Positions 1-64,000 of a stretch of 64,000 nucleotides of DNA are shown here, piece after piece. The position numbers were made by a program, and so were the translations under genes. Position 1 is the stretch's first letter; every line of letters starts with the position of its first letter. The stretch is from Fibrobacteria bacterium. GTDB taxonomy: Bacteria > Fibrobacterota > Fibrobacteria > UBA11236. The DNA is taken from the NCBI GenBank assembly GCA_025360005.1, contig JANYDA010000021.1:1-64000 (forward strand), written 5' to 3'. The notes under the pieces were generated by a model that was not told where the DNA came from, ran no database searches, and saw nothing but the letters and a program-made list of their open reading frames with translations.

Positions 1-1242
1 CAGATCGCCCACGTGCAGGGCGTCCCCGTGGCGGAAGCCGGTGGTGTACATCCCCTTGCCGTCATCGTCGATGGCCATGGCGCCGAAGATGATCTCGTCC
101 TTGCCGTCCCCGTCCACGTCCGCCACCGAGATGCCGTGCGCCCCTTGTCCGGAATAGGGGTTCTTGTCGTCCATGGAATCAAACACCCAGCGGCTGGTGA
201 GCTTGCCGTCCCGCCAATCCCACGCGGCCAGCGTAGTGCGGCCATAGTAACCCCGGCCCATCACCACGCTGGGCCTGCTCCCGTCCAGGTAGGCCACGCA
301 TGCGGTGAAGCGATCCACCCGGTTGCCGTAGGTATCGTTCCCGGCATTGCCGCCCAAGCCGCCCCAGAAGCCGACATTGCCGCGGCCGGGCACATAGTCC
401 ACCGTGGCCAATTCCTTGCCCGTCAAACCGTCGAACACGGTGAGGTATTCCGGACCGGTGAGGATACGTCCCAGCGGGTTGGAATAGTCGGCATTGTGAT
501 CCGCCGTTGCGGCCGCTCCCAGATGGATCATCTGGCCCGTACCGTCCATGGTACCCGGCGCGGTCTTGCACACCACCTCGGCGCGGCCATCGCCGTCCAG
601 ATCGTAGACCATGAATTGGGTGTAATGCGCGCCCGCGCGGATGTTGCGGCCCAGGTTGATGCGCCAAAGGCGGGTGCCGTCCAGCTTGATGCCGTCCAGG
701 ATTTGCGGGCCGGAGAAACCGGCGATAGAGTTGTCCTGGGAATTGGTGGGATCCCATTTGAGCACGATATCGTACTGCCCGTCGCCGTCCAGGTCCGCCG
801 CGCTTGCGTCATTGGCGTTGTAACTGTATTTGCTCCCATGCACGCTCCCGCCCGCGGGTATCTGCAAAGGAATGGGCCAGTAATTGCGGGTGAAAACGCG
901 CGCCGGTTCACTAGGCTCGCCTTCCTGTCCGTTGAGCACGGGCCGCACCGTGTAAACCCCGGTTCCGCCGGTATTGTCGGTGAAGATAGTCGCGCCGGTC
1001 AACGGCGAGGCATTGAGCTTGGCCGCGCCTTTATAGACGTTGAATCCCGTCTCGTAAGGCTCGGTGCCCCATAGGCGCCAGCTCAGGTAATTGCCCGCGG
1101 CCACCGGGACCGCCACCAGGCCGCGGTTGATCTTTTCCATATTGCGCTGCGCCCGGGAAGGAGCCACCCAGAGCAGCGCGAGCACGAACGCGAAGCCGGC
1201 GGATTTGTTGAGGCCGCACCCGGACATGGGAGTGATCTTCAT
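1..1242 (-). CDS. Rhamnogalacturonan lyase, PL11-type, secreted (3' end outside window)
   Basis: Predicted to cleave the rhamnogalacturonan I backbone of pectin by beta-elimination outside the cytoplasm. The first 414 codons are present; the stop lies beyond base 1. Residues 1-31 form a signal peptide. The N-terminus NRGLVAVPVAAGNYLSWRLW followed by a fibronectin-like stretch is typical of YesW/YesX enzymes. After it come repeated calcium-binding FG-GAP-like blades with DLDGDG and DVDGDG motifs, as in the eight-bladed propeller of this family. The start is the ATG at 1242, one base after the TGA of the upstream gene on the same strand, which suggests translational coupling with the PVC-type dehydrogenase gene. 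Family assignment is confident; substrate range is inferred from the family. Confidence 0.88.
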   Translation of the reverse strand, partial: MKITPMSGCGLNKSAGFAFVLALLWVAPSRAQRNMEKINRGLVAVPVAAGNYLSWRLWGTEPYETGFNVYKGAAKLNASPLTGATIFTDNTGGTGVYTVRPVLNGQEGEPSEPARVFTRNYWPIPLQIPAGGSVHGSKYSYNANDASAADLDGDGQYDIVLKWDPTNSQDNSIAGFSGPQILDGIKLDGTRLWRINLGRNIRAGAHYTQFMVYDLDGDGRAEVVCKTAPGTMDGTGQMIHLGAAATADHNADYSNPLGRILTGPEYLTVFDGLTGKELATVDYVPGRGNVGFWGGLGGNAGNDTYGNRVDRFTACVAYLDGSRPSVVMGRGYYGRTTLAAWDWRDGKLTSRWVFDSMDDKNPYSGQGAHGISVADVDGDGKDEIIFGAMAIDDDGKGMYTTGFRHGDALHVGDL

Positions 1243-1243
1243 T

Positions 1244-3526
1244 TCATATCCCGGCCAACATGGGCAGCCGGCCTTGGATCCGGTAACCATGCGCGCCGCG
1301 GAAGGAGTACAGGTAAACCGATTGCCCCAGGCCCGCGGCATCCGGGCTTGACCATTTTCCCTGGTCGGCCGAATATTCCGATCGGAAGACCGGCTTTCCC
1401 CCGATTGCAAAGACTTCCAGCGTTCCCGATGCCAGCCCCCCGTGGGGCTCCAGATGGAAGCCGCTCCGGCCCAAGCGGAAGCGAAGGTTGTTATGCAATT
1501 GCGGGAGCGGATCCGACCCGGCTCCGGGATCGGCCAGCGATACGGAGGCCAAGGTGGGTTCGCATGGCTTGCTTGCCGCCGCGGCTATGCCGGCATTCGC
1601 AAAGGCGGAAGCGGCGGAAGTGTCCACGTCCTTATAGGTAGTCCACATGGCGGTAAGCGCGGCCGGCTTACTCTTGATTTCCGCCAAGGCGATCAAGGCC
1701 TGCAGGCGTACATGCCCATGAGGATCGTTCACGGAACATTGATCGCTGATGGCCTGGGCGCTGGCCGCCGTCCTGGGCATGGCCATGAGCACGTTGCGGC
1801 GCACGCCCACGGCGGGATGCAGGAGCAGATCCTTGAGGATGGGATTCCAACGCGAAGCCTCCGCGGGCAGATCGAAGCGGCCCAACCCGTTCAGCGTCCA
1901 CAAGGCATGCACCACGGCGGGATCATTGTCCACCGCATCCTTGCCGCGGCTGGTTTTCAGGATCGTTTCCAACAGGGTCCCCATCTCGTCCGTATATCCC
2001 TTGGCAAGCAGCAAACGCTGGGCATGCAAGCGCCACATGAAGTTGCTATTCGTGAAGGTCTTGATCAATTCGGGCACGGTGGCATGGGAGAGATCGAGAA
2101 TGGGGTCCAGTTTCCCGTCCGCAGGCACGATACGGTAAATACGGTTATGGGTTTTCACGCGGAGGGCGTTGAGCCATGCGCGGCCGTCCCCGTAAGGCGA
2201 AAGCGCGTTGTGCAGGAAGAGGTAATTGTACCAGTCCAAGACCCACATGGCTCCGTCGGGTCCGGTCCTGGCCTGCAAGGGCGCCACCCAGGCGTCCGTG
2301 GAAGCCAGGAGATTGGAGCGATCGGGACCGGGCATGCGCACGGCCCGCCAGGTGCTGCCCGTAATGGCGCCGTTGCCGGAGACAACCAAGCTGTCCTGGT
2401 TGCAAAGCTTACCCGTGCCTTCGCAGGTAAATGCGAACCGGTTCCAGTATTTGCTGGGAAATGTGCGCGAGGTATAGAAACTCATGCTGGAGGTGGAGGT
2501 GGTCTGCTGGGTAAACCAGCCGTTCGCGCCTTTGGCGGTGGGGCCGCCCTCGAAAAGGTAGCGGTCTCCCGTGAGGGGGTAGAAAAGGTTGTTGGGGCTG
2601 CCGCTGCGGATATCGATGGCCTGGGCGCCCTGGCGGATGGAATGGTTGATATGGGAAGTGATGGTGGAGCCGGTCTGGAAGATCTGCCCATCCTCCATTT
2701 GGCCTATGCCCCAACCGTTATGGATGGGACCCGTGGTCCACTCCTGGAACTCCGTGGTGCGGCTGCCGATGGCGGTATGCCGGAAGCGCCATACGCGGCG
2801 GTCGCCGCAATTGACCGCGCCGGCATTGCAGATGCCATAGCCGGTATGGCCGTAAACCCAATTATCCAGGCCATACATCAGGCTGTTGATGCCGGAATGG
2901 GTATCGGTGGCGCCCTTGGGGCCCATGCCCGACCAGAGTATTTGCGGCGTGCCGGCCGTGTCGTTGTGATTGGGGAAAAAAACCAGGTAAGGCGTCATGC
3001 CCACCACCACGCCTCCGTTGACCACCTCAATGCTCTGGGGCATGGCCAGGCCGTCCCGGAACACGGTGAGCTTGTCCATGACATGATCGCCGTCGGTATC
3101 CTCCAGAATGACGATGCGATCGGACCCGCCCACGAACTTGGGATCGGTGATGCCGCCGGTGGCCACCCGGACATCGTTGGGATAGCTCCTCGGTTCCACC
3201 GCCCACAAGCGCCCGCGCTCATCGAAGGTGAAATGCTGGAGGTAGGCGATCGGCTTCATCTCTTCGGAGGCCCACAATTCCGCCTTGAGTCCCGCGGGCG
3301 TTACGATGCAATTGATGGACTGGGACGGCGTCAAGGGATTCTGGATGGTGTTGACCGGGTATTGGGATGCGGGACTGGGCTGATAAGGGAACTTGCCCCA
3401 ATCATCCCCGCTGGCTGCTGCCGTGCGCGTCAAAGCGGGACAATCCCCGGACTTGACGATAGGCGCTGCGAAGGCCTGCGACAGAATTGCAAAGGCCATG
3501 AATACGGGAACGCGAAAAAAACCCAT
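1244..3526 (-). CDS. PVC-type membrane-bound dehydrogenase-like protein with HEAT region, exported
   Basis: A 760-residue exported protein related to the PVC-type N-terminal propeller family (TIGR02604-like), thought to be sugar dehydrogenases or sugar-binding proteins of the periplasm. Residues 1-19 are a signal peptide (MGFFRVPVFMAFAILSQAFA). The diagnostic stretch LKAELWASEEMKPIAYLQHF, then FDERGRLWAVEPRSYPND, marks the N-terminal domain. A six-bladed propeller-like region and alpha-helical HEAT-like repeats follow. The C-terminus (last about 75 residues, with LEVFAIGGKPVFRSEYS) resembles a type IX-like sorting beta-sandwich. No CxxCH haem motif is seen, so the cytochrome domain common in planctomycete members is absent. 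The ATG at 3526 was chosen over longer forms because of the AGGGGAG ribosome binding site just upstream and the signal peptide it exposes. Confidence 0.8.
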   Translation of the reverse strand: MGFFRVPVFMAFAILSQAFAAPIVKSGDCPALTRTAAASGDDWGKFPYQPSPASQYPVNTIQNPLTPSQSINCIVTPAGLKAELWASEEMKPIAYLQHFTFDERGRLWAVEPRSYPNDVRVATGGITDPKFVGGSDRIVILEDTDGDHVMDKLTVFRDGLAMPQSIEVVNGGVVVGMTPYLVFFPNHNDTAGTPQILWSGMGPKGATDTHSGINSLMYGLDNWVYGHTGYGICNAGAVNCGDRRVWRFRHTAIGSRTTEFQEWTTGPIHNGWGIGQMEDGQIFQTGSTITSHINHSIRQGAQAIDIRSGSPNNLFYPLTGDRYLFEGGPTAKGANGWFTQQTTSTSSMSFYTSRTFPSKYWNRFAFTCEGTGKLCNQDSLVVSGNGAITGSTWRAVRMPGPDRSNLLASTDAWVAPLQARTGPDGAMWVLDWYNYLFLHNALSPYGDGRAWLNALRVKTHNRIYRIVPADGKLDPILDLSHATVPELIKTFTNSNFMWRLHAQRLLLAKGYTDEMGTLLETILKTSRGKDAVDNDPAVVHALWTLNGLGRFDLPAEASRWNPILKDLLLHPAVGVRRNVLMAMPRTAASAQAISDQCSVNDPHGHVRLQALIALAEIKSKPAALTAMWTTYKDVDTSAASAFANAGIAAAASKPCEPTLASVSLADPGAGSDPLPQLHNNLRFRLGRSGFHLEPHGGLASGTLEVFAIGGKPVFRSEYSADQGKWSSPDAAGLGQSVYLYSFRGAHGYRIQGRLPMLAGI

Positions 3527-3813
3527 GAACTCCCCTGTAAATTTCCGTTTCCGAAACCTATCCCCGATCCGGCCCCTTTGCCCGGGACTCCGGGCCCATT
3601 TCGTCTCCGTGCCCGGCAAGGTTCGAGCGATACGCATCTGGCGGGGGTGGAAATGGCGGCGATGGAACGCAAAGGGTTGCCGCCCTTTGTTTATGAGGCT
3701 TTCCGCCGGCCGCAGCCTTTCCAGCGCGGAATACCGTTCGATAGAAACCAAAACGGACCGGCCGGGCCGTCCGTCCAGCCGGCCGAGCTGCGGCCATAAA
3801 AACAGAAATTAAT

Positions 3814-3831
3814 CGTTTACAGGTGTAAACG
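3814..3831. promoter_or_regulatory. Perfect 18-bp palindrome, likely operator
   Basis: CGTTTACAGGTGTAAACG has two 8-base arms around GG. It lies in the 383-base gap (3527-3909) between the divergent PVC-type dehydrogenase and DUF1080 genes. Its form resembles LacI/GalR-type operators, so it could control one or both sugar-utilisation units. No regulator of that family is encoded in the window. Nothing else is recognisable in this gap. Confidence 0.6.
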
Positions 3832-3909
3832 GATTTTTCCGGGAACCCCCTATCGCGCGGGCATCCGGGCATAGATTGTAGGCGGTCCCGGAGTACCGAA
3901 AGGGTTATC

Positions 3910-5193
3910 ATGCAAAACCGAAAACCGATCTTGGCAGGCCTGCCCAAAGCCGCTTCCATGCTGCTCCTGCTGTTCCCGCACGCTTATGCGCTGGATATTT
4001 CGGGAAAAGTGATCGACAAGCTATGGGCGCCCATCGCGGGTGCCAGCGTATGCCTGCAAGGGAACGCAGCCGCCTGCGCGGCCACCGCGGTCGATGGAAC
4101 CTTCAAACTCACCGGAACGGTTTCCTCGCTTCCCGGCGCGCTTCCCGCGCAAGCGGTCCGGTTCGGAACCCGTAACGGCCGGCTCATTCTCAGTTCGCCG
4201 CAAACCGGTTCCGCTTATCTGCAATGGTTCGTCGCCGATGGGCGCAGCCGTTTCGCCTCCGGAAAACTGGCGATCGCTTCGGGCGTCAACGCCGTGGAGG
4301 CGCCGCAAGGGATGCCTGCGGGCATGATCCTCTGGCGTCTCAGCCTGCCGGGATCGATATCCCAATGGCAAGGCGTATGGGATGGCAAAGCGTGGCTGGG
4401 AGCCGGTCCTTCCCGGGAATCCGGCCAGGCCATATCCGCCCGCGCGGGCGCTCCCATGGCAAAGGCCGGAGCGGTCGCGATGCTGGCGATTTCCAAAACC
4501 GGATTCGCCGGCGCGACGTACCAGCCCAAGGCGGAAACCGAAACCGGCGACATCATCGTCCTGGGCGGCGTGGGAGAAAAAGTATCCCTCATGTTCGACG
4601 GCAAGACGCTGGACGGCTGGCTGCCTTCCAGCGGCAAGCTGATCGGGAATGCGGACGGCAGCTGGGTAGTCAAGGACGGGATGCTGCACAGCATGGGCAC
4701 GGTTCAAGGTACCCTCGTTTCCAAGGCCGACTACGGGAACTTCCGCATGATTTTCAAGATGAAGCAGAACGCTCCCAGCACCCACTGGGCGAGCGTCCTT
4801 CTATTCGGCACGCGCACCCCGACCATGCACGAATTCGCCATCCAGGCCTATCAATTCGGGGTTCCCAACGGCCATCATTGGGACTATTTCCATACCGGGA
4901 ACCTGGCCGGTGACGCCTATTTCACCACCACGGCCAATAGCATAGACAAGTTCAAACCGAGTCTTTGCGAAATCGTGACCAATATCGCAACAAGCGAGGC
5001 GAAAATGGCCTGCTGCAACCTGAACGGCGGAGCCTCTTGCAAGACAGCCGAGGTCCTCAGGTTCAAGCATGACGGGGACGCCAGGGTGGCTCCCATCGCG
5101 TTCCAGATCCACAATGCCGGCCTCTTGGACGATTATTGGGACATCACCATCGAAGAGAACCCGGCTGTCTACGAATTCGTCACCGCCAAGTGA
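3910..5193 (+). CDS. Secreted DUF1080 (3-keto-glycoside hydrolase-like) protein
   Basis: A 427-residue exported protein. Residues 1-27 are a signal peptide. Residues about 28-75 look like a carboxypeptidase-regulatory-like beta-sandwich (DISGKVIDKLWAPIAGASV). Residues about 85-150 resemble a type IX-like sorting module, here internal rather than C-terminal. Residues about 225-427 form the DUF1080 concanavalin-like domain, with the hallmark SLMFDGKTLDGWLPSSGK, VVKDGMLHSMG and a C-terminal FQIHNAG segment. DUF1080 proteins include enzymes that hydrolyse 3-keto-glucosides and 3-keto-disaccharides; the exact activity here is inferred. The ATG at 3910 has an AAAGGG site upstream. It sits 33 bases before the GH2 gene and is probably co-transcribed with it. 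Confidence 0.82.
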   Translation: MQNRKPILAGLPKAASMLLLLFPHAYALDISGKVIDKLWAPIAGASVCLQGNAAACAATAVDGTFKLTGTVSSLPGALPAQAVRFGTRNGRLILSSPQTGSAYLQWFVADGRSRFASGKLAIASGVNAVEAPQGMPAGMILWRLSLPGSISQWQGVWDGKAWLGAGPSRESGQAISARAGAPMAKAGAVAMLAISKTGFAGATYQPKAETETGDIIVLGGVGEKVSLMFDGKTLDGWLPSSGKLIGNADGSWVVKDGMLHSMGTVQGTLVSKADYGNFRMIFKMKQNAPSTHWASVLLFGTRTPTMHEFAIQAYQFGVPNGHHWDYFHTGNLAGDAYFTTTANSIDKFKPSLCEIVTNIATSEAKMACCNLNGGASCKTAEVLRFKHDGDARVAPIAFQIHNAGLLDDYWDITIEENPAVYEFVTAK

Positions 5194-5226
5194 GGGATGC
5201 CATGCCCGCATGAAGAAAGGCAAGAC

Positions 5227-7974
5227 GTGAAAACCTTGATCCGTCCGGCGCCGCTCCTGGCGCCTTTCATCACCCTGATGGCCGCGCTGGGCGCCACTTC
5301 ATTTTCCGCCACCGCCACGCTTACCGGCGTGGTGAAGGAACTTCGCACCGCGAAACCCGTCGCGAACGCCGTGGTGCGGCTGGCGGGAAAAGGATTGGCC
5401 GACACTACCGACCTCAACGGCAATTTCTCTTTCTCCTTCCCCCTGTCAACCGTTCGAAAAACGGTTCCCGGCTGGATCCGGCCCCATTACGCGCCCGGAA
5501 GGGGAATCGTCTTTTCCAACCGGAGCAGGGGCCCGGTACGCGTCGAAGTGCTGGACCTGGCCGGAAAAGCGGTCGCCACCCTCGGCAACTCCGTGCTGGA
5601 AGCGGGGATTTGGTCGCTCCCCATCCGCTCGCTTTCCAAAGGCCAGTACCTGGGCGAGATAATCTCGGGGAACGGGACGCAGGCCTTCCGTTTCGTGACG
5701 ATTGAAAACGGCATTCAAACAGGCGGTGCGGCCAGGCCGGAAGGCTTCCGCGGCCCGGAGGCCTTTTCCGGAATCACGGCGGCGAAATCCTCGGCGGAAG
5801 TTATCGATACATTGATCACGACTAAAGGCGGATATCACGCCGATACCCTGGCATGGAATGAAAAAATCACGGACAGCGTCACCGTGTTTCTCCGCGACAC
5901 CAATACGTCCCAGCAGGGCCCCATGGTGCGGACCATCATGCCGTTCGATGCGGATTGGCTGTTCTATAAGGGCGATGCGGCCGGAGCGGACAAACCCGCC
6001 TTCGCGGACGCGGGCTGGCGGACCGTGACGGTGCCGCATGACTGGAGCATAGAAGGACCGTTCGCGGAGAACGCGCCGACCGGTGGATACGGGGGCTATC
6101 TTCCTTCCGGCATCGGCTGGTACCGGAAGCATTTCACCCTGCCGGGCGATTTTTCCGGCCGCCGCATCTTCGTGGAATTCGACGGGGTGATGGCCAACAG
6201 CACGGTGTACCTCAACGGCGCGCCCCTGGGCACGCGTCCCAGCGGCTACATCTCGTTCCGCCATGAGATCACCGCGCAGGCGAAATTCGGCGGCGCCGAG
6301 AACATCATCGCGGTCAAGGCCGACAATTCCGCGCAACCCGCCTCGCGCTGGTATTCGGGAGCGGGCATCTACCGCCATGTCCGTATCCTGGCCGTCAATC
6401 CCGTCCACTTGGAAAAATGGGCCACCTTCGTGACAACGCCCACCGTCAGTACCGTGCATGTCCAGACCACCGTGGTCAACCAGGGGACAGCGGCGCAAAC
6501 CGTGGCGGTGCAAACCGTACTCATCGATCCCGACGGGTCCAGGTCGCCCCCCGTCACCTCCGCCGCGCAGAGTATCCCTGCGGCCGGTTCCGCCAGCTTC
6601 GCCATCGATGTCCCCGTCTCCGCCGCCCGTTTGTGGAGCCTGGAGACGCCCAACCTCTACCGGGCGATAACCACGGTCCAATCCGGAAGCGCGGGTTTGG
6701 ATGATGAAGTGACGCAATTCGGGATCCGTACCATCAAGTATGATCCGGAAACGGGATTCTTCCTCAACGGCAAGAGCGTGAAGCAGAAAGGCGTTTGCCT
6801 GCACCAGGAATTCAGCGGGCTGGGAGTGGCCGTGCCCCAACGCGCCATGCAACGCCGTCTGGCCATCCTCAAAAGCCTGGGCGTCAACGCCATCCGCACG
6901 TCGCATAATCCGGTGGCGCCCGAGTTCCTGGACCTGTGCGATCGCATGGGCATCCTGGTCATGGACGAATTCTTCGACGTATGGGTAGGCCACAAGTACG
7001 GCATGCCGGGCGACTATGCCGCCTACTTCAACCAAACCAACCCGGCCACCGGCACCAAGTGGTATCAATCGGATTTGAACGACGGCGTGCAACGCGATCG
7101 CAACCACCCCAGCATCGTCTACTACAGCATCGGCAACGAGATCCGCGACGGCATCAATACCCGCATCCCGCTCACCAAGGACATGGTGGCCATCTGCCAC
7201 GCCAACGATCCCACCCGGCCCGTAACGCAGGCCTTGTTCCAACCCTCCACCGCGGGGGACTATCCCGGCGGCACGCTTAACATCCTGGATGTCTTCGGCG
7301 TCAATTACCGCACCGCGGAATTGCTGGACGCCATTACCCAGAACGCTCCCCATCACGCCGGCGTATCGACCGAGCAGGGCCCCAACCCGGGCAATTGGTC
7401 CGCCTTCTACCTTAAGAATCCCCAAGTGGTGGGCGTATACCTTTGGACCGGCGCGGATTATCTGGGCGAAACCCCGCTCGGTTGGCCCACCGTGGGCAGC
7501 GGATCGGGATTGATCGACCGCGTGGGCGGCATCAAGGACATGGGCTACCAATACCAGGCCATCTGGAGCGATAAGACCGGCGCGCGGCCCAAGACCTCCA
7601 ACGGTCCTGCCGTAAAAGTGCTCTTGAGCGTGGATCATCCCGCCGTCGCCGCCGATGGGGACGATGTCGCCTACGTCAAAGCCTCCCTTGTCGATGCGGG
7701 CGGCTCCACCGTCGCCAACGCGGGCAATGCGGTAACGTTCCAGATGGCCGGATCGGCGGGCGAATTCAAGGCCTTCGACAGCGGTTCCAACTCGAGTGAA
7801 TCGTTTACGGGTCCCAGCCGCAACGCATGGAACGGCGTATGCTACGCCATAGTCCATATGAAAGCGGCGGGGTCGGTGACCGTCACCGCTTCGGCCGCGA
7901 ACCTGGCCGGATCCTCCGTCACCGTGACCGGCGTGAACTCAGCTTTCATCCCCTGCTCGGGAAATTGCGATTGA
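5227..7974 (+). CDS. Glycoside hydrolase family 2 (beta-galactosidase-like), secreted
   Basis: A 915-residue exported retaining glycosidase. The GTG at 5227 is preferred over an in-frame ATG at 5197 because AAAGG precedes it at good spacing and it opens a clean signal peptide (residues 1-27). Residues about 28-65 are a CarboxypepD_reg-like repeat. Residues about 80-150 (VEVLDLAGKAVATLGNSVLE) are a sorting-like module placed internally. The GH2 core follows: sugar-binding domain with GWRTVTVPHDWSIEGPF, Ig-like domain, and TIM barrel with KQKGVCLHQEFSG and AIRTSHNP. The acid/base is Glu638 in SIGNEI and the likely nucleophile is Glu716 in VSTEQG. The C-terminus holds another bacterial Ig-like domain. 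Whether the substrate is a beta-galactoside, glucuronide or mannoside cannot be told from sequence alone. Confidence 0.87.
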   Translation: MKTLIRPAPLLAPFITLMAALGATSFSATATLTGVVKELRTAKPVANAVVRLAGKGLADTTDLNGNFSFSFPLSTVRKTVPGWIRPHYAPGRGIVFSNRSRGPVRVEVLDLAGKAVATLGNSVLEAGIWSLPIRSLSKGQYLGEIISGNGTQAFRFVTIENGIQTGGAARPEGFRGPEAFSGITAAKSSAEVIDTLITTKGGYHADTLAWNEKITDSVTVFLRDTNTSQQGPMVRTIMPFDADWLFYKGDAAGADKPAFADAGWRTVTVPHDWSIEGPFAENAPTGGYGGYLPSGIGWYRKHFTLPGDFSGRRIFVEFDGVMANSTVYLNGAPLGTRPSGYISFRHEITAQAKFGGAENIIAVKADNSAQPASRWYSGAGIYRHVRILAVNPVHLEKWATFVTTPTVSTVHVQTTVVNQGTAAQTVAVQTVLIDPDGSRSPPVTSAAQSIPAAGSASFAIDVPVSAARLWSLETPNLYRAITTVQSGSAGLDDEVTQFGIRTIKYDPETGFFLNGKSVKQKGVCLHQEFSGLGVAVPQRAMQRRLAILKSLGVNAIRTSHNPVAPEFLDLCDRMGILVMDEFFDVWVGHKYGMPGDYAAYFNQTNPATGTKWYQSDLNDGVQRDRNHPSIVYYSIGNEIRDGINTRIPLTKDMVAICHANDPTRPVTQALFQPSTAGDYPGGTLNILDVFGVNYRTAELLDAITQNAPHHAGVSTEQGPNPGNWSAFYLKNPQVVGVYLWTGADYLGETPLGWPTVGSGSGLIDRVGGIKDMGYQYQAIWSDKTGARPKTSNGPAVKVLLSVDHPAVAADGDDVAYVKASLVDAGGSTVANAGNAVTFQMAGSAGEFKAFDSGSNSSESFTGPSRNAWNGVCYAIVHMKAAGSVTVTASAANLAGSSVTVTGVNSAFIPCSGNCD

Positions 7975-8032
7975 GGGATGCGCGGGAAGCCGGGTTGCGG
8001 TCATGGCGCGGGATCGGCGCGGACCCGCTCGC

Positions 8033-9205
8033 TCAACGCATCCGGTTGGTCCCCGGTAAGAGGTAACCGCCCCGGAAAAGGAAGCCGGTCTCCCAAGCGT
8101 CCTCCTCCCCCTCGTTGAACGTAAGCACCTTCCTTCCGCGGACATCGCGGAAACCCAGCAATCCGTACCACCCGGCTTTGAGCAAGGCGCGCTGGGGAAG
8201 GATGCCTATAATGGCCCCCTTATAGGTGGCGGCTACGCCTACATCCCAGGATGGGACGGTCAGCTTGGCGGTGGGCGAGTCGGGCAAATCGATAGCGGCG
8301 GTCCCGGCGGTGAAAACCCATTTGTCGAATATCTGGCCCGCGGGCCCCATACCGGCGGTAATGGAAGCGGTTGTTCCCACCGCATAGCTGCCCGTTCCCG
8401 CACCGCCGGTCACCGTCACCGTCTGCGAGGGGGCTTGGGTCCACGTATGCAGGCGTACCCAGTCGAAGCGGAGGTTCACGGGAAAGGGAGTATTGGAAGG
8501 ATCTCCGCCATTGTTCCCGCCGATGGCCAGGTTCAGAAGCAGATAACCCGGGGCGCGGAAAGGATTGCCGCCGTTGGGTCCCGTACCATCGGCGTTCTTC
8601 AACGGATAGTCGTTGATGAGGGCGCCATCCAGGGAAAGCTGGATCTTGGTGGAATCCCATACCATGGTCCAGGTATGGAAGTTCTCGGTGAAACGCGCCC
8701 CGCCCAATGCGGCGATGCTGCGCGTAGGCGAGGTCCATTTCTGGTTCCCATCCATCACGTTGAATAGGCATTTGCCCTGGTAGAACTCCATCATATCGAT
8801 CTCCCCGCCCCTGGGCCAGCCGCCGGCGTTAGGCAGCCACCACCATGCGGGCCAACTCCCGGCGCGCGCATCGATTTGGGCGCGCATCTCCAGGCGTCCG
8901 TATCGGAAGGATTTCTTCCCGCGCGTGGTGCGGTTGGCGGACGTGTACGCCTTTCCGTTCGAGTTTTCCCGCAAAGCCTGGATCAGCAATGTGCCGTTAT
9001 CGATGCGGGAGTTTCCGCTCTTGTCCGAGTAATATTGCGCTTCATTATTGCGGCAACATCCCGTCTCATAACCCCAGACGGCCGGATCCACTTCCGCGCC
9101 GTTGAATTCATCGCCCCACTCGTATTTCCAACCCGCGCCGGCGGCCAGGGAAACGGCGGGGAGAGAAGCCGATACAAGGACCAGGACGCGGAGGATTGGA
9201 GCCAT
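8033..9205 (-). CDS. Glycoside hydrolase family 16 endo-beta-glucanase, secreted
   Basis: A 390-residue secreted GH16 enzyme, likely acting on beta-1,3 or mixed-linkage glucan. Residues 1-22 are a signal peptide. The jelly-roll domain (about 25-265) carries the catalytic signature GEIDMMEF, with Glu135 as nucleophile, Asp137, and Glu140 as acid/base. It also has the usual WPAWWWLPNAGGWPRGGE segment before it and FDWVRL near its end. Residues about 270-330 (VTVTGGAGTGSYAVGTTASI) are an InlB-like repeat domain found in many secreted proteins. The last 50 residues contain a worn sorting-like module (FRDVRGRKVLTF). Transcribed convergently with the GH2 gene. Confidence 0.88.
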   Translation of the reverse strand: MAPILRVLVLVSASLPAVSLAAGAGWKYEWGDEFNGAEVDPAVWGYETGCCRNNEAQYYSDKSGNSRIDNGTLLIQALRENSNGKAYTSANRTTRGKKSFRYGRLEMRAQIDARAGSWPAWWWLPNAGGWPRGGEIDMMEFYQGKCLFNVMDGNQKWTSPTRSIAALGGARFTENFHTWTMVWDSTKIQLSLDGALINDYPLKNADGTGPNGGNPFRAPGYLLLNLAIGGNNGGDPSNTPFPVNLRFDWVRLHTWTQAPSQTVTVTGGAGTGSYAVGTTASITAGMGPAGQIFDKWVFTAGTAAIDLPDSPTAKLTVPSWDVGVAATYKGAIIGILPQRALLKAGWYGLLGFRDVRGRKVLTFNEGEEDAWETGFLFRGGYLLPGTNRMR

Positions 9206-9432
9206 TCGGGTATCCCGTTAGGATTGCAGCAAGCCTATAATCTATCCGGAACGGGATTTCCGGCTGGCCGGTCCTTGAAAAAAAGCTGCGGAAAGCGAAA
9301 CGTTTCCCCGTATTCTTCCGGATTCCGAGGGGCAGGGGAAGCAACCGCGCAGCGGACTTCCCCGGGGCCTTAAAATGGGGTACGATAAAGCAATGCCGGA
9401 AAACATCCGAAATTGGATTCTATATTATCACT

Positions 9433-9855
9433 ATGCCAGCGCTTAACGGGAACCGGTACCAGAAGGTCTTCATCGGCCTATTGGTCGCCGTCTTTTTCTC
9501 CAGCCAGGCTTTCAGATGTTGCCTGGTCAATCATCGGTTGGGCCGGTTCATCATATCTTCCCTGCAAAGGCATGGCGGAGTATCGGATGCCCATTCCTGC
9601 TGCGCGGCCGCACATGGATCGGATCGGAAGAAGGACGGGGATACCAACGCCTCCAAGAGCGGATGCTGCATCCAGGATGCCAACCAAAAACTGCCGCAAT
9701 TAGCCTCTCAGCAGGCCCCGGTTCCGGATATGGCCGGCCTGGTCTCGGCCCTTCCCAAAGTCCCCATAGCCGCGGTAAGCCTCCCGGCTTCGCCCGACCT
9801 CCAATCCCGATCCAGTCCGCCCATCTACCTCAGCAGCCTCCGCCTCCTTATTTAG
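9433..9855 (+). CDS. Small Cys-rich exported protein upstream of cus efflux genes
   Basis: A 140-residue protein not assigned to a named family. It begins with a hydrophobic segment (residues about 10-28, FIGLLVAVFFSSQAF) that could be a signal anchor. Three paired-cysteine motifs follow (RCCLVNH, HSCCAAAHG, SGCCIQD) together with several histidines, so metal binding is plausible. The C-terminus SSPPIYLSSLRLLI resembles the ends of small proteins often found ahead of RND metal-efflux operons. It lies 160 bases upstream of the TolC-type gene on the same strand. No strong ribosome binding site precedes the ATG at 9433, so the start is uncertain. Role as a metal sensor or chaperone is inference from composition and position. 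Confidence 0.55.
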   Translation: MPALNGNRYQKVFIGLLVAVFFSSQAFRCCLVNHRLGRFIISSLQRHGGVSDAHSCCAAAHGSDRKKDGDTNASKSGCCIQDANQKLPQLASQQAPVPDMAGLVSALPKVPIAAVSLPASPDLQSRSSPPIYLSSLRLLI

Positions 9856-10015
9856 CATCCCTGCGGCTCCCGTTCCGGGACTTGCATAACCCCATACCTG
9901 GTCATGGGAACTCGCGCGCCGTTTTTCCGCGCCGGGCGGGTTTCCTTGCGAGCTCCAGGCGCTTCCATAATATCCGGCAATACTCCCATGGATTCCAAAT
10001 CGAAGGACGTAGGAA

Positions 10016-11383
10016 ATGTTTCGCACTCACGCATACTTGGCCGTCCGTCTGGTCGCATCGCTTTTGATGGGAAATGCTTCGGCAGGCATCCATGAAATGC
10101 CGGCCGCTTCCATAGCGGTGGACACCCTGACGCTTTCCGGAAACTCCCTGCCGGACTTGGTGGCGCAAGCCCTGAAAAACAATCGCGGCATCAAGGCCGC
10201 CGAATTCCAGGTCAAGTCGCTCCACTCTTCTCCGGGTCATACTTGGTACCTGGAACCGCCGCAAGCGGGCATGGAGTTCTATCAAGCTCCGATAAAGTCA
10301 TTTCCCAATCCCGTCAAAGGCCAAATGGAGATCGACTACTCCCTCCAGCAGTCCTTTCCCTTTCCGGGGAAAATCTCCGCCCGCATCGACAGCGAGCACA
10401 AGCACGCGGAAATGAGCGAGTCCGAGCTTGAGGCGCTGAAGCGGAAGGTCATCAGGGAAGTGAAGACCGATTATTATGAGCTTTACCTGCTCGATCGGAG
10501 GGTGGAAATCAACCGCCAGAACCAAGCGCTCATGGGCCGCCTTATCGAGATCGCTCGCCGTCAATACGAAGTGGGAATGGGCCACCAAGCCGATATCCTG
10601 CGCGCGCAAACGGAATTGACCCAGCTGAAAACCGACAGTCTCACCCTGGCGCAATCCCGCAAGGCCATGGAAGGCATGCTTAACGCGGTGCTGAACCGGA
10701 AAACCACCCAACCGGTATCCGTATCGGACTCAATCGTTCCCGCCGCCGTGGACTGGTCATACGCGCAGGTCGAATCCGTGTTGGAAAGCAATCACCCCAA
10801 CCTCAAGGCCATGAAAGCCGGCATCCGGATGCGGGAAGCGGAGAAGACCATGGCCGATAAAGAATACTGGCCCGATTTCGTGGTAGGCGGATCGTACAAG
10901 GATATGCTCCGGATGCCCTCGGGCACTCACGGCGGCGATTTGCGGGACTACTGGTCCGTCATGGTGAGCATGAACATCCCCATCGCTTTCTGGTCCCTGC
11001 CGAAATACCAGGCAGGCGTGGTCCAAAGCAAGGCGAACCTGAGCCAGGCGGAAGAGGAATACGGCGACATGCGGAACATGGTTTTCGCCCGGGCGCAAGA
11101 AGCCTTGCTCAAGGTCCAAAGCAGCCAGGAACTGGTCCGCATCTCCCGAACAGTGCAGGTTCCTCAAGCCAAGCAGGCCCTCGAATCCACCCTGGCCGCC
11201 TACCAGGGCGGCAAAAGCGAATTCATGGCCTTGCTGGATGCGTACCGCATGAGCCTGATAGCCAAGGAAAACTCCGAAACGGCCTTGATGCGCCTGCTCT
11301 CCGGCCAAGCCGAGTTGGAAGAGGCCGTGGGGCTTAGCCTCGAAGAAATACGGAACAAGATATCCGAAGGAGCCGTAAAATGA
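10016..11383 (+). CDS. cusC: TolC-family outer membrane efflux protein (CusC-like)
   Basis: Outer-membrane channel of a tripartite heavy-metal efflux pump. The 455 residues start with a signal peptide (about 1-23). Two repeats of long alpha-helical hairpins typical of the TolC fold follow (residues about 45-240 and 245-445), with the family's LPDLVAQALKNNRGIKAAE start and an AQTELTQLK segment. An AGGA site precedes the ATG at 10016. The gene overlaps the next by four bases (ATGA), so outer membrane and adaptor subunits are translationally coupled. Membership of the TolC family is clear; assignment to the Cus type rests on the two genes downstream. Confidence 0.88.
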   Translation: MFRTHAYLAVRLVASLLMGNASAGIHEMPAASIAVDTLTLSGNSLPDLVAQALKNNRGIKAAEFQVKSLHSSPGHTWYLEPPQAGMEFYQAPIKSFPNPVKGQMEIDYSLQQSFPFPGKISARIDSEHKHAEMSESELEALKRKVIREVKTDYYELYLLDRRVEINRQNQALMGRLIEIARRQYEVGMGHQADILRAQTELTQLKTDSLTLAQSRKAMEGMLNAVLNRKTTQPVSVSDSIVPAAVDWSYAQVESVLESNHPNLKAMKAGIRMREAEKTMADKEYWPDFVVGGSYKDMLRMPSGTHGGDLRDYWSVMVSMNIPIAFWSLPKYQAGVVQSKANLSQAEEEYGDMRNMVFARAQEALLKVQSSQELVRISRTVQVPQAKQALESTLAAYQGGKSEFMALLDAYRMSLIAKENSETALMRLLSGQAELEEAVGLSLEEIRNKISEGAVK

Positions 11384-12828
11384 AAAAAGGGATGGTTCTC
11401 CCATTGATTCTCATCGTCGTGATAGCAGCTGCGGCGGGGCTTTGGTTCATCATAGCTTTCCGTGGCGCCACTGCCCATGACGGACCTCCGCATGAGTCGA
11501 AGACCATGTACAATTGCGCGATGCATCCGCAATACATTTCCGATAAACCCGGCAACTGCCCCATCTGCGGCATGAAATTGACGCGCATGGACAAAGGGTC
11601 CGCAAGCCATCCAAGCGAGAGGAGCGGCGAAAAGAAAATCGCCTATTACCGGGATCCCATGCATCCCTGGATCACTTCGGACAAACCGGGGAAATCCCCG
11701 GACTGCGGCATGGATATGGTTCCCGTATACGCCGGGGAAGACAACGCCAGCGGTATTCACATCGACCCCACCACGGTCCAGAACATGGGAGTAAAGACGG
11801 AAGTGGTGCAAAAGCGGGACATGCGAACCGAAATCCGCGCCAACGGCAAGGTGAAGGTGGACGAAAGCAAGCTCACCATCGTGAACGCCCGCGTGATGGG
11901 ATACGCGGAAAAACTGAACGTAAGCATCACCGGCCAGAAGGTGGCGATGGGCCAGCCTCTTCTCGAAATCTATAGTCCGGACCTGGTAAGCACCCAAGAG
12001 GAATATCTCCAGGCTCTCCGCTATGCCAAAAGCATGGGGGGATCGGAAGGAACGGGTTCCATAGACCTGGTGGAAAGCTCGCGCCGTCGGCTTTTGAATT
12101 GGGGCGTTTCCCAAGGTGAGATCAAAACCTTGGAAAAGCTGGGGCATGCGCGTAACACATTGGCCATCGTCTCTCCGGCTTCCGGTTTCGTTTTGGAAAA
12201 GACGGTGGTGCAAGGCCAGAACATCATGCCTGGAATGGAGCTTTACAAAATCGCCGATCTTTCCAAGGTCTGGGTGGTGGCCGGCATCTACCAGCGGGAT
12301 CTCGCCATCGCCAAAATCGGAGGGGAGGCCGATGTGGAACTCAGCTATCTTCCCGGCAAGCCCTTCAAGGGCAAGGTGACGTTCGTTTCTCCGGTATTGG
12401 ATGAGCAGACCAAGACCGCGGAAGTGCGCATCGAAGTTCCCAATACCAAATCATTCGATTTCAAACCGGAGATGTTCGCGACCGTGACCATCCATTCGGA
12501 ATCGCACATGAACGTAGTCGCCGTTCCCGAGCAGGCCATCATCCATTCCGGACGCCGCACCATCGCCATCGTCGCCCTGGGCGGAGGGTACTTTGGACCG
12601 CGCGAAGTCAGGCTCGGAGCGGCGGCCGACGACTATGTGGAAATCCTGGCGGGTCTCCACGAAGGCGAGAACCTGGTCATCTCCTCCCAATTCCTCATCG
12701 ATTCGGAAAGCAATCTCAAAGCCGCCATCCTACAGATGCGAGCCCCGTTGGAAGACAGCGTGACTTCGATGGGCCAGGGCATGGCCCCGGCCGTTCATGA
12801 CACGATGCCGATGCCGGCCAAGGAATAA
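11380..12828 (+). CDS. cusB: RND periplasmic adaptor with two heavy-metal-binding domains (CusB-like)
   Basis: Membrane-fusion protein linking the inner-membrane pump to the outer-membrane channel; 482 residues with one N-terminal membrane anchor (residues 5-28). Two heavy-metal-binding domains lie near the N-terminus. The first has YNCAMHPQYIS and CPICGMKL; the second has YYRDPMHPWITSDKPGKSPD with CGMDMVPVY, where only one Cys of the usual CxxC remains, as is normal for this second repeat. The barrel-sandwich hybrid, helical hairpin and beta-barrel follow (VIIHSGRRTIAIV region near residue 390). These methionine/cysteine-rich domains point to Cu(I)/Ag(I) or a similar soft metal as cargo. Confidence 0.9.
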   Translation: MKKGMVLPLILIVVIAAAAGLWFIIAFRGATAHDGPPHESKTMYNCAMHPQYISDKPGNCPICGMKLTRMDKGSASHPSERSGEKKIAYYRDPMHPWITSDKPGKSPDCGMDMVPVYAGEDNASGIHIDPTTVQNMGVKTEVVQKRDMRTEIRANGKVKVDESKLTIVNARVMGYAEKLNVSITGQKVAMGQPLLEIYSPDLVSTQEEYLQALRYAKSMGGSEGTGSIDLVESSRRRLLNWGVSQGEIKTLEKLGHARNTLAIVSPASGFVLEKTVVQGQNIMPGMELYKIADLSKVWVVAGIYQRDLAIAKIGGEADVELSYLPGKPFKGKVTFVSPVLDEQTKTAEVRIEVPNTKSFDFKPEMFATVTIHSESHMNVVAVPEQAIIHSGRRTIAIVALGGGYFGPREVRLGAAADDYVEILAGLHEGENLVISSQFLIDSESNLKAAILQMRAPLEDSVTSMGQGMAPAVHDTMPMPAKE

Positions 12829-12838
12829 AGGGGGATCC

Positions 12839-15800
12839 ATGCTCGAAAAAATCATCACGTGGTCCATCCGCAATAAGATCCTGGTCATCCTTTTGACCTT
12901 TCTCGCCATCGGATTCGGTGCCTTTGCGCTGTTCAATACCCCCATCGATGCTTTGCCGGATCTCAGCGACGTGCAAGTCATCGTCTACACCGAGGATAAG
13001 GGGCAGTCCCCCCGCACTATCGAAGACCAGGTCACCTATCCGCTGACCACTTCCATGGTTTCGGTCCCGGGCGCGAAGGTGGTGCGCGGCTATTCCTTCT
13101 TCGGCTATTCCCTGGTGTACGTCATCTTCGAAGACGGCACGGACATCTACTGGGCCCGCAGCCGCGTTTTGGAATACCTGAACTATGCCCAAAAACGGCT
13201 GCCCCAAGGAGTGGTTCCCACTTTGGGGCCGGACGCCAGCGGCGTAGGCTGGGTGTATGAGTATGCGCTCGTCTCCGACAGGCGCTCCCTCCAGGAACTG
13301 CGCTCCCTGCAGGACTGGTATCTGAAATACCAGCTCGCCAGCATCGAAGGCGTCAGCGAGGTGGCCAGCGTCGGGGGCTTCGTCAAGCAGTACCAGGTCA
13401 ACGTGGACCCGGCGAAACTGCAAGGCTACGGCATCCCCTTGAGCATGGTGGAGATGGCCATCAAGAAAGGCAACGCCGACGCGGGCGGCGAAGTCATAGA
13501 GATGGGCGAGGCGGAATTCATGATCCGCGGACTGGGCTATCTGAAGAATATGGAGGATATCAAGAACCTGCCCGTCACGATGAATGCTTCCACCGGAACG
13601 CCCGTCTACCTAAAGGACATAGCGGATATCAATATCGGACCGGAAATGAGGCGCGGCATAGCCGAACTGGACGGGCAAGGCGAGGTGGCGGGAGGCGTCA
13701 TCGTCATGCGTTACGGCCAAAACGCCCTGGAAGTCATCGATGCGGTGAAAAAGAAACTCGAAGTATTGAAAGCCGGTCTTCCCCCGGATGTGAAAATCGT
13801 TCCCGCTTATGACCGCTCCCAGCTCATCCACAGAGCCGTGGATAACCTCAGCCATAAGCTGATCGAAGAAATGATCATCGTTGCCTTGGTATGCGGCATA
13901 TTCCTGCTGCATGCGCGCAGCGCTTTGGTGGCCATATTCACCTTGCCCACCGCCATCCTCATGGCCTTTTTCATCATGCGTTTCCAAACCATAAACGCGA
14001 ACATCATGTCACTCGGCGGCATCGCCATAGCCATCGGCGCCATGGTGGACGGAGCCATCATCCTGATTGAAAACGCCCACAAGCATATCGAGCGCGAAAA
14101 CATGAAACCCGCGCATGAGCGGAAAGGCCACTGGGACGTCATCCTGGCGGCCTCACTGGAAGTAGGTCCGGCGTTATTCTGGTCGCTGCTCGTCATCACC
14201 GTATCCTTCATCCCCGTCTTCACCTTGGAAGCCCAGGAAGGCCGTCTCTTCCGACCGCTTGCCTTCACCAAAACCTATTCCATGGCCGCGTCCTCCGTCC
14301 TGGCCATCACCATCGTGCCGATATTGATGGGATTCTTCATCCGCGGGAAAATCCTGCCGGAACATAAAAATCCGATCAACCGTTTCCTCATCCGCATTTA
14401 CCATCCCGTGGTCGATTTCGTTTTGAAATTCCCCAAGACCGTGATCGGCGCGGCTGTGGTTCTTGTGCTTATCACCGCGTTTCCCTTCACCCGGTTGGGA
14501 ACGGAATTCATGCCCTCCCTTTTCGAAGGCGACCTTCTCTACATGCCCACCTCCCTGCCCGGCATTTCCGTGACCAAGTCCAAGGAAATCCTCCAGCAGA
14601 CGGACAAGATCATCAAGGCCTTTCCGGAGGTGGCCCAGGTCTTCGGGAAAATCGGCCGCGCGGAAACAGCGACAGATCCGGCGGGCCTGGACATGGTGGA
14701 AACCACCATCCGCCTGAAGCCGGAAAAAGAGTGGCGGGCTGGCATGACACCGGACAAACTCATCGAGGAAATGGACGCGGCCCTCAAGTTCCCCGGTCTC
14801 ACCAATTCGTGGACCATGCCGATCAAGAACCGCACCGACATGCTTTCCACCGGCATCAAGACGCCCGTGGGCGTCAAACTCTCGGGACCCGACCTGGATA
14901 CCCTGCAGAAAATCGGCCAGCAAGTCGAAGCCTTGATGCGCACTGTTCCGCATACTTCCTCCGCCTTCGCCGAACGCGCCGTTGGCGGGAATTACCTGGA
15001 TGTGAAAATCAACCGCCTGGAAGCGGCGCGCTACGGTATCAATATCGAAGACGTCCAGAACGTGATCCGGACCGCCCTGGGCGGCATGACGGTGACCACC
15101 ACTGTGGAAGGCCTGGAGCGCTACCCGGTCAGCCTTCGTTACAGCCGGGAATTGCGCGGCAACCTCGAAGACCTCAAACGGGTGCTCATCCCAGCTTCAT
15201 CCGGGCAACAGGTTCCCTTGGGGCAGATCGCGGACCTGGTTCCTACGCGCGGTCCCATGGTCATCCGCACGGAAGGCGCGCGCCCCAACGCCTGGGTCTT
15301 CGTGGACATGCGCGGCATCGACATCGGCACCTATATCAAGGACGCGCAAAAGATCATTTCCGCCAACATCAAGCTGCCCGCTGGCTACAACCTGGTCTGG
15401 AGCGGCGAATTCGAATTCATACAGCGCGCCCAAAAGCGCTTGATGTTGGTCATCCCCATGACCCTGTTCATCATCATGATCATCCTGTTCCTCAACACCC
15501 GGTCCTTGGCCAAGACCGCCATCGTTCTGTTGGCCGTACCGTTCTCCCTGATCGGGGCCGTATGGTACCTGTACTTGCTCGGCTTCAACATGAGCCTGGC
15601 GGTATGGGTTGGGTTGATAGCGTTGGCCGGACTGGATGCGGAAACGGGCGTGGTGATGCTGCTCTACCTGGAACGCGCCTACGATGCGGCCAAGGGCAAG
15701 GGCATGATGAACACCGTATCGGATTTGCGGCATGCAATCGACGAAGGCGCCGTGCAACGGGTGCGGCCCAAAATCATGACCGCCTCGGTCATCCTCGCAG

Positions 15801-15952
15801 GGTTGATCCCGATCATGTGGAGCCACGGCACGGGTTCGGACGTGATGAAGCGGATAGCCGCCCCCATGGTGGGGGGAGTGCTTTCCTCCGTATTGATGGA
15901 GCTGGCCGTGTACCCGGTGATTTATTTCCTGTGGAAAAAAGGCAAACACTGA
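12839..15952 (+). CDS. cusA: Heavy-metal efflux RND pump (CusA/CzcA family)
   Basis: Proton-driven inner-membrane exporter of 1037 residues, the engine of the CusCBA-type pump. It has the twelve-helix RND layout: TM1 at residues about 12-30, two large periplasmic loops, and TM clusters at about 340-545 and 865-1030. The HME-RND signatures include NTPIDALPDLSDVQVIVYTE, IAIGAMVDGAIILIENAHK and LDAETGVVMLLYLERAYD. The ATG at 12839 was chosen because AAAGGGGG lies just upstream and it gives the standard MLEKII N-terminus; a longer in-frame form would add 14 atypical residues. Ten bases separate it from the adaptor gene, so the three genes form one operon. Cus and Czc types differ in a few methionines, so the exact metal remains open. 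Confidence 0.92.
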   Translation: MLEKIITWSIRNKILVILLTFLAIGFGAFALFNTPIDALPDLSDVQVIVYTEDKGQSPRTIEDQVTYPLTTSMVSVPGAKVVRGYSFFGYSLVYVIFEDGTDIYWARSRVLEYLNYAQKRLPQGVVPTLGPDASGVGWVYEYALVSDRRSLQELRSLQDWYLKYQLASIEGVSEVASVGGFVKQYQVNVDPAKLQGYGIPLSMVEMAIKKGNADAGGEVIEMGEAEFMIRGLGYLKNMEDIKNLPVTMNASTGTPVYLKDIADINIGPEMRRGIAELDGQGEVAGGVIVMRYGQNALEVIDAVKKKLEVLKAGLPPDVKIVPAYDRSQLIHRAVDNLSHKLIEEMIIVALVCGIFLLHARSALVAIFTLPTAILMAFFIMRFQTINANIMSLGGIAIAIGAMVDGAIILIENAHKHIERENMKPAHERKGHWDVILAASLEVGPALFWSLLVITVSFIPVFTLEAQEGRLFRPLAFTKTYSMAASSVLAITIVPILMGFFIRGKILPEHKNPINRFLIRIYHPVVDFVLKFPKTVIGAAVVLVLITAFPFTRLGTEFMPSLFEGDLLYMPTSLPGISVTKSKEILQQTDKIIKAFPEVAQVFGKIGRAETATDPAGLDMVETTIRLKPEKEWRAGMTPDKLIEEMDAALKFPGLTNSWTMPIKNRTDMLSTGIKTPVGVKLSGPDLDTLQKIGQQVEALMRTVPHTSSAFAERAVGGNYLDVKINRLEAARYGINIEDVQNVIRTALGGMTVTTTVEGLERYPVSLRYSRELRGNLEDLKRVLIPASSGQQVPLGQIADLVPTRGPMVIRTEGARPNAWVFVDMRGIDIGTYIKDAQKIISANIKLPAGYNLVWSGEFEFIQRAQKRLMLVIPMTLFIIMIILFLNTRSLAKTAIVLLAVPFSLIGAVWYLYLLGFNMSLAVWVGLIALAGLDAETGVVMLLYLERAYDAAKGKGMMNTVSDLRHAIDEGAVQRVRPKIMTASVILAGLIPIMWSHGTGSDVMKRIAAPMVGGVLSSVLMELAVYPVIYFLWKKGKH

Positions 15953-16101
15953 AGAAGATCCGCATCCATACGTCGGTTCGGATCGATTCAGGTTTTGCAG
16001 GAGTGCTCCGCCATCGGCAGGAATTCGCGGCAATGGGCTCCGCAATGCGGGCAATCGATTCCGCTTTCAGTCCCTTATTTTTGTTCTTCCCCAACCGCTG
16101 C

Positions 16102-17598
16102 TCAAATCCCCTTCAGCGTTATGTAATGGTTCAGCCAAGAATCGAAGTCCTGATCCCGTTTTTCGTCCCTGATACGGACGCTCGCCATCCTATCCATGAC
16201 TTGCTTACGGTGCTCTTCGTCCAGATCCGGAGGGAGTTCTATCTTAGTGGTATCCGCTTCCGCTTGGGCGATTTCCTCCGGGGTGGGCGCACGGCTCTTA
16301 TCGAGCAGATCCTGGAAGATATACATGCCGACATCGCTCCGCTTCTTGTAAACCTCCGCGAGAACCGCGTGCAAAGCCCCCGACGCGCGCATGCGCGCCA
16401 AGCGGGCCACAAGGTTCGCGCGCTCCATGGCGAAAGACCCGCCGCCTTTTCCCGCGCTCCCCTTTTTGACATCCAAAACGCGGAACTCCCACATGCCTAG
16501 GCCCGCGCTCAAGGGAGCGATTTTTTTTCCGGCGCGCAGGGAGTCGTGGCTTTCCAGCCAGCGGCGTTCCTGGGGAGGAAGATCGGTGCTGGCGATGCGG
16601 CGCGAGGCTATGGTCTGCAGACGCGCCGGGTCCGGCTCGATGCCGGGGGCCAGGCGCGCATCCAAAGCCAGGGTGTCCGGGATGGCGAATTCCTTGGGAT
16701 GGGCCTTGTAGTATTGCAGCGCTTCCTTCTCGGCGCGGGCCGAATCCAGCGGCTGATAGGACAGCATGCCCACCAAGCAAGGGACGGCATCCTCAAAACC
16801 GGCTTCAGGGGTTTTGCGGATATCGGCCGCGCGCAAGATCGCCGAACCTCCGACCCAGGCGAGCGGTTGGGAGCAGCGCCACTTGCGCAGTTTCTTCCCC
16901 GCCTCGGCCAAGGAGGCCGGCAACAGGGAATCGTCCATCCGCACCCACGGCAGGTCGGCAAGCTTCCCCGCCTTCCCGGTAAGCCGGGACAGGGAATCGA
17001 TCAGGCTCGAATCGGTAGAGGCGAGCACGTCATAACTCCTATCCTCATGAGCCAGGAAAAATTCCCGGTATTGCCGGTACAGGGCGCGCAATTTTTTTTC
17101 ACCGATCGTTTTCACCATGCCGGCCCAATACTGCTTTTCCCTGGCGACCCCCATTTCCATCACCTTTTTCCCCATCCCGGTCGACTCCAAGCGGTCCTGC
17201 AGGAAATCGGCGTGCAGGGTTTCCTTGAGAATGGCTATGCGGATCTGCTTGAGGCGCTCTTCGCTGATGTCCCCGTCCGGCTCCACCGACCGGGTGAAGT
17301 TATTGAATGCCGAGACCGTAAGCAAGCAGGTGCCGCGCTGATTGTGCAGCGCCACGCAAGCGTTGGAATCCCCTTCCACCCGGAGGCGCTCCTGCGCCTG
17401 GACATACCGCTTGGCTTCTTCATCCTGTTCACGTTGCAGTCTCGCTTCGACGGCGCGATTCTGGCGCTGCACTTCTTGCATGTCTATCCCGGGCTTGGGG
17501 GAAGACTCACCGGATGCCGCCGTCTTATCTTCAGCGCCTGCCAGGGGGGCAAGGGCGAGTACCAGGCCCATCCAGGCCAATGTCGCTGCGAGTCTCAT
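16102..17598 (-). CDS. Exported protein, possibly SurA/parvulin-like, function unproven
   Basis: A 498-residue exported protein. The ATG at 17598 is preferred because GGAGAGG precedes it and it begins the signal peptide MRLAATLAWMGLVLALAPLA. The mature part starts with a charged coiled-coil (residues about 40-75, rich in Q, E and R). The middle contains ALQYYKAHPKEFAIPDTLAL and a following arginine-rich helix, a layout reminiscent of the chaperone-to-parvulin transition in SurA/PrsA proteins. The region near residue 400 (GMYIFQDLLDKS) also fits loosely. No full parvulin active site can be confirmed by eye. Two CxxxxHxxxGTC-type cysteines near residue 85 may form a disulphide. It stands alone on its strand, convergent with the cus operon. 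Confidence 0.5.
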   Translation of the reverse strand: MRLAATLAWMGLVLALAPLAGAEDKTAASGESSPKPGIDMQEVQRQNRAVEARLQREQDEEAKRYVQAQERLRVEGDSNACVALHNQRGTCLLTVSAFNNFTRSVEPDGDISEERLKQIRIAILKETLHADFLQDRLESTGMGKKVMEMGVAREKQYWAGMVKTIGEKKLRALYRQYREFFLAHEDRSYDVLASTDSSLIDSLSRLTGKAGKLADLPWVRMDDSLLPASLAEAGKKLRKWRCSQPLAWVGGSAILRAADIRKTPEAGFEDAVPCLVGMLSYQPLDSARAEKEALQYYKAHPKEFAIPDTLALDARLAPGIEPDPARLQTIASRRIASTDLPPQERRWLESHDSLRAGKKIAPLSAGLGMWEFRVLDVKKGSAGKGGGSFAMERANLVARLARMRASGALHAVLAEVYKKRSDVGMYIFQDLLDKSRAPTPEEIAQAEADTTKIELPPDLDEEHRKQVMDRMASVRIRDEKRDQDFDSWLNHYITLKGI

Positions 17599-17692
17599 AA
17601 TCCTCTCCATGTTTCGATTTTGGAAGCGAAGGCATTCCCGCCGCCGGGAATACCGGACCTTTCCCGCTACCGGGGAAGGAAGGGAAACGGAA

Positions 17693-18364
17693 TCAAAGCC
17701 CTACGTGGTTGATGACCACCTTGCCGTCGCCGGCGACAAATGCCGAAGACCGTCCCACCGTTCCGGGCAAAGCGGCGATGCCGTCCATGCACGCGTTGAA
17801 ATTGGTAGTCAGGAAATTACTGTTCAGATTGAACGCATCCTTGTTGTACCCACTGCTATAGGAGGTCACCCGGATCTGGGGATTGGTCCGGGTTTGCCCC
17901 GCGCCGTAGAAAAAGATTTGCGCATAGGCGTAGCGGGTTGAGAAACCAACGCCGGTGAAATCATCGGACAGGTTCACCCAAACCCCCGAGGCGTTCTTGA
18001 CGATGATGCGGGTATCCGTATTCGCGACCGGGGGCAGGGCTTCCAAGGTCGAGATGGCGAAGCATTTCGCGAAGCCGGATTGGCCCGCGAAGACGGCATT
18101 GTGCGTATAGTTCAAGTACTTGGTCTTGGTTCCGCTCAAACCGTCCATGGAATCGTAGTTGCTGTGCCCGGTTTGGGAAGACTTCAACGACCAATCCACA
18201 TAATGCGTATAACCCGAGTTATAGGTGGCCGGGGTACTGGAGTATTGGGAGTTCTCGATCTTGTTGACGATATTGGCGCCGGAAGACCCCGCCATGGCGG
18301 CCAGGGCCACGGCGATGGTCGCCGCCCATCCGGAGGAAGTGGTTTTTTTTAACGGATTTTTCAT
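17693..18364 (-). CDS. Secreted protein of unknown function, paralogue of its upstream neighbour
   Basis: A 223-residue secreted protein not recognised as a known family. The start at 18364 has AAAGGCG upstream and opens a signal peptide (residues 1-30, ending SSGANI). The mature protein shows a beta-rich composition with aromatic and Asn/Ser-rich strands. Shared landmarks with the next gene upstream are a YVDWSLKSS-type strand, a KYLNYTHNA-type strand, a single CFAISTLEALPP segment, TDTRIIVKN and a WVNLSDDF element, followed by an FFYGAG strand. The two cysteines (CF and NACMDG) could pair. Its duplicate 75 bases upstream suggests tandem duplication and perhaps a two-component surface structure. 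Confidence 0.7.
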   Translation of the reverse strand: MKNPLKKTTSSGWAATIAVALAAMAGSSGANIVNKIENSQYSSTPATYNSGYTHYVDWSLKSSQTGHSNYDSMDGLSGTKTKYLNYTHNAVFAGQSGFAKCFAISTLEALPPVANTDTRIIVKNASGVWVNLSDDFTGVGFSTRYAYAQIFFYGAGQTRTNPQIRVTSYSSGYNKDAFNLNSNFLTTNFNACMDGIAALPGTVGRSSAFVAGDGKVVINHVGL

Positions 18365-18439
18365 GTGATTCGCCTTTCTAAAGGGAAATTTTTTTATTCG
18401 GTTTTCTTGTCGCGGATATTCGCAGAGCGAAAGCAAGCC

Positions 18440-19105
18440 TCAATGCACGTGACGGATGAGTACGTTCTCATGGCGATCGATGAAGGCCGTGGCTTCGTCG
18501 GAGCCGGCCCCGGAAACGCTGGGGCTGAAGCAATCCGCTTCGGTGAGAATGATCTTGGTAACGCCTGGCTCACTGGGAGCGATGGGCTTCACGTAGAACT
18601 TGAATTGCGCTTTATTATTGGTCGCGGAACCGTCAAACATGGCTATCCGGATCACCGTATGGGAGATATCGACAAAGTCCTCGAAAAACAGGCGCGCCTT
18701 AGAGTAGGTGGTTCCGTCGACATCGTCCGAAAGCCGTTGCCATTCGGTGTTGTTGCCGGGGTTGGTGTTGCTGAGGATCCTGGCCAGGATTTCGGTATCG
18801 GCGATAAGACCGGATGCCGCGGGCAAAGTACCGATCTCGAAACAGCCCCCCAGGTCGCCGCCCTGGCTGGATGCGTTGATATTGAGATCGAAATACTTGG
18901 GCGTGACGTTCCGGAAATGTTCGCCGGCGGCGAAGGTGGAATAATTCGGATGGTTAGGCTCGGAGGTCGTGGCGCTAAAGTCCACGTAGGTGGTGTAGGT
19001 ACGGCCCGAGAACGTATTTTGGTCGACGGTGATAGCCGCCGCGATGGGAAGCGCGGAGGCCGCGACGAGAGCGCCCATCCAGATCTTGTGTTGCAGGACT
19101 TTCAT
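18440..19105 (-). CDS. Secreted protein of unknown function, paralogue of its downstream neighbour
   Basis: A 221-residue secreted protein. The ATG at 19105 has GAAGGAA upstream and exposes a signal peptide (residues 1-25, MKVLQHKIWMGALVAASALP). It aligns by eye with the 17693-18364 product: TTYVDFSATTS, KYFDLNINASS, GCFEIGTLPAAS, IADTEILARI, WQRLSDDVDGTTYSKARLFF. It differs at the C-terminus, which ends with an FKFYVKPIAP strand and a Cys-containing tail. Fold and role are unknown; the beta-rich pattern suggests a lectin-like or fibre-forming surface protein. Likely in one transcript with its paralogue. Confidence 0.7.
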   Translation of the reverse strand: MKVLQHKIWMGALVAASALPIAAAITVDQNTFSGRTYTTYVDFSATTSEPNHPNYSTFAAGEHFRNVTPKYFDLNINASSQGGDLGGCFEIGTLPAASGLIADTEILARILSNTNPGNNTEWQRLSDDVDGTTYSKARLFFEDFVDISHTVIRIAMFDGSATNNKAQFKFYVKPIAPSEPGVTKIILTEADCFSPSVSGAGSDEATAFIDRHENVLIRHVH

Positions 19106-19210
19106 GGAGATTCCTTCTTTCCGGATGGCCGGTTTAATATTCGCCACCCGAAGATTCGATGCATATACCTGTCGACTTGTATCAAGGTTTTTTGTATGAG
19201 CATGGGCTGA

Positions 19211-19695
19211 CTGGATACTCGGGACCTGCATAGGGAAATCAACCTCACTTCCCCATTTCCAAGCCTTCACCCGATCCCATTCCCAAAAATCGGCGCCCCA
19301 TTCACGCCAAGGGGCACCTCCAACCATGCCCGGATCACCCTCGGCAATGGCGGTCGCCTGCGCGCCGTGGAAATCACCGATCCAGTCATCTCCCGAAAAC
19401 AGAAAATCCGGGGCCGCGCCAAGCACGACTGGATGAAGGCGGAGTTGGACCGTGAGCTCCAAGCGGAGGCGAAGCAATCCCCGGTAAAGGTGCGGCACCA
19501 TGCGGTGAAGAAGGCCATAAAGACCCTGGCGCTTACGGCCGATGGACGCTTGGCTCCCAGTCTGCTCTTCACCGTCGCCAATCAGAGGAAGATGGCAAGG
19601 AGGAAACCTTGGAAATCTCCATGAAGGAAGATGTGGATCAGTTGCATAACCTGGATCCACAGGATGTCGAGACTCTCCTCCCGTCAAAAAAATGA
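19211..19695 (+). pseudogene. Remnant of an unidentified gene, 5'-truncated and frameshifted
   Basis: An open stretch begins without a convincing start and reads ITLGNGGRLRAVEITDPVIS, KHDWMKAELDRELQAEAKQ and ALTADGRLAPSLLFTVANQ. Near 19585 the sensible reading moves to another frame (EEDGKEETLEISMKEDVDQ, then a stop at 19693-19695). Composition on this strand is protein-like, whereas the opposite strand gives a typical R/S/A-rich shadow. Family unknown. It marks the left side of the degraded island. Confidence 0.4.
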
Positions 19696-19781
19696 TCGGG
19701 CCTACCCGCTCAATCGAGTTCATTTTTAATTTTTACGGCGTGGCTCGCATGTTGCGAGCCTCCGTTCCGAGAGGGCGGATA

Positions 19782-20524
19782 ATGTACAGAATGACACGAC
19801 TGCCCATGGCCGCCTTGTTGATCGGTTGCGCCTCGATCGCTTCGGCGCAGTCCGATTGGAAGGCCAAGACCCGGGAGGGCGGGTACACCCTGGGGTCGGT
19901 GGTCCATGCCGGTAATGGCTGGGTCGTCGTCGGCAACCATGGCTTTGTCATGACCTCGCCGGATGGAGAAAGCTGGCTCAATGCTTCAACCGAGTCACCA
20001 GTCACTTCGGCTTCCTATCCTTGGCATGGTCGGGAAAATCTTTGGTCGCGGCCGGTTACGGGGAAGGACTCCACTTCGCCGAGGGAATGGTGATGGCTTC
20101 CGCGGACGGAAAGACTTGGGCCGACACCTCCTTCTCTGCCGCCACGCTTAATGCCGTGACTTGGGGAGGGAACCAATTCGTCGCAGACGGGGACGGGGGC
20201 GGATTGGTCACATCGCCAGACGGTTTGAAATGGACCATCCATGCTCGCCTTCCCCGTGGATATATGTCCGGCATCGCCTGGAACGGAAGCCATTACGTGG
20301 CCGTAGGCTATGGAGGCGCCATCCTAATTTCCTCGGATGGCACGAATTGGTCCGTGAAAGACTCCCCCTCCAAGGCGGTGAACTCATCCGTCCCGCCCCC
20401 GGGGATGCCGGCAATTTCCTTTTTTAGGGGCCCCAGGGTAAAATATGCTTCACCTTATTTTATCTTTTTTGCATTAAGTAAAATATCAGATTCCATATTT
20501 ACGGGGAGCAGCTTTGGACGTTAG
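19782..20524 (+). pseudogene. Secreted Asp-box (BNR-like) repeat protein, frameshifted and truncated
   Basis: GAGGGCGG precedes the ATG at 19782. The N-terminus (MTRLPMAALLIGCASIASAQ) is a signal peptide, with LIGC also allowing lipidation. Four Asp-box motifs follow: SPDGESW, SADGKTW, SPDGLKW and SSDGTNW, each preceded by strands of the VAVGYGG kind, so the product would be a beta-propeller. The frame changes between about 19990 and 20020: the first frame runs to 20093, and the repeats resume in a second frame that ends at 20524. The last blade is followed by unrelated sequence, so the 3' end is also lost. A sequencing indel could explain the frameshift but not the truncated 3' end. Confidence 0.65.
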
Positions 20525-20615
20525 TGCCTTCCGTGCCGGGAACATCCGCAAAGTAAGCCACTACAGTTACTTCCTCCCGGAATCCATCAACCACGTTTTT
20601 ACATGCATTCGTTAA
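20514..20615 (+). pseudogene. Fic-like N-terminal fragment
   Basis: A TTG preceded by GGGGAGCAGC starts a 33-codon frame reading DVSAFRAGNIRKVSHYSYFL and PESINHVF. This resembles the first 30 residues of Fic-domain proteins (an AG-[basic]-Y-x-F-x-P-x-x-IN pattern). It stops at 20613-20615, long before any Fic motif. Such genes often sit inside type I restriction loci, which fits the HsdS fragment 70 bases downstream. Confidence 0.42.
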
Positions 20616-20684
20616 CATCCCGACCGAAGCGGAAGGAACACGTACTAAAGTTGAACCCAAGGATATACTAGTCACTAATTCCCC

Positions 20685-20864
20685 TACGCCATCCTCGCCA
20701 AAGCATTCCGCGGCGAACTCGTGCCCCAGGATCCCAACGATGAGCCCGCCGAGAAATTGCTGGAACGCATTCGCCAGGAGCGGGCCCGATTGGAAGGCGA
20801 AGCCATACTCGCAAAGCGGCCTCCCGGAAGCCTACGCGCTCCAAGTTGAAGGTGCTCGCATAAT
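20685..20864 (+). pseudogene. hsdS: C-terminal fragment of type I restriction specificity subunit HsdS
   Basis: About 59 in-frame codons read AILAKAFRGELVPQDPNDEP and AEKLLERIRQERARLEGEA, then a basic tail and TAA at 20862. This is the highly recognisable C-terminal helix region of type I restriction-modification specificity subunits. A stop lies three codons upstream, so both target-recognition domains are missing, and no hsdM or hsdR is present. It is a relic of a lost restriction system in the island. Confidence 0.8.
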
Positions 20865-20985
20865 CCCCGCCTTTTCTGTCTTTTCTGAATCCCCCCCCAC
20901 CCCAAGTCTGTGACCCGGTGCACACGCGGGGTTGGCAATTGGCGCGGTCTGCATATATTTCCGATCCCATGCAGCAAGGTTGGCA

Positions 20986-22180
20986 ATGAACTTCAATCCC
21001 CTCGATCCCTTCGCCAAGAAGAAGGCGCCCGACAAATCTTGGGATGAAGTCTTCCGGAAACCGACTGGAGGTGGAGGTGGAGGCGGCGGCAAGCGCAAGT
21101 CCGAAACAGCCGCGGCGGACGCGCAAGAGAAGGAAGCTGAAGCGGAATTCCTCACGGACGATAAGGTCAAAGATCCGCCTCCCCGTTTTCGAATGGGACG
21201 GGAAGGGGAGCGATGGAAAATCCGCGCAGCCCCTTCACAGCCCGCTTAAGGCAACCGTCGAGGTTACAGGCGATGCCAAGAGCCGGTCCGACGCGAAAGA
21301 ATCCAAGATCGAGCTCAAGGAAATCAAGATTACCGTCGCCGGAATGGACGCCAACAAACAGATCGTGATCAACGTGCCCAATTCCGACATGGAGGCGAGC
21401 GCATCGGTCTTCCTCAAGAAAGCCGACGGGAACGGCGTCTTGATCGAAGTGCCCGTGAAGCTGGAGTTCTCCTTCGAAGATCCTGCCAACGATAACCTCG
21501 AGAAGACCGCAGCGTTCGAATACTCTCCTGGCAGCAAGTTGGGCAAGCGGAATGATGCGGCCGCGGTATTCTGGAAAGCCGCCGATTTCTCACCATCTAA
21601 GCTCGAAACGCCCCCGAACCAGATGCAACCTACGGCGACGGAGCTCGCCGACTACGCTTCTGCCAACCCGATGAAGCAAGCCGTGGCGAAACTCGCCATC
21701 GAGGCGAAGGCCCAGCTGTGGTTCGACGCGATTATCGCGGATTACGGAAACCGGGTCTCGAACTGGTTCACGGCCGCGGCCGTCCCTGGAGGGAGCTCCC
21801 TGCTTGCCGTTCAGTACTATCATCCGAAGCTCTCGAACGTGGGCACGGATGGTCAAACGAATTTCTGGCCTGCAGGAATTTCCATCAACATGGCCAATCA
21901 TGGAACGGGGATGAACATCCCGGGCCATCCCGACATCAAAACCTGGCGTGAAGTCCAAGGGTTCAATAGAGGCGGCATCTCGGTCATCTTCAAGAATTAC
22001 GGGAATGCCGGGCGGCTTCAGATTATTTGCCGTCATGAAATCGGTCACGGCACCAAGAGCGCGTTCAAGCGCGCGGAATTCGGAGCCGGTGACCATTCGA
22101 ACTCCGGTTTAATGACCCCGTATGGTTCCGGAGCGCTTTTCAGCGTCGCCGATTCCGGGAAACTTCGCGGTAAGTCTTGA
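20986..22180 (+). pseudogene. Effector-like modular protein with HExxH metallopeptidase end, one frameshift
   Basis: The ATG at 20986 has AAGG upstream. The leader reads LDPFAKKKAPDKSWDEVF, then a glycine run, a charged linker and DKVKDPP. These landmarks recur in the gene at 25664. Near 21185, at a CCCC run, the frame must shift to continue (FEWDGKGSDGKSAQPL). An Ig-like module follows (KIELKEIKITVAGMDANKQI). The C-terminal third carries RHEIGHG, then GDHSNSG and GLMTPYG, a zinc-metallopeptidase layout with HExxH, a downstream His and a Met. The gene ends in TGATG, sharing one base with the lipoprotein gene. I infer a secreted toxin or effector that attacks an extracytoplasmic target. The frameshift may be a real mutation or an assembly error. 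Confidence 0.68.
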
Positions 22181-22896
22181 TGCCGATGCTTGGCCGATAC
22201 TTTACTGCGGCTTTTTTTCTTTCGATTGCCCTATTGGCCTGTTCCCATACGGTCCCCCGAAAGGACGATTCATCAATGAAAATGCGCATCGAATTGGATC
22301 CTGGCATGCGATTACTGCCCTCGCCGGATAAAACCCCTCGCGTGGCCATGGGTACCGATTTCCGCTTCTTCGCCGGAATCGGAAATGGCGGCAGCCAGGA
22401 CTTGATGATTGAGGATCCCAAAGGCACCCAACACATCCTCATCCATGTTTTATCCCCCGGAGATACGACCGAGAATTTCTTCCTCCTTAATCCTTCCAAA
22501 GTCGATCCGGTTGGCGAAGTGACGGCCCCTCCGCACGAGGAGATTCCCGTGAAGCCGGGAACGTATGCGACATTCCGTTTCTCCCTGTTCAAGACCATGA
22601 TGGATAGATGCCTGGCCGAAGGCCTCTTCACGGTCTCGTTTTCCTATGGCGACAGCCGTAGTAAACCGGCTACCCTCATTTCGGTATTCGCACCGGCTTC
22701 GGTTGAGCCGCTCCTCTCGATTCTGGACGGGACGGAAAATGATATGTGGGTCCGGCAGGAATCCCTGAAGTTGCTGCGTCGCGTCAAACCCGACTTCGCT
22801 TACGATTTCGCAAAGCCCGACTCGCACGGATTCAGGGCGTGGTGGAATGCCGAAAAGGGAAAACCCGAAGTTATGGAGCGCTTCCGGACCGAATAG
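22180..22896 (+). CDS. Lipoprotein, candidate immunity partner of the HExxH effector
   Basis: A 238-residue predicted lipoprotein of no known family. The signal peptide ends in a lipobox ALLAC with Cys21 as the acylation site. The mature part begins with a charged stretch and contains beta-rich segments (FRFFAGIGNGGSQDLMI, PGTYATFRFSLF) and a C-terminal helical region ending WNAEKGKPEVMERFR. Its ATG at 22180 shares one base with the TGA of the upstream effector-like gene, so the two are translationally coupled. Lipoproteins encoded this way next to secreted peptidases or lysins often neutralise them in the periplasm; that role is inference here. Confidence 0.72.
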   Translation: MPMLGRYFTAAFFLSIALLACSHTVPRKDDSSMKMRIELDPGMRLLPSPDKTPRVAMGTDFRFFAGIGNGGSQDLMIEDPKGTQHILIHVLSPGDTTENFFLLNPSKVDPVGEVTAPPHEEIPVKPGTYATFRFSLFKTMMDRCLAEGLFTVSFSYGDSRSKPATLISVFAPASVEPLLSILDGTENDMWVRQESLKLLRRVKPDFAYDFAKPDSHGFRAWWNAEKGKPEVMERFRTE

Positions 22897-22927
22897 ATGC
22901 AACGGACCGGCCCGAATCTCCACCAAA

Positions 22928-23048
22928 ACAGAAGCCCCCAGTCTCTTGCGAAACCGGGGCTTTCTGGTGGACCCAAGTAGACTCTTTGGAACTTTCTTCG
23001 CCCGCAGCCTCTGCGGAATTTCTTTGATCTTGAATGATTTTAAAGAGT
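22928..23048. repeat. Island repeat copy 1: hairpin plus tRNA-3'-end-like core
   Basis: Starts with an imperfect inverted repeat (GAAGCCCCCAGTCTC against GAAACCGGGGCTTTC). Next comes the core CTGGTGGACCCAAGTAGACTC with TTTGGAACTTTC. It then continues for some 60 bases to a CTTGAATGATTTTAAAG end also seen in copy 3. Read on the minus strand, the core ends in TTGGGTCCACCAG, like the 3' end of a tRNA followed by a terminator. It separates the metallopeptidase/lipoprotein pair from vapBC. Confidence 0.7.
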
Positions 23049-23111
23049 TGGGTTGCCTGTCCACTCGGTAGTTCTTGGGCAAAGGCGGCTTTCCCAAAGC
23101 AATCTTGGAAA

Positions 23112-23489
23112 CTAAAGTGAGAAAGATTCCGATGCGTTCAGAATGGATTTAATTTTCTTGTCCAACGTCCAAACCTGAACGCCCGCGCGTTTAGCGGCCG
23201 CCACGATCCAAGAGTCAACAAGTCCAATACCACGTTCAGGCCATCGATGCAGGCCCGCCGTCTCCCCGGCGTGGAGAAGCAGGCCATCTTCATCGACCTT
23301 GGGAAGACTTTGCCACATTTCAAGGATCAGTCTCCGCTCACGCGGAGATTTCGCTCCTTGCAGCAACTCCGCGAAGACGCATTCAATGGTTACCGCCTGG
23401 CGATTTTCCAGGAGCACACGGACTGCCGAATAGAATGGCTCCCTGACCCTGAAAAACTCTATCCAGACCGAAGTATCGACCAATATCAC
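23112..23489 (-). CDS. vapC: VapC-type PIN-domain toxin
   Basis: A 125-residue PIN-domain ribonuclease, the toxin of a type II toxin-antitoxin pair. The N-terminal MILVDTSVWIEFF carries the first catalytic Asp. A conserved Glu lies in CVFAELLQGA, and the acidic VDSWIVAAAKRAGVQVWTLD segment supplies the remaining carboxylates. Length is normal for VapC. The start overlaps the antitoxin stop by four bases, giving the usual vapB-vapC order on the minus strand. The gene looks intact, unlike several neighbours. Confidence 0.9.
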   Translation of the reverse strand: MILVDTSVWIEFFRVREPFYSAVRVLLENRQAVTIECVFAELLQGAKSPRERRLILEMWQSLPKVDEDGLLLHAGETAGLHRWPERGIGLVDSWIVAAAKRAGVQVWTLDKKIKSILNASESFSL

Positions 23490-23701
23490 CTAGTGCGATT
23501 CACCTTACGCAATGCGTTGGAGCGGGAAATGGGTCGAAACGAAAAGGGCTTTGCCTTGACCTTCTCCGCAAGAAGCAGGGATTTCCGCGTTTCCGTCCAT
23601 TCGCTTAAAGCGAGTATAAGGGAATCGGTCAAAGTTTTTCCTTGCGCCAGACTTCTGATTTCCGCGACCAGGGGATCAGGGATAAGGGCTGTTACTTTCA
23701 T
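23486..23701 (-). CDS. vapB: VapB-type antitoxin
   Basis: A 71-residue antitoxin of a VapBC pair. The N-terminal half (MKVTALIPDPLVAEIRSLAQ) fits a ribbon-helix-helix DNA-binding domain. The basic C-terminal tail (KVKAKPFSFRPISRS) would wrap the toxin. It overlaps vapC by four bases. A perfect palindrome lies 10 bases upstream of its start, consistent with autorepression. Confidence 0.82.
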   Translation of the reverse strand: MKVTALIPDPLVAEIRSLAQGKTLTDSLILALSEWTETRKSLLLAEKVKAKPFSFRPISRSNALRKVNRTR

Positions 23702-23710
23702 GACCTAAAT

Positions 23711-23729
23711 ATACGATAGGGTATCGTAT
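23711..23729. promoter_or_regulatory. vapBC operator palindrome
   Basis: ATACGATAGGGTATCGTAT is a perfect palindrome with 8-base arms. It overlaps a minus-strand TATATT element and ends 10 bases upstream of the vapB start codon. This is the expected place for VapB(C) autoregulatory binding. Confidence 0.68.
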
Positions 23730-23820
23730 GCGGCGAGGTCTTTTTGTTTTGGAGTTCGAGTCTCTTTGGGATCCTACGGATTTCATAAAGGAAGAGAGCC
23801 TTGACCTGCGCAAATTCCTT

Positions 23821-23905
23821 TAAAAACAGAGCGCCCTCGGTCTTAAGACCGAGGGCGCTCTGGTGGAGCCAAGTAGACTCTTTTCGAACTTTCCTGAATG
23901 AATCC
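23821..23905. repeat. Island repeat copy 2: perfect hairpin plus tRNA-3'-end-like core
   Basis: Bases 23827-23862 are a perfect 36-base palindrome centred on TTAA (arms CAGAGCGCCCTCGGTCTT). The adjoining core TGGTGGAGCCAAGTAGACTC is followed by TTTTCGAACTTTC. Minus-strand reading gives TTGGCTCCACCAG, a stem-loop and a run of T, that is, a tRNA-like CCA end running into an intrinsic terminator. It separates vapBC from higBA. The rest of the 402-base gap 23702-24103 holds the vapBC operator, a GTTCGAGTCTC T-arm-like stretch near 23750 and the higBA promoter. Confidence 0.75.
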
Positions 23906-24057
23906 AAACCCAAAACCTTCCAAATTCTGGAAAATTTCAGGGAATTGATTTGGCCCTGGCGATGAAGTTTTTTTGTCTCCTCACCTTTATTGGGCAATTA
24001 GGCCCTCGACGGCCGCCGCCTCTTAGGACATCCGGATTTCCTCCTTTTAAAACACAT

Positions 24058-24097
24058 TATATCAGTCATTGACTTATATCGGTCATTGACGTACTTT
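24058..24097 (+). promoter_or_regulatory. higBA promoter with two 16-base direct repeats
   Basis: Two direct repeats of TATATCRGTCATTGAC start at 24058 and 24075 (17-base period). They overlap a sigma-70-like promoter: TTGACT at 24069, a 17-base spacer, and TACTTT at 24092. This is a natural operator for HigA-type repression. The predicted transcript would begin at about the ATG at 24104. Confidence 0.65.
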
Positions 24098-24103
24098 TAG
24101 TAA

Positions 24104-24493
24104 ATGCGGCAAGGTGGTTCAAAAATACCAGGTATGGGGGAGCACCGTTCACCGGCCTTGAAGCTGATCTTTTTGGAGGACGAGGACTTCACCAAATTGG
24201 CCGAACAATACTTGGGCGATGATGGCATGGTGACTTTGCAGAATGAGCTCAGCGAAAATCCCGACGCAGGCGATTTGGTTTCCGGAACGGGAGGGGCTAG
24301 AAAGATCCGGGTTTCGCTCGAAGGCCGCGGCAAAAGAGGAGGGGCCAGAGTCATCTACTACTATCGCGATAGCCGAAATGCCATCTTTTTCCTGACACTA
24401 TATCCGAAAAACAAGAAATCCGATCTGACCCCCAGGGAAAAGGAAGCCATTAAGGAGCAGATCTGGACGATTAAGGAGGACGTTTACCCATGA
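24104..24493 (+). CDS. higB: HigB/RelE-family toxin
   Basis: A 129-residue RelE/ParE-superfamily toxin, predicted to cleave translated mRNA. The conserved core includes KLIFLEDEDFTKLAEQYL, GTGGARKIRVSLEGRGKRGG, then ARVIYYYRDSRNAIFFLTLY and LTPREKEAIK, which matches the HigB-2-like branch. An internal ATG at 24134 could be the real start; the longer form would begin almost exactly at the predicted transcription start and be leaderless. Toxin-first order with a four-base overlap to the antitoxin is typical of hig pairs. Confidence 0.83.
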   Translation: MRQGGSKIPGMGEHRSPALKLIFLEDEDFTKLAEQYLGDDGMVTLQNELSENPDAGDLVSGTGGARKIRVSLEGRGKRGGARVIYYYRDSRNAIFFLTLYPKNKKSDLTPREKEAIKEQIWTIKEDVYP

Positions 24494-24909
24494 GCACTCA
24501 AAAGAAGATCCCGAGCATAGAAGAGCAGGCACGCAAAGGCGCGGTCTCCTTGAAAAATTGGGCCAAGGGGAAAACTCGCTTTAAGGCAACGATGGTCTAT
24601 GCGGACGGAAGCCGCTCCACGACTCAAGTCACTAAGGATGAGTTGGAGATAAAGCTGCAACGTGCGCAAGCTTTCAAAGAAATTCGAGCCGACATGGAAC
24701 TATCCCAATCCCAGTTTGCTCGCCTTCTTCACGCTGGATCGGCAGCTGTGCAGCAATGGGAGCAAGGACGGCGGGCGATTCCGGATCCAGTTTTCGCTTT
24801 GGCTGAAATTGCCCGTGATATTCCTCAGGCAAGACGGCGCTTGGAGACGACGGCTGTTCCGATGATTCCGACTATTGGAGGAGGAACTCAAAAACGCGCA
24901 TTGGCTTGA
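24490..24909 (+). CDS. higA: HigA-type HTH antitoxin
   Basis: A 139-residue antitoxin with an XRE-type helix-turn-helix in the C-terminal half (EIRADMELSQSQFARLLHAG, then AVQQWEQGRRAIPDP). The N-terminal half is a toxin-binding region. The gene overlaps higB by four bases (ATGA). It should bind the direct repeats upstream of the pair and repress transcription. Sequence is intact. Confidence 0.83.
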   Translation: MSTQKKIPSIEEQARKGAVSLKNWAKGKTRFKATMVYADGSRSTTQVTKDELEIKLQRAQAFKEIRADMELSQSQFARLLHAGSAAVQQWEQGRRAIPDPVFALAEIARDIPQARRRLETTAVPMIPTIGGGTQKRALA

Positions 24910-25056
24910 AACACACTCGAGGCTCACACCTAAGGGCTTGGGCAACTTTCTCGAAGAAGTTTAAATTTAGAGGATGAATCGGACGAAAAACCGGCGTCGC
25001 GCCGAAAACATCGAGGGAGATGCCGTGTATTAGTCACCTTAACAAAGGCCTAATAC

Positions 25057-25335
25057 ATGAGTCGTTCATACCGCAAATCCATATCAACCGAGGGCTACGG
25101 AAGCAAGCGCCGCCGACTGTCAAAAATTGCAGCGAACCGCCGGGTTCGAAAGGCCCAAGACATCCCGAATGGGAGGGCATACCGCAAGTGGTATAACCCC
25201 TGGGATATCTGCGACTGGAAATCCTTTGAATGGAATCCCCCCGTTCGAGACGCTATTTCCTATGGATATGGAGGAGTCTATCGCTTTTCACTAGGCGAAT
25301 TGCTCCAGGATTACCGCAAAAGGATGCGGAAATAA
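25057..25335 (+). CDS. Small basic conserved-type protein, unknown function
   Basis: A 92-residue basic, aromatic-rich protein. The N-terminus MSRSYRKSISTEGYGSKRRR and the segment VRKAQDIPNGRAYRKWYNPW resemble a family of uncharacterised small proteins found in phages and islands of many bacteria. AAAGG precedes the ATG. The residues SWDIxD-like (NPWDICDW) near position 48 are part of that pattern. It follows higBA in the same cassette-like block. Nucleic-acid binding is suggested only by charge. Confidence 0.6.
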   Translation: MSRSYRKSISTEGYGSKRRRLSKIAANRRVRKAQDIPNGRAYRKWYNPWDICDWKSFEWNPPVRDAISYGYGGVYRFSLGELLQDYRKRMRK

Positions 25336-25360
25336 AAGCAGCTTCCGAACTTGAAAGGAA

Positions 25361-25480
25361 CAAAAAAGCCCGGTCTCTTACGAGAACCGGGCTTTTCTGG
25401 TGGAGCCAAGTAGACTCTTTTAGAACTTTTCTGGCTAAGGCAGGTCTTGAAACAGCCTTGATTTTAAACGATTTCCATGA
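25361..25480. repeat. Island repeat copy 3: hairpin plus tRNA-3'-end-like core
   Basis: A near-perfect hairpin (AAAAGCCCGGTCTC against GAACCGGGCTTTT, 25364-25397) is followed by CTGGTGGAGCCAAGTAGACTC, TTTTAGAACTTTT and a tail ending CTTGATTTTAAACGATTTC that matches copy 1. It separates the higBA/small-protein block from the second effector gene. The remainder of the 328-base gap 25336-25663 shows nothing else recognisable apart from the ribosome binding site of the next gene. Confidence 0.73.
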
Positions 25481-25663
25481 CTTAGCCGGCGATATGGCTC
25501 CTTCATACGCTTGACCGTTGCATGGAAAAATGACCTCGCCCACTTTTGTCCTGGTCGAGGCCTGTTGGAGTATCCAAAGTCGTCATACATTTCCCACCTG
25601 TTACCCTTCATGTGGGTATCTTGGAACATGAAAATGGCGTACCAGCATCCCGTAGGAATCGTC

Positions 25664-27514
25664 ATGCTTGATCCTTTCAACCCCGGCAAAGGAAAAGACC
25701 CTCCCGCCAAGAAATCCTGGGAGGAAGCGCTGATCCAGAAGCCGAAGGGCGGAGGAAGCGGTCCCAGAATAAAGGCGGAAGATGAAGCGTCCAACCAGCT
25801 TGCGGAAGAATCCGAAGAAGACTTCAAAAAAGGGGACAAGGTAAAGGATCCGCCGTCGCCGCCCAAACCTGAAGTGGTCCTAAGCAATCCTAAGTGGCAA
25901 GCCGGCTCCGCCTTCTTTGATGAAACCATGGGAGCAAGCGTCGAGGGAACGTTGCCCGCCGAGATCTCCCACTTGACGCGGGTGACGTTCACCGTGAATG
26001 CGAAAACCCCCGATGGCAAAACGGAACGGATCGATGTGCAAGACGGGCATCTGGCCAATGGAAAGGCATCGGTTGTTCTCACCTTATGGTCCCCGCCTTT
26101 CAAGGACATGCAGGGCAAGCCGGTACAACAGGCCGACTATACCTTCAAAGCGAAGCACCGCGATGGCAAAGAGGTGGAATCGCCCAAGCTTACCGTGAAG
26201 AGAAAGATCCATTCCAAGCTTTCCCTCAAAGAACTCACCTTCAAGGGCAATAACCCCATCGACAACGATACTTTCGGGAATTTCCCCGCCCCGGAATGGA
26301 AAGTGGCTCGCGCGCAAACCGACCAGGCCCCGGTAGCGTACGCCCGGAACCAAAAGATCATTCTGGACGCCAAGTTCGCGGTTGATGTCCAACCCTCCTT
26401 GGCGGAACCTGTCGAAATCAGCGCCAAAACGAAGTTCGGTTCCTCATCTCTCGAATGGAAAGGAACGGTAAACGTCAATCCGGGTGACACCCAGGTTACC
26501 CTCAATTTAACCAGCGATCGCACCTTACCCAATGAAGTAGGTTGCTTCGAAACCAGCGACATCTCTTGGCATATGAAGCCTAAGGGCCAGCCGGAGGCGG
26601 CGGCCGGAACCAGCCGCAATTTGCTTTACGTGACCTTGGGCGATCCGTCGGGAACACCCAATTATTGGACCTTGCTGGAGATCTCCTGCAAAGGCGCGGC
26701 GGGTGCCAAAGACGAAGATGCGTTCGTGAAAGAATCCTTCAAACCATTCACCAATAGCCTGGGCGATGGGAAGGGGATCCGCCGCAAGCGGGACGGCGTG
26801 GAGTTGACTTACTATAAAATGGGAGGTGGTACGCCCAGCTCCGGGGTATTTGCTTGCTCGGACCTCCTTAGCCGCGGAGACGGAACGGGTCGTTGCGGAG
26901 CCTGGGCGCGTTTCCAAGTGGCGATGCATCAGGCGCACGGGGTCACGTCCAGCGCCGTAATAGGCGTGTGCCAGTCTCGGCCAAATTGTTTATCGTCAAA
27001 AATTGCTCCTTCGCCGCCCCGGGAAGCCTTTCCGTCCCTTTTACGCATAAAGGCGAAACGGAATGCGTGAAGCAGGAAGGAATACCTGGCCAAGGTAAGG
27101 ACAATCCTCAATTTACTTTCGGGGATCACGCGCTGGTGCAACACGCCACCGGCGTCTACGATCCTTCCTACGGGGTCGGCCCCAAGGCCGATCTTAAAGT
27201 CTGGGAAGATGGCGGCATCGGAGGCCTAGGAGCCCTGCCTCCCGGAATCGTTTCCTTTCAGTTCCGCGGGGGACACGCATTTCCTACCCGGGGCTTGCAG
27301 CCCGGGTTTCATCCTTTATACCGCTACACCTGGGGAAACCTTGGCCACCATCGCGACTAAATTCGGAATCGCTTCCGCTTCGGGCCTTTATAGCCACCCC
27401 TATAATGCGAGCTATCGATCGCTACACCCGTCTCCTGCGGCCATTCAAGCAGGTGATCAGTTGTTCATTCCCAAGGCCATCGCCCACAAACTTTCTATCC
27501 TGAAAATCGCATGA
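25664..27514 (+). pseudogene. Effector-like modular protein: transglutaminase-like plus LysM, two frameshifts
   Basis: The ATG at 25664 has TAGGAAT upstream. The leader LDPFNPGKGKDPPAKKSWEE, a Gly/Lys linker and GDKVKDPP match the gene at 20986. An Ig-like module follows (AEISHLTRVTFTVNAKTPDG to YTFKAKHRDGKEVESPKL), then a second beta-rich domain. The transglutaminase/cysteine-protease core has GRCGAWARFQVAMHQAHGV (candidate nucleophile Cys) and FGDHALVQH with VYDPSYG (candidate His and Asp). The frame slips near 26970 and again near 27328. After the second slip a LysM-like end reads PGETLATIATKFG and IQAGDQLFIPKA. The stop overlaps the next gene by four bases (ATGA). The LysM suggests peptidoglycan targeting; toxin function is inference. 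Confidence 0.7.
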
Positions 27515-28554
27515 AGCCAATCCAATGGCTCTCGACTTTTACCACTGCCATCCTGGTTTCTTGTTCGAACCCCACGAGGTCATCCATGCCCGATCCCGCA
27601 ACTGAACTCCGCATCGCGGACTTGCAAAAATCTCCGGCCGATCAAATCAACTCGCTCCGGCTTATCTCCGATGGAAACACCCTTTCGTTGGCCAGTATGA
27701 CTGCGAGTCCGGATGGCATGCATGATGTTTCCACCCGTTCATTGGAAACCGATTCTGAGGGAGTGCCCCGATCCTTGGGCAAGCTGAGTTCACCCTTTGG
27801 ATTGCCGTTTTGGGATGTTGGAACCGTATCGAAAGGCCTCGCAACGGTTTGGACCATGCCCGGCAGCGCGATTTCATCCCTTGGATATCAGGTCCAGGGG
27901 CATCAGGAAATCACATTGACAGGCCGTTACCCATCGGGGGTGTTCCAGAATCCGAGATTCGTTCGGGGCCATTCCAGCCTGGCTGTTACCGCATGCGCCA
28001 TGCAGTCCGCCGGAGAGGCTTTGGTGCTATTTCAGGATGGACTGGAAACCGGAAATGCCCGATACCGGATCCTGCCGGCAGCGGGACAAGGTAGAGTGCT
28101 CGATGGTTTGCTGGTCCGCAATGGAAATGGGTACTTACTACTGGCAAAATATGCAGCTCCCTTTCCGGGTGTATCCCAACGTACGGACCTCCGCGGCGAA
28201 AGCTCGGCTGGCGGCGTGTTGCGTTGCCTATGGCTCGATGCGGATTTCCACGCGGTAGATTCCGCATCCAGTCCTTTTGGGGATTCCGCCGTATTCGAGT
28301 TTGATGCCGATGCAAACGACGAGCATATATATCTGATCGCTACCACGCCCCAAGGGTTCATGGTAGCCGCAACCACAATCGAAGGTAAGGCATGGCATTG
28401 GATCTTTTCGCCAGAGGCGCAGAGATCCGGAGAAACGCTCTTCTCGCCAGCGGTATCCGCACAGAGTACGTCCGCCAACGCGGTCTTCCTGTCCAAAAAC
28501 GAAGCCGGTTCACGGGATATCATGCGGGCGCGGATCTCGATCCGGGGACGTTGA
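27511..28554 (+). CDS. Lipoprotein, candidate immunity partner of the transglutaminase-like effector
   Basis: A 347-residue predicted lipoprotein. The signal peptide ends in lipobox LVSC with Cys18 as acylation site. The mature protein is beta-rich with repeating strands (LISDGNTLSLASMT, NGNGYLLLAKYAAP, HIYLIATTPQGFMVAATT), so a propeller-like fold is possible. No known family recognised. Its ATG overlaps the stop of the effector-like gene by four bases. By analogy with the 20986/22180 pair it may protect the cell from the coupled enzyme; sequence similarity between the two lipoproteins is not evident. Confidence 0.7.
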   Translation: MKPIQWLSTFTTAILVSCSNPTRSSMPDPATELRIADLQKSPADQINSLRLISDGNTLSLASMTASPDGMHDVSTRSLETDSEGVPRSLGKLSSPFGLPFWDVGTVSKGLATVWTMPGSAISSLGYQVQGHQEITLTGRYPSGVFQNPRFVRGHSSLAVTACAMQSAGEALVLFQDGLETGNARYRILPAAGQGRVLDGLLVRNGNGYLLLAKYAAPFPGVSQRTDLRGESSAGGVLRCLWLDADFHAVDSASSPFGDSAVFEFDADANDEHIYLIATTPQGFMVAATTIEGKAWHWIFSPEAQRSGETLFSPAVSAQSTSANAVFLSKNEAGSRDIMRARISIRGR

Positions 28555-28794
28555 GGTTCCATGAACAGCCGATACCCCTTGCCGTTAGTGATGAAAAACG
28601 TCGCGTCGCCTAATCTACTCACCTTGATCTGAATGCCGGCAAAGTGCTGCTTGGAGGCAGCCGCTAAATCTCCAGGAACAAAGGCTCGGCTTCAAAGAAA
28701 ACGCGGACCTGATCCCATAAAGTTCGAGTCTCCTTCGGCCTCAACCTTCGATCGTCGGAACCTTTAAAGAAAACCTCTCTTTTCTGCCTAAAAA

Positions 28795-28828
28795 CAGAAA
28801 GCCCCCGGTCCTAAGACCGGGGGCTTTC

Positions 28829-28830
<2 letters not shown>
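28795..28830 (-). terminator. Intrinsic terminator of tRNA-Ala
   Basis: Minus-strand hairpin with arms CAGAAAGCCCCCGGTC and GACCGGGGGCTTTCTG around TTAG, followed by TTTTTAGG. It starts at the tRNA CCA end, overlapping it by two bases. The arrangement and the flanking CTGGTGGAGCCA are shared with the three island repeats. The preceding gap 28555-28794 holds a short GTTCGAGTCTC stretch near 28720 and nothing else clear. Confidence 0.85.
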
Positions 28831-28904
<74 letters not shown>

Positions 28905-29134
28905 GAGGCCGAGAGAATTTAGTACAATCGCGCCGAATTTCAAGGCCGGTCCTACCTACACGGACAACTCTTATGCCACCCTTTCCGGCACCGTATGCTA
29001 CTTTGTCCCGGCCCCGTTTCCATGGCTTTAGGTATGCTACGCCTTGGTTTGAGGCTTCCGGTATTGGGGATAATGGAGGCGGGCAGACCAGCGTGGGCAT
29101 TCCAAGTTGCGACCGGCACGACGGGGCTGCTGGA

Positions 29135-31423
29135 CTAATGGACCAGCGCCTCCGAATCCGGCCATAGGATATTGGCCTCCACCGAATATGTATTCAAGGT
29201 TCCCATGGTTTGCAGGAAAGGCAGCAGGGAATCGTAGACGGCCTGGCCCGTGGTGGGAAGCAGGTTCGCCTTCTCCCCGCGATCGCGCTCCACGTCGAAC
29301 ACCTCCGCCCCCTGCTCGCGTGGAGTCGCCCCCAGCGGGCCGTGCAGGCGATAGGGACCATATTCCAAAGTGCCCTGTTCCGCGCGCACCAGGTAGCTCA
29401 CGCTGTTCAGGCCGGTAGCGCGCCGCGCCAGGCTATGGCCCAGGAAATGATTGGCGGCACGGATTCCCGCCAGGTCCAGCACGGTGGGGCCGATGTCCAA
29501 TTGGCAGGCGGGATAATCGTGCAATGCAGCCGGGCCCAATTTGGGATGCTCGCCCGCAATCACGAAGGGGATCCACATGGACTCGGTATACAATCCGAAA
29601 CCGATGGTGGAAGAACCGTGTTCGGAAAGCGGGAAGCCGTGATCGGCCAGGATGATGAATATGGTATGGGCAAACCAGGGCTCGTGCCGAACGGACTCCA
29701 GGAAGCGGCCTACGGAAGCATCCGCGTACTCCATGGTGGCCAGCATCTTCTCCTGCAGGCTCGCGCCGGGGCCGGTGGCGCGTACGCCCGGTTCCGTGTT
29801 GAAGGGATAATGATTGGTCTTGGTCATGGCGGTCACCATGAAAGGGCGATCGACCTTGAGGCTATCCTTCATCCACGATGCCATGTCGCGCAACATGGCA
29901 TCGTCGGTTTCCCGGCTGCGATCATAACTGATGCCCTGGTACCATTGACGCAGCCAAGGCACCTGGCCGTCCCAGGAGGGATCGGCGGCGGAAAAGAAAT
30001 GGGTGCGGTATCCATGCCGCCCCAATTCTTCCGTGAAGGAGCGATGGCGCAGGGTGGCGAAATCATTGGCGATGTAGCGGGTGGGATGCTGCAGAATGGA
30101 AAGATGCGTGCTCATCAAGGCGTTGATGGTGGGGATGCCCGAGCAGGAAAAACGCGTCCAGGCATGCGCCCGGCCCAAGGCCAGGCTGTCCAGCACCGGC
30201 GTGGGCGTGGCTCCGGAGTGGTTGGGCAGGGATCCGAAAGGCTTGAGGTAGCCCGCGTTCATGCCGCGATGGGACTCCATCAATATCAGCACGAAATTCC
30301 TGGGGCCCGCGTCCACGCCGTCGCAGTCCTCGTCCACGCCGTTGCCGGGGATATCCTTCGCTCCCGGATGGGATCGGGGATCAGCGTCGTCGCAATCCGC
30401 CCCGGGCAGGAAACCGTCCCCGTCCGCATCGACGCGGCAGCGCGCTTGCAGGGCCGGTCCGGCGGACTTGGTGGCCGCCGCGCCCGCAGGGCCGCCCGCA
30501 TTCATGGCCGCGCACAAGGCCTCCACCGGCGCCTTGTAGAACGGATAAGCGGTATCCGGAAAGACATAGGAACTATCGCCTTGCTCTAGGAGCCATTGTT
30601 TTTGGAAAATGCCGCCCAGCCGGGCCAGCGGAATGCGCGCCGGCGCCGTGCCCCGCTTGGTCTTGAGCCCTTCCAGCACCGTGGCCGTAAAGGGCCGCAG
30701 CTTCAGCATCCGGAACCCGCCCGTCCAGATGAAGTTGAGGAACACGTAGGAGAAGATGACCGCCGCCGCCAAGGCCCCCGGCACCCCCGCACCCAACCCG
30801 GAGCGGCGCGTCCACGCAAAACGCCGCAAACCGGCGAAGATCAGCAGCGAAACCGGCACGCAGGCGAAGAACAGCGCATAAGGCAGATAGCGCACGGATT
30901 CGTCGGAAGCCACGAATTTGAAAACTTCCCTTAGGGATGCGGAATTGCCGTAGGTAGCCATCAGCGAAAAATCCAGATGCATGCCCAGAAAGCGCATGGT
31001 CTCCTGATCGAATACCGTGAACAGGAGCAGCACCGAATGGAAAACCATCAGCGCCGGCAAAACGCCCCGCCCGGCCGAAAGGCCCCGGGGCCGCCGGTCG
31101 CCGCGCCCTTCCGTAGCACCCGCGATACCCGTACCCCCTCCGCTACCCTGGCGGCCCACGGCCCCCAAAAGCGCCGCCGCCGCCAGGAAAGGGAAGGAAT
31201 AGCCGGCGATCCACAACGCATCGATGCAAAAAGCATGGAAGATGTACCAATCGGGCTTGCCTACGAACGGGAATCCGTAGGCGTCGCTGCGGAAGATGAG
31301 CGCGATCCGCAGTAGCGCATGGGTTACCCAGACCGCCACAAGGTAGGCCGCGGCAGGGTGGAAGTCCGCCCCCCCGTGGGCGCGGAGGCGTTCGGCGAAA
31401 GTATCCCGGGATGCTTCAGTCAT
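29135..31423 (-). CDS. LTA-synthase-type membrane sulfatase with MopE-like calcium/metal motif
   Basis: A 762-residue inner-membrane protein of the alkaline phosphatase/sulfatase superfamily. About five membrane helices fill residues 20-260. A spacer at about 330-375 carries a thrombospondin-3/MopE-like element (DADGDGFLPGADCDDADP, then GNGVDEDCDGVD), which binds calcium in other proteins. The catalytic domain begins at NFVLILMESHRGMN, continues with the Thr/Ser nucleophile region SCSGIPTINALMSTH, and has the metal site FIILADHGFPLSEHG. Related enzymes transfer phosphoglycerol or phosphoethanolamine groups to polymers or lipid A. The acceptor here is unknown. No strong ribosome binding site marks the start. 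Confidence 0.82.
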   Translation of the reverse strand: MTEASRDTFAERLRAHGGADFHPAAAYLVAVWVTHALLRIALIFRSDAYGFPFVGKPDWYIFHAFCIDALWIAGYSFPFLAAAALLGAVGRQGSGGGTGIAGATEGRGDRRPRGLSAGRGVLPALMVFHSVLLLFTVFDQETMRFLGMHLDFSLMATYGNSASLREVFKFVASDESVRYLPYALFFACVPVSLLIFAGLRRFAWTRRSGLGAGVPGALAAAVIFSYVFLNFIWTGGFRMLKLRPFTATVLEGLKTKRGTAPARIPLARLGGIFQKQWLLEQGDSSYVFPDTAYPFYKAPVEALCAAMNAGGPAGAAATKSAGPALQARCRVDADGDGFLPGADCDDADPRSHPGAKDIPGNGVDEDCDGVDAGPRNFVLILMESHRGMNAGYLKPFGSLPNHSGATPTPVLDSLALGRAHAWTRFSCSGIPTINALMSTHLSILQHPTRYIANDFATLRHRSFTEELGRHGYRTHFFSAADPSWDGQVPWLRQWYQGISYDRSRETDDAMLRDMASWMKDSLKVDRPFMVTAMTKTNHYPFNTEPGVRATGPGASLQEKMLATMEYADASVGRFLESVRHEPWFAHTIFIILADHGFPLSEHGSSTIGFGLYTESMWIPFVIAGEHPKLGPAALHDYPACQLDIGPTVLDLAGIRAANHFLGHSLARRATGLNSVSYLVRAEQGTLEYGPYRLHGPLGATPREQGAEVFDVERDRGEKANLLPTTGQAVYDSLLPFLQTMGTLNTYSVEANILWPDSEALVH

Positions 31424-31524
31424 GCTGGGGCGGGCGTTGCGATGCGTTCATGTGGGAGGTAAAGATAAGATTGTTAACTTTCATCCCGCGGGGCGGTTTT
31501 CCCCTCGGCGCACGGAGGCAGGGC

Positions 31525-32262
31525 ATGGATAACGAGCCGACGGAATCCCCGGATGGGGACCAACCCGGAAACCCCGAAGCCGGCTACAACCAAGCCTTGA
31601 TCCGCGGCAAGATCCGCCGCGCCGAAAAAGGCGATAAGGGCCTCATGGCGGGCGGCCGTTCTCCGCATGCGGAGGTGCAGGGAACCGGCCCCGCCAATCT
31701 CCATGGCATGCCCAAGCTGCCGCCCGGCCAGCACGAGGTAAAGAATTGGCCCGTCCTGGACTTGGGCGTCAAACCGGAAATCCCGCGTGAGATGTGGTCC
31801 CTGACCGTCAAGGGCTACGTGCAATCGCCCTATGTGCTGGAGTGGAAGGAGTTCCTGGCCCTGCCCCAAGTGGAAGACGTCTCGGACTTCCATTGCGTCA
31901 CTTCCTGGAGCCGCATGGATAACCATTGGGGCGGCGTCCGCTTCCGCACCCTGGCGGAAAAAGCCGTCCCAAAACCGGAAGCCGCCCATGTCCACATCAA
32001 ATCCTACGACGGCTATTCCACCAACCTGCCCCTATCGGAATGCCTCGATGACGATGTGCTCCTGGTGCATACCTGGGAAGGCATCGACCTCCCGCGCGAG
32101 CACGGCGGCCCCGTCCGCATGATCACGCCGCGCAAGTACGCGTGGAAAGGCGCCAAGTGGATCAAGGAGATCCTCTTCCTGCCCCAGGATCTATTGGGCT
32201 TCTGGGAACTCCGCGGTTATTCGAATACGGCGGAACCTTGGTTCAACGACAGATACTCGTAG
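31525..32262 (+). CDS. Sulfite-oxidase-family molybdopterin oxidoreductase
   Basis: A 245-residue member of the oxidoreductase molybdopterin-binding family, close to stand-alone YuiH-type proteins. GGAGG sits just before the ATG at 31525. The Mo-ligand cysteine lies in DFHCVTSWSRMDNHW. Other family marks are WGGVRFRTL, YDGYSTNLPLSECLDDDVLL and GGPVRMITPRKYAWKGAKW. There is no signal peptide, so a cytoplasmic location is expected. Substrate unknown. Divergent from the sulfatase gene, with about 100 bases between their starts. Confidence 0.86.
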   Translation: MDNEPTESPDGDQPGNPEAGYNQALIRGKIRRAEKGDKGLMAGGRSPHAEVQGTGPANLHGMPKLPPGQHEVKNWPVLDLGVKPEIPREMWSLTVKGYVQSPYVLEWKEFLALPQVEDVSDFHCVTSWSRMDNHWGGVRFRTLAEKAVPKPEAAHVHIKSYDGYSTNLPLSECLDDDVLLVHTWEGIDLPREHGGPVRMITPRKYAWKGAKWIKEILFLPQDLLGFWELRGYSNTAEPWFNDRYS

Positions 32263-32279
32263 TCTCTCGGAGAGAGGGC

Positions 32280-32500
32280 GAAATGCAAAAGGCAAAGTGC
32301 AAAATAAAAAATGAAAAATTGGAAGATTGATACAGGGCGGCTCGGCAACCCGGCGGGGCGCTCCATTGCCGCTTCCAAGCGGGCCTCCGCACAAGAGGAC
32401 CGGTCACACCCAGGTTACCCAGAATCTTTCCTCTTCTCTCCGCTTTCCCCTCGCTTTCTCTTCATTTTGCACTTTGCTTTTTGATTTTTTTGCTTTTTCC
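32280..32500. repeat. Inverted pair of GCAAAGTGCAAAAT-type intergenic repeats
   Basis: Bases 32280-32322 read GAAATGCAAAAGGCAAAGTG followed by CAAAATAAAAAATG. Bases 32461-32500 contain the reverse form TTCATTTTGCACTTTGC followed by T-rich sequence. They flank a GC-rich core in the gap between the molybdopterin protein and mqnE. A third copy is at 34171-34213. Such AAAGTGCAAAAT units appear only between genes here. Confidence 0.6.
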
Positions 32501-32501
32501 T

Positions 32502-33629
32502 TCACCCTGCCAACGTCCTATACTCGCTGTCCCTCTCCAACGGCACCCGGTCCTTGCTGCGGATAATGCGGCCCAATTCCGCCGAGGTCACGGCCGGATG
32601 CGCCATGCCCCCGGCCATGGAGTAAATGCGCGTGCTGTCGTCCACGGTGCCGTCCAAATCGTCCACGCCGTAGTCGAGCGCCTGGGCGGCCATGTCCAGG
32701 CCCAGCATCACCCAGTACGCCTTCAGGTGCGGGATATTGTCCAGGAACAGGCGGGCCACGGCGTAGTTGCGCAAGTCCTCCTCCGGCGGCACTTCGGGGA
32801 TATGGCTCAGGGCGTTGGACTCGTTGCGGTAACGCAAGGGAATGAAGGATTTGAACCCGCCGGTCCTATCCTGCAAATCCCGCAGGCGGAGCATGTGATC
32901 GATGCGATGGCGGTACTCCTCCACATGACCATAAAGCATGGTAGCGTTGGAAAGCAGGCCCAGCCCATGCGCGGCCTCGTGCACTTCCAGCCAGGTATGC
33001 GCCGGCGCCTTGCCGCCCGCGATGCGTTTGCGCACTTCCGGATCAAAAATCTCCGCCCCGCCGCCGGGCAGGGAGTCCAGGCCCGCGCGCTTTAGCCGTT
33101 TCAAGGCTTCCGCCAGGGTAACGCCGCTTTTCCTGGCGAAGTAGGTGATCTCCACCGCTGTGAACGCCTTGACGTGCAGTTCCGGCCGGATGGATTTGAT
33201 GAAGGCGCATAGGGCCTCGCCGTATTCCACTCCGCGATCGGGATGCACGCCTCCGGTCACGTGGATCTCCGTGAGGCTGCCTGCGGGATAGGCATCCAGC
33301 TTATGCCGCAAATCCTGGAAGGAATAATCCCAGGCGCCCTCCGCCTCCGCGGCCTTGGGCGCGCGGTAGAAGGCGCAGAACTTGCATGCGTAAACGCATT
33401 TGTTGGTCGGCTCGAAATGGATGTTGCGGTTGAAGTACGCTTCTTCGCCGTGGAGTTTCCTGCGCGCCGCCTGGGCCATGCTTTGCAGCCAGGGGAGCGG
33501 GCCCCTTTGATACAGGAACAGGCCATCCTCCGGGGTCAGGCGTTCGCCGCGGGTAAGCTTGGCCTGCAGGGCGGAAAGTTCCTGCGCTAAAGTGCCGGCG
33601 GTATCGGAATCAAGGGGATCGATGGGCAT
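32502..33629 (-). CDS. mqnE: Aminodeoxyfutalosine synthase MqnE (radical SAM)
   Basis: A 375-residue radical SAM enzyme that joins 3-[(1-carboxyvinyl)oxy]benzoate and S-adenosylmethionine to make aminodeoxyfutalosine in the futalosine route to menaquinone. The cluster motif is TNKCVYACKFCAFYR (CX3CX2C). The segments EIHVTGGVHPDRGVEYG, PGGGAEIF and FIPLRYRNESNALSHI are typical of MqnE rather than MqnC. The ATG at 33629 was taken; a TTG six codons upstream is possible and neither has a strong ribosome binding site. It indicates respiration with menaquinone. No other mqn gene is nearby. Confidence 0.9.
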   Translation of the reverse strand: MPIDPLDSDTAGTLAQELSALQAKLTRGERLTPEDGLFLYQRGPLPWLQSMAQAARRKLHGEEAYFNRNIHFEPTNKCVYACKFCAFYRAPKAAEAEGAWDYSFQDLRHKLDAYPAGSLTEIHVTGGVHPDRGVEYGEALCAFIKSIRPELHVKAFTAVEITYFARKSGVTLAEALKRLKRAGLDSLPGGGAEIFDPEVRKRIAGGKAPAHTWLEVHEAAHGLGLLSNATMLYGHVEEYRHRIDHMLRLRDLQDRTGGFKSFIPLRYRNESNALSHIPEVPPEEDLRNYAVARLFLDNIPHLKAYWVMLGLDMAAQALDYGVDDLDGTVDDSTRIYSMAGGMAHPAVTSAELGRIIRSKDRVPLERDSEYRTLAG

Positions 33630-33737
33630 GCCGGGGAAAAATACCAATTTCTCTTGGCCAAGCGATTGGGGCTCCGGACCCCTTATCGGCCGAAGCGCGG
33701 TATGCCCTCCTCCGGGAACGCGGCTGGCTCCCCTAAA

Positions 33738-34078
33738 TCACCGATCCAGGAAATGCCGGGCTTCCACCAAGGTCAGAAGCCGGTTCAATGCGGAACGCGC
33801 CATGCCGGCTTGCACGGGAAACGTTTTCAGACCCTGACGATGGATTCGATCCATCAGGTCCGGATGCAACAGATCCTCCATCCGTCCATCCCGGCCAGGA
33901 TATCCTGCGCGTACGGATAAGGCCCCGCCGGTTTCCGCAAATGCAACGAACGCGCCAGCTTGTTCCCTATCCTCCGGAATTGGGATTTGCCCGAAGCCAG
34001 CAGGGACTGCCATGCGTTGGCCGCCGCGAATCCGGGCATGGATGTGGCAAGGCCGAAAACCGCCAGAAATCCCCTCAC
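33738..34078 (-). pseudogene. Small exported protein gene with a frameshift
   Basis: A GTG at 34078 is preceded by GGAGGGACA, a strong ribosome binding site. It opens a signal peptide (MRGFLAVFGLATSMPGFAAA) and a basic segment. Near 33885 the reading frame closes, but another frame continues plausibly (EDLLHPDLMDRIHRQGLK, ARSALNRLLTLVEARHFLD) to a stop at 33738. One base indel would join the two. Family unknown. Confidence 0.5.
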
Positions 34079-34170
34079 TGTCCCTCCAAAGCGCTTTTAC
34101 AACTTGGCTCGGGCCGGGCAACGCCGTCAATGCCGCTTCCCACCGGCCTCGGCATCTCGCCCCTCCCCTC

Positions 34171-34213
34171 TTCACTTTTCCTTGTGCATTTTGCACTTTG
34201 CATTTCGCATTCT
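34171..34213. repeat. Third GCAAAGTGCAAAATGC-type repeat
   Basis: Reads CACTTTTCCTTGTGCATTTT, then GCACTTTGCATTTCGCATTC on the plus strand. It is a longer version of the reverse copy at 32461 and lies just upstream of the 34241 gene. Possibly a small dispersed mobile or structural repeat. Confidence 0.55.
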
Positions 34214-34240
34214 CCCGGCAGAACACCCCCGAAAGGACCT

Positions 34241-34561
34241 ATGGCCAGCACAGTCGACGAAATCACCATCAACTTCGAGGAAGACGGAGTGCAACTCTGC
34301 AAAGAAGTGCAAAAGGAGATCCTGACCAAGGGCAGCTGGGCCACTATCATGTTCAAGTACCAGGATCTGGACAAAGCCACCAACAGCTTCAAGGCGCCCA
34401 AGATTTCCATCCGCCGCTACCAGAAGCGCAACGGCGAGTACAAGACCATGAGCAAGTTCAACATCTCTTCCATCGCCCAGGCCAAGAAGGTGGTGGAAGT
34501 GCTGGTGAAGTGGACCGAAAACGAGACCGGTATTGAAAGCGACGCCGGCGGCGAGGATTAG
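34241..34561 (+). CDS. Conserved-type hypothetical protein
   Basis: A 106-residue soluble protein. AAAGGA precedes the ATG. Characteristic segments are LTKGSWATIMFKYQDLDKAT, KISIRRYQKRNGEYKTMSKF and NISSIAQAKKVVEVLVKW. I recall similar uncharacterised proteins in several phyla but cannot name a function. It ends six bases before ybeY, so it is probably co-transcribed with ybeY and corC, which hints at a housekeeping role. Confidence 0.72.
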   Translation: MASTVDEITINFEEDGVQLCKEVQKEILTKGSWATIMFKYQDLDKATNSFKAPKISIRRYQKRNGEYKTMSKFNISSIAQAKKVVEVLVKWTENETGIESDAGGED

Positions 34562-34567
34562 GCCGAC

Positions 34568-34990
34568 TTGGTCAAGGTAGAGTGCGCCGACATCGGCACC
34601 TTACCCGTTCCCAAGCTCGCGGACTTGGCGCGCCTTGCCGAAAAGGTGTTGCGCGCCGAATTGCCCAAGCCGCGCCAAAAGGAAATGGGCCGCATAAACC
34701 TGGTCTTTTGCGAAAACGCCTTCGTGCGCGACCTTAACAAGCGGTTCCGCAAGTTGGATAAGGTCACCGACGTTCTCTCCTTCAACTATGACGATGAGGA
34801 TGTTTTCGGGGAAATCTATATCGCCACCGTGAAGGCGCAACAGCAGGCGCCCCGTTGGAAAAACTCGTTTTACGACGAATTAAAGCGATTGGTTGTGCAC
34901 GGCGCATTGCATCTGGCCGGTTACGATCATGGGAACGGCAAGGACCGCAAAGCGATGCGGGCCCGTGAGGATTTGCATTTGGGACTTTGA
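34568..34990 (+). CDS. ybeY: Endoribonuclease YbeY
   Basis: A 140-residue metal-dependent RNase required for 16S rRNA 3' maturation and ribosome quality control. The zinc motif HGALHLAGYDH is complete, followed by the short C-terminal helix. INLVFCENAFVRDLNKRFRK and TDVLSFNYDDED are the other family marks. The start is a TTG at 34568, chosen as the earliest fit to the family's length. It precedes a CorC/CNNM gene, a frequent neighbour of ybeY. Confidence 0.92.
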   Translation: MVKVECADIGTLPVPKLADLARLAEKVLRAELPKPRQKEMGRINLVFCENAFVRDLNKRFRKLDKVTDVLSFNYDDEDVFGEIYIATVKAQQQAPRWKNSFYDELKRLVVHGALHLAGYDHGNGKDRKAMRAREDLHLGL

Positions 34991-35044
34991 AATGAACTAT
35001 ATTTAACCGGATAGGACCGTTCCGGTTCTATAACTCTGCAACCA

Positions 35045-36346
35045 GTGGATTCCACTTCTCCCCTACGCGCCCTCCTGGTCTTCTTCCTGACAACGGGATT
35101 GAGCGGGGTTTTGAGCGGGGTCAAAACCGTAATCGGTTTTTTCCGCGGACAGAATTCCGTGCACTCCCTCAACGGGGAATCGGCGCATATCAAAGACATC
35201 GTGGAGCGCTCCTCCCTGTTGTGGGAGAAGCCGGGATTTTTCGAATCCATCAGCATAGGCCGCTTCGTCCTCGATGGCGGCGCCATCCTGGCAGTTACCC
35301 GTTACCTGCTGTTCCTGTTTCCGGAATCCAGCCTTACCACCTTGGGGCTGATCGGAATCCTCCTGTCCTTCTCCGTGTCCCACTGGCTGTTCCCGGTGCT
35401 GGCCCAGGCATTCTGCCCCTCGTTGGGCAAATGGGCGCTGCGCATCTACAAGCTCTACAGCTTCTTTTTCATGGGCAAATTGGGTGAGCTGCTCTTCCAG
35501 GGACATGATATCGCCCTCCGCAAACTCGGCATCGATCCCAAGCTGAGCTTCCTGGGCGAGACCAACCTGCACAAGCTTTCCCCGGCCGCGGACGATGAGA
35601 ATCCGGACCGCAGCGGCCTCAGGGACGATGAGAAGGAGATGATCCGCAGCATCTTCGACTTGCGGGAAACCCAGGTCAAGGAAATCATGACCCCGCGCGT
35701 GGACGTGGCGGCCCTGGAAATGGGCGCCTCATTCCGGGAGGTGCGGGATTTGATCGCGGAGGAAAAGTACAGCCGCATACCCGTCTACAAGGACGCCATC
35801 GATCATGTCCAGGGCATCTTGCATACCATGGATCTGATGAGCCTCAGGGACGAAGTCCGCGGGCCCGGATTCAAATTGCAGGGCCTGTTGCGGGAAGCCT
35901 ATTTCGTTCCGCGCACCAAGAAGATAGGCGAGCTGATGCGGGAATTCCGCCTCAAGCATATCCACATGGCCATAGTGGTGGACGAATACGGCGGCACCGC
36001 GGGGCTGATAACGCTGGAAGACATCCTGGAGGAAATCGTAGGCGAGATCCACGATGAGGACGAAACCGAAACCCTGAAGATCCGCAAGATCGAAGACGGG
36101 GTCTATCTCGTGGATCCGATGGTTTCCCTATTCGATTTGAACGGAGAGTTGGGGCTGGCCTTGAAGCCGGAGGATCCGGATATCCAGATCGACACTTTCG
36201 GCGGCTTTATCCTGTTCATCCATGGAAAAGTGCCTGAACCGGGAGATGTCATCCGCTTCAAGGAGTATAGTTTCAAAGTCCTGGAAATGGATGGGCAGAA
36301 AATGCAGAAGGTCCGTCTGACGCTGCCCTCATTGGTCAACAGCTAG
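35045..36346 (+). CDS. CNNM/CorC-family membrane protein with CBS pair
   Basis: A 433-residue protein with an N-terminal DUF21-like membrane part (helices around residues 8-28, 75-95, 100-125 and 140-155), shorter and more divergent than the standard domain. The CBS pair runs from EIMTPRVDVAALEMGASFRE to HMAIVVDEYGGTAGLITLED and EEIVGEIHDE. A C-terminal transporter-associated domain follows (FGGFILFIHGKVPEPGDVI). Homologues take part in magnesium or cobalt homeostasis; the older haemolysin label is not informative. The start is a GTG. Confidence 0.87.
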   Translation: MDSTSPLRALLVFFLTTGLSGVLSGVKTVIGFFRGQNSVHSLNGESAHIKDIVERSSLLWEKPGFFESISIGRFVLDGGAILAVTRYLLFLFPESSLTTLGLIGILLSFSVSHWLFPVLAQAFCPSLGKWALRIYKLYSFFFMGKLGELLFQGHDIALRKLGIDPKLSFLGETNLHKLSPAADDENPDRSGLRDDEKEMIRSIFDLRETQVKEIMTPRVDVAALEMGASFREVRDLIAEEKYSRIPVYKDAIDHVQGILHTMDLMSLRDEVRGPGFKLQGLLREAYFVPRTKKIGELMREFRLKHIHMAIVVDEYGGTAGLITLEDILEEIVGEIHDEDETETLKIRKIEDGVYLVDPMVSLFDLNGELGLALKPEDPDIQIDTFGGFILFIHGKVPEPGDVIRFKEYSFKVLEMDGQKMQKVRLTLPSLVNS

Positions 36347-36351
36347 AGACC

Positions 36352-36552
36352 TTACCTGCGCGCGCGCATATTCCCGATATTGCGCAGCAAATCATCGTTG
36401 TAGAAATCCAGCAGCGGCAACTTGTCTAAGACGTCCTGGCCGCGATCCAGGGATGCCGCACTCTCTTGGATCACGCGGATCAGTTTTGCAACCGACGAGT
36501 GCAAATCCAGTAAAGAAGATTCCAATCCCATCAGGTTTTCCGTGTTATTCAC
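36352..36552 (-). CDS. Small helical hypothetical protein
   Basis: A 66-residue protein starting at the GTG at 36552, which has AGGGAG five bases upstream. It is predicted almost entirely helical, with heptad-like hydrophobic spacing (LMGLESSLLDLHSSVAKLIR), so a short coiled coil is likely. No family recognised. Its 3' end faces the corC gene. Confidence 0.5.
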   Translation of the reverse strand: MNNTENLMGLESSLLDLHSSVAKLIRVIQESAASLDRGQDVLDKLPLLDFYNDDLLRNIGNMRARR

Positions 36553-36722
36553 AATCACTCCCTAACCGGCGGCGCAATGTTGCCATAGCAAGGAAAATAA
36601 TATCCTTTGAGATACCCGCCAAGCGGAGCGAGGGCAAATCATTGCATTACAATCGCTTAGAAGTTTGAAGTATTGGGGCAAAACGCCCCTGCCACCCAAA
36701 AGAATATCCGTTACGGCTTTTT

Positions 36723-37703
36723 TTAGGCCCGCAGCCGCAAGTATTGCCTGCGCCCCCGGAAATTGAATCCCACCAGGGGCAAGACTCCCAATCTTTCCTT
36801 AAGGCCGCGATCCTTGCGATCCAGAATTGGGTTCTTCTGCCCCAATGCAGCCATCCAGGCCAGCATATCCGCATTTGCCTTTTCCAAGGAGACGAGTTCA
36901 TATCCGGGGAAAAAGAGTTTCTTGAGCACCTTGCCGGGACGTTTCAACCGGCCTTTCATCCACGGGGCGAAAACCGGAGTGGGCTGGGTGGCATATCCAT
37001 AATGATGCCCGCAATCCACTACGGGAAGATGGAACGGCACGCCTCCCACCAGCCGCCGCATGGCAGGACTTTCGTATGGATCGTAAAAGATCCCGGACGG
37101 GACGCCGCCGAAATGGGCGAAAGCGTTCTGATGGCATTGGAGGAAGGAGCCCATCTCGCAGCCTTCGATCAGCTCCGCGTAGAAGCGGCCGGAATTGCCC
37201 AGTACCATGGTGAAAAGATGCGCTTTGATTTCCCGGTCCGGTCCCTTCAAAACCAGCTTGGCCATTTCCACCTGCGCGTGCGGGCTCTCCGTAGAAAGGA
37301 AGGTCGCGTTCGCCTGACGGCCCAGCTCCCGGCGGAAGGCGTGGATCTTCTTCTTGACCAGATCGTAACTTCCGTGATACCCCCGATCCTTGAGGATCAG
37401 ATAGAAGTCCTTGATCTTGGCGCGGGGCCGATCCTCTACCATCTTGAGCAGCAGCTTGAGATGGGGACCCAGCTTGCCGCGTCCGTCCTCCACCCCCAAG
37501 GGATGCTGATTGGGCGGGACGGATATAGGATCGGGCAAACCCAAACCTTTGGGCATGGCGAAGCCGGTAACGACGGATATGACCGTCGGCTTGGAAGCAG
37601 ACGGCGAGGCCCCAGAGGGAGCATCGCCATGTTCAAGCGGTTCCGGCAGCTTCCATTCACGAATAGGGTTTACGATTTTCGTCCGAGTCGATAGGTCTTC
37701 CAC
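36723..37703 (-). CDS. Orphan IS21-type (IstA) transposase homologue with altered catalytic triad
   Basis: A 326-residue protein related to IstA. The helix-turn-helix-like region is KIKDFYLILKDRGYHGSYDL. The integrase core follows with HAQVEMAK, MVLGNSGRFYAELIEG, AFAHFGGVPSGIFYDPYESP and WMKGRLKRPGKVLKKLFFPG. In active IstA the triad lies in QVDWG, YDN and KGKVER. Here the first Asp is Glu, the second Asp is kept, and the final Glu is Lys. No IstB ATPase gene or terminal inverted repeats are seen. The frame is nevertheless intact, which suggests a retained, possibly DNA-binding, non-transposing function. The GTG start at 37703 has AAAGG upstream; a TTG at 37727 is the alternative. Confidence 0.68.
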   Translation of the reverse strand: MEDLSTRTKIVNPIREWKLPEPLEHGDAPSGASPSASKPTVISVVTGFAMPKGLGLPDPISVPPNQHPLGVEDGRGKLGPHLKLLLKMVEDRPRAKIKDFYLILKDRGYHGSYDLVKKKIHAFRRELGRQANATFLSTESPHAQVEMAKLVLKGPDREIKAHLFTMVLGNSGRFYAELIEGCEMGSFLQCHQNAFAHFGGVPSGIFYDPYESPAMRRLVGGVPFHLPVVDCGHHYGYATQPTPVFAPWMKGRLKRPGKVLKKLFFPGYELVSLEKANADMLAWMAALGQKNPILDRKDRGLKERLGVLPLVGFNFRGRRQYLRLRA

Positions 37704-38159
37704 CCCGACTGCCTTTCTCCCCTCCAAGAACCGGCCTTGCGCAAACCCCTCTGCGGCAAACCAGTCCGTCGCCCTTTTACGGGTGATGGTCCCAATTTAC
37801 AGAGATTTTCCCGGATTGTGGGCAGGAATTGGCGTTCTCCGGAAAAAAAATCGCGATGGTCTGTATGTTTTTTCGACAAGAAGGGGAATAGACTCAAAAT
37901 CCTGGGGGAACTTAGCGTTGCCGGAGGTCAAAGGTGTTGTCAAAGGCAACCTGAGACAGCGCCCAATCGGGCAAGTGGTCCCGAGGCACGTTGCTGGCGG
38001 TGTCCCGGAAGCAGTAACTACCATGTTACCTGGTCCGGGGCGAACTCCGGCAACGGCCAAGCGGAAAGCCTTGGCGCCGGCTCCGGCGGCTAGGGCGGTT
38101 TAATTAGCTTTTTAAGAGGATGGGGCGGTTTCGGGCGAGCGGCTTTACAATTCCTTAAT
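37704..38159. other. Intergenic stretch between divergent istA-like and kinase genes
   Basis: This 456-base gap separates two divergent genes and must hold both promoters. I see no convincing gene, tRNA or riboswitch. Its middle is mixed in composition, with an AAAAAAAA run near 37845 and GC-rich sequence after 37960. Short frames on either strand lack ribosome binding sites. Confidence 0.5.
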
Positions 38160-39968
38160 GTGAAACGGAAAAGATCGGTGAACTTGTTCAAGTACTTGTT
38201 CCGGATCGTGGATACTGTCATCCCCGCGCGCGACCGCGGCGGTTCGGAAGAGTCCTTGCGCAACGCGCGCATCGTCTACGTCGCTTTGCTGTTGCTGGTG
38301 GTGAACGATTTGGCGTTCGGCGCCATTGGATTGGCGCAGGGGGATCGAGTCATCCCGTGGATTGTCCTGGGGGCGGGACTGCTGGTATTCCCAACGCCCA
38401 TGCTGCACCGCTTGTCCGGTTCGGTGAGACTGGCGGCCATGTGGGTGGCCGTGGTGGGCACCTTGATGTTGGTCTCCACGGGTGCGCTTTCCGGGGGGAT
38501 GCATTCCACTTCCCGCGTCTGGTACAGCGCCCTGGCGATCTTTATCCTGATGACGCAAGGGACCCGGGTTGCCTTGTTTTGGACGGCTGCCATCGCCGCG
38601 GAGGGATTGGCGCTTTGGTGGCTTTCCACACACGGTCGCATACTGCCGGATTTCGAGCAGCCGGAGACCAAGGCTATTTCCTGGGCCATCGCCTTTCCTT
38701 CCGGGCTTCTATTGATCATCTCCATGCTGCACGGCTTTCTGGAGGCCCACCGCCGCGCCATCCAAAACCTGGACAGGCAGGCCAGGGCCCTGGAGGATCA
38801 AGCCGCCCAGTTGCGACTGGCCAAGTCCCAGACGGAAGCCGCATCGCGCTCGCGCAGCGACTTCATCGCCACCGTAAGCCATGAGATCCGCACGCCGATG
38901 AGCGGCATCCTGGGAGTGGCGCATCTGCTGGCGGGCACGGACCTCTCCGGCGAACAACGCAAGTATCTGGACGCGTTGCGCATCTCCGGCGAAGGCCTGC
39001 TCTCCATCCTGGGCGACATTCTGGACTTTTCCAAGATCGAGGCGGGCAAGCTGGATTTGCGACCGGAGAGTTTCGCCTTCCGGCCGATGTGCGAAGAATG
39101 CGTTTCCCTTTTCGCCGGCATCGCCCAATCCAAGCGATTGGATATCCGGGCGCGGGTGGAAAGCGGCATACCGGAATTCGCTTTCGGGGATCCGGTGCGG
39201 CTGCGGCAAATCCTCATCAACCTGATCGGCAACGCCGTTAAGTTCACCGATAAGGGCGAGATAAGCCTGGAAGTCCATCCCCTGCAGGACCGGAAGGACT
39301 GGGCGCTTTTCTTGGTGAAGGACTCGGGCATAGGCATGTCCCCCGGCACCTTGAAAATCCTGTTCCAACCCTATACCCAGGCGGATGCCTCTTCCACGCG
39401 CAATTACGGCGGCACGGGCCTGGGCCTGGCCATTTGCAACAAGCTGGTGGGGCTGATGGGCGGCGATATCGAGGTGGAGAGCAAGCTCGGCTCCGGATCC
39501 GAGTTCCGCATCCGCCTGCCGCTTCCGGCCGGGCAGCCGCGCGATCCGGCGCCGGCGGCTTCCATTCCGATCCCGGCCGATCCGGGATTCCATGGCAAGA
39601 CGGTGCTGTTGGCGGAAGACAATATGGTCAACCGCATGGTGGCGGTGAAGATCCTGGAAAACCTGGGGTTGAAGGTGGAGGTGGCCCTGAACGGCCTGGA
39701 GGCGGTGGAACGCTGGCGCGCGGGCGGCTTCGACATCATCCTAATGGACTGCCAGATGCCCGGTATGGACGGCTATGAGGCCACGCGCGTCATTCGCGGT
39801 CTGGAGCAGGCTGCCGGCTCCATCCGCCGTATCCCCATCGTGGCATTGACGGCTCAGGCCATGGAAGAAGACCGCCGCGCCTGCCTGGAATCGGGAATGG
39901 ATGAATACCTGTCCAAGCCGGTGAAGGTGGAAAATCTCCGCCATGTGCTCCGGGCCTGGATCGGGTAG
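38160..39968 (+). CDS. Hybrid sensor histidine kinase with receiver domain
   Basis: A 602-residue membrane-bound hybrid kinase. About five to six membrane helices occupy residues 35-200. A short coiled coil leads to the dimerisation domain with phospho-accepting His241 in SHEIRTPM. The ATPase domain has the N box NLIGNAVKFTDKG, G1 DSGIGM, and G2 GGTGLGLAI. The C-terminal receiver (residues about 480-600) has phospho-acceptor Asp530 in ILMDCQMPGMDGYEA. The signal sensed by the membrane part is unknown, and no partner regulator lies adjacent. The start is a GTG. Confidence 0.9.
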   Translation: MKRKRSVNLFKYLFRIVDTVIPARDRGGSEESLRNARIVYVALLLLVVNDLAFGAIGLAQGDRVIPWIVLGAGLLVFPTPMLHRLSGSVRLAAMWVAVVGTLMLVSTGALSGGMHSTSRVWYSALAIFILMTQGTRVALFWTAAIAAEGLALWWLSTHGRILPDFEQPETKAISWAIAFPSGLLLIISMLHGFLEAHRRAIQNLDRQARALEDQAAQLRLAKSQTEAASRSRSDFIATVSHEIRTPMSGILGVAHLLAGTDLSGEQRKYLDALRISGEGLLSILGDILDFSKIEAGKLDLRPESFAFRPMCEECVSLFAGIAQSKRLDIRARVESGIPEFAFGDPVRLRQILINLIGNAVKFTDKGEISLEVHPLQDRKDWALFLVKDSGIGMSPGTLKILFQPYTQADASSTRNYGGTGLGLAICNKLVGLMGGDIEVESKLGSGSEFRIRLPLPAGQPRDPAPAASIPIPADPGFHGKTVLLAEDNMVNRMVAVKILENLGLKVEVALNGLEAVERWRAGGFDIILMDCQMPGMDGYEATRVIRGLEQAAGSIRRIPIVALTAQAMEEDRRACLESGMDEYLSKPVKVENLRHVLRAWIG

Positions 39969-39972
39969 CCGA

Positions 39973-40218
39973 TCAGGCGTTGCCGCGGTAGGTTTCCGCA
40001 ATGCTTTGAAACCTTCGCAAACCGGAGAGGATTTCCGGATCGGCTTCCGCCAGCACCCTATCGTAACGCGCGCGTAACGCCGCCTCGGCCGGCGCCGCCG
40101 TCCCCCATTCGCTCAAGACATACCGCAGGTGCTGCGAGCTGCCGGTCTTTTCCGCTTGCGCCCGGGCGGCCTCATGGAGACATCGATCAAATATGTGATC
40201 TTCGTATCGATTTTACAT
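39973..40218 (-). pseudogene. Small terminal gene of the acyl-CoA operon with a stop at codon two
   Basis: A coherent minus-strand frame reads YEDHIFDRCLHEAARAQAEK, HLRYVLSEWGTAAPAEAALR and EILSGLRRFQSIAETYRGNA. The only suitable start is the ATG at 40218, preceded by GGCGGGAT, but codon two is TAA. It lies 34 bases downstream of the enoyl-CoA hydratase gene. Either the start codon is lost or the base at 40215 is an error. Family unknown. Confidence 0.42.
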
Positions 40219-40252
40219 ATCCCGGCGGATTCGCACCGCATGCCTGGGCGGG

Positions 40253-41047
40253 CTAAGGGCTTTTCCATTTGGGCGGACGCTTTTCCAGGAACGCGCGCAG
40301 GCCTTCCTGCGCCTCCCCGCTCACGCGGATTTCCGCCAGGGTGCGCACCGCCAGCGCGCCTTGCGAGCCGGGAGCCGTGCGCGTAAGGGAACGCAGGAAT
40401 GCCTTGGCGACGTGGATGGCATTGGGAGAACCCGCCAGGATGCTGCCGACCACGCGATCCACGGCCGCGGTGACGCCGTGGAATCCTTCGGCCACCTCAT
40501 GCACCAAGCCTATCCGCAAGGCCCTCTCGGCAGTGAACCTTTCCGAACTCAGGAACAGGGCGCGCGCCTGGGACTCGCCCAGCTTGCGCAATACGAAGGG
40601 CCCGATGCAGGCCGGGACCAGGCCTACGCGCACTTCCGAAAGGGAGAAGACCGCGGCGGCATCCGCCACCACGTAGTCGCAAACGCTGACCAGCCCCACG
40701 CCGCCGCCCAAAGCGAAACCGTCCACCGCGCCCACGATGGGCAGCCGGCATTGATCGAGGGCCTCGAATAATCCGTACAGGTTCTCCGCGTCCTCATAGT
40801 TTTCGCGATCGGAAAAAGCCAGGCTTTCCTTCATCCAATTCAGATCGCCTCCGCTGCAAAAGGTGCCGCCTTCGCCGCGCAAGGTGAGCACGCGCAGACT
40901 CTTGTCTGCCTCGGCGGCGCGCACCGCCTCTTTCAATTCCCGGATCAATTCCGGATTGAAGGCATTCCTGACTTGCGGGCGGTAAAGCCGGATGGACAGG
41001 ACTTCGCCCCTGGTTTCCGCTTTGATGGTCTTATAGCCGATGCTCAT
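40253..41047 (-). CDS. Enoyl-CoA hydratase/isomerase (methylglutaconyl-CoA hydratase-like)
   Basis: A 264-residue crotonase-fold enzyme. The oxyanion-hole segments are TLRGEGGTFCSGGDLNWMKE and VGAVDGFALGGGVGLVSVCD, with FSLSEVRVGLVPACIGPFVL after them. AGGACGCAGGG precedes the ATG. Adjacency to a methylcrotonyl-CoA-carboxylase-type beta subunit suggests the leucine pathway step that hydrates 3-methylglutaconyl-CoA. Other short-chain enoyl-CoA substrates cannot be excluded. Confidence 0.88.
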   Translation of the reverse strand: MSIGYKTIKAETRGEVLSIRLYRPQVRNAFNPELIRELKEAVRAAEADKSLRVLTLRGEGGTFCSGGDLNWMKESLAFSDRENYEDAENLYGLFEALDQCRLPIVGAVDGFALGGGVGLVSVCDYVVADAAAVFSLSEVRVGLVPACIGPFVLRKLGESQARALFLSSERFTAERALRIGLVHEVAEGFHGVTAAVDRVVGSILAGSPNAIHVAKAFLRSLTRTAPGSQGALAVRTLAEIRVSGEAQEGLRAFLEKRPPKWKSP

Positions 41048-41074
41048 CCCTGCGTCCTTTTATGCGGCCGTTCC

Positions 41075-42694
41075 CTACATCCGGAACAGACCGAAGCCGT
41101 GGCCGTTACTCCAATGGCCGAAGCGGATGGCCTCCAGGCATTGACCCAGCGCGTTGCGCGTTTCCAAGGGGCTGACGATGCCGTCGTCCCAGAGGCGCGC
41201 GGAACCGTAGTACGGCGAACCCTCTCGATCGTACGCATCCACGATGGGTTTTTCCAGCGCGGCGATTTCCTTTTCGCTCAGGGAGGCGCCCTGGGCTTTC
41301 AGCTGTTCCGCTTTGACCTGGGAAATCACCTTGGAAGCCTGATGCCCGCCCATCACGGAGATGCGCGAGTTGGGCCAGGAGAACAGGAAGCGCGGATCAT
41401 AGGCGCGGCCAGCCATGGCGTAATTGCCGGCCCCGAAGGAACCGCCCAGGATCACCGTGATCATGGGAACGCGCGTGGTGGCCACGGCGGTCACCAGCTT
41501 GGCGCCGTGCTTGGCGATTCCGCCCTCCTCGAAATGCCTTCCCACCATGAAACCTGGTATGTTCTGCAGGAACAGAAGGGGCGTTCCGCGCTTTTCGCAG
41601 AGCTGGATGAAATGCACGGCCTTGAGCGCGCCTTCGCTGAAGAGGATGCCGTTGTTGCCGATGATGCCCACCGGGAACCCCTGCACGGAGGCGAAGCCGC
41701 ATACGATTGTCTTTCCGTACAGCGGTTTGAACTCGTGGAAAAGCGAACCGTCGGAGATGCGGGCAACCACCTCGCGGACATCGAACGGGGTCCGCAAATC
41801 CTTGGGGATCAGCCCCAGCAGGTCTTCCGCTTTCACGGTAGGTTCGGCCCATGCCGGCTCGCGCGGGAACAACGCCTCGCGCTTCCAGGTGCGCGCGATG
41901 TTGGCCAACAGGCCGCGGGTGATGCGCAAGGCGTCCTGATCGTTCTCAGCCAGATAGTCGGCCACGCCGGACTTGCGGGTATGCATATCCCCGCCGCCCA
42001 GATCCTCCGAACTCACTTCTTCGCCGGTGGAGGCCTTCACCAGGGGAGGCCCGGCCAGGAAAATCGTCCCCTGGTTCCGCACGATGACGGTCTCATCGCT
42101 CATGGCCGGGATGTAGGCGCCACCCGCCGTGCAGCTCCCCATCACCACCGCTATTTGCGGGATGCCTTGCGCGCTCATGCGGGCCTGGTTGAAAAAGATG
42201 CGGCCGAAATGGAAGCGATCGGGATACACGTCCGCTTGCAGGGGCAGGAAGGCGCCGCCGCTGTCCACCAGGTAGATGCAAGGCAGATGGTTCCGCTCCG
42301 CTATTTCCTGGGCGCGCAAATGCTTTTTGACCGTCATGGGGAAATAGCTGCCGCCCTTTACGGTAGCGTCATTGGCCACGATCATGCATAACAGGCCGGA
42401 TACCTTGCCGATGCCGATGACGATGCCGGCGCCGGGCGCCGCATTGTCGTACATGTCCCAGGCCGCCAGGGAGGCCAGCTCCAGGAATTCGCAGCCGGGA
42501 TCGATAAGCATGGCGATGCGATCGCGGGCCGCCAGCTTGCCCCGGGCCGCATGTTTTTCCACCGCTTCCGGTCCGCCCCCCCCTTGGGCGATGCGCATGC
42601 GTTCCCGCAACTGGTCGAGCAGGGCCGCGTTGTGGATCACGTTTTCCCGGTACCGATCGTCCCTGTTCTCCTGTTGCGGATCATGCGGAGACAT
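41075..42694 (-). CDS. Acyl-CoA carboxylase carboxyltransferase (methylcrotonyl-CoA carboxylase beta-like)
   Basis: A 539-residue biotin-dependent carboxyltransferase. N- and C-terminal crotonase-like halves carry oxyanion loops at [19 protein letters not shown] and [40 protein letters not shown] and the [20 protein letters not shown] region are characteristic of the methylcrotonyl-CoA branch, which carboxylates 3-methylcrotonyl-CoA in leucine breakdown; geranyl-CoA carboxylase is the close alternative given the AtuA neighbours. The biotin carboxylase/carrier subunit is not in the window, so it must be encoded elsewhere. GGAG lies nine bases before the ATG. Confidence 0.9.
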
Positions 42695-42710
42695 ATCTTA
42701 GCTCCAGGCC

Positions 42711-43073
42711 CTAGGCGGGCGCGCTCCCCGGCGCCGCGGGCGGCAACATCGCCGCCAGGTTGTCCGGATCGGGCAATTGCATTTCCAATAGGGCGGTAGC
42801 CAAAGCCTTGCCTTGGGTATCCGTCCGCAAGGAATCGGAGGCGCCGCCGCCCAGTACGTTTTTAAGCACGAAGTTGAAGGCGAACAGTTTCGGCAGCGCG
42901 AACCGCTCCACTTTTTCCGGATTGAGATCGCGGAAATATTGCCGCACCAGCTCCGCCGTCACATGCGTTTCCAGAAACGCTCCGCCTGCGGCCGTGAAGG
43001 CTATCAATCCGATGTTGGCGTGGTTGCCCTTGTCGCCGCTGCGTCCATGCGCGATGTCCCCCAGGCGGATCAT
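42711..43073 (-). CDS. AtuA-like C-terminal (ferredoxin-fold) subunit
   Basis: A 120-residue protein matching the small domain that is usually fused to, or encoded beside, AtuA. MIRLGDIAHGRSGDKGNHAN is its signature start, and LPKLFAFNFVLKNVLGGGAS its end. It overlaps the preceding atuA-like gene by four bases. In many proteobacteria both parts are one polypeptide, so this is a split version. It is needed for an undetermined step linked to acyclic terpene or leucine/isovalerate use. Confidence 0.85.
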   Translation of the reverse strand: MIRLGDIAHGRSGDKGNHANIGLIAFTAAGGAFLETHVTAELVRQYFRDLNPEKVERFALPKLFAFNFVLKNVLGGGASDSLRTDTQGKALATALLEMQLPDPDNLAAMLPPAAPGSAPA

Positions 43074-44476
43074 GCTGCCAGATCCCCCGCGCCGCGCACG
43101 TAGGCCACCGGGCGCACATGATCGCGCTCCACCGTGGTGGGCCAATGACTCAGCACCTGCCTGGGCTTGGGCCGCGAACCGGCATAGCCGGAAATCCCCG
43201 CGGGACCGGAGGTGATGACGGGAGCGATTTCCCGGCAAAACCGCTCCACCGCGTTCTTATCCTTGTCCCATACGGAGAGGCGCAGCACAACTTCCTTCAA
43301 ATCCCCGGACGGGGTCTCAACGCCGGGCAGGGTGGCGCCCGCGCCCAGGATTTCCAGGTACCGTCGGCCCAAAGGCATCCCCGCTTGCTTCACCCTGTCC
43401 AGGATCATTTCACCAGTGGCCTTGGCTTTGCCGGCCGCGCCGAGTCCGCTTACCACCAGATCGCCTTTGGCTGAGAACCCGTTTTCGTACGCGCAGGAAA
43501 CCTTCAAGGTGGCTGGAGGCCTTATGCCGCGGGTGCCGGAAACCCGCACCAGATCCCTGCCCCTCTCTTCTACTTCCGTTTGCGTGAAATCCAGGGTAAC
43601 ATCCGGGGTGTGGTAACGCGCCGGATCCCCTATCTCGTACAGCAGCTGCTCCGTCACCGTTTCGCGGTTTACCATGCCCCCGGTGCCCTCCGGCTTGGTG
43701 ATGTGGCATTCCCCGGAAGCGGTGAGGATTGCGATGGGATAGCCGATATGGGCGTAGTCGGGAACGGTTTGCCAGCGCGAGAGCATCCCGCCCGTGACCT
43801 GGGCCCCGCATTCGATGAGATGGCCGGCCACGCTGGCCGCGGCCAGCTTTTCCCAATCCTGCCAACCCCACTTGAACGTATGCATGGCCGGCCCCACCGT
43901 AAGGGAAGCATCGGCCACGCGGCCGGTGATGACGATACGGGCGCCCCTGTCCAGGGCCTCGCAGATAGGGGCCGCCCCCAGATAGGCGTTGGCGCTGACC
44001 AAACCCTCGCCTTGCCTGGCCGCGGCGGCATCGAAATACGCCAGGCTGGCTTGGGAATCGAAATGCAGGAAGCGCTCCCCGGCGGCGCGCAATTCATCCA
44101 GTCTGGGCATCAAATCGTCACCGCTCACCCAGGCCACTTTTTCGCCGCCCATGCCCGCCGCCGCCAGCAGCTTCGCGGTCGCGCGCGCGCAGCCGGCCGG
44201 ATTGAGCCCGCCCGCATTGGTGACGATGCGCAGGCCGGGCCGCGCTTTCAGGATAGGTATCAGGCGCGCTACGGTAGCCGGGAAGTCGGAAACGAAACCG
44301 GCCTCCGGGTCGAGCCGCTTCTGATGGGCCAGGATGGAGAGCGTGAGTTCGGCCAGGTATTCCAAGGTCAGGAAATCCAAGGAGCCCTCTTCCGCTAGGC
44401 GGATGGGGGCATCCAGGTTGTCGCCCCAGAATCCGGCGCCATTGCCGATGCGGATGGAGTCAGGAATTCCGGACAT
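43070..44476 (-). CDS. atuA: AtuA family protein (acyclic terpene utilisation, DUF1446)
   Basis: A 468-residue protein of the AtuA family, known from citronellol/geraniol catabolism operons and common in leucine and isovalerate degradation clusters; its reaction is unproven. Family landmarks include RIGNGAGFWGDNLDAPIRLA, DFLTLEYLAE, TNAGGLNPAGCA, ITGRVADASLTVGP and WGWQDW. AGGA sits five bases before the ATG. It is translationally coupled to the small AtuA-C partner by a four-base overlap and lies between the acyl-CoA dehydrogenase and carboxyltransferase genes. Confidence 0.87.
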   Translation of the reverse strand: MSGIPDSIRIGNGAGFWGDNLDAPIRLAEEGSLDFLTLEYLAELTLSILAHQKRLDPEAGFVSDFPATVARLIPILKARPGLRIVTNAGGLNPAGCARATAKLLAAAGMGGEKVAWVSGDDLMPRLDELRAAGERFLHFDSQASLAYFDAAAARQGEGLVSANAYLGAAPICEALDRGARIVITGRVADASLTVGPAMHTFKWGWQDWEKLAAASVAGHLIECGAQVTGGMLSRWQTVPDYAHIGYPIAILTASGECHITKPEGTGGMVNRETVTEQLLYEIGDPARYHTPDVTLDFTQTEVEERGRDLVRVSGTRGIRPPATLKVSCAYENGFSAKGDLVVSGLGAAGKAKATGEMILDRVKQAGMPLGRRYLEILGAGATLPGVETPSGDLKEVVLRLSVWDKDKNAVERFCREIAPVITSGPAGISGYAGSRPKPRQVLSHWPTTVERDHVRPVAYVRGAGDLAA

Positions 44477-44509
44477 GGCATCCTACCGCTTTCATGCGGC
44501 CTACCGCAT

Positions 44510-46486
44510 TCATGCGCCCACGCCGGGGAATTGCTTAACGTGTTCCTTCTTAACCGTCCGCCCCTGGCCCATGGCGTTAGGGGAGCGTTCCGGAAGCACG
44601 TAATTGGCGTTGGGCAAGGTATCCGAATAGGCGAGCGCGGCCTTGTTGGCCAATACCATCGTTTCGTCCGGATTGCTGAACAGGGCGAGCACGGCGGTGC
44701 GGTATTCATGTTCGGCCATGTCCAGGAAATGCAACCCTGCGGCGCGATCCCTTTCCCATGCGGCCCCGGAAACCCCTTGACGCAATTGGCGATCGAGCTT
44801 GGAAAGCACGCAGGCGGAAGCGTGCAGCCACATGGCCATATCGGACAGGCGCGCATGCAAGGCGCCCCGCGTGACGATCTTCTCCTGCACCTTGTAGCTT
44901 ATCTTCTTGAACTGGTAGGCGTGATCCTGGACCAAAGCCTCGTAACGGGTCACCCACGGGGCCAATTCCTGATGCAGGCCCAGCAGGCGGGGCGCGGTCT
45001 TGCGGATACCCAAGAACACCTCTCCCGCAATGGCCAGCGCGCGCGAAAGGATGGGGAAATTAAGGCTGTGGCGGATGATGCGCGCGGCGTTCGCGAACAG
45101 GGATTCCTTGCCGTTCCAGGTCAAGGCGGCTTGGATGCCCAGCATGGATTCCGCCAATTGCTTGCCGCCGTAGCTGAAGATAAAGGATTGCATCACCTCG
45201 TTGGCGCCTTCCACTATCAGGTAGATGCGCGCGTCGCGGAAGGCTCGTTCGATCTCGGTTTCGGTCATATAACCTTCGCCGCCCATGATCTGCATGGCGT
45301 CGTTGATCACGCGCCAGCCCATCTCCGAGCTGAAGACCTTGCACACCGCGGTTTCCACCATGATGTCGTTGTCGTGGCGATCGAGGATGCCGGTGGTGAA
45401 ATACAGGATGGCGTCGATGGCGTAGGTATAGGCAGCCATGCGCGCTATCTTCATCTGCACCAGTTCGAAATCGGCCAGCGGCCGCTTGAACTGGTAGCGG
45501 GTCTGCGCCCACTTGATGCTTTGATCCATGCAGGTGCGGGCCGAGCCCAACATGCCGGCGGACAAGGTACAGCGCCCGTAGTTGAGGCAGGAGAGCGCCA
45601 CTTGCAAACCCTTACCTTCCTTATGCAACAGGTTGGCTTTGGGGATGCGGGCGTTCTTGAAGCGGATGCGGGCCTGCCACGTGCCGCGGATGCCGCATTT
45701 GCTGCGGTTCTTCTGGTAGATTTCCACGCCTGCGATATCCGGCGTGCAGATGAGGGCGCTCACCGCTTCGGTGACTTTGCCGGTCTTGGCGTCCGTGAAA
45801 ATCTGCTTGGACATGACCGTGAACATGCCCGACAAGGCGCCGGAGGTGGACCATTTCTTTTCGCCATTGAGGATGTAATACTCGCCGTCTTCGCTCAGCA
45901 CGCACTTGGTTTCCTGCCCGCCCGCATCGCAACCTACGTTGGGTTCGGAAAGGCAGAAGGCGGACAGCATGTCGCCGGCCAGGCGCGGCAGCCATTTCTT
46001 TTTCTGTTCTTCATTGCCGAACAGCACCAAGGCCTTGCAGCCGATGGACTGGTGCGCGGAAACCACCACGGCCGTGGAGGCGCAATAGGAACCGATCATC
46101 TCCAAGGCGCGATTGTAGCTGGTGACGCCCAATCCCTGGCCGCCGTATTCTTTGGGGATGTTCATGCCCATCACCCCCAGGTCGAAAATCTTCTTGATGG
46201 CCCAATCCGGGATGGCCTCCTCTTGATCGATTTGCTGGCGGGGATGTTCGTTTTCCAGGTACACCTTCAGCTTGGCCAGGATGGCATCGCAGCGATCCTT
46301 TTCCTCCTTGGCCACTTCCGGATACGGGAAAGCCAGGTCTTGGCGGATATTGCCCCAGAACAGATTCTTGACGAAACCCATCTCGCCGGGCTCCGGCCCC
46401 AGCATGGCCTCCGCCTCTTCGATCATTTTGCGATCGCGGTCGGATATGCCTTTGATGTTTTTCAAATCGCCGGTTTTCTGGATCAT
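44510..46486 (-). CDS. Large acyl-CoA dehydrogenase, flavin-dependent
   Basis: A 658-residue FAD enzyme of the VLCAD-like long form. It has the N-terminal helical domain, a middle beta domain with AFCLSEPNVGCDAGGQET and WSTSGALSG, and a C-terminal helical domain with MQIMGGEGYMTETEIERAFR. Glu in IVEGANEVM is the likely catalytic base. About 150 extra C-terminal residues follow, as in mitochondrial VLCAD and ACAD9. Electrons would pass to electron-transfer flavoprotein. TAGGAGAT precedes the ATG at 46486. Substrate could be isovaleryl-CoA or longer fatty acyl-CoA; the long form favours the latter. Confidence 0.9.
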   Translation of the reverse strand: MIQKTGDLKNIKGISDRDRKMIEEAEAMLGPEPGEMGFVKNLFWGNIRQDLAFPYPEVAKEEKDRCDAILAKLKVYLENEHPRQQIDQEEAIPDWAIKKIFDLGVMGMNIPKEYGGQGLGVTSYNRALEMIGSYCASTAVVVSAHQSIGCKALVLFGNEEQKKKWLPRLAGDMLSAFCLSEPNVGCDAGGQETKCVLSEDGEYYILNGEKKWSTSGALSGMFTVMSKQIFTDAKTGKVTEAVSALICTPDIAGVEIYQKNRSKCGIRGTWQARIRFKNARIPKANLLHKEGKGLQVALSCLNYGRCTLSAGMLGSARTCMDQSIKWAQTRYQFKRPLADFELVQMKIARMAAYTYAIDAILYFTTGILDRHDNDIMVETAVCKVFSSEMGWRVINDAMQIMGGEGYMTETEIERAFRDARIYLIVEGANEVMQSFIFSYGGKQLAESMLGIQAALTWNGKESLFANAARIIRHSLNFPILSRALAIAGEVFLGIRKTAPRLLGLHQELAPWVTRYEALVQDHAYQFKKISYKVQEKIVTRGALHARLSDMAMWLHASACVLSKLDRQLRQGVSGAAWERDRAAGLHFLDMAEHEYRTAVLALFSNPDETMVLANKAALAYSDTLPNANYVLPERSPNAMGQGRTVKKEHVKQFPGVGA

Positions 46487-46499
46487 CTTCCATCTCCTA

Positions 46500-46610
46500 T
46501 TGTGGCTCGTTGCTATGAAGCTTGCTTACGCAAACTTCACGCTTCCTCGCTTTCAAAATTCTTGTGTGGCTTCCCGCCATGGAGATTGCCAAGGCAAACT
46601 CCATGCGCTG
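46500..46610. repeat. Two tandem similar hairpins between operon genes
   Basis: The gap between the thiolase and acyl-CoA dehydrogenase genes is nearly filled by two related units of about 57 bases. Unit one holds GAAGCTTGCTTACGCAAACTTC. Unit two holds CATGGAGATTGCC and GGCAAACTCCATG. Each unit starts with a TTGTGGCTC/TTGTGTGGCTTC stretch. They would form stable stem-loops in the operon mRNA and could tune expression or mRNA stability. Confidence 0.6.
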
Positions 46611-47846
46611 CTAAGCGGTGCGTTTTACCACCAATGCGGTAACGGTCTTGTCGTTGCCGCCCATGCTGACCATCATACCATGATCCTTTCCCGATTGGAC
46701 CTGGTTAGGCGCTTTTCCGGTCAGTTGCTCCAGCAAATCCACCATTTGCCGCACCCCGGTGGCCCCAACGGGATGACCGAAGCCGCATAGCCCTCCCGAC
46801 AGGTTTGTCGGCAAATTCCCGTCCGGCGCAGTGTGGCCTTCCAATACCATTCTCGTCGCTCCGCCCGCGGGCGCGAAACCCAAAGCTTCCAGTGCCAGCA
46901 TCCCGGTGATGGAAAAGCAATCGTGCAACTCCAACACGCCCACTTGGCCGGCGCTTATGCCCGCCATCTCCAACGCGGCCGCGCCGGCGCGGCCGGTATT
47001 TTCCAGGACGGTCGCATCCACGGGTGGCTTGGTGATATCGCCTTCGACGCCCTGGAATCCCGTCAACTCGATCATATCGCGGGGCCGCAGCCCCAACTTC
47101 CGCGCGCCTTCTTCGCTGGCCACCACCAGGGACGACGCGCCATCGGAAACTTTCGAGCAATCATAGAGGTTTAAGTGAGATACGAACTTACCCGCCTCCG
47201 GAGGCGTCATACCCAGGGCCAATAAATCCGGGCTGGCATTCCGGTATTCCTGGGCCTTGGGATTCTTACGCGCATTCAGGATGGCCTGCTGATACCATGC
47301 GGCCATGGCTTTGCGGGCGGCATCCTTTCCGTAACGATCCGCGTAAGCTCCCGCGCGGTCCGAAAAAATGCCGGGAAAGAAATAAGCGTGGCCTTGCTTA
47401 CGCTCCCCGTTGAAATAACCGGCGCCGGCCAGAACATCCGCGACGTATACCGCCTTCAAGATATTCTGCACCTCGAAGCCCGCTACGAAAACGGAATCGG
47501 CCATGTCCGCCAGAATGCTTTTCGCCGCCGCGGCCAAGGCCAGCCCTCCGGAACCGCAAGCGCCCTCCACGCGCATGCAGGACTTGCCCGCCAGTCCGGG
47601 AACCATCATGGGCAGGAAGCCCGGAAGGTTGCCTTGCTTCAGGAAGCGACCCGCCATGAAATTGGCCATTATGCCTTCGTCGAAATCGGGATTGGAGATT
47701 TGCGTCAAAGTCCCCTGGGCGGATTCGCGCAAGTAGGTTTCAAAACTCGGCATCGGTTTGGTGGGATGGAACTCCGGCCTTCCCGCGCCGAAACACACGG
47801 TGTTGCAGCCCGCGCCGAAGAAAATCCGTTTCCTGAGTCTACCCAT
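46611..47846 (-). CDS. Thiolase-family acetyl-CoA acyltransferase
   Basis: A 411-residue thiolase of the SCP2-like branch. The acylation cysteine is in RVEGACGSGGLALAAAAKS, the His in ELHDCFSITG, and the second catalytic cysteine/His region in GGLCGFGHPVGATG. The ATG at 47846 has GAGGG six bases upstream; a start two codons earlier is less well placed. It would cleave 3-ketoacyl-CoA to acetyl-CoA or acetoacetyl-CoA, the last step of the pathway encoded by the operon. Confidence 0.88.
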   Translation of the reverse strand: MGRLRKRIFFGAGCNTVCFGAGRPEFHPTKPMPSFETYLRESAQGTLTQISNPDFDEGIMANFMAGRFLKQGNLPGFLPMMVPGLAGKSCMRVEGACGSGGLALAAAAKSILADMADSVFVAGFEVQNILKAVYVADVLAGAGYFNGERKQGHAYFFPGIFSDRAGAYADRYGKDAARKAMAAWYQQAILNARKNPKAQEYRNASPDLLALGMTPPEAGKFVSHLNLYDCSKVSDGASSLVVASEEGARKLGLRPRDMIELTGFQGVEGDITKPPVDATVLENTGRAGAAALEMAGISAGQVGVLELHDCFSITGMLALEALGFAPAGGATRMVLEGHTAPDGNLPTNLSGGLCGFGHPVGATGVRQMVDLLEQLTGKAPNQVQSGKDHGMMVSMGGNDKTVTALVVKRTA

Positions 47847-47882
47847 GCGCATCCCTCGCTTTCTGGCCCATCCCCGCGCCCC

Positions 47883-49280
47883 TCATGGCGTCCAATCGGC
47901 GGGGCCATGCAAATGGAAAAAGCCGTTCATGAGCACTTTGGAAACATCCCCGGCGGAAGCCGCCACTCCCGTCCGCACCAAGGCCTCGCCCACGGTGTGG
48001 GAATGATCCAGGAATTCCCTGCCCAGCCTTGCGCCCAAACCTGGCGCGCGCTTGAGCGCATCCAGGTAACCGGCAAGTTTCGCTTGCTTGTTTGGGTCCT
48101 TGGCCATGGCGCTCCAGGGGGAATGCCCTGCCGGCAAAGGGCCCAGAGAGTCCACCGCCTTTCCGAAAAGGTCCGTACCCGCCAGGGTAACATAGGTGAT
48201 ACCTTTTCCGGAAGCCAGGGAAGCCGGATCCATTACCCCCGCGATCTTATTGAGCTCGTACCGGAACAAGCCGTCCTGCTGTTCCCCGGATCCCAATTGC
48301 CCGCCGCGCACGCCCGCCGCCAGCCAGGCGTCCAGATCGGCATCGGCGAATAAGGCATCACCCGCCGCTTCCGGCAGCGCGTGCTTCCGCATCACCTCCA
48401 GGATCATGCTGAACACATCCAATCCCACATAGTCGAGCAATTGGAACACGCCCATCGGCCGGATCAGAAAATCCTGCGTGGCCCGGTTCACCAGCACGAG
48501 CGCTTCCGCATCGCCGTGGAGGGCCCGCAACTCGCGGTATTTGGTAAAAGCGAACAGCAACTCGCGGATGAAATGCCCGTTCCCGATAAACCCCGCCATA
48601 TCGTTGGAGGGGACGATGATCTTGCCGAAGACCTTGCCCAACTCGCGGCCCAGGGCGATGGTTTCCGGCCGCGTCTGCGAAGCGGAGATCATCTCCACCA
48701 GCTTCTGGACGGCGGGAGGATTGTAAAAATGGAAGCCCAGTATGCGCCCATCCAGCCCGACGGATCGGTCCAGCAAGGAGATAGGGATGGAAGATGTGTT
48801 GCTCAGGAAAACCGTATCCGGCGCGCATAGACCTTTGAGACGCGCGTAGAGATCGCGTTTGAGTTCCAGGTTCTCGAACACGGCCTCGAAAACCAGGCGC
48901 GCGCCTTTCGCCCCGGCCGGATCGCTTTCGCAACGCAGTATGGACATGGCTCCGTCCACGTAAGCCTGGATGATCTCGCCGTTCTCGATCAGATCAGGGC
49001 GGTCCTGGGCCCACTCGCGCAATTTCCCGATCGACTTTTCGGCCGCCTTGAGCAATTGTCCGCGCAGGTATTCCCGCAGCCGCTTGAAAGCGGGCGCGGC
49101 ATCGGAACGGGAGTCTATCAGGACCAAATCGAACTGGCCGGATCCGGGCACGCCGTTGCCGCGCCCGTCCAGATCCGCCATGGCCTTCAAAACCACCCAG
49201 GCGATGCCGCTGCCCATCTTCCCGGCCGCGCCCAGCACCGCTACGGCGCGCATGCGTTCTTCCCATTCCGCCTTGGCCAT
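47883..49280 (-). CDS. 3-hydroxyacyl-CoA dehydrogenase
   Basis: A 465-residue NAD-dependent dehydrogenase. The Rossmann motif is AVLGAAGKMGSGIAWVVLKA. The catalytic His is in ILGFHFYNPP, and VPSNDMAGFIGNGHFIREL lies at the domain hinge. The C-terminal dimerisation domain is long and partly duplicated. The start at 49280 shares its first base with the TGA of the upstream oxidoreductase gene (TGATG), showing translational coupling. It oxidises 3-hydroxyacyl-CoA before the thiolase step. Confidence 0.88.
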   Translation of the reverse strand: MAKAEWEERMRAVAVLGAAGKMGSGIAWVVLKAMADLDGRGNGVPGSGQFDLVLIDSRSDAAPAFKRLREYLRGQLLKAAEKSIGKLREWAQDRPDLIENGEIIQAYVDGAMSILRCESDPAGAKGARLVFEAVFENLELKRDLYARLKGLCAPDTVFLSNTSSIPISLLDRSVGLDGRILGFHFYNPPAVQKLVEMISASQTRPETIALGRELGKVFGKIIVPSNDMAGFIGNGHFIRELLFAFTKYRELRALHGDAEALVLVNRATQDFLIRPMGVFQLLDYVGLDVFSMILEVMRKHALPEAAGDALFADADLDAWLAAGVRGGQLGSGEQQDGLFRYELNKIAGVMDPASLASGKGITYVTLAGTDLFGKAVDSLGPLPAGHSPWSAMAKDPNKQAKLAGYLDALKRAPGLGARLGREFLDHSHTVGEALVRTGVAASAGDVSKVLMNGFFHLHGPADWTP

Positions 49281-52200
49281 CAATGCCCCGCTTCTTTGGG
49301 GATTTCCCATTTGATAAGGCGCGCCAGCGTCGCGCGGTGGATGGAGAACATGTTCCTGAGCATGGCGGAATGGAAACGCCAGAAACCCATCTCCCGGGCC
49401 AAATGCTTCCACTCGCCGCGCAGCAGCCAATAATCGCGCTCCAGGATGGTCTCATCATGCGCCGAATGGGCCATCATTTTCTGGATGCCGTAATACTTGC
49501 GCAGCCTGTCCTTCCATTGCGCGCGCGTGAAGGTCCACGGGAACCAATCGATGGTGGTTCGTTTTTGCAGGTACAGGGTCTTGCCGGCGCGGTTCTTCAC
49601 CTCCTGGTAGCGCAGCGAGTACAGGTTGTAGAAATGCGCGTCCAGAGCCATCTTCTGCGCGCCCATGCTGCGGGCCAGGTTGATCCCTTGCTCCAGGCAA
49701 CTGAAATGCATGAGCAAGAGGAAAGGCTTCCTTTCCTCCCGCACCACCTGGTGGCCCCATTTGATCTTGGCGTACAGATCGGACAGGTGCACGGTGGAGG
49801 CCACCGCTCCCTGCACGCAATATTTTTCCGCGTACTTTAGGAAGTTCACCGGCTCCCGCCGCGACACATGCCCATCCCGCGTCTTGGCGCCCGTCATGGT
49901 GGTGGAAGTCGCCTGCCCGCCCGTATTCCCCAGCGTTTGGTTGATGACCACGATATGGAAGATGGGATCCTGCTGGTGCAAAGCGTCTTCCACCGATCGC
50001 AATCCCTGCATGAACCCGCCATCCCCGGAAATGGACACCACGATATCACCCTTGTCCACGTTATGCGCCAACCCGGAAGCCACGCCGTGCGCGGTCTCGA
50101 AGGCGATGCGGATATATGGCAGATTCCAGATGGAAGTCCGGTTCATCCCGGAAATGACCGTGCCGCAACCGTCCTGCTCGCTCACGTAGATCTTGCCCTT
50201 ATCCTTTTGGATATAGGCCAGGTAATTGAACACGGTGCGGAAGATGTTGATCTGCCCGCAACCGGCGCAAGCCATGTCCCCGGCCGTCAAGGGACCCTTG
50301 CCGTTCAGGGTGATGTACATGCTTTGCACTTGGTTGATGGTGGGGTGGAAGCGGAACATGGTCTGGTACAGGGACCTCTTCAGGGCGTAGGCCTGCTCCA
50401 GGAACCGGAGTTTGCCCGGATTGCTCAAAGCCCGCAACAAATGGGGAGGCAGGATGCGGGCCTGGAATTGCTCCAGGCTTTCCACCGCCGGCGCATCCGA
50501 TTCGCCCGCCACGGCCGTCCAATCCCCGCTGTCCATGGCCGCAGCCCGCGATCGATAGGCCAGGAATCCGGCCACGATGGCTTCCCGGTTCTTCTGCGTC
50601 AACAGCAGCTTGGCTTCTTTTTCGATGCCCTGCACGCCGCCCAAGGCATCCAGCAGCGCCAGCAACTCCTCCGCATCATCCACTCCCATATTGGCCAGCA
50701 TGGCGCCGCACAGGATCATGTTGGTCCGCGCCGAGCTGCCGTACAGACGGCGCGAAATGCGTTTGGCCGGGATCAGGATCATGCGGGCGCCCGCAGGCAG
50801 CATGGACCGGTACTTTTCCGATGCGGCTTCCTCGCCGTCCAGGATCAGCATGCCGCCCGGGCACAATTGCTTCAGCATCGGCTCCAGAGACACATCCCCG
50901 TCGAAGGCCATGATGGTGTCCGCCATGATGATATCGGACCAATCGCGGATGGGCTCGTCGGATTGCTTGATGCTCAGGGTGATGCCGCCGCCGCGCTGCA
51001 AAGCCCCGAAGCCGGCCATGGACAAGGCATATCGGCCGCGGATGCTGGCCACGCCGGTGAATATGGAATTGAGCTGCAACAGGCCTTGCCCGCCCTTGCC
51101 CATCACGGCGATTTGCCTTACACCCGGCTCCATCAGGGGCACGTCGAAAGCCGCGTCTGTTTGGGGATACGGGTTGCCGCGCGTTCCAAGTACGAAGGAA
51201 TGGCCGGGAGCGGATTCCTTGAGCCAGACATGCGTGCGGGTATCGGCCCTCCCCGAACTCACGTCCGCCAGCATGCGGAACAGAGTCACCCAGTAGGGAA
51301 TGGTCACCGCGCGACCGCCCAGGCCGATGGTTGCTGCCATCAAGTACGGCGGGCTTTCCAGGTCGTACAGGGCGGAACGTACCTCCTGCGCCAGGATGCC
51401 GCCCCCCGATCGGCCGGACCAATTGTTGTATTCCACCACGGCCACGGCCTTGCATCCATCCAGGCACTGGCGGAGTTCCGACGCGGGGAAGGGACGGTAG
51501 AGATTGATGGAAACCACGCCGCAGCGCACGCCCTGCTCCCGGAGGCGCGCGGCCACGTATTCCGCGGAGGACATGTCCGGATCGTTCAGCCCCACGATGC
51601 AGAAGTCCATGCCACCGGTTTCCGGGAAGCGCCCCACCTTGCGGATGGCCGGACGTCCGGTGAATCGCGCCAGCTCCGACGCCGCCTGATCGAAATTCCT
51701 GCCCGCCTGCAACAGCACTTCATCGATGGCCTGGCGCTGTTCCGCGTAGCGGCTGTCCATATCGAGAATGCCCACCGAACGGCTCTCGTCGTCAGCGAAA
51801 ACGAAAGGATTTTTGGGCCCTTCCAGGAAGGCGTCCGCATCCGCATCGGTCAGCTTATCAAGATGGCCTTGGCGCTCGGAGCTCAGCGTATGCGTTTCGA
51901 CGAAGCCCTTGATCACCAGGCGTCCCGGGATCCAAACCCCTTGCGACTCCATCACCTTCAGGAGCAGCAACGCCTTGTCGTAGTCATCCTGGATGCCGCG
52001 GCCGAACAGGATGATCTCGCCCGTATCCGAAGTGCGGAAAGTGGTGGTGTGATCGGGCTTGGTGGTGGTGCCGGGTGATAAGGCCCGCGTCAGCTCCAGC
52101 ATGAAGATGGGCAGGTGCAGGCCGGGATTGATGTTCATGAATTCATAGATCTGCGCCAGGCTCTGGGACCCTTGCGCCATCAAGGAGCGCTTGCCGCGCA

Positions 52201-53071
52201 CGGCCGAACCCGTAAGCCAAGCATAGCCGGATTCCTCCGAGAGGCAAGGCCGGAACTGCAGGTGATGCGGAGCGTCCGCGGCCTGGTGGCCGGCGCGATC
52301 CTCTATCTGCTTGAGCAGGGAAGTATTGGGCGTGATGGGGAAGATGGACACGCTGTCGAACCTGGCCTGGAAGGCGAAGTCGGCGAACATGACGGAACCG
52401 TTGAATACCTTGGGCTGCGCGCCGCCCATGACCTGGGGTTGATGCGCGGCCAAAAGCCTGCCGGCCTCCTGGATCCAACGCTGTACCCATTGCTCGCCTT
52501 CCGCGGAAGGCGCCTTGAAAATGGCCGCCACTTCCGTGGCCGTTATCTTCCTGCCCTTGAACCTGTCCACGTCCACCAGCTCCGCGGGCACGAAATGGAT
52601 AGCCCCGGTGGGGCAGGCCGAAGCGCATACGAAACAGCCTTTGCAATGGTTGTAGTTGGTGGCGCCCTTCACCACCGCATGCGATTCCGTCTTGCCGTCC
52701 AGGTTGATTCCCGGAAGCAGGTTGAAGGTCTTTGCGAAGAGATGGAAGACCGGTTCCACTTCCCTCTCCGAAACTTCATAGCCGATGGAGTGGTGCGGGC
52801 AGGCCACCACGCAATGGAGGCAATCGATGCATTGGGTGCCCAGCGTGACGGGTATGAAATTCTTATCGGTCCAGTTCCGCTCCCCGGCATTGCCGCCCTT
52901 CACATGCGTGCCCTGGCCGGCGAAGTCCTGGAAGTTCTCGAGTCGGATCAGATGATCCCCCAGCACCTGGTTGGGAGCTTCGTTGATGGAGGATAAATGC
53001 GTGTATTCGGAAGCGTTCAATCCCCGGGCGGGACGCTTGCCGGAAGAGCCATTGCCGGGATCCGCTATCAT
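49280..53071 (-). CDS. Fused 2-oxoacid:ferredoxin oxidoreductase with N-terminal ferredoxin domain
   Basis: A 1263-residue single-chain enzyme of the pyruvate/2-oxoacid:ferredoxin oxidoreductase superfamily. Two [4Fe-4S] sites come first: CIDCLHCVVACP near residue 81 and CKGCFVCASACP near 143. The alpha-type domain follows (SIFPITPNTSLLKQIEDRAG), then the gamma domain (AVMGKGGQGLLQLNSIF near 657), then the beta domain with CAGCGQINIFR near 935 and thiamine-binding GDGGFMQGLRSVEDAL near 1013. Standard fused enzymes carry the ferredoxin domain after gamma, so this order is unusual. The position at the head of an acyl-CoA operon suggests branched-chain 2-oxoacids as substrates. AAAGGG precedes the ATG at 53071. 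Confidence 0.88.
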   Translation of the reverse strand: MIADPGNGSSGKRPARGLNASEYTHLSSINEAPNQVLGDHLIRLENFQDFAGQGTHVKGGNAGERNWTDKNFIPVTLGTQCIDCLHCVVACPHHSIGYEVSEREVEPVFHLFAKTFNLLPGINLDGKTESHAVVKGATNYNHCKGCFVCASACPTGAIHFVPAELVDVDRFKGRKITATEVAAIFKAPSAEGEQWVQRWIQEAGRLLAAHQPQVMGGAQPKVFNGSVMFADFAFQARFDSVSIFPITPNTSLLKQIEDRAGHQAADAPHHLQFRPCLSEESGYAWLTGSAVRGKRSLMAQGSQSLAQIYEFMNINPGLHLPIFMLELTRALSPGTTTKPDHTTTFRTSDTGEIILFGRGIQDDYDKALLLLKVMESQGVWIPGRLVIKGFVETHTLSSERQGHLDKLTDADADAFLEGPKNPFVFADDESRSVGILDMDSRYAEQRQAIDEVLLQAGRNFDQAASELARFTGRPAIRKVGRFPETGGMDFCIVGLNDPDMSSAEYVAARLREQGVRCGVVSINLYRPFPASELRQCLDGCKAVAVVEYNNWSGRSGGGILAQEVRSALYDLESPPYLMAATIGLGGRAVTIPYWVTLFRMLADVSSGRADTRTHVWLKESAPGHSFVLGTRGNPYPQTDAAFDVPLMEPGVRQIAVMGKGGQGLLQLNSIFTGVASIRGRYALSMAGFGALQRGGGITLSIKQSDEPIRDWSDIIMADTIMAFDGDVSLEPMLKQLCPGGMLILDGEEAASEKYRSMLPAGARMILIPAKRISRRLYGSSARTNMILCGAMLANMGVDDAEELLALLDALGGVQGIEKEAKLLLTQKNREAIVAGFLAYRSRAAAMDSGDWTAVAGESDAPAVESLEQFQARILPPHLLRALSNPGKLRFLEQAYALKRSLYQTMFRFHPTINQVQSMYITLNGKGPLTAGDMACAGCGQINIFRTVFNYLAYIQKDKGKIYVSEQDGCGTVISGMNRTSIWNLPYIRIAFETAHGVASGLAHNVDKGDIVVSISGDGGFMQGLRSVEDALHQQDPIFHIVVINQTLGNTGGQATSTTMTGAKTRDGHVSRREPVNFLKYAEKYCVQGAVASTVHLSDLYAKIKWGHQVVREERKPFLLLMHFSCLEQGINLARSMGAQKMALDAHFYNLYSLRYQEVKNRAGKTLYLQKRTTIDWFPWTFTRAQWKDRLRKYYGIQKMMAHSAHDETILERDYWLLRGEWKHLAREMGFWRFHSAMLRNMFSIHRATLARLIKWEIPKEAGH

Positions 53072-53622
53072 GTGGGTTTCCCTTTCCGGTGCATGAGCGC
53101 GGAGCGAGGTAACTTGGGAATGACAGGGTGCGGAACCCGCTGTTGCCCATGCCCTTTTATTATAGACCCTTTCAGCCCCCTGGAGCAGGATCCTTCCTTG
53201 AGCTCTTCCCTGCGGGGATATCACGCCGACCATCCTAAAGCGGTCCTTTTGGTACGCCGGCATCATCCGCTCCGGTTTTCCAAGATTTGCCCCTTTCCGG
53301 ACCCGGAAGAATCGCACCCCAAGACCCAAATTTCTCCCGCAAGGAAGGTATGCTAACCTTCCCGGAACCTTGGGAATGCGCGCGGAAAATCGCGAAAGCC
53401 AGGGGTCGGGGAGCCCGATAACCATTGGGTGCCCATGCGGTAGATCCGCTGCGGACCAGCAATCATAGGGGTTCCAGCGTTATTGCAACGCGCCCGGATC
53501 TGTGATTCCGCCAAACCCGTTGTTACATTCCGTTACAAGGCGGAGAGAATCCTCTTACCTCCCAAGGTTAGATTCCCTAGGCAAGGGAACCCCTTCAAGT
53601 AACCTTGGTCATTGGAACCGGC
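53072..53622. other. Intergenic stretch upstream of the acyl-CoA operon
   Basis: No gene recognised in 551 bases. It should contain the operon promoter on the minus strand and that of the small gene at 53623 on the plus strand. Near 53520 the sequence GTTGTTACATTCCGTTACAA has a partial dyad that may bind a regulator. The minus-strand frame extends upstream of 53071 but lacks protein-like composition. Confidence 0.45.
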
Positions 53623-53934
53623 ATGCTGATCGTCGTCAAAATAATCCTGGTAGTCTTCGCCGTTTTCGGACAGGCTAGGCTTTTTCCGGAACGGCCGGCC
53701 AAAGTGGACGCTTCGGCCGAAAATAGCCTGGACAGCCTGGTGCTGCCGGAGCAGAAACCGGAACTGGCCTTGGCGCAACGCGCCTTGAAAGCCCAGGGAC
53801 TTTGCCGCGGCGCGGACAAGCCCGATAGCGGCCTTCCGTCCGGCGCAAGGGTTAATCCTTTCGCCGCGGACACCGACTCGGCCGTGGATCAAAGCGATGA
53901 CTCCAGGCAGGGCCTCGTCACCAACTGCTTCTGA
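53623..53934 (+). CDS. Small exported hypothetical protein
   Basis: A 103-residue protein. GGAACC lies a few bases before the ATG at 53623. Residues 1-18 (MLIVVKIILVVFAVFGQA) form a signal peptide or anchor. The rest is hydrophilic, with Asp/Ala/Pro-rich sequence and a Cys near the middle (LCRGADKP) and one at the C-terminus. No family recognised. It stands just before the ferredoxin gene, 104 bases away. Confidence 0.5.
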   Translation: MLIVVKIILVVFAVFGQARLFPERPAKVDASAENSLDSLVLPEQKPELALAQRALKAQGLCRGADKPDSGLPSGARVNPFAADTDSAVDQSDDSRQGLVTNCF

Positions 53935-54038
53935 TCCGCTCTTTCAAATCTTCCCTTTCAAATAGGCTTTGCGCGCCCTTTTTCTCCCCTCGCTGCGGTA
54001 TTTTTATTAGCATAGCAGGGTAAACCAAGGATCCGATC

Positions 54039-54338
54039 ATGCCCGTCCCGGACGATACCCATTGCAAACAGCCGGCCGGAAAGTTCGAGCCCGTCATCGA
54101 TCGTTCCCGTTGCGAAGCCAAGGGCCCATGCGTCACCGCATGTCCGTACGATGTATTCGAGATTTCCCCCTTGACGGCGCAAGAGAAAGCGGGGCTCTCC
54201 ATCCTAGGCAGGGTTAAGGCTTTCGCCCACGGGAACAAGCAGGCGCATGCCGTGCGGGCGGACGCTTGCCGGGCCTGCGGATACTGCGTGGATGTTTGCC
54301 CGGAGAAGGCCATCAAGTTGCGGCTGCGCGCCGCTTAA
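54039..54338 (+). CDS. 2x[4Fe-4S] ferredoxin
   Basis: A 99-residue ferredoxin. Cluster motifs are CEAKGPCVTACPYDVF, with an enlarged first spacing, and CRACGYCVDVCPEKAIKL. A 40-residue insertion sits between them, so it is larger than the clostridial type. A possible electron acceptor for the fused oxidoreductase about 1 kb away, though transcribed in the opposite direction. Confidence 0.88.
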   Translation: MPVPDDTHCKQPAGKFEPVIDRSRCEAKGPCVTACPYDVFEISPLTAQEKAGLSILGRVKAFAHGNKQAHAVRADACRACGYCVDVCPEKAIKLRLRAA

Positions 54339-54358
54339 AAGACGGTGCCGAGAAGGCG

Positions 54359-55210
54359 CTAGATGCTGCCCAGCAAGTACATCTTGCCGGAAGGCTGCGG
54401 CAGTCCACCCTTGGGCTCCAGCGTAATGGCGAAAGCGTTGATGCGGCTCCGATCGGATTCTACCAGCTGATCGATCTTGTACAGCTCCCCGCCTTCGCGG
54501 TTGCCTTTCACCTGGAATACGCCCGCGTCCATGGGCTTCTTGTCCCGAATCACCCACAACTGGTAATCCTTGTCCGAAGGTTGCGCGGGGAGGTTGGAGA
54601 TGTGCAGGATGGCCTTCTTGTGGATGGGATCCCAGATGATCTTGCCGTAGCCTGCCGGATCGGCCGCCTGGCCATTCATCACCACCATCTGCATGTTGCT
54701 GGACTTGAGCACTTCCAGCATGGCGGTTTGCTGGGAAAGGGAATCCTCCAGGGCCCGGATGCGGACGCGGCTTTCCGAATAGGCCGCCTGGATGCGGCCC
54801 ATACCGCTCCGCAGGGAGGCGCTGTAGGCGAGTAACACCAAGGTTACGATGGCGAACCCGGCCGCCGCGGTGGCGGCAATGCGGAAGGGCATGATCCAGG
54901 CAATGCGGGTTTTGCCGGCGGCAGTTCCGGCAACCGTCCGTTTAGCGGCCGGAGCGGCGGTGGAGCGCGGCTCGGCATCGCCTTGCACGCGAGCCATGAG
55001 CTTATCCAGGACATCGGGGGAAAGCGGCGCTTCCTGCGCCGCCAGGGAAAGATTGGCGGCCATCAAGGCGGCTTGGGAATACGCGGCGAGCATTTCCGGC
55101 GTCGCGGAGACGAACGCGCTTTGGAAGCGGGCCAAATCCTCCCCATCCAGCAGGCCCAGTGCATGGGCCGGACAGAGATCGAGGAATTCCCGAATATCCA
55201 TGGGCTTCAT
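54359..55210 (-). CDS. RskA-type anti-sigma factor
   Basis: A 283-residue membrane anti-sigma factor. The cytoplasmic N-terminal part (residues 1-100, DIREFLDLCPAHALGLLDGE) would bind the sigma factor. A membrane helix spans about 108-132 (FRIAATAAAGFAIVTLVLLA). A short coiled coil and a periplasmic C-terminal RskA domain follow (ILHISNLPAQPSDKDYQLWV, FAITLEPKGGLPQPSG). It overlaps the sigma gene by four bases. Regulated proteolysis of such proteins releases the sigma factor; the signal is unknown. Confidence 0.88.
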   Translation of the reverse strand: MKPMDIREFLDLCPAHALGLLDGEDLARFQSAFVSATPEMLAAYSQAALMAANLSLAAQEAPLSPDVLDKLMARVQGDAEPRSTAAPAAKRTVAGTAAGKTRIAWIMPFRIAATAAAGFAIVTLVLLAYSASLRSGMGRIQAAYSESRVRIRALEDSLSQQTAMLEVLKSSNMQMVVMNGQAADPAGYGKIIWDPIHKKAILHISNLPAQPSDKDYQLWVIRDKKPMDAGVFQVKGNREGGELYKIDQLVESDRSRINAFAITLEPKGGLPQPSGKMYLLGSI

Positions 55211-55767
55211 AGCCTATCCTTGAGAAGGCTTTGCAAAGCCTTCATGCCGTCCCGGACGCGCGACTTGACCGTGCCCAGGGGCAGGTTGAGGCTTGCGGCG
55301 ATCTCCGTTTGCGTTCGCCCTTCGAAGTAAGCCGTTTCCAAGACGAGCCTTTGCTCGGGCGATATCCGCTCCAATGCCGACTTGACCAGGTCCGCCCTTT
55401 CCGAAAGTACTACTTGATCCAGTTGGTCCTCGCGATTGAAGCCCTGCAACTCTTCCACTTCTTGTTGCGATTGCGCATTCCCTTGCCTATAGCCCTTGGA
55501 GCGGATGCGGTCGATGGCGCGGTTGCGGGCCATGGTCAGCAGCCAGGTATATACGGACCCCTTGGAAATATCGTAACTGGGAGCCCTCTCCCACACCTGG
55601 TGAAAAATCTCGCAGAGGATTTCTTCGGCATCCTCTTTCCGCTTTACGATGGAGAAGATGACGTTATATAGGGCCCGGGAGAACCGGCCGTAGAGATCCC
55701 TGAGAGCGCGGGAATCCCGTTTGGCTATCCTCTCCATCAGAATGGGAATTTCCGGGGGCAAGGTCAT
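55207..55767 (-). CDS. ECF-type RNA polymerase sigma factor
   Basis: A 186-residue ECF sigma factor. Region 2 contains LYGRFSRALYNVIFSIVKRK, EDAEEILCEIFHQVWERA and VYTWLLTMARNRAIDRIRSK. Region 4 contains ISPEQRLVLETAYFEGRTQT and LPLGTVKSRVRDGMKALQ. The ATG at 55767 has TTGGA nine bases upstream; ATG at 55776 is an alternative. Paired with the RskA-like anti-sigma gene, resembling SigK/RskA modules that respond to envelope or redox stress. About 300 bases upstream (55768-56096) show no further gene. Confidence 0.92.
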   Translation of the reverse strand: MTLPPEIPILMERIAKRDSRALRDLYGRFSRALYNVIFSIVKRKEDAEEILCEIFHQVWERAPSYDISKGSVYTWLLTMARNRAIDRIRSKGYRQGNAQSQQEVEELQGFNREDQLDQVVLSERADLVKSALERISPEQRLVLETAYFEGRTQTEIAASLNLPLGTVKSRVRDGMKALQSLLKDRL

Positions 55768-56096
55768 GTAGGCCATTCCAACGGCCGTTCGGCAACCGGA
55801 TTCATGGAAGAGACGTTCCCATGGGCGCGAATGCGGGGCACCCGTTTCCGGGCGCCCGGGTTCCCGGCCGGGAGGTTCCCGATCCCATTCCGTCCGCGTC
55901 GCCGCTTGCAATGTCGCTGCGCCCATGCATTTCCCCGTAGATAGATACGCAGGGATCGGGGATACGGATGGATAGGCGGCAAGGCGGATGAGTCATCGCT
56001 AATGAAAACTAAATAAATCCGGGACGCTGAATCCGCAAGCATCGCGTCCATCCCGACGGAAAGCTTGGAAGGAAGTTGAAGACATAACGCCCCGCA

Positions 56097-57266
56097 TCAT
56101 GGCGCCACTTCGGCGAGAAAGCGTTCGATGAAGTAAAGGCTGATCTGGGATCCCGGCCCCCGGAATACGAAATCGAAACCATGCGCCCCCCACGGGATGT
56201 CGACGATGAAATGGCGCATCCCCAGCTTTTCCATCCGCTCGCGCATATGCGCGGTATGCCGGAAGGACACTAGAACATCGGGACGCCCGTGGAGCAACAA
56301 TGTCGGCGGGCTGGCGGCGGAAAGATGCTCCACTGGGGAGGAGGCAACGTAGGCGTCCGGATGATCGGGGTAAGTTCCGCCCAGGTATTGCTCCATCAGC
56401 AGGCGCGAGTCCATGATCAAGGGATTGGTGGGCAAGCTGTACCCGAACACCATATCGGCGGGCGCGTAGAAAGCGATCACTCCCTTGATGGCCGGGTCGT
56501 GCAAGGTATAAGCGGCCTGGAGAGCGATTTGCCCCCCCGCGGATCGGCCCAGCATCACGAAGCGCTCCGGATCGATCCCTAGCGCGGCGGCATGGGATTT
56601 CAGAAAGGCCAAGGCGTCGGCGACATCTTCCAAGGGCGCCGGGTAGCGGTACTTGGGAGCCAAGCTGTATTCCAAGGTGGCCACCGCATAGCCTTCTGCC
56701 GCCAAAAAGCCGTTCAAAGGGGCCAACTGCCTTCTCGATCCTCCGTCCCAACCGCCGCCATGGACCACCACGACGCAAGGAGCGGGGGTTAGGCGCTGCG
56801 CTGGGGGATAAAAATCCAAATGCAAATCCCGGCCGTCCCTTTGCTTGTAGGCCAAGGTGGTATGCGCGGTATCCCCGGACGGAACGCCGCGGAACAGGTC
56901 CGGGATAGAAAGGGCCCGAGCCCGGCGGAAGCCTCCCAGGGGCGCGGCGGGACTGCCCCAACGCGCCGTGAAAGCCGTCTCCAATTCCCGGGCCACGGTA
57001 ATGGCCCGCAATGCGGTTAAGGCAAAGAGGAATGCCGCCGCCGCGAACAGGAATGCCGCCGGCCTTCCATATCCCGGAGAGCGGAACGCCAGCAATGCGG
57101 CCAGCAAACAGGGCAATACCAGGAAATGGCCGCCCTCCAACACCACGATGGAAAGTTTCCAAAAGGTGTAAGATGGAGGTTTGCATACAGCCAACAGGCC
57201 CGCCAGGAAAAGCAAGACGGCCAGGCCCAGACGCATTCCCTTCAATAGTGTCAAATCCGTTTCCAT
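56097..57266 (-). CDS. Membrane-anchored alpha/beta-hydrolase (HSL-type esterase)
   Basis: A 389-residue protein with about four membrane helices in residues 8-115, then an alpha/beta-hydrolase domain. The oxyanion motif is VHGGGWDGGS, the nucleophile elbow GRSAGGQ, and the terminal His lies in WGAHGFDF. This matches the hormone-sensitive-lipase/carboxylesterase group. Location in the inner membrane with the catalytic domain outside is likely. It could remove acetyl or other acyl groups from sugars, but that is inference. The ribosome binding site is weak. Confidence 0.84.
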   Translation of the reverse strand: METDLTLLKGMRLGLAVLLFLAGLLAVCKPPSYTFWKLSIVVLEGGHFLVLPCLLAALLAFRSPGYGRPAAFLFAAAAFLFALTALRAITVARELETAFTARWGSPAAPLGGFRRARALSIPDLFRGVPSGDTAHTTLAYKQRDGRDLHLDFYPPAQRLTPAPCVVVVHGGGWDGGSRRQLAPLNGFLAAEGYAVATLEYSLAPKYRYPAPLEDVADALAFLKSHAAALGIDPERFVMLGRSAGGQIALQAAYTLHDPAIKGVIAFYAPADMVFGYSLPTNPLIMDSRLLMEQYLGGTYPDHPDAYVASSPVEHLSAASPPTLLLHGRPDVLVSFRHTAHMRERMEKLGMRHFIVDIPWGAHGFDFVFRGPGSQISLYFIERFLAEVAP

Positions 57267-57674
57267 AATTCTGCCGCTCTTTGTTTCAAACAAACTTTCC
57301 AGCCCCCTACACGGAAGCCTCCCGTGCGGCAATCACTACCCAAAAAGAGCAAAACGGATATGCCATGAATCATTCTCCATCTACGTAGCAAATAGTCCTT
57401 CGGACTCATGCCCTTGCCTGCCGCAATAATCCGGTTTTACCTCGGAAATGAGCGCCCAGCCTCTTTACGCGCCATGGTTTTTTGCGACCGGGGCTGCGTC
57501 TTAGGACTCCCATACGCCAACGCTATTTTTCCTTGCACGAAACCCTATATACGGGTAAAGTTCCCTCAGGTTCAGGTCTTTCACCATGGAATATTTTCAC
57601 CTTGGATTTATTATAAGGGAGAGCTTGTTGGGGATTATCCGTAACTACGGAGAGAGGTGGGGAGAATGGTTTCG
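57267..57674. other. Intergenic promoter region of the first GSDH gene
   Basis: These 408 bases separate the esterase gene from the divergent sorbosone-dehydrogenase-like gene. No gene recognised. TTGCAC near 57532 followed after 17 bases by TAAAGT could be a plus-strand promoter. The GGTGGGGAGA ribosome binding site lies at the right end. Confidence 0.4.
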
Positions 57675-59354
57675 ATGAAGAAAACTGCGGCTTTCGCAAT
57701 GCTGACGGCTAGCCTGGCCGCTACGTCGGCGCACGCTGTGTTGAGCTGGCCTAATTGCAAGGATCTCGCGAACTCGGATTTCAAGGCCGTGGTACTCTCG
57801 GACCGGGCGGGCGATAAGACCGCTGAGCCGATGAAGATGGCTTTCGATCTGCTCGCGAATAAAGGCGAAGACGCCAAGGGCAAGGTGGATGTCTATTTCA
57901 CCGAGCGCTTGGGAAAGGTGCGCAAGTTCGATTCCAAGACCGGCAAGGTGCTGACCCTGGCGACCTTCACCTTGAACATCAGCGCGACCAACTCCTCGGA
58001 CGGGATGTTGGGCATAGCCTTGGATCCCGCTTTCAAGACCAACAACTTCGTGTACATCTACTATACCTATGTCGGCGGTACGGAGAAGAGCTGGCGCATT
58101 TCGCGTTTCACCTTGAACGCGGATCACACGGTATTGGATCCCGCTACGGAAGCCATCCTGCTGAAAGTTCCCATCCTCTCCGGCTCCAAGCATCCCGGCG
58201 GGGCGCTCCAGTTCGACGCCTATGGCGATCTCTGGATCACCACCGGCAACGACTACAAGTTGGGCAGCGACTTTCCCATGTACAGTTCTCCGAACACGAA
58301 CGATTTGCGCGGCAAGATCCTCCGCATCCATCCCAATGCCAATGCTAATGGCACCAGCTATACCATCCCGGAAGGCAATCTCTTTAAACCGGGAACGGCC
58401 AATACGCGCCCTGAGATCTACATCATGGGCAACCGCAATCCTTACACCTTGTCACTGGATCCGGTACGCCGCTGGGCGGTATGGGGAGATGTGGGCCCTG
58501 ACAATCTCAACGCCAATGGCGATCCGATGAACCAAGGCGGCCCCGAAAAAACCGAGGAGTACGATTTGGCCAAGGCCCCGGGAAACTCCGGCTATCCTTT
58601 CTTTTCCGGGGACTTCGCCACCAAGCCGGGCTCGGATGCTTCCGGTCCCGTAATGCCGGCCAACTATAACTGGGAAGGCGCCCAGCCGGGTTTGACCAAG
58701 CTGCCGCCGGTGTTCGCGCCCATCTATCCATACAAAAAATCCTGCGCCATCACCGGTCCTATCTACCGCTATGACGGGGACCTCGTCTCCTCCATCAAAT
58801 TCCCGCCCCACTTCACGCGCAAGTGGCTGGTCACGGATTTCAACGGCGACGGAAACAAGATCACGGCCTTCACGCTCAACGACGACGGCACCAAGATCAC
58901 GGCCCAGGAAAATGTCATCGGTATCCCTTTGCATGGACCCCTGGACATGCAAACCGGTCCGGATGGGGCCCTTTACGTCAACAATTACGATGGCTACCGC
59001 ACCAGCGGGCCCAACACCGGCATCATCCGTATCGAGTACACCGGGGATTGCCATCCCGCGGAACCCAAACTCGAAACGGTCCCCACCACGGCGTTCCGCC
59101 CCTCGCGGCCGGAAATGGCTTTCTCCGGACCGCGCGTAGATGTTACTCGCTCTTCTTCCGGAATCTCCGTAGCGCTGGCCACGGAGGGCGCATTCACCCT
59201 TGATGTGCGCGATCTGATGGGCCGCCCGGTGGCGTCCCGTAACGCGCAAGGTTCGGCACCGGTCTCCCTGGCCGAAGTCCGCAATCCCGGCATTTACTTC
59301 CTCAACATTAAGAGCGCGGCCGGCGTCCAGATCATCAAGATCGTTCGCGACTAA
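57675..59354 (+). CDS. Secreted glucose/sorbosone dehydrogenase-like protein with sorting domain
   Basis: A 559-residue exported six-bladed propeller of the PQQ-dependent sugar dehydrogenase family. The ATG at 57675 opens a signal peptide (MKKTAAFAMLTASLAATSAH) and has GGGGAG upstream. Typical segments are DGMLGIALDPAFKTNNFVYI, HPGGALQFDAYGDLWITTGN, RGKILRIHP and YIMGNRNPYTLSLDP. The catalytic His expected near the front is not obvious. The C-terminal 70 residues (VRDLMGRPVASRNAQGSAPV to FLNIKSAAGVQIIKIVRD) match a type IX-like C-terminal sorting domain. Soluble aldose dehydrogenation is the family role. Confidence 0.87.
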   Translation: MKKTAAFAMLTASLAATSAHAVLSWPNCKDLANSDFKAVVLSDRAGDKTAEPMKMAFDLLANKGEDAKGKVDVYFTERLGKVRKFDSKTGKVLTLATFTLNISATNSSDGMLGIALDPAFKTNNFVYIYYTYVGGTEKSWRISRFTLNADHTVLDPATEAILLKVPILSGSKHPGGALQFDAYGDLWITTGNDYKLGSDFPMYSSPNTNDLRGKILRIHPNANANGTSYTIPEGNLFKPGTANTRPEIYIMGNRNPYTLSLDPVRRWAVWGDVGPDNLNANGDPMNQGGPEKTEEYDLAKAPGNSGYPFFSGDFATKPGSDASGPVMPANYNWEGAQPGLTKLPPVFAPIYPYKKSCAITGPIYRYDGDLVSSIKFPPHFTRKWLVTDFNGDGNKITAFTLNDDGTKITAQENVIGIPLHGPLDMQTGPDGALYVNNYDGYRTSGPNTGIIRIEYTGDCHPAEPKLETVPTTAFRPSRPEMAFSGPRVDVTRSSSGISVALATEGAFTLDVRDLMGRPVASRNAQGSAPVSLAEVRNPGIYFLNIKSAAGVQIIKIVRD

Positions 59355-59760
59355 AACGCCGGCGGAAGCGAGGCTGCGGTCCGCGCCGGGACCGTACATC
59401 CGGCAAACCGGATGCCTTGCGACCGCGTACCTTCCGCTCCTTGGGAACGGGGGTTCTCAGCTCTTCCGGAACGGACCTTCCGCCGTCCGGTTTTTAGCGG
59501 GCAGGTTTTTAAAACATGCTTCCAATCACCAAGCGCTGGAAATGATGCGATGACAGCCTGGATGCGGAGGCCGCTTCCTGCAAAAGCCTTCGTTCAAAAA
59601 CGAATTGCAGTTGAAGGAATCGCTGGGAAAAGGCCAAAGGATCCGCCAGACCCCCCAATTTGGCTCTAAATCCAACCAATAGGTGGGATTAGGAGAATAA
59701 AAGAGAAAAATCTGTCTGCCTGATTCCTGTACTTATGATACGTTTTCGCTCAAGGGGCAT
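59355..59760. other. Intergenic stretch before the AraC-type regulator
   Basis: No gene or structured RNA recognised in 406 bases. Sequence is AT-richer towards 59690-59760, where the regulator's promoter should be, and ends in the AAGGGG ribosome binding site of the next gene. Confidence 0.45.
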
Positions 59761-60630
59761 ATGAATATGACAACTTTAACCGTTCCCGAAAGCCAGGACC
59801 GTTTGAATCGGATGCAATGGGAAGCCGAAGGCGGAGTCCGGCTGGACCTGCTTGGCTTCGTCAGCTTTCCGCCTACCTATCGCGGAGCCTTGCATTCCCA
59901 TCCATTCTGGGAACTCGTTTACATAGGAAGCGGACAAGGATTCCTCCATCACGGTGAAAACGTGCGCGCCTGCGAAGCCGAAGAGATCCTGCTGGTGCGC
60001 CCCGGCGAAAAGCACCAATTCCGCGCCGGCGATTCGCAAACTTTCGACCAGCTGTACCTGGGGTTTTCCTTCGACTTTGCCATGCCGGACGTATTGAGCC
60101 AATCTCCGCCCCGAGTGCTGCCGGATAGTCCTCTGACCGGACTCATCCGGTCCGAGTTGCGCGACAACCTGAATCGTCTCAAGGAGAAAAAAAGCAGCCA
60201 CTCCCTGGAGTCGATCCGCGGCCGGTTGCTGTCGGTAGTCAGCAAGGTGATCGGCATCCTCATTGCGCCGGAAGCCAGGGCCAATGATCCTCACCAACGC
60301 CAGAACGAATCCATGGTCCAGTTGGCGAAAGAATACTTGCAAGCCAACCTCAACAGCAAGCTGGGAGTTCCCGAATTGGCCCGCCACTTTTGCCTGAGCC
60401 CGCAATACTTCGGGGAAATCTTCAAGAAGGACACCGGGCTAAGCATCAAAGAATACCAGCGCAATTGCAGGATGATCAAAGCCATGGAACTTTTGCAAGA
60501 AAGCAATCTCTCCATCACCGAGATCTCCGACTCCATCGGCTTGGATGATCTGGCCTATTTCTCCCGGATTTTCAAAAAGCAGTACGGCATTCCACCCAGC
60601 AAGGTGCGCTACCATCTGATCCGGAGTTGA
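59761..60630 (+). CDS. AraC-family transcriptional regulator with cupin sensor
   Basis: A 289-residue regulator. The N-terminal cupin-like domain (residues about 30-110, HSHPFWELVYIGSGQGFLHH, then VRPGEKHQFRAG) is likely to bind a sugar. Two helix-turn-helix units make up the C-terminal 100 residues (LGVPELARHFCLSPQYFGEI and LSITEISDSIGLDDLAYFSR, FKKQYGIPPSKVR). It sits between two homologous sorbosone-dehydrogenase-like genes and probably activates one or both. A second ATG two codons downstream is the other possible start. Confidence 0.9.
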   Translation: MNMTTLTVPESQDRLNRMQWEAEGGVRLDLLGFVSFPPTYRGALHSHPFWELVYIGSGQGFLHHGENVRACEAEEILLVRPGEKHQFRAGDSQTFDQLYLGFSFDFAMPDVLSQSPPRVLPDSPLTGLIRSELRDNLNRLKEKKSSHSLESIRGRLLSVVSKVIGILIAPEARANDPHQRQNESMVQLAKEYLQANLNSKLGVPELARHFCLSPQYFGEIFKKDTGLSIKEYQRNCRMIKAMELLQESNLSITEISDSIGLDDLAYFSRIFKKQYGIPPSKVRYHLIRS

Positions 60631-60906
60631 ATTCCATTTGCGGGCGGAAAAACCGGTGAGGGAATGCTTGGTAAGTCCAACTTTTACCTTTCTTTTTACA
60701 AAACTCCCTCATCGACCGGGTTTAATTTCGGTAAAGGAAACAATGCGTCCGAACCCTATTCCATTACATCCCCAGATTCTCGTTGCAAGCCGGTCATTCC
60801 GGATTTGTCCCGCGCCTCAAACCGGGAACATCTTTATGAATGAAGCAAGTGAAGTTGGGGCCAGCGTATGGACGGGATTATGTTCGCAGAAAAGGAAAAC
60901 CTTCCC

Positions 60907-62502
60907 ATGAGAAACTGGAATCGCAGGCTGCCTGCAATCGGACTGTGCTTATCGGCCTTGGCGTTATCTCCCATCCATGCCGCGCTTACCTATCAGGGAT
61001 GCTCGGACCTGAAGCCGGCGGATTTCAAGGTGGTTTCCTTAGCCAATTACGCTGCCGACAAAACGCTCAAGGAACCGCTGAAAATGGCCTTCGACATGGA
61101 TGCCAGCGGGAACGTGGATATTTATTTCACCCAGCGGCTGGGGCTGCTGCGCAAATACGACGGGGTCAAGAAGACTGTCATCAACGTGGCGGATTTCGCA
61201 TTCACTGCCGCCCAGGTCCCGCCCCCGGGCGACCGCAACAGCAAAGGCCTGATCGGCATCGCTTTGGATCCCGGTTTCAAAACCAACCACTGGATCTACT
61301 TGTACATCGGCCTGGACAATGACTGGCACATATCCCGCTTCATCCTCAACGGCGACAAGCTGGACATGGCTTCGGAAAGGCAGTTGTTCAAGTTCGATGG
61401 CGGAGGCAAGGCCACCACCCATGTGGCTGGAGATCTGAAGTTCGATGGCGACGGTAACCTGTGGATTACCAACGCCGATAACGAGGCGAGAGCCCCTGCC
61501 GCCAACACTAACAGCTACCTGGGGAAGATTCTGCGCATCAAACCAAGACCGTTTCCCGATTCCGGTCCGGCCCTGTCTCCCGGCATGGGTTCCACTTATG
61601 ATGTCCCCGCCGGCAATCTGTATCCGGTCGGCACGGCCAAGACCTTGCCGGAACTCTATATCATGGGTAACCGCAATCCCTACACCCTCGCCTTGGATCC
61701 GGTACGCAAAGGCATCGCCTGGGGGGAAATCGGTCCCGACGGGTTGGGGGTAACGGAAGAATTCAACTTCGCCACCCAGCCCGGCAATTATGGATACCCG
61801 TTCTGGGCCGGGAAACAGAAGGTGGTGGAGGCGGGCAGCGGCACTCCGGCGGCCCCCATCGATGATTTGCCCGGCAATACCGGTCTTAGGGATCTGAAAC
61901 CGGCCATCACGGCCACCATTCCTTACGCACAGGCTTGCGCGATCACGGGACCCATCTACTATTACAACTCGGCTCTGCCTTCCCCTTATAAATTCCCGCC
62001 GCACCTTAACGGCGCCTGGCTCGTGGGCGATTTCGACAACTCCTGGATCGACGCCATAGAACTGGACAAGACCGGCGCAAACGTCCTGAGCCGGTTGCCG
62101 ATGTTGACCGTCAACGCCGGCGGCGAATTGAACAAACCTTTGGATATCCAGATGGGACCGGATGGCATGCTGTATGTCATCAACTATTCCGGTTTCCGCA
62201 CCTGGAACGTCCATACGGGTCTGCTGCGCATCGAATACCATGGCGACTGCCACCCCGTTTCCAACCTGCCCCATTCGCTTTCCGTCAAACCGGAAATTCG
62301 CATGCAGGGCGACCGGGTGATCCTGCTGGGCGTGGACGAGGGTTTTACGGTGCGAATCCTGGATGCATCCGGACGCCTGGAATCGGCTTTCGCGGGAAAG
62401 GGTTCGGAATCCACCTTCTCCGTGAGCGATCTCCCCCCTGGTCTGCATCTGCTGCAGGTCCGCTCGCAATCCGGTCTTCTCAAAACGAAATTCGTACGCT
62501 GA
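60907..62502 (+). CDS. Secreted glucose/sorbosone dehydrogenase-like protein, second copy
   Basis: A 531-residue homologue of the 57675 product. The start at 60907 has AAAGGA upstream and gives a signal peptide (MRNWNRRLPAIGLCLSALAL). The propeller shows LIGIALDPGFKTNHWIYLYI, DLKFDGDGNLWITNAD, LGKILRIKP and YIMGNRNPYTLALDP. The C-terminus (VRILDASGRLESAFAGKGSE to GLHLLQVRSQSGLL) is again a sorting-like domain. Strong shared motifs show a duplication around the AraC gene. Probably periplasmic or cell-surface oxidation of a sugar. Confidence 0.86.
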   Translation: MRNWNRRLPAIGLCLSALALSPIHAALTYQGCSDLKPADFKVVSLANYAADKTLKEPLKMAFDMDASGNVDIYFTQRLGLLRKYDGVKKTVINVADFAFTAAQVPPPGDRNSKGLIGIALDPGFKTNHWIYLYIGLDNDWHISRFILNGDKLDMASERQLFKFDGGGKATTHVAGDLKFDGDGNLWITNADNEARAPAANTNSYLGKILRIKPRPFPDSGPALSPGMGSTYDVPAGNLYPVGTAKTLPELYIMGNRNPYTLALDPVRKGIAWGEIGPDGLGVTEEFNFATQPGNYGYPFWAGKQKVVEAGSGTPAAPIDDLPGNTGLRDLKPAITATIPYAQACAITGPIYYYNSALPSPYKFPPHLNGAWLVGDFDNSWIDAIELDKTGANVLSRLPMLTVNAGGELNKPLDIQMGPDGMLYVINYSGFRTWNVHTGLLRIEYHGDCHPVSNLPHSLSVKPEIRMQGDRVILLGVDEGFTVRILDASGRLESAFAGKGSESTFSVSDLPPGLHLLQVRSQSGLLKTKFVR

Positions 62503-62551
62503 AATATGCCGGCGTCGCTTCCGGCGCCCGTTGGCCCTATCCGTTGTCCCG

Positions 62552-62578
62552 CCCCGTTGCCCAAAGGAACGGGGTTTT
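62552..62578 (+). terminator. Intrinsic terminator after the second GSDH gene
   Basis: CCCCGTT and AACGGGG form a stem around a nine-base loop, followed by TTTT. It lies 50 bases after the stop and before the ThuA gene, so the latter likely has its own promoter or depends on read-through. Confidence 0.65.
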
Positions 62579-62618
62579 CTGTTACTATTCATAGCCTCAC
62601 CTAAGCGGGAATCCATCC

Positions 62619-63491
62619 ATGGCAAAACTCCTTTTCCTTGCATTGCTGCTCGCCTCCGCCTTGCAGGCCACGGCCGCGGACAGGATCCTGATCCTTACCA
62701 AGACCGCTGCCTACCGGGAAGACAATATCGCTCCGGCGCGGCTGGCGTTGAAGAAATATCTGGAACAGAAAGGCTTGGCGGTTGATACCTCCGAGAATGC
62801 CGGACTATTCACGGACAGTTCGCTAGCCAAGTACAAGGCCGTGGTGTTCCTGAAAACCAGCGGGGATATCCTGAACCCCGCCCAACAAACCGCCTTCGAG
62901 AAATTCTTCCTGGCGGGAGGCGGATTCGTGGCCATCCATTCCGCCCTGGACACTGAATACGATTGGGCTTTTTACGGCAAGCTGATAGGCGGCGCGTACT
63001 TTATGAGCCTGGGCGGGAATCAGAAAACCCAGGAAACCATCCTGGTCGAGGACTCGACTGACATCTCCACGGCCATGCTTCCCAGACCCTGGCATCGCAC
63101 CGATGAGATTTACAACTTCAAGGCCAATCCCCGCCTGTCCAAGGACCCGATCGTACACGTGCTGCTGACGGTGGATGGTAAGTCCTACCCGAAAGGGGTG
63201 CCGGGGGAGGACCATCCCATGAGCTGGTATGACAGCTACCAAGGGGGTCACGCGTGGGTTACCGCCATGGGGCATACCACGGAAAGCTATTCGGACCCTC
63301 TGTTCCTGGGCCATGTGTGGGGCGGCATGCAATATGCCATGGGCCGCACGGCTACGGCCGCCGTCTTTTCCGCGCCGGATCCGCGCACTTCCGGCGTGAT
63401 CGGGAAACATGCGGCACGGCGCTACCAGGCTTCGGGTCGCACTGTCCCGGCGGGCGAAAAGGGCGCGAGCCCGCGCTTACTCAGACCCTGA
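62619..63491 (+). CDS. Secreted ThuA-domain protein
   Basis: A 290-residue exported protein. Residues 1-19 are a signal peptide (MAKLLFLALLLASALQATA). The ThuA domain, a glutamine-amidotransferase-like fold, covers residues about 20-245: RILILTKTAAYREDNIAPAR, GGGFVAIHSALDTEYDWAFY, HPMSWYDSYQGGHAWVTAMG, and FLGHVWGGMQYAMG. ThuA proteins are linked to trehalose and 3-keto-disaccharide metabolism. The last 40 residues are basic and low in structure. Its neighbours suggest work on sugars oxidised by the two GSDH proteins. Confidence 0.88.
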   Translation: MAKLLFLALLLASALQATAADRILILTKTAAYREDNIAPARLALKKYLEQKGLAVDTSENAGLFTDSSLAKYKAVVFLKTSGDILNPAQQTAFEKFFLAGGGFVAIHSALDTEYDWAFYGKLIGGAYFMSLGGNQKTQETILVEDSTDISTAMLPRPWHRTDEIYNFKANPRLSKDPIVHVLLTVDGKSYPKGVPGEDHPMSWYDSYQGGHAWVTAMGHTTESYSDPLFLGHVWGGMQYAMGRTATAAVFSAPDPRTSGVIGKHAARRYQASGRTVPAGEKGASPRLLRP

Positions 63492-63731
63492 ATTCAACCG
63501 CGAAAAATACGGATGGTCCCGGCATGGATGCCGGTTCCAAGCGAGGAGGGGAATCACCTCCGTTGCGGTTTTACGCTTTTGGTAACCATGCCAATCCAGG
63601 CCGAATCAGCCATACCCCGGAAAAATCGACTAATATCCGTTTTATATACTAGGTTGGATGCCTGGTAGAAGAAACGACCAAACACCGGAGGTATTATTCG
63701 AGTTACCCATGACGTAAAAACGACCGCTGAT

Positions 63732-64000
63732 ATGATTAGCCTGCCTTACCCGCCTGACAAGGCCGCCAAAACCTCCGAAAAAAAAGCCTCCCGGAAAAAC
63801 GGGGAAAATTCCCGCGGCAAGATCCTGAAATTCCTAAGCGACCAGGACGGAGAGGACATATACATGGCCTCCATCCGCAACTCGAAAAAACTGAGCAGCA
63901 CGGAAGAGCGCGCCATCGCCGAACGGATTCAGCAGGGCGACAAAAAGGCCGTGAACCTCTTGGTCACCGCCAACCTGAAATTCGTCGTTTCCGTTTGCCG
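63732..64000 (+). CDS. Sigma-70 family primary-type sigma factor, N-terminal part (3' end outside window)
   Basis: Ninety codons are visible. After a basic, disordered N-terminus, region 1.2 begins at EDIYMASIRNSKKLSSTEER and continues AIAERIQQGDKKAVNLLVTA, then the start of region 2.1, NLKFVVSVCR. Region 1.1 is absent, as in many Bacteroidota- and Fibrobacterota-type primary sigma factors. An inner ATG at 63864 has GGAGAGG upstream, but starting there would cut into region 1.2, so the ATG at 63732 is preferred. Regions 2.2 to 4 lie past the window. Confidence 0.85.
   Translation, partial: MISLPYPPDKAAKTSEKKASRKNGENSRGKILKFLSDQDGEDIYMASIRNSKKLSSTEERAIAERIQQGDKKAVNLLVTANLKFVVSVC

Follow-up and report, generated by a model that had tools for sequence, protein, structure and literature searches.

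A single-chain 2-oxoacid:ferredoxin oxidoreductase with its ferredoxin domain at the N-terminus heads an acyl-CoA degradation operon in an uncultured Fibrobacterota bacterium

An uncultured Fibrobacterota bacterium encodes a 2-oxoacid:ferredoxin oxidoreductase (OFOR) as a single chain of 1263 amino acids, in which the ferredoxin (Fd) domain precedes the catalytic core in the order Fd-alpha-gamma-beta. Its gene occupies the minus strand at 53071..49280 of the window (the whole 64,000-nucleotide stretch of DNA that was analysed), at the head of a run of acyl-CoA degradation genes. This domain order was not met among the families and genomes searched here, and no description of it was found in the literature searched. 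Both the order and the deep divergence of the protein appear to be new. We give a probability of about one half to the reading that it is a working, self-contained and deep-branching OFOR, which converts a 2-oxoacid other than pyruvate to an acyl-CoA for the beta-oxidation enzymes of its own operon.

The reading frame starts with an ATG at 53071, preceded by GGAAAGGG, and its TGA ends at 49280. A Pfam scan bore out the domain order and coordinates given in the initial annotation, with every domain above its gathering cut-off. First comes a 2x[4Fe-4S] ferredoxin domain (Fer4_7, residues 80-157, 52601..52834; 29.6 bits, cut-off 27), with CxxCxxCxxxC motifs at 81 and 143 and 51 residues between them. 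The alpha part consists of domain I (POR_N, residues 234-405, 51857..52372, 59.4 bits), which carries E279, R329 and, within FPITP, T247, and domain II (PFOR_II, residues 500-591, 51299..51574, 61.0 bits). Gamma domain III (POR, residues 660-835, 50567..51094, 73.2 bits) has GKGGQG at 658-663. A linker with no Pfam match (residues 841-915, 50327..50551) is poorly conserved, at 63-71% identity between species, and lies where NifJ has its EKR and Fd domains. Beta domain VI (residues 916-1160, 49592..50326) is 89-96% identical between species. It includes the TPP_enzyme_C match (residues 985-1106, 54.8 bits), GDG at 1016-1018, N1044, N1049 and the proximal-cluster cysteines C935, C938, C969 and C1125. 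A C-terminal extension (residues 1161-1263, 49283..49591) has no Pfam match. Superfamily domains I, II, III and VI are also all above the cut-off in four other orthologues (P0003-P0006), with an identical domain order. An AlphaFold2 model of residues 1-1190, built from four sequences, had a mean pLDDT of 30.3 and a pTM of 0.26 and was not used.

The order had been described as unlike that of the usual fused enzyme, and comparison agrees. NifJ-type PFORs (TIGR02176; DaPFOR, 1b0p; MtPFOR, 6cin) are likewise single chains with an alpha-gamma-beta core, three cluster motifs, an Fd domain with a long spacer, an NTGGQ motif and a cysteine motif in the C-terminal half. However, their order is alpha-gamma-EKR-Fd-beta, and the CxxCxxCxxxC pair lies mid-chain, about 700-800 residues in, in all five NifJ-type enzymes fetched. 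In contrast, the Fibrobacterota protein has its Fd domain at the N-terminus and no match to the EKR domain in the Pfam scan. The four-subunit POR/VOR enzymes (PorGDAB; 9bt4, NF040682, NF006232) are encoded by separate genes, usually ordered gamma-delta-alpha-beta in the fetched loci, and Por subunits were also separate genes in the neighbourhoods fetched around alpha matches. Oxalate oxidoreductase (5c4i) has an alpha subunit that aligns with the protein end to end (E 1.3e-23), but the oxalate YPIRP motif, as given in PMC5020499, is replaced by FPITP. According to the same source, KGOR and other two-subunit OFORs (TIGR03710; StOFOR) have gamma ahead of alpha and lack an internal Fd domain, unlike the protein described here.

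How widespread is this enzyme? The Fd-first chain was found in five of the six genomes of the genus and nowhere else, or 5/436 genomes in total (G000-G435), a sample in which the big phyla are thinly covered and which does not prove absence outside the genus. A protein search of 167 genomes of the phylum gave some match in 115 and a full-length match in five only, all in the six-genome genus. The same five full-length chains, and no others, came from a profile search of 391 genomes of the phylum and many other phyla, which scored just the two top first-look candidates per genome; its other matches (E <= 1e-30, best 3.7e-51) were mostly to the alpha region alone. Small searches within phyla around G302, G240, G209, G354, G373 and G190 (4, 40, 2, 2, 5 and 3 genomes) added 45 new genomes under stricter limits, two of the six covering the same two genomes, and gave no match. 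A pattern scan of the genome collection returned three loci, which are those of three of the same five genomes. No single locus in eight plasmid records covered 80% of the query, and no relative was found in viral contigs. In G360 (L054:2175-5308) there is a PorA-like frame of 910-955 amino acids by open-frame count, but its excess length is likely to be spurious, and the matches to Fd, gamma and beta at this locus fall in other frames. Among the five orthologues dN is 0.07-0.14 against a dS of 0.67-0.99, and the protein is therefore under purifying selection.

The catalytic residues are also conserved. T247, E279, R329, GDG, N1044, N1049 and C935/C938/C969 are invariant in the alignment of all five orthologues, and almost every one of the 24 Por and five NifJ rows shares them; N1044 is Thr in NifJ. 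The Tyr of the YPITP motif is replaced by Phe, as it is in 5/24 Por rows. C1125 stands opposite a NifJ cysteine in HMMER alignments and was left unaligned by MAFFT. The cysteines, E64, I123, D963 and T991 are labelled by DaPFOR numbering in our alignments. PMC5020499 describes Thr31 and Arg114 of DaPFOR as a carboxylate clamp and Leu121, Ala219, Ile843, Asn996 and Met1202 as forming its narrow pyruvate pocket, and has Glu294 of the StOFOR alpha subunit, GDG and Asn118 of beta serving TPP and magnesium. Measured against these residues, the clamp (T247, R329), E279, GDG 1016-1018, N1044 and N1049 are retained, and V972 occupies the position of DaPFOR Ile843. We conclude that this OFOR is real, conserved and, judged by its residues, catalytically equipped.

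Its place among known OFORs is less simple. Among the families listed (25 of 62), the best NCBIfam scores of the alpha region are to PorA (140.9 bits, cut-off 550), VorA (132 bits, cut-off 646) and PRK09622 (129 bits), and the alpha subunit of 9bt4 matches with an E of 1.2e-28. The NifJ model gives 70.6 bits (cut-off 911), the KGOR model TIGR03710 gives 56.4 (cut-off 482.75) and the oxalate oxidoreductase model 88 (cut-off 500). The protein is far under every curated OFOR cut-off among the families listed. In all three trees (alpha, 43 rows; concatenated, 34 and 24 rows) the five orthologues form a clade with 100/100 support outside NifJ, itself a 100/100 clade, and do not fall inside the pyruvate enzymes. 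Their stem measures 4.6-6.0 changes per column against 3.5-4.8 for NifJ. Because it scores below all listed cut-offs and its clade lies outside NifJ, the protein is not a mis-annotated pyruvate enzyme.

Nevertheless, it might be a pyruvate enzyme in a broader sense, namely a NifJ-type PFOR rearranged for use at low oxygen, with neighbours that are merely co-regulated. Besides the shared core, the Fd cluster spacing of 51 residues is near the 45-46 of NifJ (5/5) and far from the 18-28 of PorD (18/18). The beta domain has NTGGQ as in NifJ, the second G being Ile or Val in 22/24 Por rows, and a C-x-x-x-G-I motif is also shared with NifJ. An AU test did not reject a single clade of these proteins and NifJ (p 0.247 and 0.213). 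A PF01855 search of the organism's own genome brought up no NifJ; its sole matches were the protein itself, the alpha subunit of KGOR and a sub-cut-off acetolactate synthase. Against this stand the monophyly of NifJ without the Fibrobacterota proteins, the low NifJ score, a different pocket loop (see below) and the co-existence of both enzymes in G156. The genome also encodes a PDH E1 alpha (TIGR03182, 423 bits, cut-off 394), in addition to an 829-aa protein with an E1-beta-like half, an OGDH-sized E1 and KGOR, and pyruvate therefore has another route. A pyruvate enzyme is thus an unlikely reading. As for ancestry, the Fd cluster spacing and NTGGQ lean towards NifJ, and the alpha scores lean towards Por. 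Perhaps the five proteins make up a class of their own, which arose when Fd, alpha, gamma and beta fused independently in that order, or when a NifJ-type domain V moved to the N-terminus and EKR was lost, and which has adapted to a new 2-oxoacid, passed on to a beta-oxidation operon. We offer this tentatively.

What might that 2-oxoacid be? The loop past R329 reads SPGTTTKPDH in 5/5 orthologues and differs from those of Por and NifJ. Position 335 is Thr here, mostly Ile or Trp in Por and Leu in NifJ; position 337 is Thr in 5/5 orthologues and Ile in 23/24 Por and 5/5 NifJ rows; position 338 is Lys here, His, Tyr, Phe or Leu in Por and Phe in NifJ. In the alignments this hints at a changed pocket, polar rather than greasy. 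Since the loop residues differ from those of POR and NifJ and the genome has PDH, a substrate other than pyruvate is likely.

One candidate is a 2-oxoacid that is either dicarboxylic or long-chain, such as a product of alpha-oxidation, and that feeds a FadE-like fatty-acid beta-oxidation operon. The segment TTTKPDH resembles LPTKTEQ in the alpha subunit of the genome's own KGOR, and such a T-K-x-acid loop could indicate an acidic substrate. In addition, the best listed match of the operon's acyl-CoA dehydrogenase is FadE. However, the KGOR model scores just 56 bits against 483, and the genome already has KGOR and an OGDH-sized E1, which makes this substrate improbable. Another candidate is an aryl-pyruvate, as in IOR-like enzymes. 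General membership of the OFORs and the operon would agree with it, but the top alpha scores are to the PorA and VorA models and no IOR model appears among the 25 of 62 families listed, so that we regard it as very unlikely.

The operon is the main guide to the product. The initial annotation had placed the gene at the head of an acyl-CoA degradation operon, coupled to a hydroxyacyl-CoA dehydrogenase gene, and both points hold. Another seven ORFs come after it on that strand, spaced by -4 to 124 bases. The first, a 465-aa 3-hydroxyacyl-CoA dehydrogenase (HADH; 47883..49280, 3HCDH_N 123 bits), has a start codon that overlaps the OFOR stop by one base (TGATG). Next are a 413-aa thiolase of the Thiolase_C_1 type by Pfam (46611..47852), a 658-aa acyl-CoA dehydrogenase (ACAD; 44510..46486), for which the best NCBIfam match listed is Bacillus FadE (280 bits, cut-off 600), and an AtuA family protein (43070..44476, PF07287 476 bits). 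A 120-aa ORF that overlaps the AtuA gene by four bases (42712..43073) is presumably the AtuA-associated small domain. A 539-aa acyl-CoA carboxylase carboxyltransferase (41075..42694; PF01039 493 bits, TIGR01117 308 bits, below cut-off) and an enoyl-CoA hydratase family protein (40253..41047), for which PRK07468 and gamma-carboxygeranoyl-CoA hydratase are the nearest models, both scoring below cut-off, complete the series. Because a search upstream of the OFOR gene found no sigma-70 promoter-like site, the start of the operon is taken from the gene layout. By eye, an anti-sigma-like ORF (54359..55210) and an ECF sigma factor-like ORF (55207..55926) lie upstream on the same strand, with ORFs similar to such a pair upstream in L004 as well, and these may regulate the operon. 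Farther along the window, again by eye, two secreted proteins related to each other (57657..59354 and 60868..62502) resemble glucose/sorbosone dehydrogenases and carry C-terminal sorting-type tails; between them lies an AraC-type regulator-like ORF (59761..60630).

This arrangement is conserved within the genus. HADH follows OFOR in all five genomes that carry it (window, L004, L006, L056, L057). The order OFOR-HADH-thiolase-ACAD-AtuA is seen in four (window, L006, L056, L057), the genes past HADH in L004 being unresolved by the ORF filter. The carboxyltransferase follows in three of the five, and the next gene in L057 is oppositely oriented. In the sixth genome of the genus, G155, neither OFOR nor HADH was detected at the thresholds used and a NifJ-type PFOR is present. 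The HADH type itself reaches further, to 15/391 genomes, ten of them outside the genus. In these ten loci (L073-L082, several phyla) the long HADH of about 450 aa adjoins a Thiolase_C_1-like thiolase in seven, and none has a single-chain Fd-first OFOR nearby. Two ORFs after HADH in L077 are, from their N-termini, presumably a methylisocitrate lyase and a methylcitrate synthase. L078 and L079 have a NifJ-type gene near HADH with one gene between, and the same kind of gene, which we assume to be dihydroorotate-dehydrogenase-like, follows NifJ in L118. In other words, HADH-thiolase looks like a wider-spread module to which OFOR was added in this genus.

The content of the operon suggests that the OFOR product is an acyl-CoA for beta-oxidation. 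The substrate had been proposed to be a branched-chain or aryl 2-oxoacid rather than pyruvate. Its non-pyruvate part agrees with the presence of PDH, the altered loop and the position outside the NifJ clade; its aryl part found no evidence; and its branched-chain part is no more than our leading guess. For a branched-chain substrate speak the acyl-CoA operon, the separate PDH, and a carboxyltransferase and hydratase that resemble methylcrotonyl- (MCC) and geranyl-CoA carboxylation genes (models below cut-off). Neutral or against it are the sub-cut-off FadE match and the polar loop (T335, T336, T337, K338), which is no obvious fit for an aliphatic side chain. The standard leucine (Liu) route is unsupported, as HMG-CoA lyase was over the NF004283 cut-off in none of the six genus genomes (3/14 control genomes were over it). 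An E1-type match falls in a frame of 815-920 aa in at least five of the six, and these proteins might already carry out branched-chain oxidation.

We can sketch how an enzyme for a non-pyruvate 2-oxoacid would work. TPP would sit between the alpha and beta domains, where the 2-oxoacid would be decarboxylated. From the proximal [4Fe-4S] cluster in beta, electrons would pass to the pair of clusters in the N-terminal Fd domain, which might dock where the internal domain V of NifJ does, and on to an external carrier. CoA on the gamma domain would accept the acyl group, and the acyl-CoA may then be channelled to the dehydrogenase, hydratase, HADH and thiolase of the same operon.

OFORs are enzymes of ancient origin, built from modules. 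The single-chain forms compared here, those of NifJ, have the Fd module between gamma and beta, and its position at the front would test how freely the domain through which electrons exit can be rewired. The enzyme also offers a single gene for carboxylation or acyl-CoA chemistry. If the proposed function is true, ferredoxin-linked oxidation of a 2-oxoacid would run alongside pyruvate dehydrogenase in one organism.
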